A stretch of DNA of 64,000 bases from Rhizobium sp. WYJ-E13 (GTDB lineage Bacteria; Pseudomonadota; Alphaproteobacteria; Rhizobiales; Rhizobiaceae), in contig NZ_CP076853.1 in the NCBI RefSeq assembly GCF_018987265.1, forward strand, positions 2,976,001-3,040,000, read 5' to 3'. The stretch's first letter is position 1. Each line of letters opens with the position of its first letter. Below, piece after piece: positions 1 to 64,000 of this stretch. The notes below the pieces were generated by a model that had not been told where the DNA came from, ran no database searches, and worked only from the letters and a program-made list of their open reading frames with translations. The position numbers and the translations under genes are program-made.

Positions 1-1923
1 ATCCTTCAGCGTCACGAAGACGATGCCGGCATTCGACGAGTTGGTGAAGCCGTTGATCGACAGGCCCGGGAAGGCGATCGCGTTGGCAACGCCCGGCTGC
101 GCCAGAGCGATGTCGGTCATGCGCTTGATGACGTCTTCCGTGCGGTCGAGGCTTGCGGCATCCGGCAACTGGGCAAAGCCGATCAGATACTGCTTGTCCT
201 GCGACGGCACGAAACCGCCCGGCACCGTATTGAAGATGCCGTAGGTCGCTCCGACCAGCGCAAGGTAGATCACCATGACGATGCTCTTGCGCGACACGAG
301 ACCACCGACGCCCTTGCCATAGGCGTTCGAACCGGCGCCGAAAGCGCGGTTGAAGCCGCGGAAGAACCAGCCGAAGATCGCATCCATGAACCGCGTCAGC
401 CAGTCCTTCGGCGCATGATGCCCCTTCAGAAGAAGGGCAGCGAGCGCCGGAGACAGCGTCAGCGAGTTGAAGGCAGAAATGACGGTCGAGATCGCGATCG
501 TCAGCGCGAACTGGCGATAGAACTGACCCGACAGGCCGGAGATGAAGGCGAGCGGCACGAAGACCGCGACGAGTACCAGCGCGATCGCGATGATCGGGCC
601 GGAGACTTCCTTCATGGCCTTGTAGGTCGCCTGGCGCGGACTGAGCCCGGCCTCGATGTTGCGTTCGACGTTTTCAACGACGACGATCGCGTCGTCCACG
701 ACGATACCGATCGCCAGCACCAAGCCGAAAAGGCTGAGCGCATTGATCGAGAAGCCGAACATATACATGACCGCGAACGTACCGATGATCGATACCGGAA
801 CGGCAATCAGCGGAATGATCGAGGCACGCCATGTCTGCAGGAACAGGATAACGACGAGAACAACGAGCGCGATGGCTTCGAGCAAAGTGTCGATGACCTT
901 CTCGATCGAGGCGCGAACGAACTTCGTCGTATCATAGACGATCTCGTACTTCACGCCTGTCGGCATGGCGAGCTGCAGCTCATCCATGGTCGCTCGGACA
1001 TTGTCGGCGATCTCGATCGCGTTCGAACCCGGCGCCTGGAGAACGGCGACAGCGACAGCCGGCTTGCCGTCGAGCAGCGAACGCAGCGTGTAGTCGGCAG
1101 CACCGAGTTCGATCCGGGCCACGTCGCGCAGGCGGGTGATTTCGCCATTGGCGCCCGTCTTGACGATGATGTTGCCGAATTCCTCGGGCGTGCGCAGTCG
1201 GCCCTGGGCATTCACGTTGAGTTGGAGATCGACCCCCGGCTGGCTGGGAGAGGCGCCGATGATACCGGCAGCAGCCTGGACGTTCTGTGAGCTGATCGCG
1301 TTACTGATGTCGCTGGCGGCAAGATTATGCTCGGCAGCCTTCTGCGGATCGATCCACACGCGCATCGAATAGTCGCCAGCGCCGAAGACCTGCACCTGGC
1401 CGACGCCGGCGATGCGGGCGAGCCGGTCCTTGATGTTCAGCGTCGCATAATTGCGCAGATAGGTGATGTCATGGCTGTTCCCATCGGAAACGAGGTTGAC
1501 GACCATGATGAAGTCCGGCGAGCTCTTGACCGTGGTAATGCCGAGCGCACGAACTTCGGCCGGCAGGCGGGGTTCGGCCTGCGACACGCGGTTCTGAACG
1601 AGCTGTTGCGCCTTGTCCGGGTCGGTGCCGAGCTTGAAGGTGACCGTGACGTTCAAAACGCCGTCCGATGTCGCCTGGCTGGACATATAGAGCATGCCCT
1701 CGACACCGTTGATCTGCTCTTCGAGCGGTGTGGCCACCGTTTCGGCAATGACGGTCGGGTTCGCGCCGGGATAGGTGGCGCGCACGACGACCGACGGCGG
1801 CACGACCTCGGGATATTCCGAGATCGGCAACGCCCTGAGGCCGATCAGGCCGGCGACCACGATGAGGACCGAAAGAACACCGGCAAACACCGGGCGGTCG
1901 ACAAAGAATCTGGATATGTTCAT
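1..1923 (-). CDS. RND multidrug efflux permease (AcrB/MexB type), 3' end outside window
   Basis: This is the inner-membrane proton/drug antiporter of a tripartite efflux pump, cut by the window edge. The first 641 residues are visible. They begin MNISRFFVDRPVFAGVLS, the usual cytoplasmic helix plus TM1, followed by a porter domain with the DPDKAQQLVQNRVSQA stretch. The TM4 motif GIVVDDAIVVVENVERN near residue 405 carries the Asp-Asp pair used for proton relay. The start at 1923 is preceded by GGAGAGGG. It lies 118 bp downstream of the adaptor gene and should be co-transcribed with it. No outer-membrane channel gene is present, so the pump may borrow one. The family is certain; the substrate is unknown. 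Confidence 0.95.
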   Translation of the reverse strand, partial: MNISRFFVDRPVFAGVLSVLIVVAGLIGLRALPISEYPEVVPPSVVVRATYPGANPTVIAETVATPLEEQINGVEGMLYMSSQATSDGVLNVTVTFKLGTDPDKAQQLVQNRVSQAEPRLPAEVRALGITTVKSSPDFIMVVNLVSDGNSHDITYLRNYATLNIKDRLARIAGVGQVQVFGAGDYSMRVWIDPQKAAEHNLAASDISNAISSQNVQAAAGIIGASPSQPGVDLQLNVNAQGRLRTPEEFGNIIVKTGANGEITRLRDVARIELGAADYTLRSLLDGKPAVAVAVLQAPGSNAIEIADNVRATMDELQLAMPTGVKYEIVYDTTKFVRASIEKVIDTLLEAIALVVLVVILFLQTWRASIIPLIAVPVSIIGTFAVMYMFGFSINALSLFGLVLAIGIVVDDAIVVVENVERNIEAGLSPRQATYKAMKEVSGPIIAIALVLVAVFVPLAFISGLSGQFYRQFALTIAISTVISAFNSLTLSPALAALLLKGHHAPKDWLTRFMDAIFGWFFRGFNRAFGAGSNAYGKGVGGLVSRKSIVMVIYLALVGATYGIFNTVPGGFVPSQDKQYLIGFAQLPDAASLDRTEDVIKRMTDIALAQPGVANAIAFPGLSINGFTNSSNAGIVFVTLKD

Positions 1924-1966
1924 TTTAAAGCCCTCTCCGGGGTGAACATGGATGCAAAATCCCTCC

Positions 1967-2033
1967 CCGGCGGCCTGAAGGCTCGCCGGCGGGTCATGTT
2001 ATTTCGGCCAATGCCCCCTCCCTGAGGGAGGGG
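1967..2033 (-). other. Two intercistronic hairpins between adaptor and RND pump genes
   Basis: The 118-bp gap holds two strong dyads. In one, CCGGCGGCC at 1967-1975 pairs with GGC-T-CGCCGG at 1980-1989 (TGAA loop, one bulged T). In the other, CCCCTCCC at 2015-2022 pairs with GGGAGGGG at 2026-2033. Neither has a T-rich tail on the minus strand. mRNA processing, differential stability or attenuation is therefore more likely than full termination. Confidence 0.55.
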
Positions 2034-2041
2034 ACTGCATC

Positions 2042-3232
2042 TTATTGAGCGGTCGCGACCTTCTCTTCCATCTGCGGTGCGACGACTGCGCCCGGACGGA
2101 TGCGCTGCAACCCATTGACGACGATCTTGTCGCCGACCTTGAGGCCGCCTTCGATCACGCGTTGGCCATCGAACAGCGAGCCGAGCTGGATCTGCCGGTA
2201 ATTGACCTTGTTTTCACCGTCGACGACGAAGACAAACTTCTTGTCCTGGTCGGTGCCGACGGCGCGGTCACTGATAACGATCTTGTTCTCGGCCTTCGGC
2301 TGGCCCATGCGCACCCGCACGAACTGGCCGGGGATCAGCCTGCCGCCGGGATTGTCGAAGACTGCCCGCACGGCAATGGTACCGCTGGCAGCATCGACTT
2401 CGTTGTCGACGAGCTGAAGCTTGCCCTTGATCGGCGTTCCCTCATCGGCAAGCGTGCCGATTTCGACCGGGATCTGTTCAACCGCCGGCAATGCGGCGTC
2501 AGTTGCCGGAAGCTCCGAAAGAGCCTTCGTGACCATCTCTTCGCTCGCGTTGAAGCTTGCATAGATCGGATCGACGGAGACGAGCGTCGTCAGCTCAGGC
2601 GAAGCCGAACCGGCAGCGACAATGTTGCCGACCGTGACCTCGATCTTGCCGATGCGGCCGGAAACCGGAGCGCGCACCTGCGTGTAGTCGAGATCAAGCT
2701 GCGCGGACTGGAGGGCGGCCTGCGCCGAACGCAGGCTTGCCTGGGCTTCAGCCAGCGTGCTCTGGCGCTGGTCGAGATCGCTCTGTGAGATTGTGCGGTT
2801 GTCCGAGAGACGGCGGCCACGGTCGAGTTCGGTCTGCGCCAGGCTGACCTTGGCTTCGGCCGAAGCGACCTGGCCCTGCGCCTGAGAGACGGCCGCCTGA
2901 TAGGGAGCCGGATCGATGGCGAACAGCAGGTCACCCTGCTTGACCAAGGCACCTTCACGGAAATGGACCGATTGGATGGCGCCCCCGACGCGGGGACGGA
3001 TCTGCACACGGTCGATAGCCTCTAGACGACCGGAGAAGTTCTCCCAGTTCGTCACGTCGCGGCTGGCGACGACAGCAACTGTCACCGGCACGGCCGGAGG
3101 CTGCGCAGGTTCGGAGGCGGCCGTGGCGGTTGCGCTCATCGGCAGTTCGAAAAAGATGGCAGCGGCCGAAACGGACGCAGCAACACCCAGACCGGCGCCC
3201 ACCAGGGCCCAGCGCTTACTTCTGGACGTCAT
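2042..3232 (-). CDS. RND efflux periplasmic adaptor subunit (AcrA/MexA, HlyD family)
   Basis: This membrane-fusion protein of 396 aa links the RND pump to an outer-membrane channel. The N-terminus MTSRSKRWALVGAGLG is followed by a hydrophobic export/anchor segment to about residue 30. A lipoyl-like half-motif VQIRPRVGGAIQSVHF comes near residue 80. A long Gln/Ala-rich alpha-hairpin (about 110-175) follows, then the second lipoyl half with TQVRAPVSGRIGKIEV, then a beta-barrel. A GGAGAG ribosome site precedes the ATG. It follows the hydrolase-like gene by 48 bp and precedes the pump gene, so the three probably form one operon divergent from the LysR gene at 4250. Confidence 0.94.
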   Translation of the reverse strand: MTSRSKRWALVGAGLGVAASVSAAAIFFELPMSATATAASEPAQPPAVPVTVAVVASRDVTNWENFSGRLEAIDRVQIRPRVGGAIQSVHFREGALVKQGDLLFAIDPAPYQAAVSQAQGQVASAEAKVSLAQTELDRGRRLSDNRTISQSDLDQRQSTLAEAQASLRSAQAALQSAQLDLDYTQVRAPVSGRIGKIEVTVGNIVAAGSASPELTTLVSVDPIYASFNASEEMVTKALSELPATDAALPAVEQIPVEIGTLADEGTPIKGKLQLVDNEVDAASGTIAVRAVFDNPGGRLIPGQFVRVRMGQPKAENKIVISDRAVGTDQDKKFVFVVDGENKVNYRQIQLGSLFDGQRVIEGGLKVGDKIVVNGLQRIRPGAVVAPQMEEKVATAQ

Positions 3233-3280
3233 TGGTACTCTCCTTGCGGCCCCGAATGGCCGTAAAAAATCAGTTCGTCT

Positions 3281-4093
3281 TCAATGTAATTGTGGCTGAA
3301 CGCTCACGTCCTGAAGGAAATCTCCGAAGTGGCGGCTGACGTTGCCCTGCCACGTGGAAATCCCCTCAGATTTTCCGCCGTAAATGGATGGCCAACCTGT
3401 CCCGGCGGGGAGAACATGCTGGCGCACGCCAACGCCTGCCTTCTTCAGGCGAGCGGCGTAACCGATTGTTTCGTCATGCAGCGGATCATCCTCCGCCGTA
3501 AAAATCAGGGCCGGCGCAACACCGGCAATACGCGAACAGAGGCACGGCGCAGCATAGGGATGGCAGCCGCCGCCGCTCAGATAATGGCTCCAGCCTTCCG
3601 TCCAGCGCTGGCGCATACCGATCCTGTCCGCCTTGCGAATCGAAGACGTACCCATGAAAGGATCGAGAAGAGGAGAAATCAGGATCTGGCCGTCAAGCGC
3701 ATCCGGAATCTGGTCACGCGCCTTTAGCGCGACGCCGGCGGCGACATTGCCACCCGCCTCTTCACCGGCGACGAAAAGCAGCGACTTGCGGTCACCAAGA
3801 CCAGCTTTCTTGAGGGCAAGATAGGAAAGGATCGAGAAGGAAACTTCGAGCGCCTTCGGAAAAACGTTGCCCGACAGCGTGCTGTAATCGGCAGATACGA
3901 CGATCGCACCCGCCTTTGCGAGGCTGCTGGCGATTGGGCGGTCGGCATTCGGATCGCTATCGAGGAATGCCCCGCCATGCAGATAGAGCACGATCGGCGG
4001 CCCCTTGCCGAAATCAGCGCCCATATAGACGCGCGCAGAAACGGGGCCAGCGGCCACCTTTTCCAGCACCATGTCTTTGATCTCGGGCACCAT
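3281..4093 (-). CDS. Degenerate alpha/beta hydrolase (HSL-like fold), probable pseudoenzyme
   Basis: A 270-aa protein of the hormone-sensitive-lipase/acetyl-hydrolase group. The oxyanion-hole motif is intact as LYLHGGAF (about residues 36-43), and the acid region reads AEDDPLHDE. The nucleophile elbow, normally GDSAGGN, reads GEEAGGN, so the catalytic Ser is Glu. The His region, normally HGF-like, reads AGTGWPS, so the catalytic His is absent too. The frame is open and the length normal, so this is not simple decay; a binding or regulatory role is an inference. It is the first gene of the pump operon and runs divergently from a LysR regulator. Confidence 0.85.
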   Translation of the reverse strand: MVPEIKDMVLEKVAAGPVSARVYMGADFGKGPPIVLYLHGGAFLDSDPNADRPIASSLAKAGAIVVSADYSTLSGNVFPKALEVSFSILSYLALKKAGLGDRKSLLFVAGEEAGGNVAAGVALKARDQIPDALDGQILISPLLDPFMGTSSIRKADRIGMRQRWTEGWSHYLSGGGCHPYAAPCLCSRIAGVAPALIFTAEDDPLHDETIGYAARLKKAGVGVRQHVLPAGTGWPSIYGGKSEGISTWQGNVSRHFGDFLQDVSVQPQLH

Positions 4094-4249
4094 CGTCTCT
4101 ATCTCTTTGCATATGACGGATAACGCCCGCCTCTTGCATTTTGAACCAAAAAGATATTGTTATTCAATTCGGGGAATAAGAAGCGATATCGCGATAACAC
4201 TATTCCAAATTCCGAACAATGTTGCAACGCAAACTGCGGACTTGAACCG
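4094..4249. promoter_or_regulatory. Divergent promoter region with LysR-type dyad (4160-4179)
   Basis: This 156-bp gap separates the efflux operon (minus) from lysR (plus). It contains the dyad TTATTC (4160-4165), 8 nt, GAATAA (4174-4179), a plausible LysR operator. The 10-mer TGACGGATAA at 4114-4123 recurs at 7197-7206 beside the second, related LysR gene. Binding is inferred from position and symmetry only. Confidence 0.5.
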
Positions 4250-5161
4250 ATGGATCAACTCTCGGCAATGCGCGTCTTCATCCGCGTGGTGGAGACGGGC
4301 AATTTCACCCGCGCCGCCGACATGCTCGCCATGCCCAAGGCGACGGTGACCAATCTCATTCAGGGGCTGGAAGCGCACCTGCGCACCAAGCTCCTCAACC
4401 GCACCACCCGCCGCGTCATGGTGACGACGGACGGTGCCCTTTACTACGAACGCGCCGCGCAGATCATTTCCGAACTTGAGGAGCTGGACGGCAGTCTTTC
4501 AAACTCTCAGAGCCTGCCGACGGGACGGTTGCGGGTCGAGATGGCCGGTGCCTTTGCCGACTCCATCATCGTGCCGGCGCTTTGCGATTTCTACCAGCGT
4601 TACCCCGATATCCGCATCGACCTCGGAGTCAGCGACCGCACTGTCGATTATCTCGCCGAAAACGTCGACTGTGCGCTGCGTGCCGGCACGCCGGCCGACC
4701 AGTCGCTCATCGCCAGACGCGTTTCCGAGATCGAAATGATCACCTGCGTTGCGCCTCTTTATGTCGAGAAATTCGGCTTGCCGCAGCGGCCGGAAGAGCT
4801 TGAAACGGAACATTATTCCGTCAATTATTTCCGCGCCCAGAACAATCGCACGGTGCCCTTCGAATTTCGCAAGGACAATGAGGTTGTCGAGGTCAATCCG
4901 CGCTACATTGTTTCCGTCAATGACAGCCGCACCTACATGACCGCGGCTCTTGCCGGCCTCGGCCTCGCCCAGATTCCGATCTTCATGGCACGTGAACCAC
5001 TGGCAAAAGGCGAGCTGGTTCAGACCCTGAAGGAATGGACGCGTGAGTCACTGCCGCTCTACGTTGTCTATCCGCCTAACCGGCACCTCAGCAACAAGGT
5101 TCGTGTTTTTGTCGACTGGCTGGTGAAACTGCTGGCGGATGCAAATCTCAACGCCCGCTGA
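4250..5161 (+). CDS. LysR family transcriptional regulator
   Basis: A 303-aa LysR-type regulator. The start at 4250 (MDQLSAMRVFIRVVETGNF) is chosen because it begins exactly where the conserved winged-helix domain begins; the frame is open upstream to 4157, but that extension lies in the promoter region. The HTH reads FTRAADMLAMPKATVTNLIQGLE (given here only to locate residues 20-42). The effector domain includes RLRVEMAGAFADSIIVP and CALRAGTPADQSLIARR, typical of the CrgA/DhcR-like subgroup. It is divergent from the hydrolase-adaptor-pump operon, the usual arrangement for a local regulator. It resembles the LysR at 7253 along its whole length. Confidence 0.92.
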   Translation: MDQLSAMRVFIRVVETGNFTRAADMLAMPKATVTNLIQGLEAHLRTKLLNRTTRRVMVTTDGALYYERAAQIISELEELDGSLSNSQSLPTGRLRVEMAGAFADSIIVPALCDFYQRYPDIRIDLGVSDRTVDYLAENVDCALRAGTPADQSLIARRVSEIEMITCVAPLYVEKFGLPQRPEELETEHYSVNYFRAQNNRTVPFEFRKDNEVVEVNPRYIVSVNDSRTYMTAALAGLGLAQIPIFMAREPLAKGELVQTLKEWTRESLPLYVVYPPNRHLSNKVRVFVDWLVKLLADANLNAR

Positions 5162-5401
5162 AAACGCCGACTCACAAAAAGAAAGCGGCCCGTGACGGGA
5201 GGGATAACCGTCACGGGCCTTGATCTGATGTCTTGAACTGAAGGCCTGTCGCACCGCAGGAAGGCGCGGCAGGCCCTGGAGTGGAGGTCAGGACGCTGGC
5301 GGCAGTGTGCCACCCGCGTCCGTCTATCCTGATATAGGCGCGCTTAGCCGGATAGTAAGGGGCTGTACTCAGCAGACTGTTCACAACTTTGCGACAGGCG
5401 G
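5162..5401. other. Intergenic region, no gene seen apart from the terminator
   Basis: The 240 bp between convergent lysR and SDR genes holds the strong hairpin at 5187-5219. A weaker imperfect GC hairpin (GGCCTGTCGC near 5242 with GCGCGGCAGGCC near 5265) lies further on. No credible coding frame or RNA gene was seen in the rest. Confidence 0.5.
5187..5219. terminator. Strong hairpin, likely bidirectional terminator
   Basis: GGCCCGTGACGG (5187-5198) pairs perfectly with CCGTCACGGGCC (5208-5219) around a 9-nt loop. It lies 25 bp after lysR. Read on the minus strand it is followed by GCTTTCTTTTTG, a T-rich tail, so it should stop transcription coming from the SDR gene at least. Confidence 0.75.
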
Positions 5402-6304
5402 TTATCTCCTGATAGCAGGTTTCAGCAGATCCTCGATGCCAATGCGGCGGAAGAGTTCGGCCCGGACACGATCGGCAACGCCGTTGACGATTTCCGCACC
5501 GTCTTCCGACGGGTCGATATGTGTGCGAAACGGCCGCTTGCCGAAAGGCATATTCACCACATCGACAATGGCAGTCGCAACGGAAGCAGCATCCGCATCG
5601 GCAGGTTCGAGCGAGGCAAGACCCTTCAACGCCAGTTCCGACAGACCCCTATAGGGACCTTCGTTATATTCAGCAGCGCGGGCCGTATCGGCAGGCGAAC
5701 CGGAATGGGCGAAGTGGTTCGTGCCCTTGGTGAAGGCACCGGGAACGATGATCGTCGTTTCGATGCCCCAGCGTGTCAGTTCACTGGCATAGGAGACGGC
5801 AAGCGAGTCCATGGCGGCCTTGGCGGCGAAATAGGGAGCAAGATAGGGAGGCGTGCCGCCGCGTGCGCTCGAAGAGGAGACCCAGACGACCAGCCCCTGC
5901 CCCTGCTTGCGCAGATGCGGAAGCACTGCGCGGTTCACGCGCTGGGTCGAAAGCACGTTGATATCGAAAAGCTCAGCATATTGCTGCGGCGTGAAGGCTT
6001 CGGCCGGGCCGAAAGACATATGGCCGGCATTGTGGATGATCGTGTCGATTTGGCCTTCGGCGGCGATCACCTTCGCGACACCGGCTTCGACGGAAGCATC
6101 GGAAGCGACATCCAGTTCGACAGCCTTCAGATTGACGCCGTTTTCTCTGGAGAAGGCTTCGACGGCCTCGACCTGCGGCCCGTTGCGGCCTTCGGTTTCG
6201 CGCATCGAGGCATAAACGGTATGGCCGGCCTTGGCGAGCGCGCGAGCGGCAAGGGCGCCGAAACCGCTGGAAGCGCCGGTGATGACGATGACTTGCTTGT
6301 TCAT
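5402..6304 (-). CDS. Short-chain dehydrogenase/reductase (SDR)
   Basis: A cytoplasmic NAD(P)-dependent oxidoreductase of 300 aa. The Rossmann glycine motif TGASSGFG is at residues 9-16, NNAG appears as HNAG near 92, the catalytic Ser is in VWVSSSSARGG, and Tyr/Lys are in YFAAK. The C-terminus is longer than in classical 250-aa SDRs. It lies 85 bp downstream of another SDR gene on the same strand. The pair is divergent from the LysR gene at 7253, suggesting one small regulon. The substrate cannot be told from sequence. Confidence 0.9.
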   Translation of the reverse strand: MNKQVIVITGASSGFGALAARALAKAGHTVYASMRETEGRNGPQVEAVEAFSRENGVNLKAVELDVASDASVEAGVAKVIAAEGQIDTIIHNAGHMSFGPAEAFTPQQYAELFDINVLSTQRVNRAVLPHLRKQGQGLVVWVSSSSARGGTPPYLAPYFAAKAAMDSLAVSYASELTRWGIETTIIVPGAFTKGTNHFAHSGSPADTARAAEYNEGPYRGLSELALKGLASLEPADADAASVATAIVDVVNMPFGKRPFRTHIDPSEDGAEIVNGVADRVRAELFRRIGIEDLLKPAIRR

Positions 6305-6389
6305 GATCCTGTTCCTTCTGTGCGTGGGGTTGGTTGAAAAAATGCGAGGGAAAACCTTGGCGGCGCGTCACGCCGCCACGAAACCTGCG

Positions 6390-7130
6390 TCAGACCATGC
6401 CGCCATTGGCGCGCAGCACCTGACCGTTGATCCATGCGCCGTCAGAACCGGCGAGGAAGGCAACGACGCCTGCTATATCCTCCGGCGTGCCGAGGCGTTC
6501 GAGCGGGTTTGCCTTGGCAAGGCGGTCGATCAGCTCGTCGGACTTGCCGTTGAGAAAGAGGTCGGTGCCTGTCGGGCCGGGAGCGACCGTATTGACGGTG
6601 ATCTGGCGGCCACGCATTTCCTTGGACATGATAGCGCTCATCGTCTCGACGGCGGCCTTCGTGGCGGCATAGACGCTGTAGGTTTCCGGCTTCAGGCCAA
6701 CGACCGAGCTCGAGACGTTGATGACCCGGCCACCGTCATGCAGACGCTTGGCAGCCTCACGCAGCGTATTGAACGTACCCTTGAGGTTGACGCTGATCTG
6801 ACGGTCGAAGGTCGCGTCGTCGACATCGGCAAGGCGGGAAAGCAGCATGATGCCGGCATTGTTGACGAGGACGTCGACACCGCCGAAGGCTGCCTCTGCA
6901 GCGTCGAACATACGGCGCACGGCATCGGCATCGGCAACATCGGCCTGTGCCGTCAGCGCCTTGCCCCCGGCCTTTTCGATCTTCTGGGCCAGTTCCTCGG
7001 CACGTGCCGCATTGCCTGAATAGTTGATGACAACGGTGAAGCCGTCCTTTGCAAGACGTTCGGCGATCGAAGCGCCGATGCCACGGGAAGCGCCGGTAAC
7101 GAGAGCGACCTTGTTTTGATTGGCAGACAT
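6390..7130 (-). CDS. Short-chain dehydrogenase/reductase, 3-oxoacyl-ACP reductase-like
   Basis: A classical SDR of 246 aa with TGASRGIG (residues 12-19), NNAGIM, catalytic Ser in NVSSSV, and YAATK. The C-terminus INGQVLRANGGMV is typical of FabG-like enzymes. The start at 7130 (MSANQNK) has a good AGGAGAAG site; an upstream in-frame start at 7214 would run into the divergent LysR promoter and is rejected. It is the first gene of a two-SDR operon opposite lysR. Many such SDRs are quinone or aldehyde reductases, but no specific role is claimed. Confidence 0.9.
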   Translation of the reverse strand: MSANQNKVALVTGASRGIGASIAERLAKDGFTVVINYSGNAARAEELAQKIEKAGGKALTAQADVADADAVRRMFDAAEAAFGGVDVLVNNAGIMLLSRLADVDDATFDRQISVNLKGTFNTLREAAKRLHDGGRVINVSSSVVGLKPETYSVYAATKAAVETMSAIMSKEMRGRQITVNTVAPGPTGTDLFLNGKSDELIDRLAKANPLERLGTPEDIAGVVAFLAGSDGAWINGQVLRANGGMV

Positions 7131-7196
7131 TTTTCTTCTCCTTTGGTTCGGCGCCCGCAGCGCCCTTTCGATGAGAAGAAGATGTCCCTTTTCACT

Positions 7197-7240
7197 TGAC
7201 GGATAATGAGCCATTATTCGGCATCACTATCCGGAGAATA
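7197..7240. promoter_or_regulatory. Candidate LysR operator in SDR/lysR divergent promoter
   Basis: Imperfect dyad TATTCGG (7215-7221) facing CCGGAGAATA (7231-7240), with TGACGGATAA at 7197-7206. Both elements resemble those at 4160-4179 and 4114-4123 in front of the related LysR gene. Operator function is inferred. Confidence 0.42.
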
Positions 7241-7252
7241 CGAACAAACAAA

Positions 7253-8818
<1,566 letters not shown>

Positions 8819-8919
8819 GATCCATTTCCTTGTAATTGTTGGCTTGCGTTCCAAACGCCAGCCGGCAAATCATTGTTCCGGGTGGTGGATGAGCAAAGAG
8901 GATGTTATCGGCACTCTTC

Positions 8920-9516
8920 ATGACAACCGACATGATCAATGGCGCGATCGGCGCCGGCCCGCTTGCCGGGGAAAGCCTGCGCCATTTCTTTGAACGTGAT
9001 GCGATCGAGGTCGCCCGCGACCTGCTCGGCTGCCACCTCACGGTCAACGATGCAGGCGGGCGGATCACCGAGACGGAAGCCTATTACCCCGACGACCCGG
9101 CCTCCCACAGTTTCCGCGGCCCGACCAAGCGCAACGGCGCTATGTATGGCCGTCCAGGCAATGTCTATATTTACCGCATCTACGGCATGTACTGGTGCCT
9201 GAACTTCGTCTGCTCACCGGGCTCGGCGGTGCTGATCCGTGCCCTGGAGCCGGAAATCGGCCTGCCGGTCATGATGGAGCGGCGGGGCACCGATGTGCTG
9301 GCGCAACTCTGCAGCGGCCCCGGCAAGCTCTGCCAGGCACTCGACATCGATATAGCCATCAACGACCGGACGCTCGACAAGCCGCCTTACGCGATCTCAC
9401 CGTCTGCGCCCGTACCAATCGTCTCGGGCAAGCGCATAGGCATCACGAAAAATGCCGAAGCACCGTGGCGCTTCGGCATTCAGGGATCGCGATATCTGAG
9501 CAAGCCGTTCCGCTAA
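8920..9516 (+). CDS. mpg: DNA-3-methyladenine glycosylase (AAG/MPG family)
   Basis: Base-excision repair enzyme that removes alkylated purines. After LARDLLGCHL-like LARDLLG comes the active-site segment ITETEAYYPDDPASHSF with the catalytic Glu. Next come TKRNGAMYGRPGNVYIYRIYGM, the DNA-intercalating/binding core (about residues 65-90), and the GPGKLCQAL helix. The length, near 200 aa, fits bacterial members. Starts at 8902, 8920 and 8932 are all possible and none has a convincing ribosome site; 8920 is a compromise. The gene stands alone between a hypothetical gene and the convergent emrB. Confidence 0.88.
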   Translation: MTTDMINGAIGAGPLAGESLRHFFERDAIEVARDLLGCHLTVNDAGGRITETEAYYPDDPASHSFRGPTKRNGAMYGRPGNVYIYRIYGMYWCLNFVCSPGSAVLIRALEPEIGLPVMMERRGTDVLAQLCSGPGKLCQALDIDIAINDRTLDKPPYAISPSAPVPIVSGKRIGITKNAEAPWRFGIQGSRYLSKPFR

Positions 9517-9532
9517 TGGCGGAACTTCACTG

Positions 9533-11074
9533 TCACTCCATAACGGCGCTGTGGTCCACGGCCGGCGCAGCCTTCGGCTTGCGAAGCAGCAGCACCAGCG
9601 GCATGACGGCAAGCGACATCAGCATCAGCAGTTTGAAGTCATCTATATAGGCGATGATGGTCGACTGCAGCGTGATGACGTCGTTGAGCGCCGCACGGCC
9701 GATCGCCGTCAAAGGACTCAGGCCCTGTGCCGCCGTCGCATTAAAGGCGTGGTTGAACGGCGTCACATAGGCCGCGATCGACTCGTGATTGCTCTGCGTA
9801 TTCTCGACGATCAGCGCCGAAACGATCGAGATGCCGACCGAGGAGCCGATATTACGCGACAGATTATAGAGGCCCGTTCCGTCGCCGCGCATCTGGGCTG
9901 GCAGCGTCGCAAAGGCAATTGTCGTCAGCGGCACGAAGAGGAAACCGAGGCCGGCACCCTGGATGAAGCCGACCGAGATGATCGTCCACTGCGACACGTC
10001 AGGCGTCCAGCCGGTCATGTCGTACATTGCCCAGGCCGTCAGGCCGAGACCGAGCAGCAGCAGCCAGCGCGTATCCACCTTGCCGATCAACCGGCCGACG
10101 ATGAACATGCAGAGCATGGTGCCGAGGCCGCGCGGTCCCATGACAATACCCGCGGTGATGACCGGATAGCCCATCAGCGTCTGCAGATACGGCGTCATCA
10201 GCGCCAGCGAGGCGAGATAGGTGATGCCGATCACGAAGATGAAGACCATGCTGACGGTGAAATTCTGGTCGAGGAACAGCCGCGGATTGACGAAGGATTT
10301 CTCCGCCGTCAGCGTATGCACCAGGAGCAGATAGAAGGCCGCGGCGCAGACGATCGCTTCGATCATGATCTCGCCGGAGGAAAACCAGTCGAGCTGCTCG
10401 CCGCGGTCGAGGAAAAGCTGCAGCGAAGCAATAAACAGGCTCATCATCCCGAAGCCGAACCAGTCGAGCTTGGCGAGCACATCCCTCTTCGTCTCCGAGA
10501 CGAATATGACGATGCCGGCAAAGGCGAGCGCACCGATCGGAATGTTGATGTAAAAGACCCAGCGCCAGCTGATATTGTCGGTCAGCCAGCCGCCGATGAC
10601 AGGACCCAGAACCGGCCCGACCATGACCGAGACGCCGAATAGGGCCATGGCCGAGCCGCGCTCCTCGACGGAATAGATGTCGAGAAGGATGCCCTGGGAA
10701 AGCGGAACCAGCGAGGCGCCGAACAGGCCCTGCAGCAGGCGGAAGGCGACGATCTGCGGCAGCGATTGCGCCAGACCGCAGAGCACGGAGGCGACGACGA
10801 AGCCGACGATCGCCGTCAGCAGTACGCGCTTGCGGCCAAACTTGGCGGCAAGAAAGCCCGACGGCGGCGTCATGATCGCGGCAGCGACGATGTAGGAGGT
10901 CAAAACCCAGTTGATCTGGTCGGCGGAAGCCGAAACGCTGCCTTGGATGTAGGGCAGCGCCACGTTGGCGATCGTCGTATCAAGCGCCTGCATGATGACG
11001 GCGAGAATAACGCAGGCCGTGATCGCGCCGCGATTGGCAACCGGGGTTGCCGGTGATGCAGGAGCAGTGCTCAT
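9533..11074 (-). CDS. emrB: DHA2-family MFS drug exporter (EmrB/QacA type)
   Basis: A 513-aa proton-driven exporter of the 14-helix DHA2 family. Landmarks are ALDTTIANVALPYIQG in TM1 (residues 30-45), motif A GFLAAKFGRKRVLL, and motif C GPVLGPVIGGWL, which is specific to antiporters. The C-terminal loop and final helix end in LLLRKPKAAPA. It follows the EmrA-like adaptor by 5 bp and the marR gene further upstream, the classic emrRAB order. The assembled pump spans the envelope with an outer-membrane channel encoded elsewhere. Specificity is unknown, though such pumps in rhizobia commonly export plant phenolics (general knowledge). Confidence 0.93.
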   Translation of the reverse strand: MSTAPASPATPVANRGAITACVILAVIMQALDTTIANVALPYIQGSVSASADQINWVLTSYIVAAAIMTPPSGFLAAKFGRKRVLLTAIVGFVVASVLCGLAQSLPQIVAFRLLQGLFGASLVPLSQGILLDIYSVEERGSAMALFGVSVMVGPVLGPVIGGWLTDNISWRWVFYINIPIGALAFAGIVIFVSETKRDVLAKLDWFGFGMMSLFIASLQLFLDRGEQLDWFSSGEIMIEAIVCAAAFYLLLVHTLTAEKSFVNPRLFLDQNFTVSMVFIFVIGITYLASLALMTPYLQTLMGYPVITAGIVMGPRGLGTMLCMFIVGRLIGKVDTRWLLLLGLGLTAWAMYDMTGWTPDVSQWTIISVGFIQGAGLGFLFVPLTTIAFATLPAQMRGDGTGLYNLSRNIGSSVGISIVSALIVENTQSNHESIAAYVTPFNHAFNATAAQGLSPLTAIGRAALNDVITLQSTIIAYIDDFKLLMLMSLAVMPLVLLLRKPKAAPAVDHSAVME

Positions 11075-11079
11075 GGCCG

Positions 11080-12303
11080 TTACTCTTGGCTCTTGGCTTG
11101 GCCCAGGAGATTGTTGACGAAATCAGGCAAGCCCCGCGCATGACCTGTATCGACATCGACGACCGTGCTCATGCCGACGCGGAGCGGCGGTTTGCCCTGA
11201 GAGTCGTCGATGCTGACGCGCATCGGAATACGCTGCACGACCTTCACCCAGTTGCCGGTCGTATTCTGTGCCGGCAGCAGCGAGAAAGAAGAACCCGATG
11301 CCGGGCTGATGCTCTCGACCTTGCCCTTCCACAGGACGCCCGGATAGGTGTCGACGTAGATATCGACCGACTGGCCGGGCTTGACGTAGGTGAGTTCGGT
11401 TTCCTTCGGGCTTGCGGCGATCCACAGGTGCGAGGTCGAAACAAGCGAGAAGGCCTGCTGTGAAGCCTGCAGGTAGGAGCCGACCTGCAATGCGTTCACG
11501 TTGGTCACGACGCCATCGAACGGCGCCTTGACGACGCTGTGATCGAGCTCGCGCTGAGCGTTGTCGACCTGCGACTTGGCCTGCAGGTACAGCGGATTTT
11601 CCTCGACTGGCTGGTCGGCATTGCCGCCGAGCTGGGCAAGCGTCGTTGCGGCTTCCGCCTTGGCGACCGAAACCTTCTGCTGCGCGGCCTCGAGATTATG
11701 CTTGGCTTCGTCATAGGCCGATTGCGTCGCGCTGCCGTTGTTGACGAGGCTCTGCTGCCGGTCGAACTGCTCCTGGTAATAGGGCAGATCGGCTTCGGCC
11801 TGGGTGATCTCGGCAAGCGACTGCTGGTAGCTGGCCTTGAGGTTCATGATCTGGTTGCGCTGCGCGCCGAGCTGCGCCTTGGCGCCGTCAAGCGCGATCC
11901 TGAAGGCGTCGGACTGCAGGCTGAAAAGCACCTGTCCCGCCTTGACCTGTTCGTTCTCATGCACGTTGATCTTCGCGACGATGCCCGAAACATCGGTCGT
12001 GATGCCCACCATGTCCGCCTGGATATAGGCGTTGTCGGTCGACATGACCTGGCCGCCATTGACGTAATAATAGCCGCCGACGACGAGCGCCAAAGGCAGC
12101 AGGGCAAAGAGGACGGGGCGGGTGAAGCTGCGCCGGCGGCGGACCTTGTTGCCGCCAGGCGCAGCCACCGCGGCAGCCGCGGGCGCTGAATTGGATGAAG
12201 GCGCCTCAGCCACCGTTTCCGGTTGTTGGGGAATGTCTTTTTCTTCGAGAGGGTTCTTGGCATTCGCGTCGGACACGACGCGCAGCGAGGATTGGTCAGC
12301 CAT
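11080..12303 (-). CDS. emrA: EmrA-type membrane fusion protein (HlyD family)
   Basis: A 407-aa adaptor with a single N-terminal anchor (LFALLPLALVVGGYYYVNGG, about residues 67-86) after a charged cytoplasmic tail. It then has the biotinyl-lipoyl half VMSTDNAYIQADMVGI, a long coiled alpha-hairpin, the second half HSVVKAPFDGVVTNV, and a beta-barrel. The order and anchor are those of EmrA rather than AcrA. The ATG at 12303 overlaps the end of marR by 8 bp; an ATG 12 nt upstream at 12315 is also possible. It is co-transcribed with marR and emrB. Confidence 0.92.
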   Translation of the reverse strand: MADQSSLRVVSDANAKNPLEEKDIPQQPETVAEAPSSNSAPAAAAVAAPGGNKVRRRRSFTRPVLFALLPLALVVGGYYYVNGGQVMSTDNAYIQADMVGITTDVSGIVAKINVHENEQVKAGQVLFSLQSDAFRIALDGAKAQLGAQRNQIMNLKASYQQSLAEITQAEADLPYYQEQFDRQQSLVNNGSATQSAYDEAKHNLEAAQQKVSVAKAEAATTLAQLGGNADQPVEENPLYLQAKSQVDNAQRELDHSVVKAPFDGVVTNVNALQVGSYLQASQQAFSLVSTSHLWIAASPKETELTYVKPGQSVDIYVDTYPGVLWKGKVESISPASGSSFSLLPAQNTTGNWVKVVQRIPMRVSIDDSQGKPPLRVGMSTVVDVDTGHARGLPDFVNNLLGQAKSQE

Positions 12304-12760
12304 GTTTTGTCTCATTCTCGGCGACCGGAGACCGGCACGCCTGCACCAGGTTCGTCTTCATTACGGACAGGATGTGGAAAAGCTGGTCGCGCTGTTCGGG
12401 CGTGACGCTTTCCAATGCTTCGCCGCGCGTCACGTCGCCGATTTTGCGCATTTCGGCGAGAATCGGATGGGCTGCTTCACGCATGTAGAGCAGCCAGATG
12501 CGCCGGTCGGTCGGATGCTGGCGGCGTTCGATCAGGCCGCGCTCGGCAAGCTTGTCGAGGATGCGGACCAGCGTGATCGGTTCGATTTCGAGGATCTCGG
12601 CAAGCCCACTCTGATGGATGCCTTCATTATTGGCGAGATAGGCAAGTGTCTGCCACTGAGACCGCGTCAGCCCAAGGTCCTTTGCGCGCTGCTCAAACCG
12701 CTTGCGAAGCAGGCGGGCAACGTCGTGCAGAAGAAAACCGAGTGTTGGATTGTTGGTCAT
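12296..12760 (-). CDS. MarR family transcriptional regulator
   Basis: A 154-aa winged-helix repressor starting MTNNPTLGFLLHDVARLLRK, with GAAGG just upstream. The frame is open further upstream to 12844, but that region holds dyads, so the short start is preferred. The recognition region is SGLAEILEIEPITLVRILDKL, and the wing is ERRQHPTDRRIWLLYM (residues about 77-92), a very typical MarR signature. It is first in the operon with emrA and emrB, so it should be an autorepressor released by a phenolic-type ligand; ligand identity is unknown. Confidence 0.92.
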   Translation of the reverse strand: MTNNPTLGFLLHDVARLLRKRFEQRAKDLGLTRSQWQTLAYLANNEGIHQSGLAEILEIEPITLVRILDKLAERGLIERRQHPTDRRIWLLYMREAAHPILAEMRKIGDVTRGEALESVTPEQRDQLFHILSVMKTNLVQACRSPVAENETKHG

Positions 12761-12779
12761 ATACCTTCGCCGGCTAGTA

Positions 12780-12813
12780 ATAAGCATCCTTATGATGTTA
12801 ATAGATATATTGA
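12780..12813. promoter_or_regulatory. Candidate MarR operator dyads
   Basis: ATAAG-CATC-CTTAT (12780-12793) is a perfect dyad 20 bp upstream of the marR start. TTAATA-GATA-TATTGA (12798-12813) is a near-perfect second one. Position and AT-rich symmetry suit a MarR autoregulatory operator. No direct evidence. Confidence 0.45.
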
Positions 12814-13257
12814 GCATGTACGGCGCACAAGGATGCAGCCTCAAGATTCCGCACCTGCGGCCAAAATGCCGCAGCCGGCACTAAGGAGGGCCTTCGATCC
12901 GGTCTTTCGAGAGATTCAAGCAGCGGCCGAAACTCGTCACAGCAATGCGATAAAGCGACACATCGGCAGAAGTGCCGGGGTTAGAGGAACTCCAAATCAA
13001 CGCAATCAATTGACATTTGCAATTTTTGGATTCTCCCGTTTATAGTCTGCCTTCATAGAGTTAGGGGGGAAGCAGAATTTTCTCCCTCCGGTTGATTTCG
13101 AGGCGCTGGCTTGCACCTGTCATCTTCCCGGCAGCCAAGCATGACTAGAATTCGGACTTGGGACGAAGGCTCATGCTTTCGTTCCAGCAGGTATGAACAG
13201 CTTATCTCAAGCATAGGTTCAGGCGGCTGCATTCGGCCGCCCGCAAGGGGGACCGGA
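12814..13257. other. Intergenic region upstream of the second RND operon, with candidate promoter
   Basis: This 444-bp gap separates divergent marR and the adaptor gene. It holds a possible sigma-70 promoter TTGCAA (13017-13022), 18 nt, TATAGT (13041-13046). GGCGGC (13222-13227) with GCCGCC (13236-13241) forms a hairpin directly before the AAGGGGG ribosome site at 13245. That implies a leader of about 200 nt. No convincing coding frame was found in it. Confidence 0.4.
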
Positions 13258-14433
13258 ATGGCTTATTCACTTCGACAGACACTAGCGCTCGGCTGCTTCG
13301 CGGCCCTCCTGCCGCTTACCGTTGAGGCGCAACAGGCGTCTGCTCCCCCACCCGTCACCGTTGCCAAGCCCGTGGTGCGCGATGTGGTCGACAATGATGA
13401 GTTCATCGGCCGCTTCGAGCCTGTCGATGAGGTATCCGTCCGCTCGCGGGTCGGGGGTTACCTGCAGGAGATCGACTTCACCGACGGCGCTCTGGTGAAA
13501 CAGGGCGACCGCCTCTTCGTCATCGATCAGCGCCCGTTTGTCACCGCGCTCAATCAGGCGAATGCCGCGCTCGAGGCGTCGAAATCGGCTCTGGTCTTTG
13601 CCGATGCGCAATATAAGCGCGCCCAGTCGCTGGCTTCGAGCGGCAGCCAGTCGGCGCAGACGCTGGACGATCGCCGCCGCGAATTCGATTCAGCCCAGGC
13701 CAATGTCCGCGGCGCTCAGGCTGCAGCCGATCGCGCAGCTCTCGACATGGAATATACGGAGATCACTGCGCCGCTCAGCGGCCGCATCGACCGGCGCCTG
13801 ATCTCTGCCGGCAATCTCGTGCAGACAGATCAGACCGTGCTCACGACGATCGTCTCACTCGATCCGATCGATTTCTATTTCGATGTCGACGAGCGCCGCC
13901 TGCTCAATTTCGCTGACACTGCACGCAAGCTCGGCAAGGACCTCCAGCAGGGCGGCGGCGGACTGGATGTGACAGTCACGATCTCGGATCCCAATGCCAA
14001 GCCATTCAAGGGAAAACTCGATTTCGCCGAGAACCGGATCGACAATGAGAGCGGCACCATTCGTCTGCGTGCCCGCTTCCCCAACCCCGATCTCGTCCTT
14101 CAGCCCGGCCTCTTCGGCCGCATTCAGGTCGAAGCCTCGAATACCTATCAGGCCGTTCTTGTCCCCGACGAGGCGATCGGTTCCGACCAGAACGAGCGTG
14201 TCGTTTACGTCGTCGGCGCCGACGGCACGGTTTCGACCAAGCCCGTGAGGCCCGGCCCGCGGCTCTATGGCTACCGCGTCATTCGCGAGGGACTCGACGG
14301 CACCGAGACGATTATCGTCAATGGCCTGATACGCGCTCGGCCCGGCGCAAAGGTCACGCCTCAGATGACCGAATTGCCGAAGGAGCGGACGGACGCGCCG
14401 CCGGAAACCGCCGGTGCGGAGAGCGGCCAATGA
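13258..14433 (+). CDS. RND efflux periplasmic adaptor subunit (MexE-like)
   Basis: A 391-aa membrane-fusion protein. The ATG at 13258 starts a clear signal peptide (MAYSLRQTLALGCFAALLP, cleavage probably after VEA) behind AAGGGGGACCGG. The open frame upstream to 13111 is not signal-like and is rejected. Lipoyl halves are VSVRSRVGGYLQEIDFTDG and YTEITAPLSGRIDRRLIS, with the alpha-hairpin between (about residues 95-165), then a barrel domain and a Pro/Glu-rich tail. The stop overlaps the pump gene start as ATGA, so translation is coupled. It is a separate pump from the one at 1-3232. Confidence 0.94.
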   Translation: MAYSLRQTLALGCFAALLPLTVEAQQASAPPPVTVAKPVVRDVVDNDEFIGRFEPVDEVSVRSRVGGYLQEIDFTDGALVKQGDRLFVIDQRPFVTALNQANAALEASKSALVFADAQYKRAQSLASSGSQSAQTLDDRRREFDSAQANVRGAQAAADRAALDMEYTEITAPLSGRIDRRLISAGNLVQTDQTVLTTIVSLDPIDFYFDVDERRLLNFADTARKLGKDLQQGGGGLDVTVTISDPNAKPFKGKLDFAENRIDNESGTIRLRARFPNPDLVLQPGLFGRIQVEASNTYQAVLVPDEAIGSDQNERVVYVVGADGTVSTKPVRPGPRLYGYRVIREGLDGTETIIVNGLIRARPGAKVTPQMTELPKERTDAPPETAGAESGQ

Positions 14434-17400
14434 GATTTGCCCATTTCTTCGTGGACCGGCCGATCTTTGCGGCCGTCATCTCCATTGTTCTTCTCGTCGT
14501 CGGCAGTATTGCTTACACGCAATTGCCGGTCTCCCAATATCCGGAGATCGCACCGCCGACCATCGTCGTTCGCACCTCCTATCCAGGCGCCGACCCGCAG
14601 ACGATCGCCGATACGGTTTCGACCCCGCTCGAACAGCAGATCAACGGCGTCGAAGACATGCTCTACATGTCTTCTTACTCCAGCGCCGACGGCGCCATGT
14701 CGCTGACGATCACCTTCAAGCTCGGCACCGATCTCGACAAGGTGCAGGTTCTTGTGCAGAACCGCGTTTCCATCGCCCTGCCCCGTCTTCCCGAGGAAGT
14801 CCAACGGCTTGGCGTGACCACCGACAAGAGCTCGCCTGACCTGATGATGGTGGTGCATCTGCTGTCGCCGTCGCATCGTTATGACCAGCTCTACGTCTCG
14901 AACTATGCGCGCAACCGCATACGCGACGTTCTCGTGCGCCTTGATGGCGTCGGTGACGTGCAACTCTTCGGTGAACGCCAGTATTCGATGCGAATTTGGC
15001 TGGACCCGGAGAAGCTCTCCGCCTACGGGATGACTTCAGATGACGTCGTCGCCGCATTAAGAGACCAGAACGTCCAGGTATCGGGAGGCAAGATCGGCGC
15101 TCCGCCGGTGACCGGCAAGAATGCGTTCGAATATACGGTACGAACGGACGGGCGTTTCTCGGATGTCCGCCAGTTCCGGTACGTCATTGTGAAATCGACG
15201 GCCACCGGCCGGCTCGTGTCGCTGCAGGATGTCGCCCGTATCGAACTTGGCGCACAGGATTACGTCACCAACAGCTATCTCAATAATGACCCTGCCGTTG
15301 CTCTCGGCATCTTTGCCCGGCCAGGAACCAACGCACTGGATACCGCCCATCAGATCCAGGCCATCATGAAGGACCTGTCTCAGAATTTCCCGCAGGGGCT
15401 GGAATATCGCATCGTCTATGACACGACCGAATTCATCTCGGATTCGATCTACGAGGTCTATAGGACCATCGCTGAAGCGGCGATCCTCGTGGCGATCGTC
15501 GTCCTCGTTTTCCTGCAATCCTGGCGAACCGCCCTCATTCCGATCATCGCCATCCCCGTATCGCTGATTGGCACTTTCGCAGTCCTGCTCGCCTTTGGCT
15601 TCTCGCTCAACATGCTCACCCTGTTCGGCCTCGTACTGGCGATTGGTATCGTTGTAGACGATGCGATCGTGGTGGTGGAAAATGTCGAGCGAAACCTGGC
15701 GCGCGGCATGACTCCGAAACAGGCGGCGCACGTCACGATGGACGAAGTCGGAACCGCCGTCGTCGCCATCTCGCTGGTGCTGATCGCAGTCTTCGTGCCG
15801 ACGGCCTTCATTCCGGGGATTTCCGGTCAGTTCTACAAACAGTTTGCGGTGACGATATCAGTCACCACGGCAATTTCCGCATTGAATTCACTGACCCTTT
15901 CGCCTGCGCTCGCAGGCATCTTGCTCAAAACCCATAATCATGAAAGCAAGCGCAGGAATATCTTCTCCCAGTTGGGGAGCGGTCTTGCAAATGGCTTCAA
16001 CCGCGGCTTCGATCGAATGAGCTTGGGCTATTCCTGGATCGTCCGGCATCTGGTCAGCAGCTGGGTCGGATTGACCGCTTCGCTCGTCGTCTTCGCCTGC
16101 CTGCTGGGCGCGACCTGGTATATGGGACAGAAGGTTCCCTCGGGCTTCATCCCGACTATGGACCAGGGTTATGCGATCGTCGTCATCCAGCTTCCGGACG
16201 GCGCCTCGCTGGCACGTACCGACGCCGTCGTCAAACAGGTGGGTGACATCGCCCGCACGGTGCCAGGCGTCGGTAATGCCGTGCAGTTTGCCGGTTTCAG
16301 CGGGGCGACCTTTACCAATGCCTCGAATGCCGGCGTCGTCTTCGTCCCGTTCAAATCCTTTGCCGACCGTGAAGAAGGCGGCGAGACCGCCAACAAGATC
16401 ATCGGCGAGCTCTACGGCAAGCTTCAGAGCATCCAGGAAGCCTTCATCATTGCCATCCCGCCGCCATCCGTGCGTGGCGTCGGCAATTCGGGCGGCTTCA
16501 AGATGCAGATTTTGGATCTTGAGAGCTCTGACATGACGCGTGTCCTGGGTCTCGCTCGCCAGATGATGGGCGCCGCTGCAACGACCCCGGGACTGACCGG
16601 CGTCTTTACGACATTCTCGGATGCAAGCCCGCAATATTTCCTTGCAATCGACCGCGACAAGGCACGTTTCCTGAACGTGCCGATCCCCAATATCTTCAAC
16701 GCATTGTCCATCAACCTTGGTGTCGCCTATGTGAACGATTTCAATGCGTTCGGGCGCGTCTACCAGGTTCGCGCCCAGGCTGACCGGCAATATCGCATGG
16801 ATAGGGACGACATTCTCGCGCTGAAGGTTCGATCGGCAACCGGCGCGCTGGTTCCGCTTGGCACCCTGATGGATATCCAGGATTCCAGCGGTCCGGCACT
16901 TGTCCAGCGCTACAACATGTATGTCTCGGTGCCGCTTCAGGGCAATCCGACGCCCGGCACATCGACCGGCGACGCGATCAAGAAGATGGAAGCGCTGGCG
17001 GGGCAGATCCTGCCGCCCGGAACGAGCTTCGAGTGGACTGAGCTTGCCTATCAGGAAACCCACACCGGCAACACCGCGATCTATATCTTCGCCCTATCGG
17101 TGATCTTCGTCTTTCTTGCGCTTGCGGCACAATATGAAAGCTGGGTCCTGCCTCTGGCAATCATCCTCATCGTTCCGCTCGCAGTGCTCGCCGCATTGAT
17201 CGGCGTGTGGCTCAGGGGGATGGACAACAACGTCCTGACACAGATCGGCCTGATCGTGCTGATTGGTCTTGCTGCCAAGAACGCCATCCTGATCGTCGAG
17301 TTTGCAAGACAGGCGGAAGAGGAAGGGAAAAGCGTCGTGGATGCCGCAATCGAAGCAAGCCATCTTCGCCTGCGCCCGATCCTGATGACGGCCTTCGCCT

Positions 17401-17612
17401 TCATTTTCGGCGTCCTGCCGCTTGCCATCGCCACCGGCCCCGGTGCTGAAATGCGTCAGTCGCTCGGCACGGCCGTCTTCTCCGGCATGCTGGGTGTAAC
17501 GTTCTTCGGCCTGTTCCTGACGCCGGTCTTCTACGTCGCGCTGCGCCGCTGGCGCAAAAAGCCGGCGAAGGTACCGGCTGCTCATGCAGATGCCGAGGAA
17601 AACGCAGCCTAG
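14430..17612 (+). CDS. RND multidrug efflux permease (AcrB/MexF family)
   Basis: Full-length RND pump subunit of 1060 aa starting MRFAHFFVDRPIFAAVIS. It shows two large periplasmic porter loops and twelve expected helices. The proton-relay motif GIVVDDAIVVVENVERN lies in TM4 (near residue 408), and GLAAKNAILIVEFARQ in TM10 (near residue 950). It overlaps the adaptor gene by 4 bp. A dispersed hairpin repeat begins at its stop codon. The C-terminal tail is short and hydrophilic. No outer-membrane factor follows, as with the first RND operon. Confidence 0.96.
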   Translation: MRFAHFFVDRPIFAAVISIVLLVVGSIAYTQLPVSQYPEIAPPTIVVRTSYPGADPQTIADTVSTPLEQQINGVEDMLYMSSYSSADGAMSLTITFKLGTDLDKVQVLVQNRVSIALPRLPEEVQRLGVTTDKSSPDLMMVVHLLSPSHRYDQLYVSNYARNRIRDVLVRLDGVGDVQLFGERQYSMRIWLDPEKLSAYGMTSDDVVAALRDQNVQVSGGKIGAPPVTGKNAFEYTVRTDGRFSDVRQFRYVIVKSTATGRLVSLQDVARIELGAQDYVTNSYLNNDPAVALGIFARPGTNALDTAHQIQAIMKDLSQNFPQGLEYRIVYDTTEFISDSIYEVYRTIAEAAILVAIVVLVFLQSWRTALIPIIAIPVSLIGTFAVLLAFGFSLNMLTLFGLVLAIGIVVDDAIVVVENVERNLARGMTPKQAAHVTMDEVGTAVVAISLVLIAVFVPTAFIPGISGQFYKQFAVTISVTTAISALNSLTLSPALAGILLKTHNHESKRRNIFSQLGSGLANGFNRGFDRMSLGYSWIVRHLVSSWVGLTASLVVFACLLGATWYMGQKVPSGFIPTMDQGYAIVVIQLPDGASLARTDAVVKQVGDIARTVPGVGNAVQFAGFSGATFTNASNAGVVFVPFKSFADREEGGETANKIIGELYGKLQSIQEAFIIAIPPPSVRGVGNSGGFKMQILDLESSDMTRVLGLARQMMGAAATTPGLTGVFTTFSDASPQYFLAIDRDKARFLNVPIPNIFNALSINLGVAYVNDFNAFGRVYQVRAQADRQYRMDRDDILALKVRSATGALVPLGTLMDIQDSSGPALVQRYNMYVSVPLQGNPTPGTSTGDAIKKMEALAGQILPPGTSFEWTELAYQETHTGNTAIYIFALSVIFVFLALAAQYESWVLPLAIILIVPLAVLAALIGVWLRGMDNNVLTQIGLIVLIGLAAKNAILIVEFARQAEEEGKSVVDAAIEASHLRLRPILMTAFAFIFGVLPLAIATGPGAEMRQSLGTAVFSGMLGVTFFGLFLTPVFYVALRRWRKKPAKVPAAHADAEENAA

Positions 17613-17673
17613 AGCAACTCCAGCAGCAAAGGTGCTTAGCGGTCCTGCCTCCGGAATTGCGAGAAAACAAAGG
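17611..17673. repeat. Dispersed intergenic hairpin repeat, copy A
   Basis: This copy reads AGAGCAACTCCAGCAGCAAA, then GGTGCTTAGCGGTCCTGCCT, then CCGGAATTGCGAGAAAACAA. It aligns with the copies at 19782 and 62281. The arms GCAACTCC and GGAATTGC are imperfect here. It sits immediately after the RND stop codon and before a convergent gene. Similar elements are, from memory, abundant in Rhizobium genomes. Confidence 0.65.
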
Positions 17674-17717
17674 GAGGACATTTCGTGTTTCGAAGAAAAA
17701 CGGAAATACTCTCAGGC

Positions 17718-18494
17718 TCAGGTGGAGAAGAGGTGAACCTGCCCCTGCCAGAAACGGGCAACGGAGAGCTTGCCGCTCCTGAAGGCGCGGGTATCGAGGT
17801 TCAGCCGCATCGGCTGTACATCCGGCTGGTCGCTGGGTGTATGTCCGTGCACGATGAGTTTCGGCAGCGGCAGTGGGCTTTCCAGGAAGCGCTGGCGGAT
17901 GAAGGCCAGGTCGTCATCCGCTTGCTCTTCGAGCGGCACGCGCGGATCGATACCGGCATGCACGAAGACGACGTCAGGCGTATCAAGCATGATCGGCATG
18001 GCGCGGATAAAGTCGATATGCGTATGCGGCAGCGACTGGCGGATGAAGGCGTCCAGCTGCGCACCGGAGCGGAAGACAAGCGGCAGATGATCGGGATCGA
18101 GGCCGTAAGATCGCAGAAGCTCGGCAGCACCCATGGTCATCCAGTCGTCATAGGATGCCCAGCCGTCGATATAGTCGAGCATGACGATCTCATGGTTGCC
18201 GGCAAGGCAGATGCGCTCGAAGCCTTCGGGCGCCGGATCCATGAGATGGCTGAGGACATGCGCCGATTGAGGGCCGCGATCGACATAATCGCCGAGCATG
18301 ACGATGAGCTTGGTGCCCGGCAGATGCTCGGCATCGCGCACGATCGCCTCTTCGGCTTTCTGCAGCAGGTCGAGACGCCCGTGCACGTCGCCAATGGCAT
18401 AGGTCGGGACTTCGGCTATATCCATGCTCACGCGCGGACGCGGCTGACGTCCAGCCTTCGAACCCTCGCGGTTTCGTGCAAGAGAATCGCTCAT
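17718..18494 (-). CDS. Metallophosphoesterase / PPP-family serine-threonine phosphatase-like
   Basis: A cytoplasmic 258-aa phosphoesterase with the whole PPP metal-site series: GDVHGR (near residue 36), GDYVDRG (near 70), GNHE (near 98), a downstream FVHAGID and HGHT. This matches bacterial PrpA/ApaH-like phosphatases. Three ATGs are in tandem at 18500, 18497 and 18494; an AGGA directly abuts the first, so the third gives normal spacing and is chosen. It is convergent with the RND gene and divergent from the SfnB-like gene. Substrates may be phosphoproteins or nucleotides; sequence alone does not decide. Confidence 0.88.
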   Translation of the reverse strand: MSDSLARNREGSKAGRQPRPRVSMDIAEVPTYAIGDVHGRLDLLQKAEEAIVRDAEHLPGTKLIVMLGDYVDRGPQSAHVLSHLMDPAPEGFERICLAGNHEIVMLDYIDGWASYDDWMTMGAAELLRSYGLDPDHLPLVFRSGAQLDAFIRQSLPHTHIDFIRAMPIMLDTPDVVFVHAGIDPRVPLEEQADDDLAFIRQRFLESPLPLPKLIVHGHTPSDQPDVQPMRLNLDTRAFRSGKLSVARFWQGQVHLFST

Positions 18495-18656
18495 CATCAT
18501 TCCTGATCACTTGGCCGTCCCTTAACCATAAGTAGAGCATACGGCAAGGCGATCAAGCTGGTAAGAAAATTCGGCCGGCCGGGCTTTTGTGGAAAAACCG
18601 GCCTTACCTAAGCCGATGCAATCGCGCACTTTTTTAACACTAGGAAAGAGTGGCAG

Positions 18657-19781
18657 ATGGGCACCGTATCGCAGTTGCACGACAATGTGCGCCCTCCGGC
18701 GCACCGCATCGAGACCGAGGAAGAAGCCGTCTCCGCGGCCCGCAAGCTTGCGGCTGCCTTTCGCCGGCAGGCAAACGAGCGCGACATCAACCGCCTCATG
18801 CCCAATGCCGAGCTCGACACGCTCTCGCAATCCGGCCTGACGGCAATCACCGTGCCCCCGGAATATCAGGGACTCGATGTTTCGAACGCCCTGCTCGCCG
18901 AGATCGTCGCCATCATCGCCGAAAGCGACGCCTCGATCGGCAGCGTGCTGGCATCTCACTTCCGCGTGCTGGAAGGGCTGCGCAACCAGCCTTCGGAAGA
19001 GCTGAAGAGCACCCTCTTTGCCCGCGCACTGGACGGCGACCGTTTCGCCGCCACCCGCTTTAGCGATCAGGCAACCCTCGTTGCCGAAGGCTCCGGCTTT
19101 CGCCTGACAGGCCGGTCGGAACAGGCACCAGCCATTCTCTTTTCCGACTGGATCGCCGCGGCAGCGATCGATCCCGGCGGCCGCAGGGTAACGCTCCATC
19201 TTCAGCGTGACAGCGACGAATTGCAGGCGGTGGACGATTGGGACGCCTTCGGCCTGCGCACCAACGGCACGGCAACGCTGATTGCCGGCAAGCTGCATGT
19301 GAATGCCGATACCGTCACCGCCGCCCTATCCGGCGATTACGCCACGGAAAAATCCTTGGGCCTTCTGCTCCAGGCAGCCGTCGGCCTCGGCATAGCCCGT
19401 GCCGCCTTTTCCGATCTGCTTGTCATGGCGAAGGACCCCTCTGCCCTCTCTGGCAAAATCGGCGAGCATGCAATCCGTATCGAAACCGCGACCGGGGCAC
19501 TGGAACAGGCGGGCCGCAAGCTTGATATCGCCCAGGTAAGCCCCGCCGAAGCAGCCATGGCGGAAGCCTGTTTCTCCGCCTCATCCGCCTGCCTTGTCGC
19601 AACCGAGGTGGCGCTGAACACGGCAAATGCTCTCTTCGAACTGGCCCGAGGTGCGACCGGCAGCATAGCGCTCAACCTCGACCGTCACTGGCGCAACGCC
19701 CGTATTCACGACATGGCGATTCACCGCGAGCCACTGCTGAACGCAGCTGGGGCGCATATTCTGAAAATCAGGGAAAACTGA
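18657..19781 (+). CDS. SfnB-like acyl-CoA-dehydrogenase-fold oxidoreductase
   Basis: A 374-aa flavin-dependent enzyme of the acyl-CoA dehydrogenase fold. The N-terminal part, AHRIETEEEAVSAARKLAAAF followed by LSQSGLTAITVPPEYQGLDVS, resembles the SfnB sulfur-acquisition oxidoreductase group (FMNH2-dependent desulfurization relatives). GGAAAGAG lies 7 nt before the ATG. It faces a cysteine-rich Rrf2 regulator gene downstream on the other strand. A role in using organic sulfur is inferred from family only; no transporter for sulfonates is nearby. A dispersed hairpin repeat starts right after the stop. Confidence 0.78.
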   Translation: MGTVSQLHDNVRPPAHRIETEEEAVSAARKLAAAFRRQANERDINRLMPNAELDTLSQSGLTAITVPPEYQGLDVSNALLAEIVAIIAESDASIGSVLASHFRVLEGLRNQPSEELKSTLFARALDGDRFAATRFSDQATLVAEGSGFRLTGRSEQAPAILFSDWIAAAAIDPGGRRVTLHLQRDSDELQAVDDWDAFGLRTNGTATLIAGKLHVNADTVTAALSGDYATEKSLGLLLQAAVGLGIARAAFSDLLVMAKDPSALSGKIGEHAIRIETATGALEQAGRKLDIAQVSPAEAAMAEACFSASSACLVATEVALNTANALFELARGATGSIALNLDRHWRNARIHDMAIHREPLLNAAGAHILKIREN

Positions 19782-19840
19782 AGCAATTCCAGCAGAAGTG
19801 TACAGCGGTTTTGCTGGAATTGCGGAAAACGAAGAGAGCG
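19782..19840. repeat. Dispersed intergenic hairpin repeat, copy B
   Basis: The most symmetric copy: GCAATTCCAGCA (19783-19794) pairs perfectly with TGCTGGAATTGC (19812-19823), a 12-bp stem, followed by GGAAAACGAAGAGAGCGG. It lies between convergent genes and may also act as a terminator. Confidence 0.75.
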
Positions 19841-19842
19841 GA

Positions 19843-20304
19843 TCAGCTCGCGGCAGAAACCGGGAGCTTCTCCTCGACGGTTTCGATACCGCCTCCGGCA
19901 ACGAACTGCTCGAGCGTCATATTGTCGAGAATGGCGGCGATCGCGTCCCGGACTTCGGTCATCGAGCGCCGCACCTGACAGGTCTCGGGATCGGCACAAT
20001 CGTCGCAGGCCTCGTAAGCCGTGCGGCTCGCGCACCGGATCGGCGCAAGCGGCCCATCCAGCGTGCGGATGACGTGACCGATGCGAATCTCCGACGCGGG
20101 CCGCGAGAGCGAATAGCCCCCGCCCGGCCCCTTCTTCGATCGCAGAATGCCGACATTGCGCAATTCCAAGAGGATCGTATCGAGAAACTTCTTCGGGATG
20201 TTGTTGCGCGAGGCGATATCGTTGATGAAGGCGGTTTCGCCCGGCGCCAGCCGAGCCAGATCAACCAGTGCCTTCAATCCGTATTTTCCCTTTTTCGTCA
20301 ACAT
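19843..20304 (-). CDS. Rrf2 family transcriptional regulator, cysteine-rich
   Basis: A 153-aa winged-helix regulator starting MLTKKGKYGLKALVDLARLA; an upstream extension of the frame to 20382 overlaps the promoter dyad and is rejected. The HTH region is FINDIASRNNIPKKFLDTIL, and the wing is SKKGPGGGYSLSRP. Four cysteines cluster at about residues 91, 100, 103 and 109. The spacing differs from the IscR three-cysteine set, so an iron-sulfur or thiol sensor is possible but unproven. Its convergent neighbour is the SfnB-like enzyme, which would fit a CymR-like sulfur regulator (inference). Confidence 0.88.
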   Translation of the reverse strand: MLTKKGKYGLKALVDLARLAPGETAFINDIASRNNIPKKFLDTILLELRNVGILRSKKGPGGGYSLSRPASEIRIGHVIRTLDGPLAPIRCASRTAYEACDDCADPETCQVRRSMTEVRDAIAAILDNMTLEQFVAGGGIETVEEKLPVSAAS

Positions 20305-20379
20305 TTGGGTCGCCCTGCACTTTGCGGCATTATGCTTTTGTAATAGCAGGCAAATAGAGTCAAAACCATGAAGAGACAA

Positions 20380-20409
20380 CAAAATAACCCGTTTTTATAG
20401 GTTATTTTG
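20380..20409. promoter_or_regulatory. Inverted repeat upstream of rrf2 gene
   Basis: CAAAATAACC (20380-20389), 10-nt spacer CGTTTTTATA, GGTTATTTTG (20400-20409): perfect 10-bp arms, 76 bp before the Rrf2 start codon. It could be the Rrf2 operator or a terminator for the upstream SDR gene. There is no T tail on the minus strand, which favours an operator. Confidence 0.5.
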
Positions 20410-20508
20410 GCGATTTATGTTGCCGCAAAACCGCTCTTCCGAAGTCTTCTGAAGTTTAATGCCGGTCCCCACACCAACAGGCTGATGCGGGACCGGAAAT
20501 CGCGGGAG

Positions 20509-21297
20509 CTAGACTGTTTTCAGCATGCCGCCATCGACGAAATAGGTAGAACCGATGCTATAGCTCGACCGGTCGGAGCAGAGGAAGACGAAGAAGTTTG
20601 CGAGCTCCTCCGGCGTGCCGAAACGCTTGGATGAGGCATGTTCATCTGCCACGCTCTGCAGGTAACCCTCCCAGTCACCGCCAGTCTCGGCCGTCAGTTG
20701 CTTGGCAGTCTTGATCCAGTCGGGTGTCAGGATGAGGCCGGCATTGACGCAATTGACGCGAATCTTGTCCTTCACGAGCTCAGTGGACAGCGTCTTGGAA
20801 AACATCATGAGCGCCGCCTTTGTGACATTGTAGATCGGCTCGTACCACAGCGGCTGCACTGCGCAAATCGAGGCATTGTGAAGGATTACCCCGCCGCCGC
20901 GCTTCTTCATCTGCGGCGCAATTCCGCGGGCAAGGCGCACCGCGGCCATCACATGCAGATCAAAATACGCCTGCCACTTCTCGTCGGGCGCTTCCATGAC
21001 AGTCTCGTTTGAGCCGGTGCCGGCATTGTTGATGAGAATATCCGCTCCACCACGGTCGGCTGCCGCCGCGATGATCGCCTCCGTACCTTCGATAGTCGCC
21101 ACATCGCTTTCGACCGCAATGGCACTGACGCCGTATTTTTCAGCGATGCGCACGGCTTCGGCATCCAGCCGCTCGCGTCCACGCGCAGACAAAATGAGGT
21201 TGGCGCCCTCGGCCGCCAGCCCTTCGGCGATCGCCAGCCCGATGCCGACGGAACCGCCGGTGATGACCGCAGTCTTTCCCTTCAATCCCAGATCCAT
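20509..21297 (-). CDS. Short-chain dehydrogenase/reductase
   Basis: An NAD(P)-dependent SDR of 262 aa, starting MDLGLKGKTAVITGG behind GGGAGG. The frame is open to 21435, but the ribosome site fixes the shorter start. Motifs are TGGSVGIG (residues 12-19), NNAGTG, catalytic Ser in LHNASICA and YNVTK. The C-terminus GSTYFVDGGMLKTV is classical. It is divergent from the hydroxypyruvate-isomerase-like gene across 165 bp containing a TGCGA-N4-TCGCA dyad, so it probably belongs to the LacI-controlled sugar cluster and oxidises or reduces a sugar-derived intermediate. Confidence 0.9.
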   Translation of the reverse strand: MDLGLKGKTAVITGGSVGIGLAIAEGLAAEGANLILSARGRERLDAEAVRIAEKYGVSAIAVESDVATIEGTEAIIAAAADRGGADILINNAGTGSNETVMEAPDEKWQAYFDLHVMAAVRLARGIAPQMKKRGGGVILHNASICAVQPLWYEPIYNVTKAALMMFSKTLSTELVKDKIRVNCVNAGLILTPDWIKTAKQLTAETGGDWEGYLQSVADEHASSKRFGTPEELANFFVFLCSDRSSYSIGSTYFVDGGMLKTV

Positions 21298-21420
21298 GAA
21301 ATCCTCCCGAATGCGGCCGGCAGCTCCGGCCGATCCGTCAACTCTTCCGGCATTGGTTCTGCCCGTCAAGCCGTGACGGAAAATCATCGGCGTCAGAACC
21401 CGATCCCTCTTGCCGCAAGC

Positions 21421-21434
21421 TGCGATCTGTCGCA
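21421..21434. promoter_or_regulatory. Candidate LacI operator TGCGA-N4-TCGCA
   Basis: Perfect dyad TGCGATCTGTCGCA, 29 bp before the start of the TIM-barrel gene and in the promoter shared with the divergent SDR. It has the same layout as the dyad at 23387-23400 beside lacI. Function inferred. Confidence 0.45.
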
Positions 21435-21462
21435 TGCCTGCAGGCGTGGCGGAGGAATTTTC

Positions 21463-22230
21463 ATGCGACTTTATTCAGCTTGCATCGAATGGCTGTTTGC
21501 CGAAGAAGGCGATCATTTCGCTGATCGCATCCGCCGCGCCCATGCCGCCGGTCTCGAGGCGATCGAATTCTGGCGCTGGACGGACAAGGATCTCGACGCG
21601 ATCGAAGCTGCATTGAAGGAAACCGGCCTCAAGGTAACGAGCCTTGTCGCCGAGCCGATGATTGCGCTCACCAACGCCGCCAATCGCGAGACCTGGCTGA
21701 AAGGCCTTGCCGATTCCGTTGCCGTCGCAAAACGCCTCGGCGCGCCTGTCCTGATCGCGCAGGCCGGCGACGATCTTGCAGGCTTCACGCGGGATGAACA
21801 GCGCAAGGCGCTCACCGAAACGCTGCGGGCCGGCGCCGATATCCTTGATGGCAGTGGCGTGCGCCTCGGCGTCGAGCCGCTCAACATCCGCATCGACCAT
21901 ATCGGCTATTTTCTCGATTCCACCAGCGAGGGGCTGGATATCGTCGATGAAATCGCCCGGCCGGAAATCGGCATCGTCTATGATATCTATCATTCCGCCG
22001 TGATGGACGAGCGCTCGGAAGACGTTCTGGCCGGCCGTGTCGACCGCGTCTTCCACGTCCATGTCGCCGACCATCCCGGTCGCAATGAACCCGGTACCGG
22101 CACCATCGATCTCGCCGACCGCCTCAACTGGATCTTCACTGCCGGCTACACCGGAGCTGTCGGTCTTGAATACAGGCCGACAGCATCGGATGCCGATGCG
22201 CTAAAAGCGGCAATTGCGACCTTGGGCTGA
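21463..22230 (+). CDS. Hydroxypyruvate isomerase family TIM-barrel protein
   Basis: A 255-aa xylose-isomerase-like TIM barrel starting MRLYSACIEWLF behind GGAGG. Metal/active-site strands are visible: GVEPLNIRIDH (Glu), IVYDIYHSAVMD (Asp, His), VHVADHPGRNEPGTG (His) and the terminal LEYRP Glu. This pattern is that of Hyi/OtnI isomerases. It is a distant paralogue of the protein at 31656, which has the matching PGRNEPGTG segment. Sugar-acid or keto-sugar isomerisation in the cytoplasm is likely; the exact substrate is not. Confidence 0.85.
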   Translation: MRLYSACIEWLFAEEGDHFADRIRRAHAAGLEAIEFWRWTDKDLDAIEAALKETGLKVTSLVAEPMIALTNAANRETWLKGLADSVAVAKRLGAPVLIAQAGDDLAGFTRDEQRKALTETLRAGADILDGSGVRLGVEPLNIRIDHIGYFLDSTSEGLDIVDEIARPEIGIVYDIYHSAVMDERSEDVLAGRVDRVFHVHVADHPGRNEPGTGTIDLADRLNWIFTAGYTGAVGLEYRPTASDADALKAAIATLG

Positions 22231-22241
22231 CGCTCAGTATT

Positions 22242-22258
22242 CTGCCGTCCTCCGGCAG
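22242..22258. terminator. Short hairpin between convergent genes
   Basis: CTGCCG (22242-22247) pairs with CGGCAG (22253-22258) around a 5-nt loop, in the 39-bp gap between the TIM-barrel gene and lacI. A weak bidirectional terminator is plausible. Confidence 0.45.
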
Positions 22259-22269
22259 CATCAGCCCGA

Positions 22270-23325
22270 TCACGTTACAAGAGCGCTGTGCTGGTCGGTT
22301 TCCGATCCAGGCCTTGCGTGATCGGCAGCTGCCACCACCTTGCACGGACCGGCCGAACGGCGCACGACGATGCGTGACGCGATCATCACGCGTCGGGCAG
22401 GCATGCCGGGCAAGCGCGGATTTTCGATACGTTCGAGGAGCAGTCGGAGGCCGACAGCCCCGCCTTCCTGTCCTTCCATCTTCACTGTCGTCAGCGGCGG
22501 AGAAATCTGCGTAGCCGGCGAGAAATCACCGAAACCGACGACCGAAACATCGTCGGGAATACGATAACCCTGCCCCAGCAGCTCGGAAACCACCGTCAGC
22601 GCCAGTCCGTCATGAGCGCAAAAGAAGGCCGTCGGATGGATGCCTTTTGCTTTGAGGTCCCGGAAGACTTCGCCGAAGCCGATCTGCTCATCGAACCGCA
22701 ACACATGCAGCGAAACGTCCTCGTGGCGTTCGGCAATCTCGCGCGCGCCATAAAAGCGTTCACGACGGCCACGGAAGCCAGGCGTGCCGTTGACATAGGC
22801 GATCGATCGGTGCCCGAGCTCGATAAGGTATTGCAGGACCGCCTGTCCCGCCTCATGGTCAGTCCCGGTAACCTGATCGGCCTGTTCCAGCGGATCGACC
22901 CAACCAAAGCGCACGATGGGAACTCCGGTGGCCGTTGCCGCCATGATCGCTTCCCGATCATGCGGTCCGACGAGCAGCAGACCTGCGCAGGAGCGCCCCA
23001 GCTCTTCCAACTGATCGGCACTATGGGTCCAGCGGATGCGCAGGGCCATGCCCAGCCGATGGGCCTCGCGCTGCACACCATTCTGGATCTGCATGTAGAG
23101 TTCACTGTTGACGGCATCGAGATCATGGAAGACGACGGCGATATCGTTCGTCTGCGATTGGCCGACAGGACGCGTATAGCCCAGCCGCTCGGCCGTCGCG
23201 CGGATCAGCGCGCGCGTCTCCTCACTGACGCCGCTCTTGCCTGCCAGCGAGCGCGAGACCGCATATTTCGAGAGGCCGACCTCCCGCGCAATCGTCTGTA
23301 AGGTGACTCGCCCCCTGCTTCCCAC
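22270..23325 (-). CDS. LacI family transcriptional regulator
   Basis: A 351-aa sugar-responsive regulator with a GTG start (GTGGGAAGC) preceded by GAGG at good spacing. The HTH reads VTLQTIAREVGLSKYAVSRSL, the hinge is ALIRATAERLGYTRPVG, and a periplasmic-binding-protein-like effector domain follows (VGPHDREAIMA, CAHDGLALTVVSELL). The C-terminus is unusually long beyond RRVMIASRIVVRRSAG. It is divergent from the ABC/glycosidase operon starting at 23511 and probably represses it and the Hyi/SDR pair until the imported sugar appears. Confidence 0.92.
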   Translation of the reverse strand: MGSRGRVTLQTIAREVGLSKYAVSRSLAGKSGVSEETRALIRATAERLGYTRPVGQSQTNDIAVVFHDLDAVNSELYMQIQNGVQREAHRLGMALRIRWTHSADQLEELGRSCAGLLLVGPHDREAIMAATATGVPIVRFGWVDPLEQADQVTGTDHEAGQAVLQYLIELGHRSIAYVNGTPGFRGRRERFYGAREIAERHEDVSLHVLRFDEQIGFGEVFRDLKAKGIHPTAFFCAHDGLALTVVSELLGQGYRIPDDVSVVGFGDFSPATQISPPLTTVKMEGQEGGAVGLRLLLERIENPRLPGMPARRVMIASRIVVRRSAGPCKVVAAADHARPGSETDQHSALVT

Positions 23326-23386
23326 TCTACACCTCGATTTCCCGTCCGGCTTTCGGAGCGCTTCGCTACACCTTCCCTACCGGAAT

Positions 23387-23400
23387 TGCAAATTCTTGCA
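23387..23400. promoter_or_regulatory. Candidate LacI operator TGCAA-N4-TTGCA
   Basis: Perfect dyad TGCAAATTCTTGCA in the 185-bp divergent promoter between lacI and the binding-protein gene. It matches the layout of the site at 21421. The rest of this gap is AT-rich (TAACAAAACATAACG) and must hold both promoters. Confidence 0.5.
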
Positions 23401-23510
23401 CTAACAAAACATAACGCTTTACCTAACAATATCCAAATGTATTCTTTCTGTTATCCCATCCTGACGCCAAAAATAACGATAAGGGCTGGGAATTTTTGGA
23501 GGAGAACCCA

Positions 23511-25436
23511 ATGATCAAGCTGAAACGTCGTGCGTTTCTGGCCGGGACTTCGGCCGTTCTGATCCTGCCGGCCCTGCCGGTTTTTGCCGCCGACCTCAAG
23601 GAAGCGGATATTCTGAAGGAGAAGGTTTCAAGCGGCGCGCTGCCGGCCCTGAAGGACCGGCTGCCGGAAAATCCGCTCGTTGTCAAACCGGTTGAAAGCG
23701 TCGGCAAATATGGCGGCGACTGGAATATGGCGCTCGTCGGCGGCGGTTCGCTGTCGATGCTCTTCCGCTATCAGGCCTATGAGCCCCTGCTGCGCTACAC
23801 GCCCGACTGGTCCGGCGTGACGCTCAACGTCGCCGAAGCCTTCGATGGCAATGCGGATTCCACCGAATACACCATCCGCCTGCGCAAGGGCATGAAGTGG
23901 TCGGACGGCCAACCCTATACCACCGCGGACGTGAAATTCTGGTACGATACCATCCTGACCGACAAGCGCGTTGCCGTGAACGGCCAAGGTCACTGGAAAA
24001 CTGCCGGCAAGCCGGCCAAGCTCGAAATCGTCGACGAACAGACGTTTAAAGTTATCTTCGCAAAACCTAACGGTATGTTCCCGCTTCAAGTCGCCTGGTC
24101 CAACAGCGACCACACGACCCGCTGCCCCAAACATTACCTCGAGCAGTTCCATATCGACTATAACCCGAAGGCCGACGAGCTTGCCAGGGAACGCGGTTTC
24201 GAAACTTGGATCGCCGCCTTCCAGTCCGCCTCCGGCTTCCAGGACGACAATGCCTTCTTCCTGAACTCCTCGAAGAAGCCCTGCCTGCATGCCTGGATGT
24301 TCACGACAGCGCCCGGCGAGAATACCGAACGCGCTATTGCCGAACGCAACCCCTTCTACTGGAAGGTGGATACGGAGGGTAACCAGCTCCCCTACATGGA
24401 CCGCATCGTCTATCAGATGGTCGCCGATCCGCAGGTGCTGCTCCTGAAGGCCATGCAGGGCGAAATCGACCTGATGGACCAGTATATCGCCACGCCGAAC
24501 AACAAGTCGGTGCTCTACGATGCGCGCGAACAGGGCAAGTATGATTTCTACACGCTGACTTCGACCGAAGCCAATGTGATGAATTTCGTCTTCAACCTGA
24601 ACCACAATGACGAGACCAAGCGCCAGCTCTTCCGCAACAAGGATTTCCGCGCAGCACTCTCCATGGCGCTCGATCGCCAGTCGCTGATCGATGCCGTGCT
24701 CGTCGGCCAGGGTGCGCCTGCCCAGCCTTCGATCAAACAGACCGATCCGCTCTACAACGAGCAACTCGCCACACAGTTCACGGGCTACGATGTCGACAAG
24801 GCGAATGCCATGCTCGATACGCTGATCCCGAAACGCGACGACCAGAACTTCCGTCTCGACGAGAAGGGCCGCCGCCTGACGGTGATCTTCGAGATCGACC
24901 AGGCGCGCGCCGTCTTCCTCGATCTGTTCCAACTCGTCATCCCGATGTTCCAGGCGGTCGGCATCGATGCGCAGATGCGCACTATGGACCGTTCGCTTTG
25001 GGAAACCCGCGTCCGCCAGGGCCGCGATTTCGATGCGACGGCCCACCAGTTCGGTGCGAATGGCGGCGTCGCTGCGATGCTCGACCCGCGCTACTACGTG
25101 CCGACGGATTCGAATGCCATGTACGCTCCGGCCTGGCAGCTTTGGTATCTCGACCGCAACAATGCCAATGCGGAAGAACCGCCGGAAGAAACGAAGAAGC
25201 AGCTCGAACTCTACGACAAGCTGAAATCGACCTCCGACCCGGCGGGTCAGCAGGAGATCATGAAACAGATCCTGCAGGGTGCTGCCGACAACTTCTATGT
25301 CTTCGGCATTTCCCTGCCGCCGGATGGCTACGGCATCGTCAAGAACAACATGAAGAACATCACCAAGACCATGCCGAATTCCTTCGGCTGGCCGACACCC
25401 GCGCCCACCATGCCGGAGCAGTTCTACAAGGTCTGA
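23511..25436 (+). CDS. Family-5 ABC transporter substrate-binding protein (oligosaccharide-type)
   Basis: Periplasmic receptor of 641 aa. The start MIKLKRRAFLAGTSAVL follows GGAGGAGAA and opens with a twin-arginine-like signal (KRRAFLAG) cleaved near VFAAD. It has the SBP_bac_5 fold: LRKGMKWSDGQPYTTADV near residue 130 and FRAALSMALDRQSLIDAV near 385. The LPENPLVV...GKYGGDW opening and large size resemble AgpA-type proteins, which carry oligosaccharides rather than peptides (family knowledge). It is first in an operon with two glycosidases, which supports a carbohydrate ligand. A strong hairpin follows the stop. Confidence 0.92.
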   Translation: MIKLKRRAFLAGTSAVLILPALPVFAADLKEADILKEKVSSGALPALKDRLPENPLVVKPVESVGKYGGDWNMALVGGGSLSMLFRYQAYEPLLRYTPDWSGVTLNVAEAFDGNADSTEYTIRLRKGMKWSDGQPYTTADVKFWYDTILTDKRVAVNGQGHWKTAGKPAKLEIVDEQTFKVIFAKPNGMFPLQVAWSNSDHTTRCPKHYLEQFHIDYNPKADELARERGFETWIAAFQSASGFQDDNAFFLNSSKKPCLHAWMFTTAPGENTERAIAERNPFYWKVDTEGNQLPYMDRIVYQMVADPQVLLLKAMQGEIDLMDQYIATPNNKSVLYDAREQGKYDFYTLTSTEANVMNFVFNLNHNDETKRQLFRNKDFRAALSMALDRQSLIDAVLVGQGAPAQPSIKQTDPLYNEQLATQFTGYDVDKANAMLDTLIPKRDDQNFRLDEKGRRLTVIFEIDQARAVFLDLFQLVIPMFQAVGIDAQMRTMDRSLWETRVRQGRDFDATAHQFGANGGVAAMLDPRYYVPTDSNAMYAPAWQLWYLDRNNANAEEPPEETKKQLELYDKLKSTSDPAGQQEIMKQILQGAADNFYVFGISLPPDGYGIVKNNMKNITKTMPNSFGWPTPAPTMPEQFYKV

Positions 25437-25463
25437 CGGCCTAAAACAGCTTGATGCATTGCA

Positions 25464-25488
25464 GGCGCCGGCCCCGCTGGCCGGCGCC
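25464..25488 (+). other. Intercistronic GC hairpin after binding-protein gene
   Basis: GGCGCCGGCC (25464-25473) pairs perfectly with GGCCGGCGCC (25479-25488) around CCGCT. It has no T run, so it probably protects the upstream mRNA end and lowers downstream expression. Confidence 0.6.
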
Positions 25489-25514
25489 GCGGCCCCTCCT
25501 TTGCCGATGATTGG

Positions 25515-27632
25515 ATGAAGACGATGCTCGACGCCAGAAGACAGAATACCGACACCCTGCGAACGCCCGACTGGTTCAAGACCGCAACGCGCTGGACCCA
25601 GCTCACCTTCGTGGAGGACGACCCGGAGAAATATGATCCGGCCTTCTGGGTCGACGTCTTCAAGCGCACGAAATCGAATGCGGTCTGCCTCAGCGCCGGC
25701 GGCTATATCGCCTATTATCCGAGCGAAGTGCCCTATCACTACGTAAGCAAATATCTGGGTGATAAGGATATTTTCGGCGCGCTCGTCGATGCCGCCCGCA
25801 AGCTCGACATGCATGTCATGGCCCGCGTCGACCCGCATGCGATCCATGACGATGCCGCCAAGGCTCATCCCGAATGGGTGATGATCAATGCCGACGGCAC
25901 GCCGCGCCGCCACTGGGCCTATCCGGATGTCTGGGTCACCAATGCCTATGGCGATTATAACACCGTCTTCATGCCGGAAGTGGTCAAGGAGATCGTCCGC
26001 AAATACGATATCGACGCCGTCTTCGCCAATCGCTGGCAGGGCCATGGCGTCGATTACAGCGAAGACAGCGCCCGCCGCTTCAAGAATATGTTCGGCCACA
26101 CCCTGCCGAAGAAGCCCGATGCCGAGGATCCGGCATGGCAGGCCTGGGTGCAATGGCGCCGCCGCGTTCTGACCGACATGATCGCCCAGTGGGACCAAGC
26201 GGTTAAAGCGATCCGTCCGCACGCGAGTTTCATCCCGAATATGGGCGGCGCCTCGCTGATGGAATTCGACCTCTCGGTCATCGCCAAACACTGCCCCTTT
26301 CTCGTCGTCGACCATCAGGGCCGCAAAGGCCTCGAGCTCGGCTGGTCCGCCGGCCGCAACGGCAAGCGCATCCGCGCCACCTTCCCCGATCGGCCTGTCG
26401 TCCTCATCACCTCGATCGGTCCTGAGGAGGAATATCGCTGGAAGGATGCTGTCACCTCGGGCGAAGAGATGCAGCTCTGGATCAACGATGGCACGGCCCA
26501 TGGCCTCTATGCCTGGTTTACCAAGTTCAACGGCGTCGTGCCCGACAAGCGCTGGGTGGAACCAGTCGCCGAGGCCTTTGCGTTGCAGGCAGCCGTCGAG
26601 CCGGTGCTCGAAAGCATGCATCCGACGGCCGAAATCGCTGTCATCGATCCCTCAACCACGCTCCGCCACTGGGCGCCGGAAGAGCGACACAGCGCCGAGA
26701 AGCATGATCTCGGCTTCTACCATGCCCTCGTCGAAGCCCGCTTGCCCTTCGAGCTTGTCTCCGATCAGGTTCTGACGAAGGAAAATCTCGACCGCTTCAA
26801 GCTGATCATTCTCGCCAACGCTTCCTGCCTTTCGGATGCTCAAAACGAGGCGATCCGCGCCTATGTGGAGCGCGGCGGCAGCGTCATCGCCTCCTATGAA
26901 ACCTCGCTTCGCGACGAGTTCGGCAAGAAGCGTAGCGAGTTCGGCCTCTCCGACGTGCTGGGCGCCAAATTCGTCTCCGGCCCGCGCGGCATCGTCAAGA
27001 ACACCTATGTAGCGCTGTCGGGCGATCATCCCATCAATCAGGGCTATGACGGTGCCGAACGCATCATCGGCGGAACACGCCTCATCCATGCCAACCCGAC
27101 CGGCAATGCGACGACGCCTTTCCTCTACGTGCCCGATTTCCCGGATCTGCCGATGGAAGAAGTCTATCCGCGCAAGGCTCCGGAAGGCGCCGGCGTTATC
27201 GCCCGTGAAACCGGCAAGGGCGGCCGCACGGTCTATATCCCCTGGAACATCGGCGAAATCTTCTGGGAAGTCTTCGCCGTCGACCATGGAAGGTTGATTG
27301 CCAATGCGGTGCGCTGGGCGCTGGGCAAGAACTCGCGCGTCACCGTCGAAGGTCCTGGCGTCATCGACATAGCGCTGCGCGAAAATGCCGAAGGCATCGC
27401 ACTCAGCCTCTTCAACCTCACCAATCCGATGATGATGAAGGGGCCGATACGCGAAAATTACCCTCTGGCGGCTCAGACGGTTTCAGTGGAAATTCCTCAG
27501 GGCCAGTCGGTAGCCAAGGCTTGGCTGACGGTGTCCGACCGCGCCGCAGACTTCAGCGTCAAGGATGGTCGTGCACTGGTGGAGGTGCCGGGCATTGAAC
27601 GGCTGGAGGTGTTGCACCTCACCTGGAAATGA
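25515..27632 (+). CDS. GHL6-type putative glycoside hydrolase with GH42-like C-terminal domains
   Basis: A 705-aa cytoplasmic protein; no signal peptide is seen. The N-terminal TIM barrel (residues about 20-370) has TFVEDDPEKYDPAFWVDVF, VMARVDPHAIHDDAAKAHPEW and VDAVFANRW-like DAVFANRWQGHG, typical of the hypothetical glycosyl hydrolase 6 group. Residues about 395-600 resemble the class-I glutamine-amidotransferase-like domain of GH42 enzymes (ELVSDQVLTKENLDRFKLII, YVERGGSVIASYETS), and a small beta domain ends the protein. Catalytic residues are not assigned. It lies between the binding protein and the permeases. An ATG at 25524 is an alternative start. Confidence 0.75.
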   Translation: MKTMLDARRQNTDTLRTPDWFKTATRWTQLTFVEDDPEKYDPAFWVDVFKRTKSNAVCLSAGGYIAYYPSEVPYHYVSKYLGDKDIFGALVDAARKLDMHVMARVDPHAIHDDAAKAHPEWVMINADGTPRRHWAYPDVWVTNAYGDYNTVFMPEVVKEIVRKYDIDAVFANRWQGHGVDYSEDSARRFKNMFGHTLPKKPDAEDPAWQAWVQWRRRVLTDMIAQWDQAVKAIRPHASFIPNMGGASLMEFDLSVIAKHCPFLVVDHQGRKGLELGWSAGRNGKRIRATFPDRPVVLITSIGPEEEYRWKDAVTSGEEMQLWINDGTAHGLYAWFTKFNGVVPDKRWVEPVAEAFALQAAVEPVLESMHPTAEIAVIDPSTTLRHWAPEERHSAEKHDLGFYHALVEARLPFELVSDQVLTKENLDRFKLIILANASCLSDAQNEAIRAYVERGGSVIASYETSLRDEFGKKRSEFGLSDVLGAKFVSGPRGIVKNTYVALSGDHPINQGYDGAERIIGGTRLIHANPTGNATTPFLYVPDFPDLPMEEVYPRKAPEGAGVIARETGKGGRTVYIPWNIGEIFWEVFAVDHGRLIANAVRWALGKNSRVTVEGPGVIDIALRENAEGIALSLFNLTNPMMMKGPIRENYPLAAQTVSVEIPQGQSVAKAWLTVSDRAADFSVKDGRALVEVPGIERLEVLHLTWK

Positions 27633-27653
27633 GGTGGACGAGCCCAAGAGGAA

Positions 27654-27716
27654 CGCTTTCGGCCTGGAGAGGCCGAAAGCGGATGGGAGATCCGAAGGAA
27701 GCGCCTGACCGGCGCT
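27654..27716 (+). other. Two intercistronic hairpins before permease genes
   Basis: CGCTTTCGGCC (27654-27664) pairs with GGCCGAAAGCG (27671-27681), an 11-bp perfect stem. AGCGCC (27700-27705) pairs with GGCGCT (27711-27716). They fill the 108-bp gap between the glycosidase and first permease genes and likely tune mRNA stability. Confidence 0.6.
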
Positions 27717-27740
27717 CTCAACGGGAGGAGAAACATTCCG

Positions 27741-28727
27741 ATGCTTGGCTATATTTTCAAGCGCGTACTCTACATGATTCCGACGCTGATCGGCATGTCG
27801 CTGATCTCGTTCCTGATCATCCAGCTGCCACCGGGTGACTACCTGACCTCGATGATCGCGACGATGAGCGACAGCGGCCAAGCCGTCGATCCCGCGCAGA
27901 TCGAGCGGCTGAAAGAGATCTACGGCTTCGACGATCCCTTCTACATTCAATATCTCAAATGGATGTGGGGCATCGTCAGCCGCGGTGATTTCGGCTGGTC
28001 CTTCGAATGGAACCAGCCGGTCTCCGGCCTCATCTGGGCACGCATGGGCTCGACGCTGGTCATCTCGCTATTGAGCCTTCTCTTCGTCTGGATCGTCGCC
28101 CTGCCGATCGGCATTTATTCCGCCGTGCGCCGCCACTCGATCAGCGACCACGTCTTCACCTTCTTCGGTTTTATCGGACTGGCAGTGCCGAACTTCATCC
28201 TGGCGCTGACACTGATGTATGTCGCCTATCGTTATCTCGGCCAAAGTGTCGGCGGCCTCAACTCGCCCGAATTTGCCGAGGCGCCCTGGAGCCTCGCCAA
28301 GGTCGGCGATTTCCTCGCCCATCTCTGGATACCGATCATCATCATCGGCGCGTCGGGTACGGCCGCCCTCATCCGCATCCTGCGCGCTAATCTGACGGAT
28401 GAGTTGCACAAGCCCTATGTCATCACCGCGCGTGCCAAGGGATTGCCGGAATACAAGGTGATCATGAAATACCCGGTGCGCATTGCACTCAACCCCTTCG
28501 TCTCGGCGATCGGCTGGGTACTGCCGCATCTCGTCTCCGGCGTCACGATTACCGCCATCGTCCTGAATCTGCCGACCGCGGGTCCCCTGCTTTTCCGTGC
28601 GCTTGTCTCGCAGGACATGTACCTCGCCGGCAGCTTTATCCTGCTGCTCTCGGCATTGACCCTCGTCGGCATGCTCCTGTCGGACCTGCTGCTTGCGCTG
28701 CTCGATCCGCGCATCCGGTTCAATTGA
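27741..28727 (+). CDS. ABC transporter permease, DppB type
   Basis: A 328-aa inner-membrane subunit starting MLGYIFKRVLYMIPTLIGMS behind GGGAGGAG. It has the usual first helix, periplasmic loop with YGFDDPFYIQYLKWM, five further helices, and the EAA-type coupling loop ITARAKGLPEYKVIMKYPVRIALNP (residues about 229-253). It pairs with the DppC-type gene 10 bp downstream to form the channel for the ligand bound by the protein at 23511. Confidence 0.94.
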   Translation: MLGYIFKRVLYMIPTLIGMSLISFLIIQLPPGDYLTSMIATMSDSGQAVDPAQIERLKEIYGFDDPFYIQYLKWMWGIVSRGDFGWSFEWNQPVSGLIWARMGSTLVISLLSLLFVWIVALPIGIYSAVRRHSISDHVFTFFGFIGLAVPNFILALTLMYVAYRYLGQSVGGLNSPEFAEAPWSLAKVGDFLAHLWIPIIIIGASGTAALIRILRANLTDELHKPYVITARAKGLPEYKVIMKYPVRIALNPFVSAIGWVLPHLVSGVTITAIVLNLPTAGPLLFRALVSQDMYLAGSFILLLSALTLVGMLLSDLLLALLDPRIRFN

Positions 28728-28737
28728 GGAGGCGCCG

Positions 28738-29925
28738 ATGACGCACGAAACATTCGCAACCCATAACGGTCCCCTGCATGTCGCCGCCGACGGCCCTTCG
28801 ATCAGCCCGCTGAAGCAGGGCAAGACCGTATCGACAGCAGCCATCGGTCCCTGGCGGCTGATTGCCGGCAAGCTGATCCGCCAGAAGGTGGCGATGGTCG
28901 CCGGCGTGATTATCCTGCTCCTCTATCTCATCGGTCTCTTTGCCGAATTCCTGGCGCCTTCCCTGCCCACAACCTCCAAGCCGCAATATACCTACGCGCC
29001 CCCGCAGGGCCTCAGCTTCTTCGTTACCAAACCGGATGGCAGCTCGGAATTCAATTTCCATGTGAAAGGCTACAAGGTGGAAATCGACAAGGTGGCGCTG
29101 AGGCGCACCTTCGTAGTCGACGATAGTAAGGTCGTGCCGGTCGGTTTCTTCGTCAGGGGCCCAGCCTATTATCTATGGGGCCTGATCCCGATGACCACGC
29201 ACTTCTTCGGCCCGATCAATCCTGACGATCCCATGTACCTGCTCGGCGCTGACCGCCTCGGCCGTGACGTTCTCACGCGGCTGATCTACGGCACCCGCAT
29301 TTCCATGTCGATCGGCCTCGTTGGCGTCGCCATGTCACTGGTGCTCGGCGTCGTGCTCGGCTCGATCTCCGGCTTCTACGGCGGCTGGGTGGATACGCTG
29401 ATCCAGCGCGTCATCGAAGTCGTCAGCGCCATGCCGACCATCCCGCTCTGGCTCGGCCTGGCCGCTGCGATCCCACTCACATGGTCGCCGGTCAACGTTT
29501 ATTTCGTCATCACCATCATCGTCTCACTGCTTGGCTGGACAAGTCTTGCCCGCGAAGTGCGAGGCCGCTTCCTGGCACTGCGCAGCGAGGATTTCGTGAC
29601 CGCCGCGAAACTCGACGGCTCAAGCGAAGCAAGGCTGATCTTCCGCCACATTCTGCCCTCGCTGACGAGCCATATCCTCGCCGTCGTCACACTCGCAGTG
29701 CCGACGATGATCGTTGCCGAAACCTCGCTTTCCTTCCTCGGCATCGGCCTCAAGCCGCCTGTTGTCAGCTGGGGTGTGCTGCTGCAGGACGCCCAGAACA
29801 TCCGCACGGTCGCGACCGCGCCCTGGCTGCTGATCTGGCCGTCACTGGCGGTCGTCATCGCCGTCCTGTCCTTCAACTTCTTCGGTGACGGCCTGCGCGA
29901 TGCGGCCGACCCCTATGACAATTGA
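28738..29925 (+). CDS. ABC transporter permease, DppC type, with long N-terminal and periplasmic insertion
   Basis: A 395-aa permease starting MTHETFATHNGPLHVA after GAGGAGGCG. It is longer than usual DppC (about 290 aa) because it has a 35-residue cytoplasmic tail and a large periplasmic loop (about residues 75-150, rich in PQYTYAPPQGLSFFVTKPDG). Such expanded forms accompany oligosaccharide-type family-5 systems. Conserved core: LLGADRLGRDVLTRLIYGTRISM, and the coupling loop TAAKLDGSSEARLIFRHILPS. It ends FFGDGLRDAADPYDN, the standard DppC tail. Confidence 0.93.
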   Translation: MTHETFATHNGPLHVAADGPSISPLKQGKTVSTAAIGPWRLIAGKLIRQKVAMVAGVIILLLYLIGLFAEFLAPSLPTTSKPQYTYAPPQGLSFFVTKPDGSSEFNFHVKGYKVEIDKVALRRTFVVDDSKVVPVGFFVRGPAYYLWGLIPMTTHFFGPINPDDPMYLLGADRLGRDVLTRLIYGTRISMSIGLVGVAMSLVLGVVLGSISGFYGGWVDTLIQRVIEVVSAMPTIPLWLGLAAAIPLTWSPVNVYFVITIIVSLLGWTSLAREVRGRFLALRSEDFVTAAKLDGSSEARLIFRHILPSLTSHILAVVTLAVPTMIVAETSLSFLGIGLKPPVVSWGVLLQDAQNIRTVATAPWLLIWPSLAVVIAVLSFNFFGDGLRDAADPYDN

Positions 29926-29935
29926 GGAGGAAGCC

Positions 29936-31645
<1,710 letters not shown>

Positions 31646-31655
31646 GGATGTTCCA

Positions 31656-32435
31656 GTGCCGAAATTCTCCGCCAATCTTTCCTTTCTCTATCAGGACCTC
31701 GCCTTCCTTGACCGTTTCGCCGCCGCCGCAAAAGACGGCTTCGGTGCGCTCGAATATCTCGGCCCCTATGCCGAACCGAAGGAAAAGGTCGCCGATGCGC
31801 TCAAGGCAAACGGCCTGAGGCAGGCGCTCTTCAACGTTCCCTCTGGCGATTGGGCCGGCGGCGAACGCGGCATTGCCTGCCTGCCGGATCGCATCGAGGA
31901 ATTCCGCAACGGCATTTCGCTGGCCCTCGACTATGCCAAGGCGCTCGCCTGCCCGCAGGTCAACGTCATCTCCGGTCTCGTGCCTGATGGTGCCGATCTC
32001 GATACGCTGGAGAAGGTGCTGGTCAAGAACCTGAAATATGCCGCTGAGCGTGCTGCCGACGCCGGCGTGAAGCTGCTGATCGAGCCGATCAACTTGCGCG
32101 ATATTCCCGGCTTCTTCCTGTCCAGCACCGATCATGCCGAGCGCATCCTCGACAAGGTCGGTTCCGACAATCTCTACATCCAGTATGATTTCTACCACAT
32201 GCAGATCATGCAGGGCGACCTGATCCCAGCCTTCATCCGGCTGAAGGACCGGATCGCCCATGTGCAGATCGCCGACAATCCCGGCCGCAACGAACCCGGC
32301 ACGGGCGAGATCAATTACGGCTTCATCCTCTCCGAACTCGACCGCCTCGGCTACGACGGTTGGGTTGGCTGCGAGTACAAGCCCAAGGCCGGCACCAGCG
32401 AAGGTCTTGGCTGGATGAAACCCTATCGGAAATGA
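31656..32435 (+). CDS. Hydroxypyruvate isomerase family protein
   Basis: A 259-aa TIM barrel most like Hyi/GipA (hydroxypyruvate to tartronate semialdehyde). The GTG start at 31656 (MPKFSANLSFLYQDL) is chosen: it has GAGGA 8 nt upstream and begins at the conserved NLSFLYQDLAFLDRF. An ATG at 31638 overlaps the ATPase gene. Metal strands are LLIEPINLRDIPGFF, IQYDFYHMQIMQGD, VQIADNPGRNEPGTGEINY and CEYKPKAGT. It precedes a tartronate-semialdehyde-reductase-like gene by 7 bp, which makes a Hyi-GarR step likely, though the C4 sugar-acid route (OtnI) is an alternative. Confidence 0.87.
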   Translation: MPKFSANLSFLYQDLAFLDRFAAAAKDGFGALEYLGPYAEPKEKVADALKANGLRQALFNVPSGDWAGGERGIACLPDRIEEFRNGISLALDYAKALACPQVNVISGLVPDGADLDTLEKVLVKNLKYAAERAADAGVKLLIEPINLRDIPGFFLSSTDHAERILDKVGSDNLYIQYDFYHMQIMQGDLIPAFIRLKDRIAHVQIADNPGRNEPGTGEINYGFILSELDRLGYDGWVGCEYKPKAGTSEGLGWMKPYRK

Positions 32436-32442
32436 GCGAGAC

Positions 32443-33318
32443 ATGAATATCGGTTTTATCGGACTGGGCGTCATGGGCCGCCCGATGGCGGAACACCTGA
32501 TCGATGCCGGCCATTCGCTGCATCTGAGCCGCGTGAAGGAAGCCTCCCAGCATCTCGTCACCAAGGGCGGCAAGCCTGCTCACAGCGCTAGGGCTGTCGC
32601 GGAAGCCGCCGACATCATCATCCTGATGCTGCCGGATACACCTGACGTCGAAGCCGTGCTCTTCGGCGATAACGGTGTTGCCTCCGGCTTGTCTGCAGGC
32701 AAGCTCGTCATCGACATGAGCTCGATCTCGCCTGTCGCCACCAAAAGCTTTGCCAAGCGCATCGAAGCGCTCGGCTGTGACTATCTCGATGCGCCGGTCT
32801 CCGGCGGAGAGGTCGGCGCCAAGGCCGCCTCGTTGACGATCATGATCGGCGGCAAGGAAGAAGCTTTCGAGCGCGCCCGGCCGCTCTTCGAGAAGATGGG
32901 CAAGAACATCACGCTGGTCGGCGGCGTCGGCGACGGCCAGACGGCCAAGGTCGCCAACCAGATCATTGTTGGCCTGACCATCGAAGCCGTCTCCGAAGCT
33001 CTGCTCTTTGCCAAACGCGCCGGCGCCGATCCGGCCAAGGTTCGCGCCGCCCTGATGGGGGGCTTTGCCGCCTCGCGCATCCTGGAAGTTCACGGCGAAC
33101 GCATGGTCAAGGAAACCTTCGATCCCGGTTTCCGCATCCGCCTGCACCGCAAGGACATGACGCTTGCCGTAGACGCCGCCCGCGCGCTTGATCTGTCGTT
33201 GCCGAACACGGCGGCCACCCAGCAGCTGATGAATGCCGCTGTTGCCAATGGCGACGGCGAACGCGACCATTCCGCCCTTATCCGGACGCTCGAACTCCTC
33301 GCCGGAGGGCCGCGCTAG
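32443..33318 (+). CDS. 2-hydroxy-3-oxopropionate (tartronate semialdehyde) reductase-like dehydrogenase
   Basis: A 291-aa member of the beta-hydroxyacid dehydrogenase family. Features are NAD(P) fold GFIGLGVMGRPM (residues 4-15), substrate motif DAPVSGGEVGAKAASL (near 117), catalytic Lys in GQTAKVANQIIVG (near 168), and a late KDMTLAVDAARAL helix. The pattern is that of GarR/GlxR, which reduce tartronate semialdehyde to glycerate. The gene directly follows the Hyi-like gene and sits 108 bp before the GH42 gene. Other 3-hydroxyacid substrates cannot be excluded. Confidence 0.87.
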   Translation: MNIGFIGLGVMGRPMAEHLIDAGHSLHLSRVKEASQHLVTKGGKPAHSARAVAEAADIIILMLPDTPDVEAVLFGDNGVASGLSAGKLVIDMSSISPVATKSFAKRIEALGCDYLDAPVSGGEVGAKAASLTIMIGGKEEAFERARPLFEKMGKNITLVGGVGDGQTAKVANQIIVGLTIEAVSEALLFAKRAGADPAKVRAALMGGFAASRILEVHGERMVKETFDPGFRIRLHRKDMTLAVDAARALDLSLPNTAATQQLMNAAVANGDGERDHSALIRTLELLAGGPR

Positions 33319-33365
33319 ATCAGGACCACCTAGAACACCCGGACAACATCTTCGATTGCCTCCTG

Positions 33366-33383
33366 CCGGAGCCTTTTCTCCGG
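33366..33383 (+). other. Intercistronic hairpin before GH42 gene
   Basis: CCGGAG (33366-33371) pairs with CTCCGG (33378-33383) around CCTTTT, in the 108-bp gap after the reductase gene. Weak; a regulatory or processing role is speculative. Confidence 0.35.
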
Positions 33384-33426
33384 ACGGCGAAGCCATGTCC
33401 GGACATCGATAGAGAAGGACAGGACA

Positions 33427-35529
33427 ATGCTTAGAAACGATATCCAATTCCCTTTCGGCGCCGTCTATTTTCGCAAGTCCAATCCGCCGCGCGACGATTG
33501 GGAACGCGACTACACGACGGCAGGCGAAGATGGCCTGAACATCTTCCGCCACTGGTTCATGTGGAGTGCGATCGAAGTGACCCCCGGCGTCTACGACTGG
33601 GAAGAATATGACCGCCAGCTCGATCTCGCCGCCAGGAACGGCATCAAGACTGTTATCGCCGAACTCATTCATGCCGTGCCGGACTGGGCGGTACGCAAGT
33701 ATGCCGATGCACTGCAGGTCAATGCCGACGGCACCAAGCTCGGCTCCTATATGGGCGTCTCGGCTGCAACCGGCGGCTTTTCCAACAATGGCGGCGGCGC
33801 CGGTGCGCTAACTCTGAACTGCCCGGAAGTGAAGGAGGCGGCCGGCAGGTTCCTGACGGCACTCGCCACTCGCTACAAGGATCACCCGGCGATCTACGGC
33901 TATGACGTCTGGAACGAGGTCAACTATTCCGCCGATGTCGATTACAGCAGCTATGCCAAGGCCGCCTTCCGCAAATGGCTGGAGAAGAAATACGGCAGCC
34001 TGAAAGTGCTGGCCAAAGCCTGGCATCGCTACAGCTACGCCGAATGGGATGATGTCGAGCCGCCGGTCCACATGGCTCCCTATCCCGAATGCATCGACTG
34101 GCTGCAGTTCAAGCGCGACAACTTCTATGGCCAGATGCAGTGGCGTATCGATACGATCCGCGCCGTTGATCAGAAGAATGTCATCGCCGCCCACGGCATA
34201 TCAGGCGCGATCCCCAACATGGCCGCCAATGGCTGCGACGACTGGCTCGCCGCCTCCAAGGTGGAAATCTACGGCTTCACCTGGATCCAGGCCCGCAAGG
34301 GTACCGAACCCTGGAAGACCTGGTATGGTGTCGATATCAACCGCGCCGCTGCCCGCGGCAAACCCTTCTGGCATGCCGAGCGCCAGGGCGGGCCGCTCTG
34401 GCTGCAGCCGCAGGTCATTGGCCGCGACAAAGAAGACGGCCGTGTCGCCGAGCCCGAGGATATCCGCATCTGGAGCATGACCTCCTTCGCTGGCGGCGCC
34501 CGCGGCGTGCTGAACCTACGCTGGCGCCCGCTACTCGACGGCCCGCTCTTCGGCGCCTTCGGCGCCTATGGCATGGACGGCAGCCGCACGCCGCGATCCG
34601 ACATGCAGAGCGCCATGGCAAAGTGGGCGAACGACCCGGCGCAGAAGACACTCTGGGACGCAAAGCCGGTGCGTGGCGAAGTCGGCATTCTCGTTATCCC
34701 CGAGACGCAGGAATGGGATTATCTGCTGAATTACGACCGCAAGGAAAAGCCCTATCCGGAAGCCATGTGGGGCGCCTATCGCGCCTTCCTCGCACAGGGA
34801 CTGCAGCCGGATTGGGTCCATATCGACGATATAGACGCCTACGATTTCCTCTATTTCCCCTACCCGATCATGTTTACCGCCGAACAGGCAGCACGCCTTA
34901 AGGCCTGGGTGGAAAAGGGCGGCACGCTGATTGCCGAGGCCTGCCCCGGCTATTTCGGCGACCGCGGCCATGTCGGCCAGGTGCAGCCGAATATGGGGCT
35001 CGACGAGGTCTTCGGTGCCCGCGAGGAAGAAGTGGAATTCATGCCCGATATCGGCAACCGTATCCACTTCAAGTTCGACGACTTAGCCGTCGATGGCGGC
35101 GGTCTCCTCCAGTCCTACCGCCTGACCGGCGGCACCGGCCGCGGCACGTTCGATGGCGGGCGTCTTGCCGTCGTCGAAAACCGCTTCGGCAGGGGTCGCA
35201 CCCTTCTGATCGGCACCAACCCCTCGGTCGCCTTCTACCGCACCGACGGCAAGGCCAATGCCGCCTTCTTCGCCGAACTGGTGAAATGGAGCGGCAGGAC
35301 ACATCATGCGACGCTTTCCAATCATGCGGTCTTCGCCCGTATCCATAAGGGCGAAAAGGGCAGCTTCCTCTGGCTGGTCAATCCGACGCGCAAGCCCCAG
35401 ACAACGACAGTCACGCTCGCAAACGGGAAACTGTCAGGCGGCAAGCCGGCATGGCCGGTAAACCATGCCTATAATGCCGAGCGTATCGAAGTGCCGGCCC
35501 GCGATGTCCTGATCTTGCCCCTCGCGTAA
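33427..35529 (+). CDS. Glycoside hydrolase family 42 beta-galactosidase
   Basis: A 700-aa cytoplasmic retaining glycosidase without signal peptide. The N-terminal barrel has GEDGLNIFRHWFMWSAIE-type entry, acid/base Glu in YDVWNEVNY (near residue 165) and nucleophile Glu in FWHAERQGGPLW (near 318). This is followed by the GH42 trimerisation/amidotransferase-like domain (IPETQEWDYLL, VEKGGTLIAEACPGYFGDRG) and a short beta tail. Last gene of the operon that begins at 23511. It should cleave imported beta-galactosides, possibly after or before the GHL6 enzyme acts. The stop codon directly abuts the convergent ATPase gene. Confidence 0.92.
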   Translation: MLRNDIQFPFGAVYFRKSNPPRDDWERDYTTAGEDGLNIFRHWFMWSAIEVTPGVYDWEEYDRQLDLAARNGIKTVIAELIHAVPDWAVRKYADALQVNADGTKLGSYMGVSAATGGFSNNGGGAGALTLNCPEVKEAAGRFLTALATRYKDHPAIYGYDVWNEVNYSADVDYSSYAKAAFRKWLEKKYGSLKVLAKAWHRYSYAEWDDVEPPVHMAPYPECIDWLQFKRDNFYGQMQWRIDTIRAVDQKNVIAAHGISGAIPNMAANGCDDWLAASKVEIYGFTWIQARKGTEPWKTWYGVDINRAAARGKPFWHAERQGGPLWLQPQVIGRDKEDGRVAEPEDIRIWSMTSFAGGARGVLNLRWRPLLDGPLFGAFGAYGMDGSRTPRSDMQSAMAKWANDPAQKTLWDAKPVRGEVGILVIPETQEWDYLLNYDRKEKPYPEAMWGAYRAFLAQGLQPDWVHIDDIDAYDFLYFPYPIMFTAEQAARLKAWVEKGGTLIAEACPGYFGDRGHVGQVQPNMGLDEVFGAREEEVEFMPDIGNRIHFKFDDLAVDGGGLLQSYRLTGGTGRGTFDGGRLAVVENRFGRGRTLLIGTNPSVAFYRTDGKANAAFFAELVKWSGRTHHATLSNHAVFARIHKGEKGSFLWLVNPTRKPQTTTVTLANGKLSGGKPAWPVNHAYNAERIEVPARDVLILPLA

Positions 35530-36258
35530 CTAGCGTGCGGCAAGCTGCTCGACCCAGCCGCCTTGCGAAAGCGCGGCGCGGTCGAGTTCGCTTTCGATGC
35601 GGCCGGCCTGCATCAGCACGGCCCGGTCGCACATATGCGCGACGACCCCGGGATCGTGGCTGACGAGCACGAAAGTCATGCCATGCGAGGCCTTCAGGTC
35701 GTTCAGCAGGTTCAGGATTTCGGCCTGCACCGAGACGTCGAGCGCCGAAGTCGGCTCATCGAGCAACAGCAGCCTCGGCTTCAAAAGCAGCGCGCGGGCG
35801 ATCGCCACGCGCTGCCGCTGCCCTCCTGAGAGCTGGTGCGGATATCGCCCGGCTGCAGAGGCTGGCAGGCCGACTTGATCGAGTGCGATGCGCACCTCTT
35901 CCTCGATATTGCGCATACCACGCAGCGCCAACGGCTCGCCGAGAATACGGGAAATGCGATGGCGCGGATGCAGCGAGGAATAAGGATCCTGAAACACCAT
36001 CTGGATGTTGGAGCGCAGCGCGCCGGTGATCTTATGTCCTGGCAGCAATTTCTCATCGAAGACCGTGATGGAGCCCTGCCAGTTGGTGTTCAACCCGGCG
36101 ACAGCACGCAGCACCGTCGTCTTGCCGCAGCCGGAGGGACCGATCAGACCGAAGGTCTCGCCCGGCGCGACCTCGAAGCTAACGCCGCGTACGGCGGTAA
36201 AACCCTTACCGTCGCCCTGAAAGGTCACCGAGAGATCGGAGACGGAGAGCGCGCTCAT
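35530..36258 (-). CDS. ABC transporter ATP-binding protein, DppF type
   Basis: A 242-aa ATPase with Walker A GPSGCGKTT (near residue 40), signature LSGGQRQRVAIARAL, Walker B LLLDEPTSALD and H-loop LVSHDPG. It lacks the C-terminal peptide-transporter extension common in DppF, so it is short. Its start overlaps the stop of the upstream ATPase as ATGA. The last gene of the second Dpp-type system, it ends immediately beside the GH42 stop with no intergenic space. Confidence 0.92.
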   Translation of the reverse strand: MSALSVSDLSVTFQGDGKGFTAVRGVSFEVAPGETFGLIGPSGCGKTTVLRAVAGLNTNWQGSITVFDEKLLPGHKITGALRSNIQMVFQDPYSSLHPRHRISRILGEPLALRGMRNIEEEVRIALDQVGLPASAAGRYPHQLSGGQRQRVAIARALLLKPRLLLLDEPTSALDVSVQAEILNLLNDLKASHGMTFVLVSHDPGVVAHMCDRAVLMQAGRIESELDRAALSQGGWVEQLAAR

Positions 36259-37079
36259 GCCTCGCCTCCGTAAACCGGCAACTGCGTCCCGTAGGTCGCG
36301 GCCGAAGGCCGGGCAGCCCAGAGCGCCCGCGTATAATCCGATTTGGCATTGGCAAGATCGGCAGACGCCATCTGCTCCTCGATCCTGCCGTGCCGCATCA
36401 CCATGACGCGATCGGCATAGCGCGAGACCTGCTGCAGATCATGACTGATGAGCAGCAGCCCCATGCCGAGCTCTTCGGTCAGCGATCGCAACAGCGTCAG
36501 GATCTGCTCCTGCAGGCCGCGATCCAGCGCCGAAGTGGGCTCGTCGGCGATCAACAGTTTCGGCCGGTTGATCAGCATGGCGGCGATCATCACGCGCTGT
36601 CCCATGCCGCCGGAAAGGGTGGCCGGATAGCTCGAATAGACGCGCTGCGGATCGGGCAGACCGACCTTGTCCAGCATATCGAACGCCCGCTTGCGCCGCT
36701 CGGCAGCAGAAAGCCTCGTATGCAGGAGCAACGCCTCTTCCACCTGCCGGCCAACCCTGTGGGCTGGGTTCAGTGAATATTTCGGATCCTGCAGGATCAG
36801 CCCGAGGCCGCTGCCGCGCAGCCTGTTCCAGCCGGATGCGGAAAGCGTCGTCAACTCCTGCCCGTCGAAGGCGAGACGCTTTGCCCTCACTTCCGCCCGA
36901 CGCGGCAAAAGACCCATGATCGCCCTACCCGTCATCGACTTGCCGGAACCGGATTCGCCGACGAGCGCAACGACCTCGCGCCCGACCGAGAAGGAGATAC
37001 CATCGACAACATGCACCGACCCTGCCTCCGATGGAAAGGCGATCGACAGATCCTCAACGGAAAGCAGCGGCTCAATCAT
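36255..37079 (-). CDS. ABC transporter ATP-binding protein, DppD type
   Basis: A 274-aa ATPase: Walker A GESGSGKS (near residue 40), signature LSGGMGQR, Walker B LLIADEPTSALD and H-loop LISHDLQQ. The start MIEPLLSVEDLSIAF at 37079 overlaps the end of the DppC-type permease by 8 bp; the longer open frame to 37109 is rejected. The Q-loop region ILQDPKYSLNPAHRVG is standard for the family. Together with the neighbouring ATPase it forms a heterodimer powering permeases 37072-38975. Confidence 0.92.
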   Translation of the reverse strand: MIEPLLSVEDLSIAFPSEAGSVHVVDGISFSVGREVVALVGESGSGKSMTGRAIMGLLPRRAEVRAKRLAFDGQELTTLSASGWNRLRGSGLGLILQDPKYSLNPAHRVGRQVEEALLLHTRLSAAERRKRAFDMLDKVGLPDPQRVYSSYPATLSGGMGQRVMIAAMLINRPKLLIADEPTSALDRGLQEQILTLLRSLTEELGMGLLLISHDLQQVSRYADRVMVMRHGRIEEQMASADLANAKSDYTRALWAARPSAATYGTQLPVYGGEA

Positions 37080-37929
37080 GGCGCGGATCCAGGATATCGC
37101 GCAGGCCATCGGCCAGCAGGTTGAAGGCGAAGGAGGTGATCAGAATGGCAAAGCCCGGCACGGCCGCCACCCACCACTGATCGAAGATCACCTGCGTTCC
37201 CTCCGAAACCATCGAACCCCATTCCGCCGTCGGCGGGCGCACGCCGAGACCGAGGAAACCAAGGCCGGCTGCCGCAAGAATGATACCCGAGAGATCGAGC
37301 GCCAGACGGATGATCGCCGAAGGCAGTACTAACGGCAGGATATGCCCCCAGAGCAACCGCACCCCGCGAATGCCAACCATTTCGGCCGCCGCCAGATAAT
37401 CGCTGCGTCTGAGCGCCGCAGTCTCGACGCGGGCCTGGCGCGCATAGGCGGGCCAACTCGTCAGCGCCAGCGCCAGCGCGCCGTTGATCAGCCCCGGCCC
37501 CATGATGGCAACGAAGGCGAAGGCGAGCAGAAGCCGCGGGAAGGACATGACGATATCGGTCATCCGCATCAGCACGCGCTCTGTGATGCCGCCGAAGAAA
37601 CCCGAGAGGATGCCGACCAGAATCCCAAGCGGCGCCATCAGCAGTACCACGACGAGCACCAGCAGCAGCGTTGGCCGCGCGCCATAAATGATGCGTGACA
37701 GAATATCCCGGCCGAAACCATCCGTACCGAACCAATGCGCTGCACTCGGCAGCATCAAACGATTGGCCGTTTCCTGCAGGTTCGGATCGTAGGGCGCAAT
37801 CAACGGCGCCAGCAGCGCAAGCGCCAGAATGAAGAGCACGACCGCACTGCCCGTCGTCGCCGAAGGCGAACGCAATACGCTCCGCAGGAAAGATGGGCCG
37901 CCGAGCGGCGCCTGGACGATCGCGCTCAT
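37072..37929 (-). CDS. ABC transporter permease, DppC type
   Basis: A 285-aa inner-membrane protein with the DppC hallmarks: hydrophobic N-terminal helix, HWFGTDGFGRDILSRIIYGARPTL (near residue 65) and coupling loop AAAEMVGIRGVRLLWGHILP. The final segment LLADGLRDILDPRHD is typical. It overlaps the upstream DppB-type gene by 4 bp and the downstream ATPase by 8 bp, indicating tight translational coupling. Confidence 0.93.
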   Translation of the reverse strand: MSAIVQAPLGGPSFLRSVLRSPSATTGSAVVLFILALALLAPLIAPYDPNLQETANRLMLPSAAHWFGTDGFGRDILSRIIYGARPTLLLVLVVVLLMAPLGILVGILSGFFGGITERVLMRMTDIVMSFPRLLLAFAFVAIMGPGLINGALALALTSWPAYARQARVETAALRRSDYLAAAEMVGIRGVRLLWGHILPLVLPSAIIRLALDLSGIILAAAGLGFLGLGVRPPTAEWGSMVSEGTQVIFDQWWVAAVPGFAILITSFAFNLLADGLRDILDPRHD

Positions 37930-38975
37930 CGCTTCTTCCCCGATTCCAGCCGCGCCACACCGAGATCGGTCAGCGCGTTGAGAAGCACGAAGGAAGCACC
38001 GACGACCAGTGTCGCCCCGAGGATCGCCGGCATGTCGCCAGCAAACATCGCAGTCGTCAGATACCGGCCGATGCCTGGCCAGGCGAAGACGGTCTCCGTC
38101 AGCACCGCGCCTTCCAGCAGGCTCGCATAGGAGATGGCTATCACCGTCAGCAACCTGCCGGAGACGTTCGGCAGGATATGGACGAAGACGATGCGCCCAA
38201 GGCTCGCACCCTTGGCCCGCGCGGTCGTCACATATTCCTGCCCAAGTTCGGTCAGGATCGCGGCGCGCGTCAGCCGCGAAATCGCGGCGAGCGCATGGAA
38301 GGCAAGCACGATCGCCGGCAGCGCCAGATGCGCCAGCGCATCGCGAAAGGCGCCCACTTTGCCCGATATCCAGGTATCAACAAGCGCAAAACCAGTGACC
38401 GATTTGACGGTATATTGAAAGACGACATCCGCCCTGCCCGGCCCCGGCGCCCAGTGCAGCCTCGCGTAGAACAGCAGCAGCATTAGCAGGCCGAGCCAGA
38501 AGATCGGCACGGAGTATCCGAAGAGCGAGACGAAACGGGCGAGACCATCCACCCAGGACCCCTGCCGCATGGCGGCTGCAATGCCAAGCGCCAATCCTAC
38601 GCCGGCACCAAGGATGATCGCAGCCGTCGCAAGCTCGATCGTCGCCGGAAAGGTGCGGGCGATATCCTTCGCCACCGGCTGGCCGGTCGAGATCGACTGG
38701 CCGAAATTGCCCGACAGAGCCGTCTTGACATAACGAAAAAACTGCACCGGCAGTGGCTGATCAAGCCCGAGTTCCAGCCGCGCCTGCTCATAGGTCGACT
38801 GGCTCGCATGATCGCCGACGAGTTGCAGCGCCGGATCAATCGGCGACAGCCGCGTCATCGCAAAGGTCACCAGCGCCAGCCCGAAGAGCGTCAGCGCAAA
38901 GGACCACAGCCATTTCGAAAGCGGCCAGAGGAACGACAACTCCCGCCAGCTGTTGCGCTGGCGGGAGTTGGTCAT
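37926..38975 (-). CDS. ABC transporter permease, DppB type
   Basis: A 349-aa permease starting MTNSRQRNSWRELSFLW if the ATG at 38975 is used; a GTG at 39008 would add 11 residues. Core motifs are TRLSPIDPALQLVG, a cytoplasmic coupling loop TTARAKGASLGRIVFVHILPN and VFAWPGIGRYL. A perfect 11-bp hairpin (38940-38967) lies inside the first codons, so the real start might be downstream, for example at the TTG within ELSFLW. TM1 (WLWSFALTLFGLALVTFA) is unaffected either way. Confidence 0.88.
   Translation of the reverse strand: MTNSRQRNSWRELSFLWPLSKWLWSFALTLFGLALVTFAMTRLSPIDPALQLVGDHASQSTYEQARLELGLDQPLPVQFFRYVKTALSGNFGQSISTGQPVAKDIARTFPATIELATAAIILGAGVGLALGIAAAMRQGSWVDGLARFVSLFGYSVPIFWLGLLMLLLFYARLHWAPGPGRADVVFQYTVKSVTGFALVDTWISGKVGAFRDALAHLALPAIVLAFHALAAISRLTRAAILTELGQEYVTTARAKGASLGRIVFVHILPNVSGRLLTVIAISYASLLEGAVLTETVFAWPGIGRYLTTAMFAGDMPAILGATLVVGASFVLLNALTDLGVARLESGKKR
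38940..38967 (-). other. Perfect hairpin overlapping the permease start region
   Basis: CTCCCGCCAGC (38940-38950) pairs with GCTGGCGGGAG (38957-38967) around a 6-nt loop. It lies 42 bp after the binding-protein stop, where the other two systems have an intergenic hairpin. It may limit permease translation. Confidence 0.6.
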
Positions 38976-39008
38976 CTCGGCACGATTATGCGTTGCCGTT
39001 TGCGGCAC

Positions 39009-40595
39009 TTATTTCGCTACCTTGTCGTAATAGACCTGGTCTGCGTTGAGACCCTGCACATAGTTCTTCACCTTGTCGCTTAGCACGACCTGATCATTGC
39101 CTTGAAGCATGAAAACGAAGGGCGAGCTTGCCTGGATCTTCTTCTGCAGATCCTGATAGAGCGCAGCACGCTTGGCGGCATCCTGCTCCTTGACGGCGGC
39201 GAGCGTCTCGTCGGTCAGTTCCGGGATTACCCAGCCGGCCTGCTTGGCAACCGTATTGGCCGAATTGTCCTTGTTGATCGCGAAGGCGCTGGCGTTGGAA
39301 TGTGCGTCGAAATAGTCCGGGATCCAGTAGCGCAGCGTCATCTCGAACTTGCCGGAACGGCCGCGGGCATAGATGTCGCTGGCAACGCCCGGCTGGATGT
39401 CGAGCGTGATGCCGGCCTGGGCGAAGGTCGACTGCAGCGACTGGGCGACCGAGAGGAACGGCTGGTCGTTGAAGACGATGAATTCGACCTTGAACGGCGT
39501 CTTGATGCTGGCGTCAGCAAGGATCTTCTTGGCCTTCTCGACATCGAGCTTGAAGGGCGTGTCGCTGAGAGCGCCCGGGAAACCGTTCGGCAGGAAGGCC
39601 TGGTGAACGCTGCTCTGGCCACGCAACAGGTTCTTGGTGATGCCGTCATAATCGACGAGGTAACGTGCCGCTTCCCAGAAAGCCGGATTGCCGAGCGTCG
39701 GGTTCGCCTTGCTGTTCAGCAGGATATAGTCCTGGCGGGCGGAGGGAACGGAGAGCACCTTGATACCGCTCTTGTCCTTCAGCGCTTCGATCTGGTCGGC
39801 AGACAGGCCACGGGCAATATCGGCATCGCCCTGCTCGACGAGCAGGCGGCGGGCACCGACGTCAGGCACGTTGCGGATGATGACGCTTTCGAGCGTCGGC
39901 TTGTCGGAGGAATTGGCATTGGCCTGCAGCACCAGCGCCTCATGCGGGGTGTAGGTGGCGATCGTATAGGCGCCGCTGCCGGCCGAATTGGTCTTCAGCC
40001 AGCCATTGCCGAAATCATTGTCCTTGGCCTGCGCCGAAATCGTCTGCTCATCGACGATGGAGGCGATCGGCGCCGTCAGGATCGACAGCGCGAAGCCGGA
40101 GCCGACATCGGCCGTCCAGGTGAGTTTGACGTGCTTGTTGTCAACCTTGGTGATGGCGGCATCGACATTGTCGGCCTTCCAGCCGAGTTCGTTGAGGATG
40201 AAGGCCGGCGACTTGTTGAGCTTCACGGCGCGCGTCAGCGAGAAGATTACGTCTTCGGGGCGAACCGGATTGCCGGAGGCGAACTTGGCGTCGGCGAGCG
40301 CAAAGGTCAGGCTCTTGCCATCGCTGCCGGCTTCCCAGGTGGCAGCGAGTGCGGCCTCGATCTTTGTCCCGTCATCGCGGTTGGACTGCACGAGGCGCTG
40401 ATAGATATTGTTGAAGGACTGAACCGTCGTCAGCTCGAAGCCTTCGGCCGGATCGAAGCTGACGGCATCGTCGATCGACTGGGCAACGACGAGCACATTT
40501 GGCGGCGTTTCGGCGTGTACGGCCGGCGCGCTGAAAACCAGAGCCAGGCTGAAAACGGTGCCGAGCAATTTGGCGCGGCTGGTGATGATGGACAC
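39009..40595 (-). CDS. Family-5 ABC transporter substrate-binding protein
   Basis: Periplasmic receptor of 528 aa. The GTG start at 40595 is preceded by GAGGGGAG and gives a clear Sec signal (MSIITSRAKLLGTVFSLALV, cleavage after VHA). A frame extension to 40703 overlaps the preceding gene and is rejected. SBP_bac_5 features are ASFDPAEGFE-like VSFDPAEGFELTTVQSFN, LADAKFASGNPVRPEDVIFSL and YLVDYDGITKNLLRGQ. It belongs to the operon with permeases and ATPases down to 35530. The ligand is unknown; the LacI regulator upstream hints at a carbohydrate or related small molecule. Confidence 0.92.
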   Translation of the reverse strand: MSIITSRAKLLGTVFSLALVFSAPAVHAETPPNVLVVAQSIDDAVSFDPAEGFELTTVQSFNNIYQRLVQSNRDDGTKIEAALAATWEAGSDGKSLTFALADAKFASGNPVRPEDVIFSLTRAVKLNKSPAFILNELGWKADNVDAAITKVDNKHVKLTWTADVGSGFALSILTAPIASIVDEQTISAQAKDNDFGNGWLKTNSAGSGAYTIATYTPHEALVLQANANSSDKPTLESVIIRNVPDVGARRLLVEQGDADIARGLSADQIEALKDKSGIKVLSVPSARQDYILLNSKANPTLGNPAFWEAARYLVDYDGITKNLLRGQSSVHQAFLPNGFPGALSDTPFKLDVEKAKKILADASIKTPFKVEFIVFNDQPFLSVAQSLQSTFAQAGITLDIQPGVASDIYARGRSGKFEMTLRYWIPDYFDAHSNASAFAINKDNSANTVAKQAGWVIPELTDETLAAVKEQDAAKRAALYQDLQKKIQASSPFVFMLQGNDQVVLSDKVKNYVQGLNADQVYYDKVAK

Positions 40596-40623
40596 GGAAA
40601 ACTCCCCTCGGGTGATGAAAAAC

Positions 40624-41154
40624 TCAGTTGGCGCCTTCGGCAAAAGCTTCAAGCTCGGGGTCGAAATCAACCTCGACAACATTGATGTAGACGGCAGTGG
40701 CAATCATGACGCCGGCAAAGGCCACGAGATCGACGAGCACCTTGGTGTCGTAGCGCGCCTTCAGCTTGGCCCAGATTTCGGCGGGAACGGCATTGGAATC
40801 GGCGACAATAGCCGCGCCAAAACGTTTAAGCAGCGATTCGGTCTCGCTCAACTCCAGAGCATCGGGGTTGAACCCGTTCTTGATCAGCGCCCGGCGAAAG
40901 AAGGTGATGGCGATATCGGACTTCAGGGCCTTGGAGATCGAGTGCGAGAAGATCCAGATTTCCCGGTCGCTGATGGCCGGATTGAGCTCGGCCCGCAGGG
41001 TAAACCATTCGGCGTAGATGCGGTGCGCCTCCGGCGAATGCAGCAGCGTCCGCTTCATGTTGGTCATGTTGCCGCGAACCCGCACTTCCTCGTCATGAGC
41101 TGCGCGAATCTCTTCGGAAGCGGTGTCGTAATCGATATGGGGAAGCTGGCTCAT
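40624..41154 (-). CDS. Carboxymuconolactone decarboxylase-like (AhpD-fold) protein lacking cysteines
   Basis: A 176-aa all-helical protein similar in layout to the CMD/AhpD superfamily. It has NMKRTLLHSPEAHRIYAEWF, then DREIWIFSHSISKALKSDIAITFFRRALIKNG where AhpD-type members carry a CxxC-His proton-relay site; no Cys is present in the whole protein. It therefore cannot use that thiol chemistry, and a decarboxylase/lactonase-like or unknown activity is possible. It is the first gene of the second Dpp-type operon, 28 bp before the binding-protein gene. Confidence 0.75.
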   Translation of the reverse strand: MSQLPHIDYDTASEEIRAAHDEEVRVRGNMTNMKRTLLHSPEAHRIYAEWFTLRAELNPAISDREIWIFSHSISKALKSDIAITFFRRALIKNGFNPDALELSETESLLKRFGAAIVADSNAVPAEIWAKLKARYDTKVLVDLVAFAGVMIATAVYINVVEVDFDPELEAFAEGAN

Positions 41155-41458
41155 GCGGATTGCTCTTTCTTTGTGCGATAAAGGCTAACGACGTGGCGAG
41201 ATATTGTGCAGTCCATATTCATCCAGCTTTTTCCGGTTTTGACGAAAAATATTCCGCGCATCGTAACTGGCTACAAACGAACTTTTCGCCACAGATATAT
41301 CAGCATTTCCGTACTAGACGTTCTTGACATCAGCATACAAATGACACGATGAAACCGATTTGAAGCGTACATGATGGGGTGCAGAAGCCAACCCGCCGGC
41401 CCTGAACCCGCAGTGGTAGACGATCCTCACAGGCCGCCTCCGGGCGGCCTGTTTGGCG
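41155..41458. promoter_or_regulatory. Promoter region of second Dpp operon with LacI-like operator (41350-41363)
   Basis: The 304-bp gap between lacI and the CMD-like gene, both minus. TGAAACCGATTTGA at 41350-41363 resembles the LacI/GalR consensus with a central CG pair, with 5 of 7 symmetric positions. The 10-mer TGAAACCGAT recurs at 42552. AT-rich stretches between 41200 and 41340 could hold the promoter. No gene is visible. Confidence 0.5.
41429..41452 (-). terminator. Terminator-like hairpin after lacI
   Basis: ACAGGCCGCC (41429-41438) pairs with GGCGGCCTGT (41443-41452) around TCCG, 7 bp after the lacI stop. There is no T tail, so it is a weak intrinsic terminator or an mRNA 3'-end stabiliser. 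Confidence 0.6.
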
Positions 41459-42460
41459 TCAAGAGGTCAGGCGCGGAAAATAGGTCGTCGGCACGATGAC
41501 CGGCGGCTGGCCTGGGTGAAAATCGCCGGGATTGGCGATGAAATCCACGATATGCTCGACATAGATGCCCTTGTCGTAGCCGATCGAGGAAATCGGATAG
41601 GCATCGAAATCGGTCAGCGACAGGTTGTCGAAACCGTAGAGACGGAAGCGCGTCGGCCGGTTGGCGGGAAAATCGGCTCGGCAGACATCGAGAATGCCCA
41701 TGGCCATCGCATCCGACGTGCAGAAGATCGCATCCGGGCAATCGGCGCCGGTCAGTTCCCTTGCCGCCGCATGCCCGCTCTCATAGGAATAGTCGCCTTG
41801 CACCGTGCGCACCAATTCTATGCCGTTCTTCGCGAAAGCCTGCTTGTAGAAAGCGATGCGCGCCTGCTCCATCGGCGAGGACGAACGGCCGGTAACGAGC
41901 CCCGCCCGGTCCACGCCTTTCTTCGCCGCATCGGCAACGGCTTCGGCGATGCCGATGCCCTCATCGGGAATGACAACCGGCGAAAGATCGTCATGCAGAC
42001 CGTTCAGCATGACGACAAGATCGGAGCGGAACATGCGCCTCACCGTGGCCGCATCCGCAAAATCCGAAAAGACCAGCGCCGCATCGACATGGTAGGCGAC
42101 GCCATTACGCAGAAATTCCTCGACGCGGGCGACCGACCCAATGCGGATCATGATGACCTGCTTGCCGGTCGCCTGGATCTGGTCAAGCAACCGGTCGAAA
42201 AGGTCGAGGTCGGACAGATCATGGATGTGGTTGACGACCACGGCGACGAGATTGACCGTCTTGGTCGTCAGGCTCTGCGCCAGAAGATTCGGCTTGTAGC
42301 CAAGCCGGGCGGCCGCCTCGACCACGCGTTCACGTTTATCGGCCGAAACCGGCCGTGGCTCGTTGGAAAGCGCCCGGCTCGCAACCGCGCGCGACACTCC
42401 TGCCAGCTTTGCAACATCGGCAATCGTCGGAGCGGCATCGCGGCCAGTGTTCTGTGTCAT
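41459..42460 (-). CDS. LacI family transcriptional regulator
   Basis: A 333-aa regulator: HTH PTIADVAKLAGVSRAVASRAL, hinge RVVEAAARLGYKPNLLAQSL, then a ligand domain with VVNHIHDLSDLDLFDRLLDQ, FCTSDAMAMGILDV and YGFDNLSLTDF. It lies upstream of the CMD-like/Dpp-type operon on the same strand and divergent from the cupin gene. Candidate sites sharing TGAAACCGAT occur on both sides of it, suggesting control of both. Ligand unknown. Confidence 0.92.
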   Translation of the reverse strand: MTQNTGRDAAPTIADVAKLAGVSRAVASRALSNEPRPVSADKRERVVEAAARLGYKPNLLAQSLTTKTVNLVAVVVNHIHDLSDLDLFDRLLDQIQATGKQVIMIRIGSVARVEEFLRNGVAYHVDAALVFSDFADAATVRRMFRSDLVVMLNGLHDDLSPVVIPDEGIGIAEAVADAAKKGVDRAGLVTGRSSSPMEQARIAFYKQAFAKNGIELVRTVQGDYSYESGHAAARELTGADCPDAIFCTSDAMAMGILDVCRADFPANRPTRFRLYGFDNLSLTDFDAYPISSIGYDKGIYVEHIVDFIANPGDFHPGQPPVIVPTTYFPRLTS

Positions 42461-42654
42461 ATTCGAGCGCTTTCCAACCTGTCATGGCGTGATAGCGCAC
42501 AGTCGTGCATCTTCGCTATCGGAAACTTCCGATCCTCCACTTCCACGGCACTGAAACCGATGCCAACCGGCCTTTTTCGCCGCAATGCCAGCCAGCAACT
42601 CTTGGCCGCTGGCCTCGCCTTACCTAGATTGCCATGAGAAGCAGGAGGAGCGGC
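42461..42654. promoter_or_regulatory. lacI/cupin divergent promoter region with TGAAACCGAT site
   Basis: The 194-bp gap holds TGAAACCGAT at 42552-42561, identical to the first ten bases of the site at 41350, and GAGCGCTTTCC near 42465, close to lacI. Both could bind the LacI protein. Promoters were not resolved. Confidence 0.38.
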
Positions 42655-43131
42655 ATGAGCGACGATGACGGCCACGAGCATATCGACTGGCGCGAACATG
42701 GCGTGAAGGTCATCCCCGGCAATGCGCTCGATCCGAATACCGCCCAGACGCCGGGCATGAATCGCGCGACCGCCATCAACAATGCACGTGCGGGTGCGGA
42801 AAAAATCTGGGCGGGCACGGTAACGATTCATGCTAACGCCAAGACTGGCGCCCATCACCACGGCGATCTCGAAAGCATCATCAATGTGGTAAAGGGCAAG
42901 GCCCGCATGCGCTGGGGCGAAAAACTCGAATTCACCGCCGAAGCCGGCCCCGGCGATTTTATCTACGTGCCGCCCTTCGTGCCGCATCAGGAGATCAATG
43001 CCAACCGTGACGAGACGCTGGAATGCGTGGTCGTGCGTTCAGGCCAGGAACCCGTCGTCGTCAACCTCGATATCGAGCCGGTCGAAAAGCCCGAAGACGT
43101 GCCGTGGATCGACCCGATTCACCGCCACTAG
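42655..43131 (+). CDS. Cupin-domain protein
   Basis: A 158-aa single-domain cupin starting MSDDDGHEHIDWREHGVKV behind GGAGGAG. Motif 1 is GAHHHGDLESIINVVKGKARMRWG (starting near residue 68) with the His-x-His and Glu metal ligands. Motif 2 is GDFIYVPPFVPHQEIN, with the last His. This is a metal-binding pattern, so a small-molecule isomerase, dioxygenase or sensor role is possible. It is divergent from lacI. An IS630 element inserted exactly in its TAG stop codon, and the stop is preserved. Confidence 0.85.
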   Translation: MSDDDGHEHIDWREHGVKVIPGNALDPNTAQTPGMNRATAINNARAGAEKIWAGTVTIHANAKTGAHHHGDLESIINVVKGKARMRWGEKLEFTAEAGPGDFIYVPPFVPHQEINANRDETLECVVVRSGQEPVVVNLDIEPVEKPEDVPWIDPIHRH

Positions 43132-43147
43132 TACCACACCACAGAGA

Positions 43148-44263
43148 TTATGACTCTTTGACGGGGTAAGCTTTGCGGAGCTTTTGGCGAGCATTTTCGG
43201 TTGTGAACATCCATTGGATCTTTGCGCCATGGGTGTTGCGTTGCTGCTCCCAGGCTGCGACTTCGGCGATGATGGTTTCTTTGTTGTCGATACGACGGTC
43301 GAGGCATTGGCTACGCAGGACACCGATCTCGATCTCGACCATGTTGAGCCAACTGGCGTGCTTGGGCGTGTGGTGGAACTCCAGTCGCTTCAGCACCCTT
43401 CGAGCCTCCGGGGCGGGAAATGCGTCGTAAAGCGCGCCGGCGGAATGGGTGGAGAGGTTGTCCATCACCACGCGGATGATCGGGGCGTCGGGATAATCGA
43501 CGTCGACCAGTTCGCGCATGCACTCGGCGAAGTCTTGGTTGGTTCGCCGATCAGTGACCTTGACCCTGCGCCAGGGCCGGTGGGCGTCCATGAAGACAAA
43601 CAAATTGACCGTGCCGTTTCGGCGATACTCGCAGTCGTGGCGTTCAAGCTGGCCAGGCTTGGCCGCAATGGGTTCGCGCACTTCGCCGATGAGTTGGGTC
43701 GGGCTCTCGTCGAAGCAGACCACGGGCTTTTGTGGATCAGGCGTTTCTGCGTAGAGGTCGAGAACATCCTCCATGCGCGCGACGTATTCCCCATCGATCT
43801 TTGGGATGCACCACATGTCTTTGCGCCAAGGCTTGAGATGGTTCTCAGCCAGCCGGCGACGCACGGTCTCCGAGGACAACTCGTCATGGTCGGTGAGCCG
43901 GATCATCTCATCGGCCAGAAGCTCCAGGGTCCAGCGGGCTCGCCCGGGCGGCGGCTTTGAGCAAGCGGTCGCTACCAACAGCGCCTCCTCCTTGCTCGAT
44001 AGCTTGCGCTCAACACCCGGACGCGGTTCTTCGCTGAGTGCCCCTTCCAGATTGGCTTCCACAAACCGGCGCTTGGTCCGGTAAATCGTCGATCCGCTGA
44101 CGTTCAAGGTTGCCGCGATCACCTCGTCGCTGAAGCCTTCGTCCGCTGCGACCAGGATCTGGGCGCGCTTGATCTTGCGAGACCTGTGGCACCCCCCGCT
44201 CAACAAAGCGGCCAGTTGGTCACGTTCCGATTGGCTAAGCTCTATGTGAAACTTTATATTCAT
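43148..44263 (-). CDS. IS630 family transposase
   Basis: A 371-aa DDE transposase starting MNIKFHIELSQSERDQLAAL behind GGAGG. The N-terminal HTH pair includes ADEGFSDEVIAATLNVSGSTIYR. The catalytic acids appear in VVCFDESPTQ, IRVVMDNLSTHS and KHASWLNMVEIEIG, giving D, D, E in proper order. Full length with no frameshift, so the element may still be active. The reading frame extends upstream to 44383, but the ribosome site fixes the start at 44263. Confidence 0.93.
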   Translation of the reverse strand: MNIKFHIELSQSERDQLAALLSGGCHRSRKIKRAQILVAADEGFSDEVIAATLNVSGSTIYRTKRRFVEANLEGALSEEPRPGVERKLSSKEEALLVATACSKPPPGRARWTLELLADEMIRLTDHDELSSETVRRRLAENHLKPWRKDMWCIPKIDGEYVARMEDVLDLYAETPDPQKPVVCFDESPTQLIGEVREPIAAKPGQLERHDCEYRRNGTVNLFVFMDAHRPWRRVKVTDRRTNQDFAECMRELVDVDYPDAPIIRVVMDNLSTHSAGALYDAFPAPEARRVLKRLEFHHTPKHASWLNMVEIEIGVLRSQCLDRRIDNKETIIAEVAAWEQQRNTHGAKIQWMFTTENARQKLRKAYPVKES

Positions 44264-44291
44264 CGACACCTCCTTCAGCGTGGAGACGCAG

Positions 44292-44576
44292 ATGAATCCC
44301 AAAATGAGTCCCCCACTTGACCCGCAAGCCGCAACGGCAAGACGGCGCCTTACGCAGATCCAAGGCCAGTACCTGGCCTTCATCTACGCCTACAGCCGCA
44401 TCTTCAAACAGCCTCCGGCCGAAGCCGACATGCGGCGCCACTTCGGTGTTACGGCTCCGTCTGTTCACCAGATGGTGCTGACCCTCGAGAAGGCGGGCTT
44501 TATATCCCGCGTGCCAGGCGCCGCACGCAGCATCCAACTTCTCATCCCACCAGAAGCCCTGCCCATTCTACGATAA
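44292..44576 (+). CDS. Small winged-helix protein carried by the IS630 element
   Basis: A 94-aa protein divergent from the transposase and inside the inverted repeats. The ATG at 44292 has GGAG 6 nt upstream. The fold prediction by eye is LexA-like: GQYLAFIYAYSRIFKQPPAE, ADMRRHFGVTAPSVHQMVLT (recognition helix) and a short wing RVPGAARSIQLLI. I recall similar small ORFs beside other IS630 transposases. It may regulate transposition; this is inference. Confidence 0.72.
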   Translation: MNPKMSPPLDPQAATARRRLTQIQGQYLAFIYAYSRIFKQPPAEADMRRHFGVTAPSVHQMVLTLEKAGFISRVPGAARSIQLLIPPEALPILR

Positions 44577-44619
44577 GACAAACCGTCATAATCTCTGTGG
44601 CGGGCTACTAGGTGCAAAT

Positions 44620-46233
44620 TTAGGCGGCGGCGAGGATCATCGCCGCGCCCTTCTCCGCCACCATCATCGTCGGCGCATTGATATTGCCGGCCGTGATGTT
44701 CGGGAAGATCGAGGCATCGACGATCCGCAGACCATTGATGCCGTGCACCTTCAGCGAAGCATCGACGACGGATGTCGTTGCATCCGGCCCCATCGCAGCC
44801 GATCCGCAGAGGTGATAGATCGAACCGGAATTGCCCCGGAAATAGGTGAGCAATTCCTCGTCAGTCTGGGCCTCTGCCGAAGGCGGCATCTCCATTTCGG
44901 TAATGGCCCGCAGCGCCGGCGCTTCCATGATCCGGCGCACCAACCGGCTGCCCTGGATCACCTCTTCCTCGTCATGGACGGTGCCGAGATAGTTCGGCCG
45001 GATCTGCGGTGCGTCCGTCAGCTCGGGAGAGATGATGTTGATAGAGCCTCGGCTCGTCGGCCGGCAGGAATTGAAAGCAAGTAGAAAGCCCGAATAGGGT
45101 TCCGGCTTCAGCCCCGCCTTCGGATCGGTCGGGATGCGGTATGAGAGCGGGTTGAAATAAAGCTGGATATTCGGCCGCTCTTCCTCCGGACTGCCGCGCA
45201 GGAAGGCGCCGGCCTGATTGACGCTGAGCGCCAGCGGCCCCCGTCGCGTCAGAATATAACGCAAGGCCTGCCGCGCCTGCCCGAAGATCGTGCCGAGTTC
45301 GTCATTCAGCGTCGGCACGTTAGAGCGGTAATAGAAGCTGACGCAGAGGTGGTCCTGCAGATTCTTGCCGACCGCCGGCAGATGCCGGATCAGCGGAATG
45401 CCGAGGGATTGCAGAAGGGCACCATCGCCGATACCAGAAAGCTGCAGCAGCTTGGGCGTATCCACGGCACCGGCCGAGAGAATAACCTCCTGGCGCGCCG
45501 AATAACTGGTGATGCCACCCGGACCGATTACCTCGACACCAGTCGCGCGGGCTTCAGCATCGACGATCACCCGGCGCACCCGGCTATCGCGCAGGATCGC
45601 GAGATTGGGTCGCCCTAGCGCCGGCCGCAGATAGGCGAGCGATGAGGAGGAGCGCACGCCGTTCCGCGTGTTGATATCGTAAATGCCGGCGCCTTCGATG
45701 CTCTCGCCGTTGAAATCCGCATTCAGCGGCAGCTGCAGTTCGGCACAGGCTTCCAGGAAACAGTCGGTAATCGCATGCGACTGGCCGCGCATCGGCGTCA
45801 CATGAATTGGGCCGCCACCGCCATGATATTTGCTCTCGCCGTCCGCATGCGTCTCCAGCTTGCGGAAGAAGGGCAGCACATCCTCATAGCCCCAACCGAG
45901 ATTACCGGCAGCCTTCCAGTCGTCGAAATCGTCGGCGGCACCGCGCACGAAGATCATCGCATTGATGGAGCCGGAACCGCCCTGCACCTTACCGCGCGGC
46001 GCATAAATGCGCCGGCCGTTGAGCGCCGCTTCCGGCTCGCTCCAATACATCCAGTTGACCTTCGGATCGTAATAGGAGCGCGCATAGCCGACCGGAATGC
46101 GGAACCACGGGGAGCTGTCATTGCCGCCGGCTTCGATCAGCAGCACATTGTGCCTGCCGCTCTCGCTAAGGCGCGCGGCGAGAATGCAGCCGGCCGAGCC
46201 GGCGCCGACGATGATGTAATCATATGTCGTCAT
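44620..46233 (-). CDS. GMC family oxidoreductase (choline/alcohol dehydrogenase-like)
   Basis: A 537-aa FAD enzyme with N-terminal DYIIVGAGSAGCILAARLSE, APRGKVQGGSGSINAMIFVRG (GMC signature 1, near residue 80), SAGAVDTPKLLQLSG (signature 2, near 255), and C-terminal YHLCGSAAMGPD and ITAGNINAPTMMVAEKGA holding the catalytic His and Asn. It oxidises an alcohol to an aldehyde in the cytoplasm, passing electrons to oxygen or quinone. It is the last gene of the minus-strand catabolic run, 8 bp after the enolase-superfamily gene. The aldehyde dehydrogenase upstream would take its product. Confidence 0.92.
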   Translation of the reverse strand: MTTYDYIIVGAGSAGCILAARLSESGRHNVLLIEAGGNDSSPWFRIPVGYARSYYDPKVNWMYWSEPEAALNGRRIYAPRGKVQGGSGSINAMIFVRGAADDFDDWKAAGNLGWGYEDVLPFFRKLETHADGESKYHGGGGPIHVTPMRGQSHAITDCFLEACAELQLPLNADFNGESIEGAGIYDINTRNGVRSSSSLAYLRPALGRPNLAILRDSRVRRVIVDAEARATGVEVIGPGGITSYSARQEVILSAGAVDTPKLLQLSGIGDGALLQSLGIPLIRHLPAVGKNLQDHLCVSFYYRSNVPTLNDELGTIFGQARQALRYILTRRGPLALSVNQAGAFLRGSPEEERPNIQLYFNPLSYRIPTDPKAGLKPEPYSGFLLAFNSCRPTSRGSINIISPELTDAPQIRPNYLGTVHDEEEVIQGSRLVRRIMEAPALRAITEMEMPPSAEAQTDEELLTYFRGNSGSIYHLCGSAAMGPDATTSVVDASLKVHGINGLRIVDASIFPNITAGNINAPTMMVAEKGAAMILAAA

Positions 46234-46241
46234 CTTCGTTC

Positions 46242-47459
46242 TCAGCCGCGGGCCGGCGCGAATGCCTTGACGTCGGCGGGCTTGTCATCCATTTGCAGAT
46301 GCAGTCGCTGCCCTTCGTAGGGCGAGTGTTTTGCGACGACATCGAGATTGAGCTCCACGCCCAGTCCCGGTTCATCTGACGGGATCAGGTAGCCGTCCTC
46401 GAAGTGCAGCGGTATCTTCAGGATCTCAGCATAGAAGCCCGAGAAATCGACAATCGCTTCATGGATCAGGAAATTCGGCGAGGAAGCAGCAAGCTGAATG
46501 CTCGCCGCAGCGCCGATCGGGCCGTTGTAGAGATGCGGCGCGATCTGCGCATAATGCGCCTCCGCCATACCGGCGATCTTCTTGGATTCGAGAATGCCGC
46601 CGGCACGCGCCACGTTCATCTGCAGGATCGAGGCCGCTCCCGTTTCCAGCACGCGTTGGAACTCGTATTTCGTCGTCAGCCGTTCACCTGTTGAAATGGG
46701 GATCGAGGTCTTGCGGGCGACTTCCGCCATCGCCTCCTCCTGGCCGGGAGGCACAGGCTCCTCGAACCACAGCGGATCGTATTTCTCCAGCCGCCGCGCT
46801 AGCCGGATCGCCGAAGACGGCACCATCTGGCCATGCGCGCCGAACAGCAGATCGGCACTGTTGCCGATAGCCGCGCGGATTTTGGCGCAAAACTCTTCGC
46901 AGCGGTCCATCACCCCGAGCGACACCTGATGGCCGGAATAGGCCGTATAGGGGCCTGCCGGATCGAACTTGACGGCGGTAAAGCCCATCTCGACCATCTT
47001 CACCGCGCATTCGGCAGCAAGGTCCGGATCGTTATAGTCGTATTCGCCGGCGGCATTCTTCGGATAGAGATAGGTATAGCCGCGCAGCTTCTCATGCACG
47101 CGCCCGCCGATCAGTTTATGGACCGGCTTGCCGGCAGCCTTGCCGATAATGTCCCAGCAGGCGATCTCCAGGCCGGAGACGATACCCATCATCGTCGGGT
47201 CCGGGCGCTGGGTAAAACCGCTCGAATAGGCAAGCCGCCAGAAGCGCTCGATATCATGCGGATCATGGCCGAGCAGATAGCGCTGGAAGACGTCTTCGAT
47301 CAGCGGCACGAGCGCCTGCGGATGGAAGGCGGTCGAATAGATCTCCCCGACGCCCTCGATGCCGTCAGCGGTCGTCAGTCGTACGAAGATCCAGTACATG
47401 CCGCCGATATGCGGCGGCGGGACGGCGATGACATGGGTGGAAAGCGATGCGATCTGCAT
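46242..47459 (-). CDS. Mandelate racemase/muconate lactonizing enzyme family (acid-sugar dehydratase-like)
   Basis: A 405-aa enolase-superfamily protein. The ATG at 47459 follows GAGGATTACGGCC; an upstream TTG is rejected. The capping domain is followed by a barrel with TAVKFDPAGPYTAYSG, LWFEEPVPPGQEEAM, ISTGERLTTKYEF, ILQMNVARAGGIL and QIAPHLYNGPIG. The strand that usually gives the first metal ligand Asp (D-x-H/N) reads FGAHGQ, without Asp. Dehydration of a sugar acid is the best guess for such neighbours, but the altered site means activity is uncertain. It lies 11 bp after the aldehyde dehydrogenase gene. Confidence 0.85.
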   Translation of the reverse strand: MQIASLSTHVIAVPPPHIGGMYWIFVRLTTADGIEGVGEIYSTAFHPQALVPLIEDVFQRYLLGHDPHDIERFWRLAYSSGFTQRPDPTMMGIVSGLEIACWDIIGKAAGKPVHKLIGGRVHEKLRGYTYLYPKNAAGEYDYNDPDLAAECAVKMVEMGFTAVKFDPAGPYTAYSGHQVSLGVMDRCEEFCAKIRAAIGNSADLLFGAHGQMVPSSAIRLARRLEKYDPLWFEEPVPPGQEEAMAEVARKTSIPISTGERLTTKYEFQRVLETGAASILQMNVARAGGILESKKIAGMAEAHYAQIAPHLYNGPIGAAASIQLAASSPNFLIHEAIVDFSGFYAEILKIPLHFEDGYLIPSDEPGLGVELNLDVVAKHSPYEGQRLHLQMDDKPADVKAFAPARG

Positions 47460-47470
47460 GGCCGTAATCC

Positions 47471-48889
47471 TCAATGCTTGAGTATGACGAGGCGCGTCTG
47501 GGTGAATTCGAGCATGCCGTGCTTGCCATCGTCACCGCCGAGACCCGAGCGTTTCCAGCCGGCGTGATAGCCCTGATAGGGATCGGCCGGGAAACGGTTG
47601 ACGTAGAATTCGCCGGCCTCGATCGCGTCGGAAAAGCGCATGATCGTGCGATGATTGTTGGTGAAGAGCACCGAGCTCAGACCGAACTGGTGGTCATTGG
47701 CAAGCGACAGCGCTTCCTCGGCCGTGTCGTAGGCAACAACAGGCAGCACAGGCCCGAAGACCTCTTCGGCGATGATCTCCATGTCCTGACGGCAATTGGA
47801 TAGCAGCGTTGGTGGATAGAAGAAGCCCGGACCTTCAGGCAGGATGCCGCCGGCCTCGACACGCGCCCCATCCTCTACCGCCTTCAAAACAGCCTTGTGC
47901 ACATTCGTCTGTGCAGCCTTCGTGGCGAGCGGCCCGACGCGTGATGCATCAACCGAGCGGTCCCCGAAGGCACGTGCGGCAAAGCCGGCCTTCAGCTTGG
48001 CAAGCAACGCGTCATGGATGGAGCGATGCACATAGACACGCTCCGGCGCGGTGCAGAGCTGTCCGCAATGATTGGTCTTGGCGGCAACGAGCTGTGCGGC
48101 AACGGCATCGAGGTCCGCATCCGGCTCGATGATGACGGGCGTCTTGCCGCCGAGTTCCAGCGACGGCTTGGCAATGTTCGCCTTGCAATAGTCAAGTACC
48201 ACGTGGCCAGCCTGCAGGCTACCGGTCAGGGTAATCATCCCGACCTTGGGATGGGTGCAGAGCGTCGCCGCGACTTCATGCGACATTGTGAGGATATTGA
48301 TGAGCCCGGCAGGCAGTCCTGCCTCAGCCACGGCTTCGGCAATCTCGAAAGCCGATGTCGGTGTCGAATTGCTCGGACGCACGACGACTGCATTGCCGGC
48401 GATGAGCGCCGGCGCGATCTTGCGCACCAGCGTGTACACCGGGAAATTGAAGGGTATCAGGCAGGCGACGACGCCGATCGCCTCGCGCTTCAGAAGCAGC
48501 GTCTCATTGGCATTGTCGCTCGGGATGATTTCGCCCTCGATGCGGCGCGCCCATTCGGCGTGATAGCGCATCAGTTCGGCTCCATAGATGGCCTCGCCCG
48601 TCGCGTCGGCAAGGCTCTTGCCGGATTCCAGCGCTAGCGCTGCACCGATCTTCTCCGCCCGCCGCTCAATGACGACCGCGAGCTTGCGCAGTGCGTCGCC
48701 ACGCGCGATGGTCGGCAGCGCCCGCCATTCCTTCTGCGCCCTCGCCGCTGCCTCGACGGCCTCGACTGCCTCTCCGACACTCGCGGACGGCACCCTGGCG
48801 AATTGGGCTTCCGTTGCCGGATTGAGCACCGGCACCAGCGTGCCGGAAGACCGGAATTCTCCGGCGATAAAATTGCGATAATCCGTCAT
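47471..48889 (-). CDS. Aldehyde dehydrogenase (NAD(P)-dependent)
   Basis: A 472-aa ALDH superfamily enzyme starting MTDYRNFIAGEFRSSGTL behind GAGGATG. The catalytic base is in LELGGKTPVIIEPDADLD (near residue 240), and the nucleophile Cys in NHCGQLCTAPERVYVH (near 275). The C-terminal signature is EVFGPVLPVVAYDTAEEAL. The two Cys near GQLC and a His-Cys before it are not typical of SSADH, so glycolaldehyde/lactaldehyde-type or other semialdehyde substrates are possible. Part of the minus-strand catabolic operon with the dehydratase and GMC enzyme. Confidence 0.92.
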   Translation of the reverse strand: MTDYRNFIAGEFRSSGTLVPVLNPATEAQFARVPSASVGEAVEAVEAAARAQKEWRALPTIARGDALRKLAVVIERRAEKIGAALALESGKSLADATGEAIYGAELMRYHAEWARRIEGEIIPSDNANETLLLKREAIGVVACLIPFNFPVYTLVRKIAPALIAGNAVVVRPSNSTPTSAFEIAEAVAEAGLPAGLINILTMSHEVAATLCTHPKVGMITLTGSLQAGHVVLDYCKANIAKPSLELGGKTPVIIEPDADLDAVAAQLVAAKTNHCGQLCTAPERVYVHRSIHDALLAKLKAGFAARAFGDRSVDASRVGPLATKAAQTNVHKAVLKAVEDGARVEAGGILPEGPGFFYPPTLLSNCRQDMEIIAEEVFGPVLPVVAYDTAEEALSLANDHQFGLSSVLFTNNHRTIMRFSDAIEAGEFYVNRFPADPYQGYHAGWKRSGLGGDDGKHGMLEFTQTRLVILKH

Positions 48890-48924
48890 GACGACATCCT
48901 CAGGACAATAGCTAACTCCACGCA

Positions 48925-48940
48925 TGCCGGCTCAAGCCGG
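48925..48940 (-). other. Intercistronic hairpin between ATPase and ALDH genes
   Basis: GCCGGC (48925-48930) pairs with GCCGGC (48935-48940) around TCAA, in the 96-bp gap that is the largest in this run. It could end or process the transporter part of the message. Confidence 0.45.
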
Positions 48941-48985
48941 CCACGCGTTGAAACGGAACAGAGTGCCGACGCCCGAAGGTGGCGG

Positions 48986-50575
48986 CTAGAACGCGCTGCG
49001 GCCCGGCGCCGCATCGAGAAGCGTTTTCGTATAGGGATGCGTCGGCGCCTGCAGTATTTGGGCCGCACTGCCGCGCTCGACGATTTCACCCTTCTGCATC
49101 ACCACGATCTCATCGCTGATCTGGGCGGCGACACGCAGGTCATGGGTGATGAAGACGATGGCGAGCTGAAGCTTCTCCTGCAGCTCGCGAAGCAATTTCA
49201 GAACCTGCGCCTGTACGGAGACGTCGAGCGCCGAAACGCTCTCATCCGCGATCAACACATCCGGCCGCATCGCAAGCGCCCGGGCAATACCGATGCGCTG
49301 GCGCTGACCGCCTGAGAAAGCAGACGGCTTGCGCCAATAGGCGCTCTTCTGCAGCCCAACGAGATCAAGCAGCTCTTCCGCACGGCGGCGCGCTTCGCCA
49401 GCCTCGACACCGGCAAGCATGGCGGAACGGGCGATCACCGGCCCGACGCGGCGGCGCGGATTGAGCGAGCCGAACGGATCCTGGAAGATCATCTGGATCG
49501 ACCGGCGCCGCACCCGCAGCGGCGCTGACGAAAGACCGAGAAGATCGGCACCCGCGACTTCCACACGGCCGCTCTTCGGCTCGATCAGGCGGATCATCGC
49601 CTTGGCAAGCGTTGACTTGCCGCAACCGGATTCGCCGACGATGGAGACCACACGGCCCGGCAACAGGCTGAGCTCCACGTGCTTCAAGACCTGAACGCTG
49701 CCGTAGGAATGCTGCAGATCGTGCACTGCAAGCACTGGCTCCTCCCCCGTCTGCGCCGCCGGACGGCCATGCGGCGTCAGGCTCGGGACGGCAGCGATAA
49801 GCTCCTTGGTATAGGGATGATTTGGAGCCGTCAGCACCTGCTTCGCATCACCGATCTCGACGATCTCGCCATGGCGCATGACCGCCACGCGGTTGGCAAT
49901 ATCGGCGACCACGCCGAAGTCATGGGTGATGAAGACGATGCCGTGGCCATGCACGTCGCGCAACTCGCGCACCAGCTTCAGCACCTGTGCCTGGGTCGTC
50001 ACGTCGAGCGCCGTCGTCGGCTCATCGGCAATCAGCACGCGCGGGTTCATGGCAAGCGCCATGGCGATGACAACGCGCTGGCACTGGCCACCGGAAAGCT
50101 CATGCGGATAGGCCTGCAGGATACGATCAGGGTTCGGCAGATGCATCGACTCGATCAATGCGCGGGCACGCTTCTTCCGCTCGGTCGCATCGAAATCCGA
50201 ATGCAGTTCGAAGACTTCCTCGACCTGCGCGGAAACCGTCATCGCCGGATTGAGCGAGGCGATCGGCTCCTGGAAGATCATCGCGATATCGCTGCCTCTG
50301 ATGGCGCGGAAAGCCCGCTCGGAGAGGCCGACGAGATTGGTATCGCCGAGCACCACCTTGCCGTCAACAATCTTCAGCCCCTCGGGCACCGCACCCATCA
50401 GCGCACCCGACAGCACCGACTTGCCCGAACCGGACTCGCCGACGATGCAGAGGATTTCACTCGGCCTGAGGTCAAAGCTTGCGGCTTTCACCGCGAAGGG
50501 CCGGTCGGCGCCCTTCGGCAGGGCGACGCTCAGATTTTCGACCCGGAGGATCGGCTGTGTTTCGTTGCTGCTCAT
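48986..50575 (-). CDS. Fused double ABC ATPase (DppD-DppF type)
   Basis: A 529-aa ATPase with two domains. Domain 1 has GESGSGKSV (near residue 43), LSGGQCQR (with Cys in the signature in place of the usual Arg) and [11 protein letters not shown]. Domain 2 has GESGCGKST (near 315), FSGGQRQR and LIADESVSALD. Peptide-type extensions PNHPYTKELI and THPYTKTLLDA follow each. The start MSSNETQPILRVENLSV overlaps the permease stop by 4 bp. It energises the third Dpp-type transporter of the window. Confidence 0.94.
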   Translation of the reverse strand: MSSNETQPILRVENLSVALPKGADRPFAVKAASFDLRPSEILCIVGESGSGKSVLSGALMGAVPEGLKIVDGKVVLGDTNLVGLSERAFRAIRGSDIAMIFQEPIASLNPAMTVSAQVEEVFELHSDFDATERKKRARALIESMHLPNPDRILQAYPHELSGGQCQRVVIAMALAMNPRVLIADEPTTALDVTTQAQVLKLVRELRDVHGHGIVFITHDFGVVADIANRVAVMRHGEIVEIGDAKQVLTAPNHPYTKELIAAVPSLTPHGRPAAQTGEEPVLAVHDLQHSYGSVQVLKHVELSLLPGRVVSIVGESGCGKSTLAKAMIRLIEPKSGRVEVAGADLLGLSSAPLRVRRRSIQMIFQDPFGSLNPRRRVGPVIARSAMLAGVEAGEARRRAEELLDLVGLQKSAYWRKPSAFSGGQRQRIGIARALAMRPDVLIADESVSALDVSVQAQVLKLLRELQEKLQLAIVFITHDLRVAAQISDEIVVMQKGEIVERGSAAQILQAPTHPYTKTLLDAAPGRSAF

Positions 50576-51417
50576 GCGCGTCTCCCCTGCGCTTCCGAGA
50601 CTTCCCGCAATCCGTCCGCCAGCAGGCTCAAGCCCAGCATCAGCGACGAGATCGCAAGGCATGGAAAGATAACGAGATGGGGGAAGGCGATCGCCATGGC
50701 GCGGCCTTCATTCACCATCGTGCCCCAATCAGGCGTCGGTGGCGGCAGGCCGAGGCCGAGGAAGCCGAGCGTGCCGATGGTGATCGCCGTGTAGCCGAGG
50801 CGCAGGCAGAAATCGACTGCGAGCGGCCCGCTGGCATTGGGCAGGATATCGAAGAGCATGATGCGCCAAGTGCTTTCGCCCTGCGTTACTGCTGCCGCCA
50901 CATAATCGCGGCTGGCGACGTCGATGGTGATCCCGCGCACGATACGGAAGATCGCCGGCGCACTGCCGAAAGTCACAGCAAGCACGATGTTGAAAGGCGA
51001 AGAGCCGACCACGACGATGATGACGATATAGAGCACCAGCACCGGGAAGGAGAGCACCACATTGGCGATGTAGGAGAGCACCGCATCGCCCCAGCCGCGC
51101 CAGTAGCCGGCGACAAGACCGAGTACCACGCCGACCACATAGGCGGTCACCGTCGCGAGCGTCGAGAAGATCACGACGGTGCGCGCGCCATAGATCAGAC
51201 GCGAGAGGATATCGCGACCGAGCTTGTCGGTGCCGAGCCAGAACACGCCACCCGTTGGAGCCGCTGTACCCGGCTTTACAAGCGGCAGCAGCGTGCGGAT
51301 CGGATCGAAAGGCGCGAGCAGCGGCGCGAAGATCGCCACCAGCAGCCAGCCGATCGTCAGGAAACCGCCGATCAGGATGATTGGATTGGAGACGTAGGAT
51401 CTGACAACTTTCACCAT
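50572..51417 (-). CDS. ABC transporter permease, DppC type
   Basis: A 281-aa inner-membrane protein starting MVKVVRSYVSNPIILIGG. Hallmarks are FWLGTDKLGRDILSRLIYGARTV (near residue 62), coupling loop AAVTQGESTWRIMLFDILPNA and C-terminal LLADGLREVSEAQGRR. It is 7 bp downstream of the DppB-type gene and overlaps the ATPase gene by 4 bp. The frame extends upstream to 51447, but that overlaps the previous gene without a better ribosome site. Confidence 0.93.
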   Translation of the reverse strand: MVKVVRSYVSNPIILIGGFLTIGWLLVAIFAPLLAPFDPIRTLLPLVKPGTAAPTGGVFWLGTDKLGRDILSRLIYGARTVVIFSTLATVTAYVVGVVLGLVAGYWRGWGDAVLSYIANVVLSFPVLVLYIVIIVVVGSSPFNIVLAVTFGSAPAIFRIVRGITIDVASRDYVAAAVTQGESTWRIMLFDILPNASGPLAVDFCLRLGYTAITIGTLGFLGLGLPPPTPDWGTMVNEGRAMAIAFPHLVIFPCLAISSLMLGLSLLADGLREVSEAQGRRA

Positions 51418-51424
51418 GGCGCCC

Positions 51425-52384
51425 TCACTTCCGACCATTGGCTGCATCGAGCAGCGAGACGCGGGGGTTCAGCCAACCATAGGCGAGATCGGAAAGGATC
51501 TGGGTGGCGACGACGACGACAACGCTTACCATCGCGCAGGCTTCGACGAGGCGGATATCGCTGTTGAGTGCGGCGTCATAGAGAAGCGTGCCAAAGCCCT
51601 TATAGGCATAGAAGACCTCCACGACGATGACGCCGGACAGCAGCCACGGAAATTGCAGCATGATGACGGTGACGGGCGTAATCAGCGCATTGCGCAGCGC
51701 GTGCCGCCAGACGATGCGCGCGGTGCTCGCCCCCTTCAGCCGCGCCGTGCGGACATAATGCGTGCCCATGACTTCGATCATCGAGGCGCGGGTGACGCGC
51801 GCCAGATAGCCGGTCGAATAGAAGCCGAGCACCAGAACCGGCAGAATGATCTGCTGCAACGAGAAGCCGCTAAGCATGGTGCTGGCACCGGGCAACCAAT
51901 GCAGCCAGAATACGAAGACGGCAGAAAAGAATACTGCGGACGCGAAATCGGGGATCGACGTCGTGGCGATCGCAACGAAGGAAATGACGCGATCGAGCAA
52001 CGAACCCGGGCGCATACCGGCAATGACGCCTGCAAACAAACCGACCGGAACGATGATGAGCAGCGCACCACCGGCAAGAATGCCGGAGGCCGCAAGCCGA
52101 TCGGGGATCAATTGGGCAACCGGCGCACGATAATAGGTGGACATGCCCCAGTCGCCGGTCACGAAGGACCAGAGCCATCGGCCGTACCGGATGATGAAAG
52201 GATCGTCGTAACCGTTGGCGGTCAGCCACTGGGCGCGCTGTGCCGGCGTCGAGAACTGGCCGAGGACTTTGACGGCGACATCGCCGACATTGACCTCCAG
52301 TGCCAGGTAAACGAGCAGCGACACGGTGAACATCACCGCGAGCGCGCTTGCCAGTTTACGGAGAATGAAAGGGAAAACGGCCAC
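51425..52384 (-). CDS. ABC transporter permease, DppB type
   Basis: A 319-aa permease. The preferred start is GTG at 52384 (MAVFPFILRKLASALAVMF), behind AGAGGTGG; the frame is open further up to 52438 only via TTG. Features are TANGYDDPFIIRYGRWLWSFV in the periplasmic loop, RTARLKGASTARIVWRHALRNALI as coupling loop, and VFYAYKGFGTLLYDAAL. The C-terminal LAYGWLNPRVSLLDAANGRK is longer than in many DppB. Confidence 0.9.
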   Translation of the reverse strand: MAVFPFILRKLASALAVMFTVSLLVYLALEVNVGDVAVKVLGQFSTPAQRAQWLTANGYDDPFIIRYGRWLWSFVTGDWGMSTYYRAPVAQLIPDRLAASGILAGGALLIIVPVGLFAGVIAGMRPGSLLDRVISFVAIATTSIPDFASAVFFSAVFVFWLHWLPGASTMLSGFSLQQIILPVLVLGFYSTGYLARVTRASMIEVMGTHYVRTARLKGASTARIVWRHALRNALITPVTVIMLQFPWLLSGVIVVEVFYAYKGFGTLLYDAALNSDIRLVEACAMVSVVVVVATQILSDLAYGWLNPRVSLLDAANGRK

Positions 52385-52404
52385 GAACCACCTCTTTACC
52401 GGGT

Positions 52405-52427
52405 CGGGGCCGCGCCTGGCGGCCCCG
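52405..52427 (-). other. Intercistronic GC hairpin after binding-protein gene
   Basis: CGGGGCCGC (52405-52413) pairs perfectly with GCGGCCCCG (52419-52427) around a 5-nt loop, 8 bp after the binding-protein stop. It is in the same position as the hairpin at 25464 in the first system. Confidence 0.6.
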
Positions 52428-52434
52428 CCGAAGA

Positions 52435-54060
52435 TCAAGTCTTGGCGAGCCAGACGCCATCCATGCGGAAATAATCCGCCGGATGGAGCACGAAACCGCG
52501 GACGGTGGTGGCGGCGGCGCTGAAGCGGTTCGGCCAGTAGGGCTGAACGATGACGGCGGAATCCTGCAGGATCTGCTGGACATCCTTCATGGCCTCAGGG
52601 CGCTTGGCCGGATCGACGACGGCCATCGCCTTATCGAGCGCGGCGTCGAATTCCTTGCTTGCGAAATGGCTCTCGTTCCAGGCGCCGCCGGAGCGGTAGG
52701 CGAGATCGAGCGTCATGGCGCCGAGCGGACGGTGTGCCCAGTAGGTGAGACCGAAAGGAACCTTGTCCCAGATCGGCCAGTATTGAGAGGCCGGCAGCAC
52801 ATTGAGCTTCAGCCGGATGCCGGCTTCGGCCAGATTCTGCTGCAGCACCTGCGCGGTATCCTGTTCCCAGGTACCCTGTGTATTGCCGAGCGTCAGCTCA
52901 AGGTCCAAACCGTCCTTGTAGCCGGCTTCTGCGAGCAGGGCCTTGGCCTTCTCGACATCGCGGGGCACAGCCGGCAGCGCGTAGTAATCGGGCTGAACCG
53001 GGGAGACGTGGAAGTTGGCGCCGACTTCACCTTCACCGCGATAGGCGACGTCGAGCATCTGCTTGTTGTCGGCGGCAAGCTGCACCGCCTTGCGGACGCG
53101 AATATCGTCGAACGGCTTCTGGTCGGACTGCATGCGCATGACGAGCGTATGTGCAGCCTTGCCGGTCAGGATCTGGATGTTCGGCAGCGACTTCATGAGA
53201 TCGTATTCGGCGATCGTCGCGCGGTAGATGATATCGATCTGACCGCTCGAAAGTGCCGCCAGATGCGTGGTGATATCGGTACCGAGGTCGATATACTGGA
53301 TGCCATCGAGATGAACAGGCGTACCCCAGTAATCGGCGCGCTTGGAGAAGACTGCCTGGCGGCCGACTTCATAAGCGTCCAGCTTGAAGGGGCCGGTACC
53401 GATTGGGTTGGCCGGCCAGTTGGCGCCACCCTTGACGAAGTCACGATGCAGCATCGGGCAGGTATAGGAATAGAGCTGTTCAGGCAGCGAGGAAACCGCG
53501 CGCGACAGCGTGATGCGAACCGCATGGTCGCCGGTCTTCTCGACCTTCTCGACTGCCGAGAAGGCTGTCTTGTTGGAAGACTGCGAGTCAGGCGCGATCC
53601 AGCGCTGTATGTTGAAGATCACGTCTTCGGGCGTAAATGCATCGCCGTTCGACCACTTGGCGCGCTCGTCGAGCTCGAAATCCCAGGTCTTGAGATCGGC
53701 AGACGGCGTCCAGCTCTTGGCGAGATAGGGATGGGTGACGTTGTCGGCATCGACGAAGGTCAGGAATTCGAGGCTGTTGCGATAGAGGTTCGAAGCCTCG
53801 ATCCAGCTCGTCATCATCGGATCGGTCAGTTCCTGGATCTGGCAGCCGAAACGCAGCGTGCCACCGTCCGTGGGCGTTTCCTCAGCGAGTGCCGGCTTGC
53901 TTTCGCCAAGGAAGGCACTGGCGGAAGCCGCCGTCACACCGAGCCAGGCGACTGCGCGCAGGAAGCCGCGGCGGTCGATCTTGCCGGCGCGGACCCGTTC
54001 GCACAGTTCCGGCACCGAGGGATGCAGCGGTTTGCCGCTATTGGTCTTCAATTCAGTCAT
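52435..54060 (-). CDS. Family-5 ABC transporter substrate-binding protein with Tat-type signal
   Basis: A 541-aa periplasmic receptor starting MTELKTNSGKPLHPSVPELC behind GGAGGAGG. A 30-residue leader precedes a twin-arginine signal (KIDRRGFLRAVAWLGVTAAS), cleaved near ALAEE, so it is probably exported folded. SBP_bac_5 core: LDERAKWSNGDAFTPEDVIFNI, ANPIGTGPFKLDAYEVGRQ and IRVRKAVQLAADNKQMLDV. It begins the transporter part of the minus-strand catabolic run, 37 bp after lysR. Ligand unknown; the catabolic genes nearby suggest an alcohol- or acid-bearing sugar-like compound. Confidence 0.93.
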   Translation of the reverse strand: MTELKTNSGKPLHPSVPELCERVRAGKIDRRGFLRAVAWLGVTAASASAFLGESKPALAEETPTDGGTLRFGCQIQELTDPMMTSWIEASNLYRNSLEFLTFVDADNVTHPYLAKSWTPSADLKTWDFELDERAKWSNGDAFTPEDVIFNIQRWIAPDSQSSNKTAFSAVEKVEKTGDHAVRITLSRAVSSLPEQLYSYTCPMLHRDFVKGGANWPANPIGTGPFKLDAYEVGRQAVFSKRADYWGTPVHLDGIQYIDLGTDITTHLAALSSGQIDIIYRATIAEYDLMKSLPNIQILTGKAAHTLVMRMQSDQKPFDDIRVRKAVQLAADNKQMLDVAYRGEGEVGANFHVSPVQPDYYALPAVPRDVEKAKALLAEAGYKDGLDLELTLGNTQGTWEQDTAQVLQQNLAEAGIRLKLNVLPASQYWPIWDKVPFGLTYWAHRPLGAMTLDLAYRSGGAWNESHFASKEFDAALDKAMAVVDPAKRPEAMKDVQQILQDSAVIVQPYWPNRFSAAATTVRGFVLHPADYFRMDGVWLAKT

Positions 54061-54097
54061 GATCTGCCTCCTCCTTGAATGGGCAGTATGGTCGCTA

Positions 54098-55093
54098 TCA
54101 GGCACCCTCTGTGCCAGACACGATGCGCAGGGCGGGCTTTTCACTGTCGTTCATCATACGATTGCTGAAGCGGCTGATGATCCAGGATCGAAAGCCTGCA
54201 ATCAGTGGATCCACCAGCCCTTCCGCATCGGTCTTCAGGTAATAGCCGAAGCCTTCGTAATAATGTGCGGTGACCGGGGCAACCAGCCGGCCGCTTTCTA
54301 TTTCCTCCCGAAACAGTGCCGGATCTGCCAGCACCAAACCTTGCCCCGACAAGGCGTACTGAACCCCGAGGCTGGCGCTGTCGAATGTCACACCACGCGC
54401 CACGGAAACCCCGCCAAGGCCGTTCTGAACGAGGAAGCGCTGCCAGGTGAGGTAGGGCTCCATGTCGACGATCTTGATGTGGATGATTTCGTTTGCCGCA
54501 ATGAAAGCCGCGATATCCGAAACCCCTCCCCTGACCAGATCGGGATGGCAAAGGATCGTCGGCCGCTCCTCCCAGAGCAGGTCGGTGATCCATTCATCGA
54601 CGGCCGGTCGCGTGTAGACGACCGCCACATCGAATTCGCTGTCCGGCACCCCGTAAGGTGTCGAAATCTCCAGCAGCACATCCGGGAAGCTGCGCCGGAA
54701 ATCGGTCAATAGCGGCACGGTGAGCTTCATCGCAAAGCTCGGCGGCAGATTGATGCGCAGCTTGCGCTGGCGCTGTTCGTCCGGCGCGCAGACCTCCTTC
54801 AGCGCCTGCTCGATACGGTCGAAACCCTTGCCGATACCGGCGGCGAGCGAGCGTCCGTCATCCGTCAGCGTCGTGGCCTTGTGCCCGCGTTCAAAAAGCT
54901 TGCGCCCGATGCTCTCTTCCAGACCGATGACATGCCGCGAAAGCGCGCTTTGCGAAATGTTGAGCGCGGCGGCCGCCGCCGTGAAGCTGCCGTGATGCGC
55001 CACAGCCTCGAAGGCCCGTAGTGCATTCAGCGGCAACCGGCGGCGATCGACCGCAGGCTCCTTCTTCGTCTGAGGAGAGCGATCCTCCGTCAT
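54098..55093 (-). CDS. LysR family transcriptional regulator (GcvA-like)
   Basis: A 331-aa LysR regulator with a 17-residue hydrophilic leader, then LPLNALRAFEAVAHHGSFTA and SQSALSRHVIGLEE, as in the GcvA/AmpR group. The effector domain includes LRINLPPSFAMKLTVPLL and VARGVTFDSASLGVQYALSGQGLVLAD. Its start overlaps the ALDH stop by one base (TAATG), so it is embedded in the operon. The perfect ATC-N9-GAT box at 58161-58177 in front of the operon is its likely site. Confidence 0.92.
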   Translation of the reverse strand: MTEDRSPQTKKEPAVDRRRLPLNALRAFEAVAHHGSFTAAAAALNISQSALSRHVIGLEESIGRKLFERGHKATTLTDDGRSLAAGIGKGFDRIEQALKEVCAPDEQRQRKLRINLPPSFAMKLTVPLLTDFRRSFPDVLLEISTPYGVPDSEFDVAVVYTRPAVDEWITDLLWEERPTILCHPDLVRGGVSDIAAFIAANEIIHIKIVDMEPYLTWQRFLVQNGLGGVSVARGVTFDSASLGVQYALSGQGLVLADPALFREEIESGRLVAPVTAHYYEGFGYYLKTDAEGLVDPLIAGFRSWIISRFSNRMMNDSEKPALRIVSGTEGA

Positions 55094-56538
55094 TATCCCG
55101 CAAGCCCGCCGAACAGGACATACTTGCTCTCGAGATATTCATCGAGCCCTTCGCTGGCACCTTCGCGGCCGAGACCGGATTGCTTGACGCCGCCGAAGGG
55201 GGCGACTTCCGTCGAGATCACACCCTCATTGATGCCCACCATGCCCGCTTCAAGCGCCTCGGCCACACGCCAGGCGCGGCCAAGATTCTGTGTGAAGAAA
55301 TAGGCCGAAAGACCGGTTTCCGTATCATTGGCAAGCGCGATCGCTTCTTCTTCGCCCTTGAAGCGGAAAAGGCCGGCAACCGGACCGAAGGTCTCTTCGG
55401 ACGCGAGCGCCATATCGGTCGTCATGCCGGTCAACACCGTCGGCTCGTAGAACAGGCCGCCACGTTCGTGCGGCTTTCCGCCGGTCAGCACCTTGGCGCC
55501 CTTTTCGACGGCATCGGCCACATGCCGCTCGACCTTCGTCAGCGCCGGCGCATTGATGAGCGGTCCCTGCGCCGCGCCGTCCTCGATGCCGGGCGCCACC
55601 TTCATGGCCGCAACCGCCTTGGCAAGCGCCTCCGCATAACGGTCATAGACGCCGTCCTCGACGAGGATGCGGTTGGCGCAGACGCAGGTCTGCCCGGTAT
55701 TGCGAAACTTGGAGGCGATCGTACCGCGCACGGCCTGATCGATATCGGCATCGTCGAAAACGATGAGCGGTGCATTACCGCCAAGCTCGAGGCTGATGCG
55801 CTTCACCGTATCCGCACTCTGGCGCATGAGCAGCTTGCCGGTTGCCGTCGATCCCGTAAATGAGAGCTTACGAACAACGGGGCTCTTCATCCAGACGCCG
55901 ACGACATCGGCCGGCGACTTCGTCGTCACCACGCTGACGACACCGGCGGGAACGCCGGCCTGTTCGCCAAGGCGGGCAAGCGCCAGTGCCGAAAGCGGCG
56001 TGTCTTCAGCCGGTTTGATGATGATGGTGCAGCCTGCAGCAAGTGCCGGTCCGACCTTGCGGGTAATCATCGCCAGCGGGAAGTTCCATGGCGTGACCGC
56101 TGCGACAACACCGACCGGCTCCTTCATGACGACGATGCGGGCATCGGCTTTGTGGGACGGCACGACGCCGCCGTGGGCACGGCGGCCCTCTTCGGCAAAC
56201 CAGGTCAGGAAACCCGCCGCATAAGCAACCTCGCCGCGCGCCTCCGCAAGGGGCTTGCCCTGCTCGGCCGTCAGAAGCCGCGCAAGGTCTTCCTGATTGG
56301 CAAGCATTAGCTCCGCCCAGCGACGCAGCACTGCAGAGCGCTCGGCGGCTATCGTCTTGCGCCAGGTCTTGAAGGCCTTCGCAGCGGCATCGACCGCCTG
56401 CTGGGCCTCAGTCGCGCCGCAATCCGGCACGGTCGCAAGCTCGCTGCCGTCGGCTGGGTTGAGCACGGCGAAGCGCCTGCTGTCAGCAGCACTACCCCAG
56501 CCTCCGCCGATCAGCGCATTGTCTTCGATGAGTTTCAT
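55093..56538 (-). CDS. Succinate-semialdehyde dehydrogenase family (GabD-like)
   Basis: A 481-aa NAD(P)-dependent aldehyde dehydrogenase. Sequence landmarks of the GabD branch are TPWNFPLAMITRKVGPALAAGCT, FTGSTATGKLLM, SLELGGNAPLIVFDDADID (catalytic Glu) and FRNTGQTCVCANR (nucleophile Cys with adjacent Cys). The tail VAPFGGVKQSGLGREGASEGLDEYLE is diagnostic. In this setting it may oxidise another semialdehyde made by the pathway. It ends overlapping lysR and begins 1 bp after the Fae-family gene stop. Confidence 0.93.
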   Translation of the reverse strand: MKLIEDNALIGGGWGSAADSRRFAVLNPADGSELATVPDCGATEAQQAVDAAAKAFKTWRKTIAAERSAVLRRWAELMLANQEDLARLLTAEQGKPLAEARGEVAYAAGFLTWFAEEGRRAHGGVVPSHKADARIVVMKEPVGVVAAVTPWNFPLAMITRKVGPALAAGCTIIIKPAEDTPLSALALARLGEQAGVPAGVVSVVTTKSPADVVGVWMKSPVVRKLSFTGSTATGKLLMRQSADTVKRISLELGGNAPLIVFDDADIDQAVRGTIASKFRNTGQTCVCANRILVEDGVYDRYAEALAKAVAAMKVAPGIEDGAAQGPLINAPALTKVERHVADAVEKGAKVLTGGKPHERGGLFYEPTVLTGMTTDMALASEETFGPVAGLFRFKGEEEAIALANDTETGLSAYFFTQNLGRAWRVAEALEAGMVGINEGVISTEVAPFGGVKQSGLGREGASEGLDEYLESKYVLFGGLAG

Positions 56539-56539
56539 G

Positions 56540-57049
56540 TCAGGCGACCTTAGGCGTGAAAAATGGATTGCCGACCGTTGCTACGCCTTCGGCAAGCTCG
56601 GCACGCGACGGCCAACCTTTCATCAGTGCACGCTTGGCTGCAAGATGCGTCGCAGCCTTGTTGTTATGATATACTTCTTCGGCATCGTTTGCCGATGGAT
56701 TGACCCAGACCGCGGCGATCGCCACCCAGTCGTCCTCGGCCTCGGCCGGCAGCGAAGCATCGAGCAGTGCGGCGGTGATGCCGGCAGCGACACCGGCCTG
56801 CGCAGGCCCCCAGGTCATCAGCTCATGCGACGAACCGGATTCCATCACTGCCTTTGCGATGAAGAGCGTCACGGGTTTCGCCGGCAGGTTCGGTTTCAAC
56901 ACCGCCTGGAACGGCAGGTGGCCGGGGCCGGGGCTTGCGGCCGCACCGGCGAGCGCTCCAGAGATCGGGCCATTCTTCGGGCCGAGATAGAGATTGATAT
57001 GGGCAGCGTTCGGGCCGGAACCCTCGAAGCCTTCACCGATGTAAAGCAT
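56540..57049 (-). CDS. Formaldehyde-activating enzyme (Fae) family protein
   Basis: A 169-aa protein that aligns by eye with Fae over its length: YIGEGFEGSGPNAAHINLYLG (the proton-donor His of Fae is in AHINL), LKPNLPAKPVTLFIAKAVM, TWGPAQAGVAAGITAAL and the helix KAATHLAAKRAL. Known Fae condenses formaldehyde with tetrahydromethanopterin. No other H4MPT-pathway gene is in the window, so a different aldehyde or cofactor is possible. The ATG at 57049 is preceded by GGAG. Second gene of the run, between an aldo/keto reductase and a semialdehyde dehydrogenase. Confidence 0.85.
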   Translation of the reverse strand: MLYIGEGFEGSGPNAAHINLYLGPKNGPISGALAGAAASPGPGHLPFQAVLKPNLPAKPVTLFIAKAVMESGSSHELMTWGPAQAGVAAGITAALLDASLPAEAEDDWVAIAAVWVNPSANDAEEVYHNNKAATHLAAKRALMKGWPSRAELAEGVATVGNPFFTPKVA

Positions 57050-57082
57050 TGAAATCTCCAATAGCGATGCGAGTCGAGGCCA

Positions 57083-58078
57083 TTATGCCTTCGAAAGAGC
57101 GCGGGGGCGACGGATCGGATTATAGTCGTTGATCATGTCGCGCGGGCGGTAGGGCTCTTCAAGGAAGGTGCGTTCTTCGGCCGTGAGCTCGATCGCAGCA
57201 GCTTCGATCGCGGCAACGACATGCTCGGGGCTCTCCGTGCCGACGATCGGAACCGTGCTGTTGCCGGAACCGATGACCCAGGCCTGGGCGATCTGGCTCG
57301 CCGTCTTGCCGCGCTTGGCAGCGACTTCGTTGACGCGCTTGGCAATCTCCTGGTCGATCTCGTCGCCGAACCAGTCGAGATAGAGGTCATGGGCGATACG
57401 CGGCGCAGAACCGCCACCGGCAAGATAACCGCGGGCGAGCGGCGAGAAGGTGGTAACCGCGATGCCCTCGTCCCTGCAGTAAGGCATCATTTCGCGCTCC
57501 TCCTCGCGGTAGAGCAGCGAATACTGGCACTGCATGTTCACGAACCGCGTCCAGCCGTTCTTGTCGGCGACATGATTCATCTTGGCGAACTGCCAGGAAT
57601 ACATGGTGGAGGCGCCGATATAACGCGCCTTGCCTGACTTCACGATATCGTGGAGCGCGCTCATCGTCTCTTCAACAGGCGTTTCCGGGTCAAAGGCGTG
57701 GATGACGTAGAGATCGACATAGTCAGTCCCCATCTGCTTCAGCGACTTGTCGATCGACGCCATCAGATGCTTGCGCGACAGGCCTTTGTCGTTCGGATCG
57801 TCGCTCATCGGGTAGAAGGCCTTGCTGGCGAGCACCAGCCTTTCGCGGTCCGTCAGCGACAAAAGTGTGCGCGCAACGACCTGCTCGTTGACACCGGTCG
57901 AATACCAGTCCGCCATGTCGAAGAAGTTGATGCCGACATCGAGCGCCTTCTTGAGGATCGGCACCGACTTCTCCTCATCGAGCACCCAACCCTTCCACTT
58001 GGATGTGCCGATACCCATGGTACCAAGGCAAAGCGACGAAACCTTCAGGCCGGTCTGGCCAAAGCGCACATATTCCAC
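57083..58078 (-). CDS. Aldo/keto reductase
   Basis: A 331-aa NADPH-dependent AKR. The catalytic tetrad is visible: Asp and Tyr in NFFDMADWYSTGVNE (near residue 50), Lys in VLASKAFYPM (near 85) and His in DLYVIHAFDPE (near 125). The cofactor end has VPIVGTESPEHVVAAIEA. Family members of this length reduce aldehydes and ketones or oxidise secondary alcohols. It is the first gene after the predicted promoter and LysR box, and it lies 33 bp before the Fae-family gene. Confidence 0.93.
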   Translation of the reverse strand: MEYVRFGQTGLKVSSLCLGTMGIGTSKWKGWVLDEEKSVPILKKALDVGINFFDMADWYSTGVNEQVVARTLLSLTDRERLVLASKAFYPMSDDPNDKGLSRKHLMASIDKSLKQMGTDYVDLYVIHAFDPETPVEETMSALHDIVKSGKARYIGASTMYSWQFAKMNHVADKNGWTRFVNMQCQYSLLYREEEREMMPYCRDEGIAVTTFSPLARGYLAGGGSAPRIAHDLYLDWFGDEIDQEIAKRVNEVAAKRGKTASQIAQAWVIGSGNSTVPIVGTESPEHVVAAIEAAAIELTAEERTFLEEPYRPRDMINDYNPIRRPRALSKA

Positions 58079-58111
58079 AGCAATGTCCTAAAAGTGTTTC
58101 TCCCTGTTAGG

Positions 58112-58140
58112 ACTATGGCGTGGCGACACTATTGTGACAA
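58112..58140 (-). promoter_or_regulatory. Predicted sigma-70 promoter of the AKR-Fae-ALDH operon
   Basis: On the minus strand: -35 TTGTCA (58140-58135), 17-nt spacer, -10 CATAGT (58117-58112). The transcription start would be near 58105, giving a leader of about 27 nt to the AKR start codon. Confidence 0.55.
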
Positions 58141-58160
58141 ATAGGTTTATTCGATGCGAT

Positions 58161-58177
58161 TATCTCAAAATGAGATA
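58161..58177. promoter_or_regulatory. LysR-type operator, perfect ATC-N9-GAT dyad
   Basis: TATCTCAAAATGAGATA is a perfect 7-bp inverted repeat with a 3-bp centre and fits the LysR box ATC-N9-GAT (T-N11-A). Its centre is about 64 bp upstream of the predicted start near 58105, the classic recognition-site position. The regulator is probably the operon's own LysR (54098-55093). Confidence 0.65.
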
Positions 58178-58449
58178 TCGCGCCACAGGTGCCTGCGCCA
58201 TGGGCTTCCCTTGCTGCGACGCCTCGGCACGCCATGGAAGTCGTGACAAGGTCCGATGGATTCTCATCCGTTTGCGTGCCATCTGCAGCGTTATTGTTGC
58301 GGAAGTCATCAGGACAAGTTTCGAAGCCATTTACACAGAAACGGACCTGCCGCTTCGTATGGCCGGACCAAAACCTAAGTATAGTTATGTGGACAAGCTC
58401 TTCGATCTATCTTCAAGTCGTAGCTCGGAACCGACCTGACCATTCACGG
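58178..58449. other. Intergenic stretch, no feature resolved
   Basis: Between the LysR box and the candidate small RNA. Short open frames exist but have no ribosome site or family features. A promoter for the RNA should lie here; TATAGT near 58380 is a weak -10 candidate without a clear -35. Confidence 0.35.
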
Positions 58450-58569
58450 TTTCAAGCTGGTGGCACCGCCCCTTGCCACCTCTAGGGCAGGCGTTCCCCT
58501 CCGCCAAAGCCCCGCGGATCCTCCCATCCGCCATAGACCGTCCCGCCGCCCGGGACGGTCTTTCCTTTT
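58450..58569 (+). ncRNA. Candidate trans-acting small RNA with C-rich anti-Shine-Dalgarno loops
   Basis: Four successive hairpins: GGTGGCA/TGCCACC with loop CCGCCCCT (58459-58480); GGCG/CGCC with loop TTCCCCTC (58490-58505), extended by an outer GGGC/GCCC; GCGGAT/ATCCGC with loop CCTCCC (58514-58531); and a terminator stem (58535-58561). Three loops expose C-rich sequence complementary to ribosome-binding sites, as in alphaproteobacterial CUCCUCCC-loop RNAs. No coding gene explains the terminator. The 5' end is not known. Confidence 0.68.
58535..58569 (+). terminator. Rho-independent terminator of the candidate small RNA
   Basis: AGACCGTCCCG (58535-58545) pairs perfectly with CGGGACGGTCT (58551-58561) around CCGCC, followed by TTCCTTTT. 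Clear intrinsic terminator on the plus strand. Confidence 0.82.
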
Positions 58570-58693
58570 GGTTCACCGGCCTTATTCGCCCTTTACTTCC
58601 AACACTTTTGTATAGCTTTGCGCGGCCAAACACCGCATTAAGCTACGCAGAGTTAACCGGTGTGAATAAAGACCGGAGCCACAGCGAGGGGGC

Positions 58694-60283
58694 ATGGGAC
58701 CATCTGTATTGCTGAAACTGATCAACCGGCGAGGAAAACCTTCGCATGAAATCACGCTTGGCCTGATCGCACTGGTTCTTGGCGCCGCCGTATTCTACGT
58801 CGATACCTTCACCGAGATCCAAAGCGCCATCGCGGTTCTCTATGTGATCGTGCTGCTGCTGGCCGCAGAAATGCTGACGAGGATCGGAACAGCGCTGCTT
58901 GCGGTGATCTGCGCCGCTCTAACACTTTTTGCCTATCTCTATTCGCACGGCTTGGTGGAAGATGTTCCGGCGCAGTTGCGCTTTGCGGTTTCTCTGGCCG
59001 CGATTACCATCACCTGTGCCCTCATTCTCCGGAACGAAACCGCGCGCGCCGGGCTTATCGAGGCCAACCTGCATCTTCGCGACAGCGAGACCCGCTTCCG
59101 CTATATTTTCGAGCATAGCCGCATTGCGCTCTGGGAGCGCGATTATTCCGGAGTGCGCGCCTTCCTGATGTCCTTGAAGGCGGAAGGTGTGAGCGACCTC
59201 AAGGACTACTATCGAACGAATCCCGGTATCATCGCCACCTGCACGGGCCTCATCCGCACCATCGCCTTCAACGATGCGGCCCTGGAGCTGCTCGGCCATG
59301 TCGCCGACGGCCTGCCATCGCGCACGATGCGCCGTTACATCGCCCCTGACGACGATACTTTTCTGGAGCTGATGAATGCCATCTTTCGCGGAGAGCGGCA
59401 TTTCGAGGGCAAGGGCAACCTGGTCACTGAAAACGGCGAGACCCGGCTCGTCATCATGAGCATGAGCTTTCCCGAGGATCCCGCCGCCTTCAACCGCGTG
59501 GTGGTCGGCATGGTGGATATCACCCAGCGGGAAATGATGCAGAAGGCCCTGCGTGAAGCACAGGACGAGCTTGCCCGCGCTTCACGCGCAGCAACCGTCG
59601 GCACGCTTTCCGCCTCCCTCGCCCATGAACTCAACCAGCCGCTTGGCGCCATTGTCGTCAATGCACAGACGCTGCTTCGCTGGCTGAACCGCGAACCGCC
59701 AGATCTTGCCGCCGTGCGCCGCTCGGCCGAGCGCATTATCCGCGACAGCCAGCGCGCAAGCGAAATCATCCACAACACCCGCTCCATGCTGTCCCATACC
59801 GACCGCACGCCTGAATATGTCGATCTCGAAGCGCTGATCGAGGAAACCCGCGCCTTGATGGAGCACGACTTCCAGCGAGACATGGTGAGCTTCGAGCTCG
59901 ACCCGGCCGAAAAGCCGCCCGCGGTGAAAGCGATCCGGATCGAGCTGCAGCAGGTGCTGATCAATCTCGTTACCAACGCCATACAGGCCATGCAGGAAAC
60001 AGCAATCGACCAGCGCAAGATTCTGATCTCGCTCGCCAGGAAGGATGATATATTCGTGACGCTCTCCGTCAGGGATTTCGGCCCCGGCATCAGCGAGGAG
60101 GCCATGGCGAAGCTCTTCACCCCCTTCTTCACGACCAAGCCCGCCGGGATGGGCATGGGGCTCTCCATCTGCCGCAGCACGCTGGAAGCCAGAGGCGGCC
60201 AGCTCACCGCCGGTAACCATCCTGAGGGCGGCGCCATCTTCGAAATGATCATACCGATTGAGGACGACCATGACCGACACTAA
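58694..60283 (+). CDS. Membrane-bound PAS sensor histidine kinase
   Basis: A 529-aa sensor. Four hydrophobic segments at about residues 20-38, 45-62, 63-84 and 93-112 form a membrane domain with almost no periplasmic loop. A PAS-like region follows (about 128-275, starting SETRFRYIFEHSRIALWERDY). The dimerisation helix has SLAHELNQPLGAIVVNAQ with phospho-acceptor His311, and the ATPase domain has LVTNAIQAM (N box), RDFGPGISEEAM (G1) and TTKPAGMGMGLSICR (G2). The HELNQPL form belongs to the FixL/DctB-type kinases. It overlaps the response-regulator gene by 14 bp. Confidence 0.93.
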   Translation: MGPSVLLKLINRRGKPSHEITLGLIALVLGAAVFYVDTFTEIQSAIAVLYVIVLLLAAEMLTRIGTALLAVICAALTLFAYLYSHGLVEDVPAQLRFAVSLAAITITCALILRNETARAGLIEANLHLRDSETRFRYIFEHSRIALWERDYSGVRAFLMSLKAEGVSDLKDYYRTNPGIIATCTGLIRTIAFNDAALELLGHVADGLPSRTMRRYIAPDDDTFLELMNAIFRGERHFEGKGNLVTENGETRLVIMSMSFPEDPAAFNRVVVGMVDITQREMMQKALREAQDELARASRAATVGTLSASLAHELNQPLGAIVVNAQTLLRWLNREPPDLAAVRRSAERIIRDSQRASEIIHNTRSMLSHTDRTPEYVDLEALIEETRALMEHDFQRDMVSFELDPAEKPPAVKAIRIELQQVLINLVTNAIQAMQETAIDQRKILISLARKDDIFVTLSVRDFGPGISEEAMAKLFTPFFTTKPAGMGMGLSICRSTLEARGGQLTAGNHPEGGAIFEMIIPIEDDHDRH

Positions 60284-60917
60284 TGCCGCATCGAAGGCAG
60301 CCGCTCAGTCCGCATTGCCGATCGTCTATGTCGTCGATGATGACGAATCTATCCGCGAGTCGCTGGTCGATCTCTTTCGGTCGATCCAGATGGAAGCCTC
60401 CTCCTTCGCCACGACGACAGCTTTTCTCGACAAGGCCGATCTGCACCGGCCCGGTTGTATCCTTCTCGATGTGCGCCTGCCCGGTCTCAGCGGCCTGGAT
60501 TTTCAGCTTCATCTCGAACGGATCGGCAGCAGGATGCCGATCGTCTTCATGACCGGCTTCGGTGATATTCCGATGAGCGTGCGCGCCATGAAGGCCGGCG
60601 CCGTCGACTTCCTGACCAAACCCTTCCGCGATCAGGATATTCTCGACGCCGTTGGCGTCGCGATCGAAAAGGACATGGCTCGCCGGCGAGAGATGGCCGC
60701 GAGCGACGCCGTTGCCTCGCTGGTCGATACGCTGACCCCTCGCGAGCGGGAAGTGATGGCTGCCGTCGTCAAGGGCTTGATGAACAAGCAGATCGCTTAC
60801 GATCTCGGCATCAGCGAAATCACCGTAAAGCTGCATCGCGGCAATGTGATGCGCAAGATGCAGGTCCGCTCAGTAGCCGACCTGGTGCGCAAGTCCGAGA
60901 TGCTGGAAGGCAGATAG
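60270..60917 (+). CDS. FixJ/NarL-type response regulator
   Basis: A 215-aa regulator. Receiver domain: YVVDDDESIRESL, phospho-acceptor Asp in CILLDVRLPGLSG, conserved Thr in FMTGFGDIPMS and Lys in FLTKPFRDQDI. The output domain is a LuxR-type HTH: LTPREREVMAAVVKGLMNKQIA then ISEITVKLHRGNVMRKM. The start MTDTNAASKAA lies inside the kinase gene behind GAGGACG. It is the cognate partner of the kinase; target genes are unknown. Confidence 0.94.
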   Translation: MTDTNAASKAAAQSALPIVYVVDDDESIRESLVDLFRSIQMEASSFATTTAFLDKADLHRPGCILLDVRLPGLSGLDFQLHLERIGSRMPIVFMTGFGDIPMSVRAMKAGAVDFLTKPFRDQDILDAVGVAIEKDMARRREMAASDAVASLVDTLTPREREVMAAVVKGLMNKQIAYDLGISEITVKLHRGNVMRKMQVRSVADLVRKSEMLEGR

Positions 60918-61009
60918 CGGAACCTAGACCCTTGTATGATACCGCGAGACAATCCCGAGCCCCATAATGAAACCCAGGTAATACAAGAATAAGCAAGGCT
61001 ACCAATCTC

Positions 61010-61378
61010 GTGTCACATACATCCACAATCGCGGTCGTTGACGACGACCAGGCCATTCGGGAGGCGCTCGATGATCTGATCCACTCCTGCGGCTACCAGA
61101 GCAAGCTTTTTGCCTCTGCGGAAGAATTTCTGGCCTTTGACGACAGAGCGGCGATCGACTGCATGCTGGTTGACGTCAAGATGCCGGGCCTCAGCGGCAT
61201 CGAACTGCAGGAAATCCTCAACGGCGAACCTGAAAAGCCGCCGATGATCTTCATGACATCCTATCGCGACGAACGAACCCGCACGGCCGCCATGGAAGGC
61301 GGTGCCCTGGCCTTTCTCGGCAAGCCGGTTGAGTTCGATTCCCTCATCAATTACCTGGAAATGGCTTTGAAGCCGTAA
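61010..61378 (+). CDS. Stand-alone response-regulator receiver protein
   Basis: A 122-aa single-domain receiver with GTG start: AVVDDDQAIREALDDLI, acceptor Asp in CMLVDVKMPGLSGIELQ, Thr in FMTSYRDERTRT and Lys in FLGKPVEFDSL. It has no output domain, so it likely serves as a phosphate sink or competes with the FixJ-like regulator for the kinase. It starts 92 bp after that gene on the same strand and probably belongs to the same system. Confidence 0.9.
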   Translation: MSHTSTIAVVDDDQAIREALDDLIHSCGYQSKLFASAEEFLAFDDRAAIDCMLVDVKMPGLSGIELQEILNGEPEKPPMIFMTSYRDERTRTAAMEGGALAFLGKPVEFDSLINYLEMALKP

Positions 61379-61526
61379 GGCTCCACTGCGTCTCATGCCG
61401 GAGTATTATTTCCGTGTCTAGGTTATTTCAAATTATACACCTATGTATAATTCAATGCTAAAATAAAAAAAGTAATATATACCTTGTTATATCCAGTTCA
61501 CTGGATAGAAAAACGAGGTGAACGCC
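61379..61526. promoter_or_regulatory. AT-rich intergenic island with two perfect dyads
   Basis: Dyad 1: AATTATACA (61431-61439), CCTA, TGTATAATT (61444-61452). Dyad 2: TATCCAG (61490-61496), TTCA, CTGGATA (61501-61507), just upstream of a GAGGTG ribosome site. Base composition is far more AT-rich than the neighbours, suggesting a promoter/operator region or transferred DNA. Confidence 0.5.
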
Positions 61527-61733
61527 ATGATAAAGCTCAAGCGTCCGATATTTATCAGCGTCGGGAAGAACATCCTGATGGATGTGATCTTCTCCAACAT
61601 CATGACCGGTGCGAATTACAAGTTCCATTGTGCGCTTCTGCGTCTGGAACCGGAAAATCCGATCTATGAATACCTGCCGGTCCGCATTGCCGCGCATCGC
61701 CGCCCGGAAGACATAAGCGGGGCGCATTTCTAA
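61527..61733 (+). CDS. Small hypothetical protein, 68 aa
   Basis: The ATG at 61527 (MIKLKRPIFISVGKNILMDV) has GAGGTG 7 nt upstream; a GTG at 61518 is an alternative start. The sequence is mixed, with a single Cys and a basic middle (RIAAHRRPEDISGAHF at the end). The same frame continues after its TAA as a 43-codon stretch resembling part of a LuxR ligand domain, so this could be the front of a broken gene rather than an independent one. I do not recognise it. Confidence 0.4.
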   Translation: MIKLKRPIFISVGKNILMDVIFSNIMTGANYKFHCALLRLEPENPIYEYLPVRIAAHRRPEDISGAHF

Positions 61734-61865
61734 TCCCCGTCTGGCGCTGACAGCTTTCCGCAAGCCGACAAGCTCGGCTTGCGCACCGACATCATCGCCG
61801 GTAACTGGCCGCAGGAACTGATCGACCGCTATGATGAATCCGACCTTTTCCGACGAAGCGGGTAG
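61734..61865 (+). pseudogene. Possible fragment of a LuxR-type autoinducer-binding domain
   Basis: In frame after the TAA of the small ORF, 43 codons read ...ADKLGLRTDIIAGNW, then PQELIDRYDESDLFRRSG, then stop. The N-W-P-x-E-L-I-x-R-Y-D pattern resembles the centre of the AHL-binding domain of LuxR-family regulators. There is no start codon context, the flanking parts are missing, and no HTH domain follows. The similarity is by eye and short. Confidence 0.35.
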
Positions 61866-61868
61866 ACG

Positions 61869-62261
61869 TCATGCGGGTGAAACAGGCATCACCTCGATTA
61901 GGACCCATTTGTCACGATTTTCGTCGTATACCGTCTGAGACGGCTCCAATCCCTGTTTGTCGTCGAAGCAACCGAGTGCCACCGCTGTGAGCCCAGGCCG
62001 GAATTCGGGTTTCCAGAAAACCGTGGTGCCGCAAGCCGGACAAAAGTAAAATTCCAGCGATCTGCCACTGTCTCCGATCCGGCGATAGACGGCGGCCTTG
62101 CCAGTTTCTTCGGTTGCCTCAGCGGCAAAAAAGACCGCGACTCCGAAGCTCGATCCGGTCCGGCGCTGACATGCGTTGCAATGACAGACCGATACCTTTC
62201 GAGGGCGGCCATGTGCTATGAGTGCGAGGGCGCCGCATGAACATGAGGCTTTTCTCTTCAT
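61869..62261 (-). CDS. CENP-V/GFA domain zinc-binding protein
   Basis: A 130-aa protein starting MKRKASCSCGALALIAHG behind GAGGAGA. Zinc ligands are placed as in the GFA fold: CSCG (residues 7-10), CHCNACQRRTGSSFGV (near 26) and FYFCPACGTTVFW (near 73). Members are often annotated as glutathione-dependent formaldehyde-activating, but that activity is disputed for the family, so only the fold is claimed. Its leader contains a copy of the dispersed hairpin repeat. It follows uxuA on the same strand, 78 bp downstream. Confidence 0.88.
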   Translation of the reverse strand: MKRKASCSCGALALIAHGRPRKVSVCHCNACQRRTGSSFGVAVFFAAEATEETGKAAVYRRIGDSGRSLEFYFCPACGTTVFWKPEFRPGLTAVALGCFDDKQGLEPSQTVYDENRDKWVLIEVMPVSPA

Positions 62262-62280
62262 CGACGGGGTCTCCTCTTTT

Positions 62281-62340
62281 TCGCAAGGTCCAGCAAAACT
62301 GTACAGCCGTTTTGCTGGCATTGCATAAAAGCAGAGAAAT
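62281..62340. repeat. Dispersed intergenic hairpin repeat, copy C
   Basis: CCAGCAAAAC (62290-62299) pairs with GTTTTGCTGG (62309-62318), with an outer GCAA (62283-62286) and TTGC (62321-62324). It aligns with copy B around GTACAGC and TTTTGCTGG. It lies between uxuA and the GFA gene, so in this copy it is intercistronic or 5' leader. Confidence 0.7.
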
Positions 62341-63527
62341 CAGGTCGGCGGCGCATCAAGCGCATGCAGAATGCCGCGCAGTTCGGCGAGACCGCGAAGA
62401 CGGCCGATTGCCGGATAGCCGGGTGTGACATTCTTCTGCAGGTCGTCGAGCATGCGGTGGCCATGATCCGAGCGGAACACGATCGACTGATCGGCGCGGC
62501 GGCGGCGGTCCTCGGCAACCAGCTCCTTCAGTACGGCAACCATGTTCACATCGCCTTCGAGATGCGCACTTTCATGGAAGGTGCGGCCATCGCCCTCGCG
62601 GGTCGTGGCGCGCAGATGGGCGAAATAGATACGCGAGGCAAAGCGACGGGCAATTGCCGGCAGGTCGTTGTCGGCGCGCACGCCTAGACTGCCGGTGCAG
62701 TAGCACATGCCGTTGGCCGCAGCCGGCACGGCATCGAAAAGCGCTGCATAATCCTCAGCCGTCGAAGCGATGCGCGGCAGGCCGAACAGCGAGCGCGGCG
62801 GATCGTCAGGGTGCAGCGTCAGCTTTACGCCGCGCGCTTCCGCAGCCGGCACGACAGCTTCCAGGAACTCGATGAGATGCTGGCGAAGCTTCTTCGCATC
62901 GATGCCCTGGTAGGCGACGAGCTTCTCGCGGAACGCCGGGATGGTCAACGGCTCGGTCGTCGAGCCGGGCAGAGCCGAGGTGATGATGCGGGTAATTTCG
63001 GCGATTTCCGCTTCGGTCATACTTTCATAGACGGTCTTGGCTCGCGCCTTGTCTTCGTCGGAATATTCCTCGGCTGCACCCGGGCGCTGTAGGACGAACA
63101 GCTCGAAGGCGGCAAAGCGCTCATGATCGAAGCGCATGGCGGTTGCGCCGGTCGGCGTGACATAGTCGAGGTCGGTGCGCGTCCAGTCGACCACTGGCAT
63201 GAAGTTGTAGCAGACGATCGGGATGCCGCAGGCAGCGACAGCTTCGAGGCTGGCGACCCAGGCTTCGATTTCAGCCTTGGCCTGCCCGCCCTTGCGCTTG
63301 ACGGCATCGGGGATCGGGATGCTTTCGACGACGCTCCAGGTCAGTTGAGAGCGGCCGGCAGGCGTCGTTTCGATCAGCGACTGGCGCTCGCGCACCTCCG
63401 CCTCGGTCCATACGCGACCGATCGGCACCTGATGCAACGACGAAACGATATTCGTCGCACCGGTTTGGCGCACCTCGTCCAGCGTGACCGGCGCCTCCGG
63501 CCCGAACCATCTCCAACCTTGCCGCAT
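62340..63527 (-). CDS. uxuA: Mannonate dehydratase
   Basis: A 395-aa metalloenzyme that dehydrates D-mannonate to 2-keto-3-deoxygluconate in hexuronate breakdown. UxuA landmarks are MRQGWRWFGPEAPVTLDEVRQ, SLHQVPIGRVWTEAEV, CYNFMPVVDWTRTDL, KLTLHPDDPPRSLFGLPRI, CYCTGSLGVRADNDLP and FRSDHGHRMLDD. The length matches the family. GGGAGAG lies upstream of the ATG. It is directly preceded on the same strand by a GntR/FCD-type regulator gene (34-bp gap), the usual arrangement for uxu control in response to hexuronates. Confidence 0.95.
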   Translation of the reverse strand: MRQGWRWFGPEAPVTLDEVRQTGATNIVSSLHQVPIGRVWTEAEVRERQSLIETTPAGRSQLTWSVVESIPIPDAVKRKGGQAKAEIEAWVASLEAVAACGIPIVCYNFMPVVDWTRTDLDYVTPTGATAMRFDHERFAAFELFVLQRPGAAEEYSDEDKARAKTVYESMTEAEIAEITRIITSALPGSTTEPLTIPAFREKLVAYQGIDAKKLRQHLIEFLEAVVPAAEARGVKLTLHPDDPPRSLFGLPRIASTAEDYAALFDAVPAAANGMCYCTGSLGVRADNDLPAIARRFASRIYFAHLRATTREGDGRTFHESAHLEGDVNMVAVLKELVAEDRRRRADQSIVFRSDHGHRMLDDLQKNVTPGYPAIGRLRGLAELRGILHALDAPPT

Positions 63528-63561
63528 TTCGTTTCTCTCCCTTGGTCTATCGTTCGTTTTC

Positions 63562-64000
63562 TCAGCAGAAATAGTCAGGGAACTGCGATCGCAGTTCCGC
63601 CACGTCGGGTATAACGGCGCTCAAGTGATGAATCATGGCTTCCCGCGCCGCTGCGATATCATGCGCCGCGATGGCGTCGCGGATCTCCATGTGTTCGCGC
63701 ACGACGTTGTCCATGCGGCCAAGCACTGGCAGCGTCAGGCGCCGCGCTCGGTCGATCTGCACCTTCACCGTCTTCAGAATTGTCCAGATACCAGGATAAC
63801 CGGCAATCTGCGTGATCGCCTCGTGGAAGGCTTCGTCCTCTTCGTGGAAGCTTGAGGCATTGCCAAGTGCGGCATGGGTCTTCTGCCGGGCGATAATCAC
63901 ATCGAGGCGCGCAATGTCAGCCTCCGTCGCAATACTTGCCGCCATCTCGACCGTCGTTCCCTCGAGCGCCTTGCGCACGACGACGGCCTCCGGAATCGCA
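63562..64000 (-). CDS. GntR family regulator, FCD effector domain (5' part outside window)
   Basis: The open frame runs off the right edge; the C-terminal 145 residues are visible. They form an all-helical FCD domain: ALGNASSFHEEDEAFHEAITQIAGYPGIW (about the middle), then REHMEIRDAIAAHDIAAAREAMIHHL with the metal/ligand histidines. The N-terminal winged helix is outside. It lies 34 bp upstream of uxuA, so it probably regulates mannonate or hexuronate use (UxuR/ExuR-like role, inferred). Confidence 0.88.
   Translation of the reverse strand, partial: AIPEAVVVRKALEGTTVEMAASIATEADIARLDVIIARQKTHAALGNASSFHEEDEAFHEAITQIAGYPGIWTILKTVKVQIDRARRLTLPVLGRMDNVVREHMEIRDAIAAHDIAAAREAMIHHLSAVIPDVAELRSQFPDYFC

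Follow-up and report, generated by a model that had tools for sequence, protein, structure and literature searches.

A conserved gene run in Rhizobium sp. WYJ-E13 combining two putative oxidative modules with a divergent Fae-like protein predicted to act without H4MPT

A run of eleven minus-strand genes in Rhizobium sp. WYJ-E13 is read here, with a probability of about one half, as a LysR-controlled operon of two oxidative modules in which a protein resembling the formaldehyde-activating enzyme (Fae) would act without H4MPT. The run occupies positions 44620–58078 of the window, i.e., the whole stretch of 64,000 nucleotides that was analysed. The eleven genes, with the coordinates and families given in the original prediction, were confirmed by their ORFs and by Pfam/NCBIfam matches to GMC, MR/MLE, two aldehyde dehydrogenases (ALDHs), Dpp/Opp-type transporter parts, LysR, Fae and aldo-keto reductase (AKR). 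Assuming internal starts, the intergenic gaps range from short overlaps up to 96 bp. No paper on this gene set was recognised among those listed by searches of one open-licence PMC library.

Module M1 is defined as AKR, Fae-like protein and an ALDH of succinate-semialdehyde dehydrogenase (SSADH) type, plus its own importer. AKR is the first gene of the run (57083–58078, minus strand as all that follow; PF00248) and is followed by the divergent Fae-family protein (56540–57061; PF08714 with E 1.2e-39, TIGR03126), the SSADH-type ALDH (55093–56538; TIGR01780 with 700.8 against a cut-off of 646.35) and the LysR-type regulator (54098–55093; PF00126 and PF03466). The importer consists of a family 5 solute-binding protein (SBP_bac_5; 52435–54144; PF00496), Dpp/Opp-type permeases B (51425–52438; PF00528) and C (50572–51447; PF00528), and a fused DppD-DppF type ATPase with two ABC domains (48986–50662; PF00005 in two stretches). 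Module M2 is made up of an ALDH of AldA (lactaldehyde-dehydrogenase) type (47471–48925; NF007497 with 502.3 against a cut-off of 500), a protein of the mandelate racemase/muconate lactonizing (MR) family (46242–47474; PF13378/PF02746) and a choline-dehydrogenase-like GMC oxidoreductase (44620–46233; PF00732/PF05199). Several of these genes appear to use internal start codons. The Fae-like start would lie near 57049, as the closest database relative has 169 residues, the MR start near 47459, where 4e4u begins, and the solute-binding protein start probably near 54060, as homologue matches span 548 residues; the starts of the ATPase near 50575 and of the second ALDH near 48889 were judged by inspection only.

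The Fae-like protein scores narrowly above the TIGR03126 cut-off (122.9 against 118.05) and has the Fae fold (Foldseek against 1y60, E 2.2e-17), which it shares with Methylobacterium extorquens Fae (PDB 1y5y/1y60) with a TM of 0.85 at ~30% identity. In the alignment, the AHI His motif and core residues are common to it and canonical Fae (23 common fixed columns), whereas 23 aligned columns are fixed to differing residues. The His of the AHI motif, which we take to be catalytic, is kept in 32/32 Fae-like members. Unlike that of canonical Fae, its gene adjoins AKR and, in most rows, SSADH. In the tree, the Fae-like protein appears as part of a separate clade and does not group with canonical Fae: 62 Fae-like rows are set apart from 21 canonical rows with support of 96/95, together with a long-branch warning from the tool.

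Methenyl-H4MPT cyclohydrolase (MCH) was the sole marker used for the H4MPT pathway, and the named public loci were left out of this comparison. In congeners with canonical Fae, MCH lies ~2 kb from fae in 5/5. No match to MCH was found in the genome of Rhizobium sp. WYJ-E13, nor in 23 of the 24 tested genomes bearing the Fae-like protein, which makes H4MPT-linked C1 trapping unlikely. Canonical H4MPT trapping by the Fae-like protein was rejected on this ground, and with it the canonical form of the possible C1-aldehyde trapping put forward earlier; by genomic context the protein seems to be H4MPT-independent. A search with the Fae-like query gave 586 protein matches at E <= 0.001, which may include canonical Fae; the best 120 of them are all at least 65% identical to the query. 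Where the matches listed carry a source name, it is formaldehyde-activating enzyme or H4MPT hydro-lyase. Fae genes (fae1) have served as markers of H4MPT-linked formaldehyde oxidation (PMC3763247). Such names are likely misleading for the Fae-like clade, which sits in genomes mostly without MCH (23 of the 24 tested).

The enzymes around the Fae-like protein were characterised by their nearest solved relatives and conserved residues. The D-Y-K-H tetrad of AKR is present in 34/34 distinct members checked, and its nearest solved chain is DepB (8hwn). For the SSADH-type ALDH, seven of the eight solved matches listed are named SSADH; the catalytic Cys is found in 31/31 members, and of two Arg columns that presumably bind a carboxylate, one is kept in all 31 and the other in 30. 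It shares with GabD-type SSADH (PDB 3jz4, 4v6h) a subfamily score above cut-off as well as Cys, Glu and the two Arg columns, and a succinate-semialdehyde dehydrogenase is predicted from this score and the catalytic residues. Nevertheless, it lies below the PRK11241 equivalog cut-off (680.6 against 828), and the run is without GABA transaminase.

In M2, the nearest solved chains to the AldA-type ALDH are named aldehyde dehydrogenase A or lactaldehyde dehydrogenase. The MR protein matches 4e4u with 722.9 bits across 405 aligned residues, and its LFGTHGQ motif is found in all five solved MR/MLE proteins compared (4e4u, 4e5t, 3t4w, 3rcy and 4j3z), the names of which give no function. It does not qualify as the galactonate dehydratase equivalog, scoring below the cut-off of NF010624 (254.7 against 311). 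The alignment places Gly where the galactonate dehydratases of the same genome carry Asp; this replacement occurs in 34/34 MR members, with both Glu of the Asp-Glu-Glu set, presumably the metal ligands of galactonate dehydratases, retained. The MR protein is thus predicted to lack one metal-ligand residue of these enzymes, and a plain sugar-acid dehydratase label was held back owing to this exchange. What stands of the enolase-superfamily dehydratase originally proposed is the superfamily (MR/MLE) membership, while dehydratase is uncertain. The GMC protein is below the cut-offs of both NF002550 (543.2 against 605) and the choline dehydrogenase BetA equivalog (458.4 against 732.1).

In the mechanism we favour, the ABC importer would take up a small compound, probably carboxylated or zwitterionic. 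M2 would act in the order GMC enzyme, AldA-type ALDH and MR-family enzyme, the former two turning a primary alcohol into an acid and the latter rearranging or dehydrating it, while M1 would start from a small carboxylated aldehyde and yield a dicarboxylate able to enter central metabolism. The alcohol-to-aldehyde-to-acid steps anticipated in the original prediction find support in that the predicted enzymes are present in a conserved run. Canonical Fae accelerates a condensation that also proceeds spontaneously, as stated in PMC8879981. By analogy, the Fae-like protein might use a partner different from tetrahydromethanopterin and speed addition or elimination at the aldehyde (hydrate, hemiacetal or hemiaminal). 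A broader proposition, to which we give somewhat less than even odds, is that the Fae-like clade represents a new family of enzymes that has abandoned H4MPT, either accelerating an otherwise spontaneous addition or elimination on a multi-carbon carboxylated aldehyde or passing formaldehyde to a different carrier. The protein would feed the paired AKR and SSADH in a hitherto undescribed catabolic pathway common to alpha- and betaproteobacteria and Streptomyces. With its compact and conserved gene set, the run lends itself to deletion and binding tests aimed at the new function and its substrate.

Conservation of the import-and-catabolism run beyond the strain was borne out, since parts of it were found in 15/15 public loci that carry a close Fae relative, i.e., more than expected by chance. 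Most of these loci end within the MR gene, so that GMC came into view in no more than three of them (L010, L012 and L016); L008 stops at a contig end, L010 is without the SSADH gene, and no M2 was seen in L014 and L015. The recurrence table comprises 34 stretches that contain a Fae-like gene; a single Caballeronia locus appears in it twice. AKR lies beside the Fae-like gene in 33 of the 34 and a GarR-type dehydrogenase takes its place in one; SSADH-type ALDH is near the Fae-like gene in 30 and not near Fae-AKR in four, and the MR gene falls within the stretch in 19. Thirteen rows are without an M2 gene, including the contig-end-limited L008 and L069, the latter being the shorter version of L092, where all three M2 genes are present. 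Matches are rare: at E <= 1e-40, a Caulobacteraceae relative used as query matched 1/337 genomes of the class, namely its own, and 4/200 genomes matched at E <= 1e-35 in the order of G468.

In Rhizobium, and in Devosia over the sequence covered, M1 and M2 make up a single run. They are arranged divergently in Aureimonas and in one Pannonibacter, whereas Burkholderia, one Caballeronia and four genomes from a further family (f107) have them as neighbours with other transporters; elsewhere they lie apart. Co-location extends across several lineages, in which the gene order varies and the transporters are of three types. Within the genus, the MR protein occurs in 12/12 genomes with the Fae-like protein against 3/136 of the others, though these are not independent events as the genomes are related. 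In a phylum sample of 398 genomes, the four with an MR match of at least 74% identity are all within the six carrying the Fae-like protein; of the 39 MR matches in this sample, 35 reach just 51–63% identity; G291 and G311, which are outside the class and have M1, gave no MR match at the cut-off. The modules are on different contigs in G394 and G466 and ~0.9 Mb apart on the same plasmid in Ensifer adhaerens CTYH.Ch1. In Ensifer canadensis, Shinella, Pararhizobium and Caballeronia Lep1P3, M2 stands with no Fae-like gene close by, and more distant GMC-MR pairs were found in Leisingera and Sinorhizobium.

Since either module is found apart in several genomes, M1 and M2 can be separate pathways. 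That the run merely places two unrelated catabolic modules side by side, without a shared metabolite, would agree with the separate transporter or regulator that each has in some lineages; we consider it unlikely in view of their co-location despite differing order and transporters and of the distribution of MR within the genus. Equally improbable in our estimate is a pathway that frees formaldehyde, for example by a retro-aldol step on 4-hydroxy-2-oxobutanoate or through loss of an N- or O-methyl group, with the Fae-like protein trapping it on another carrier, such as tetrahydrofolate or a thiol, and AKR oxidising the adduct. The retained Fae fold, His and core motif fit such a role, as does the fact that the Fae-like protein and its oxidoreductase, AKR or GarR type, make the most constant pair. 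Also counted for it are an engineered route from pyruvate and formaldehyde to 4-hydroxy-2-oxobutanoate, outlined in PMC8879981, and the conversion of threonate to 2-oxo-4-hydroxybutyrate by other dehydratases (PMC10079672). Gfa and AdhC, which handle formaldehyde via a glutathione adduct according to PMC4776306, provide a model in which an adduct-forming enzyme is likewise paired with an oxidoreductase. The likeness is one of analogy only, as the proteins of the run are from different families and the thiol partner is hypothetical. The carrier is hypothetical too, no aldolase, demethylase or formaldehyde dehydrogenase family was found among the eleven proteins (Pfam/NCBIfam), and the columns fixed to residues differing from canonical Fae speak against it.

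The relatives' betaine-type transporter genes and MocR regulator hint at a nitrogenous compound as well, in which case a betaine-like or amino compound would be imported and M1 would convert an amino- or hydroxy-acid via a semialdehyde. In the four f107-family genomes, transporter genes of ProXWV type come after M1, which faces a regulator of the MocR type; one of these regulators was scanned and gave 461 bits to EhuR (cut-off 480). A glycine-betaine-type ABC transporter precedes fae in Streptomyces clavuligerus, SSADH and an aminotransferase come after M2 in Shinella, and the GMC protein is choline-dehydrogenase-like. This is nevertheless rather unlikely, given that the GMC protein is under the choline dehydrogenase cut-offs, that Pfam/NCBIfam matches place neither an aminotransferase or deaminase nor, as above, a demethylase among the eleven proteins, and that the transporter of other relatives is an MFS carrier, whose nearest match, to aromatic-acid symporters, is itself below cut-off (177.4 against 418.55). 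Quite improbable is a C4 polyol pathway, where GMC and AldA-type ALDH would take a tetritol to a tetronate, MR would dehydrate it to 2-oxo-4-hydroxybutyrate, and AKR and SSADH would oxidise this to oxaloacetate. The order of activities suits an AldA-type ALDH, a galactonate-dehydratase-like MR and an SSADH for a carboxylated C4 aldehyde, but the Gly at the metal-ligand Asp and the relatives' transporters and MocR regulator point elsewhere.

LysR control of the favoured two-module operon, also part of the original prediction, gained support at the head of the run. A candidate LysR operator, ATC-N9-GAT (58162–58176, minus strand), where the regulator would bind, lies 98 nt upstream of the AKR start. 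The palindrome is present in 10/10 Rhizobium-type loci and, with one change, in 2/2 Ensifer loci; it was not found in 2/2 Pannonibacter loci, both without this LysR, and the Devosia and Aureimonas loci, where the LysR gene is present, gave no exact match. Its conservation along with the regulator suggests a LysR-regulated operon. Upstream of AKR, positions -101 to -1 are 93% identical among the Rhizobium-type loci against 47% farther upstream. A candidate -35/-10 promoter of the run (58112–58140, minus strand; TTGTCA-17-CATAGT, 9/12) is conserved across the same loci. Scans of the whole region for promoters (6 sites against 3.3 in shuffles) and terminators (12 against 10.8) were slightly above the shuffles and were not used alone. 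A two-component pair at 58694–60917, unmatched in the Devosia, Ensifer, Aureimonas and Pannonibacter loci and for this reason left out of the run, is found upstream of it in 9/9 other Rhizobium-type loci as well.

The run at 44620–58078 (−) is a real, recurrent and uncharacterised catabolic gene set, possibly with a new enzyme function at its centre. It comprises 11 minus-strand genes, from the first, for an aldo-keto reductase (AKR; 57083–58078, −), to the last, for a GMC protein (44620–46233, −). Family scans recognised the AKR, Fae (formaldehyde-activating enzyme), a succinate-semialdehyde dehydrogenase (SSADH)-type aldehyde dehydrogenase (ALDH), LysR, a family-5 binding protein, two permeases, a fused two-domain ATPase, an AldA-type ALDH, a mandelate racemase/muconate lactonizing (MR/MLE) protein and the GMC protein. 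The gene list, order and gap range of the original prediction are correct. The Fae match is narrowly above the NCBI cut-off (122.9 vs. 118.05), and the MR and GMC proteins fall under the cut-off of each NCBI model listed for either. Searches of one open-licence PMC library listed no paper recognised as describing the gene set. An insertion sequence at 43128–44611, presumably IS630-like, lies 8 bp past the GMC stop codon, with 33-nt inverted repeats (85% complementary) flanking a DDE_3 transposase gene. About 3.8 kb off the run, at 61869–62321 (−), there is also a GFA-family gene (glutathione-dependent formaldehyde-activating; PF04828).

Public genome contigs were scanned for close relatives of the Fae-like protein, which gave 15 loci: nine of Rhizobium type (three Rhizobium and six Rhizobiales isolates), two from Devosia, one each from Aureimonas and Ensifer, and two from Pannonibacter. 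With the window's proteins as tblastn queries, the same run was found in these loci as far as their flanks extend, and the run is conserved beyond this strain. Most of the loci stop inside the MR gene, and GMC was detected in L010, L012 and L016. In L010 (Rhizobium mesosinicum HU56), the SSADH gene is absent between the Fae-like and LysR genes (L010 10516–10634). Separable arrangements across the public loci make two modules visible: M1, consisting of the AKR, the Fae-like protein, SSADH and the transporter, and M2, consisting of the AldA-type ALDH, the MR protein and GMC. M2 is oriented away from AKR in Aureimonas and Pannonibacter L016, with its own LysR gene in between, and tblastn found no M2 within the flanks of Ensifer L014 and Pannonibacter L015.

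The two modules also recur in distant genomes. A Fae-like match of at least 47% identity was present in 6 of 398 genomes of the phylum, Rhizobium sp. WYJ-E13 included. The MR protein had 39 matches (E ≤ 1e-120) in the same genomes; the four with at least 74% identity were all in Fae-like genomes, while none of the 35 at 51–63% identity was. Within the genus, the MR protein was found in 12/12 Fae-like-positive vs. 3/136 Fae-like-negative genomes, counts which ignore kinship. Caballeronia grimmiae carries Fae-AKR-SSADH-MFS, with GMC-MR-MFS-aldA ~12 kb away from fae; M1 and M2 lie within ~10–13 kb in two Burkholderia plasmid records and genome G468, and on separate contigs in G394 and G466. In one family of the same order as G468, the Fae-like gene occurs in 7 of 61 genomes. 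Four of these carriers have Fae-AKR-SSADH and then ProXWV-type genes, opposite a MocR-type regulator and with M2 adjoining; the other three have Fae-AKR-MFS without SSADH nearby. In Streptomyces clavuligerus, fae and an SSADH gene occur with a betaine-type ABC transporter and a dehydrogenase of GarR type. Over 34 tabulated Fae-like stretches (one Caballeronia locus forming two rows), the partner was AKR in 33 and of GarR type in one, and SSADH was near in 30. Transporters were of the Dpp kind in 17 stretches, MFS carriers in 11 and ProX-type in five, with none found in one; the MR gene lay inside 19. No M2 gene was found in 13/34, a short flank explaining at least two of these. Ensifer canadensis, Shinella, Pararhizobium and Caballeronia Lep1P3 carry close M2 copies that have no Fae-like gene nearby, and GMC-MR pairs of more distant kinship occur in Leisingera and Sinorhizobium; GarR-type or SSADH genes adjoin some of them.

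In the ten Rhizobium-type loci, window included, the 101 bases before the AKR start have a mean identity of 93%, whereas the next two stretches have 47% and 48%, and third codon positions of AKR 80%. The LysR-type palindrome ATCTCATTTTGAGAT (ATC-N9-GAT) lies at −98 (−97 in L010) in 10/10 of these loci, and with one change in both Ensifer loci. The exact palindrome was not found in the two Devosia loci and the Aureimonas locus, where the LysR gene is present and only degenerate-looking forms were seen by eye, nor was it found in the two Pannonibacter loci, which are without the run's LysR gene. A sequence scan gave a promoter-like site at 58140–58112, and the palindrome centre would be roughly 64 bases, by estimated spacing, before the start expected from it, a spacing in keeping with LysR activators. 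Taken together, the upstream conservation, the palindrome and its spacing to the predicted start support a candidate LysR-controlled promoter heading the run. Facing the run are genes for a histidine kinase and a LuxR-type response regulator (58694–60917, +), a pair also upstream of the run in the nine other Rhizobium-type loci; the gap is ~4 kb in L003 and L005–L008 vs. ~0.5–0.6 kb.

The AlphaFold2 model of the Fae-like protein (43 input sequences) had a mean pLDDT of 90.6, and its sole Foldseek matches below E 0.001 were five M. extorquens Fae chains. In a tree of 88 rows, which took in 30 of the 120 database proteins among the matches listed, a 96/95 branch separates 62 Fae-like rows from 21 canonical and five more distant Fae-family rows, although long branches meet (a tool warning), the Streptomyces row being one of them. 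With one row excluded, 28 Fae-like rows were compared with 21 canonical ones, and 23 fixed columns proved common to both, including the His of AHI. The Fae-like protein shares its fold and this His with canonical M. extorquens Fae, whereas 23 other columns are fixed to differing residues; at two further C-terminal columns the canonical rows are not aligned. Methenyl-H4MPT cyclohydrolase (MCH) served as the sole H4MPT marker; no match to it was found in 12/12 Fae-like genomes of the genus and 11/12 of other classes, the exception being G394, which also has a canonical Fae ~2 kb from MCH. MCH was close to Fae in 5/5 congeners with canonical Fae. From this distribution, the Fae-like protein seems not to need the H4MPT pathway. 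Further fae-annotated genes in Caballeronia (L069 54–587, L093 30673–31206) fall outside the Fae-like clade, and that of L069 adjoins toxic-anion-resistance and TerD genes.

The Cys and Glu of the SSADH-type ALDH are retained, and Arg occupies two positions, presumably binding the succinate-semialdehyde carboxylate, in 31/31 and 30/31 members. Seven of the eight best solved matches listed are named SSADH. These features argue for a small carboxylated aldehyde as substrate. The nearest relative of the second ALDH is AldA, and the AKR tetrad is kept in 34/34 members. The MR-family protein retains both Glu ligands, the Lys and two His, but has Gly in 34/34 members at the metal-site Asp of the genome's own galactonate dehydratases, and therefore its reaction should not be presumed. 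Its best solved relative, 4e4u, bears a name that gives no function. An entire MR/MLE subgroup, made up of this protein (46242–47474, −) and its relatives, five solved members included, has LFG[TA]HGQ, with Gly replacing this Asp.

The reading with a role for every part is that the ABC importer would take up the substrate, M2 would turn an alcohol into an acid that then rearranges, and M1 would convert a carboxylated aldehyde to a dicarboxylate. Canonical Fae, according to an excerpt of PMC8879981, speeds a condensation that also occurs spontaneously. By analogy, we propose that the Fae-like protein could similarly accelerate spontaneous-type chemistry at another aldehyde. The Fae-like protein may instead handle formaldehyde on another carrier, and the run as a whole may serve a C4 polyol route or a nitrogenous solute. 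M1 and M2 may also be two independent modules. Chemotaxis receptor genes lie near M1 in the two Pannonibacter loci (L015 17635–19335, L016 14369–16069) and in genome G643 (L104 134–1747), as if the substrate doubled as an attractant.
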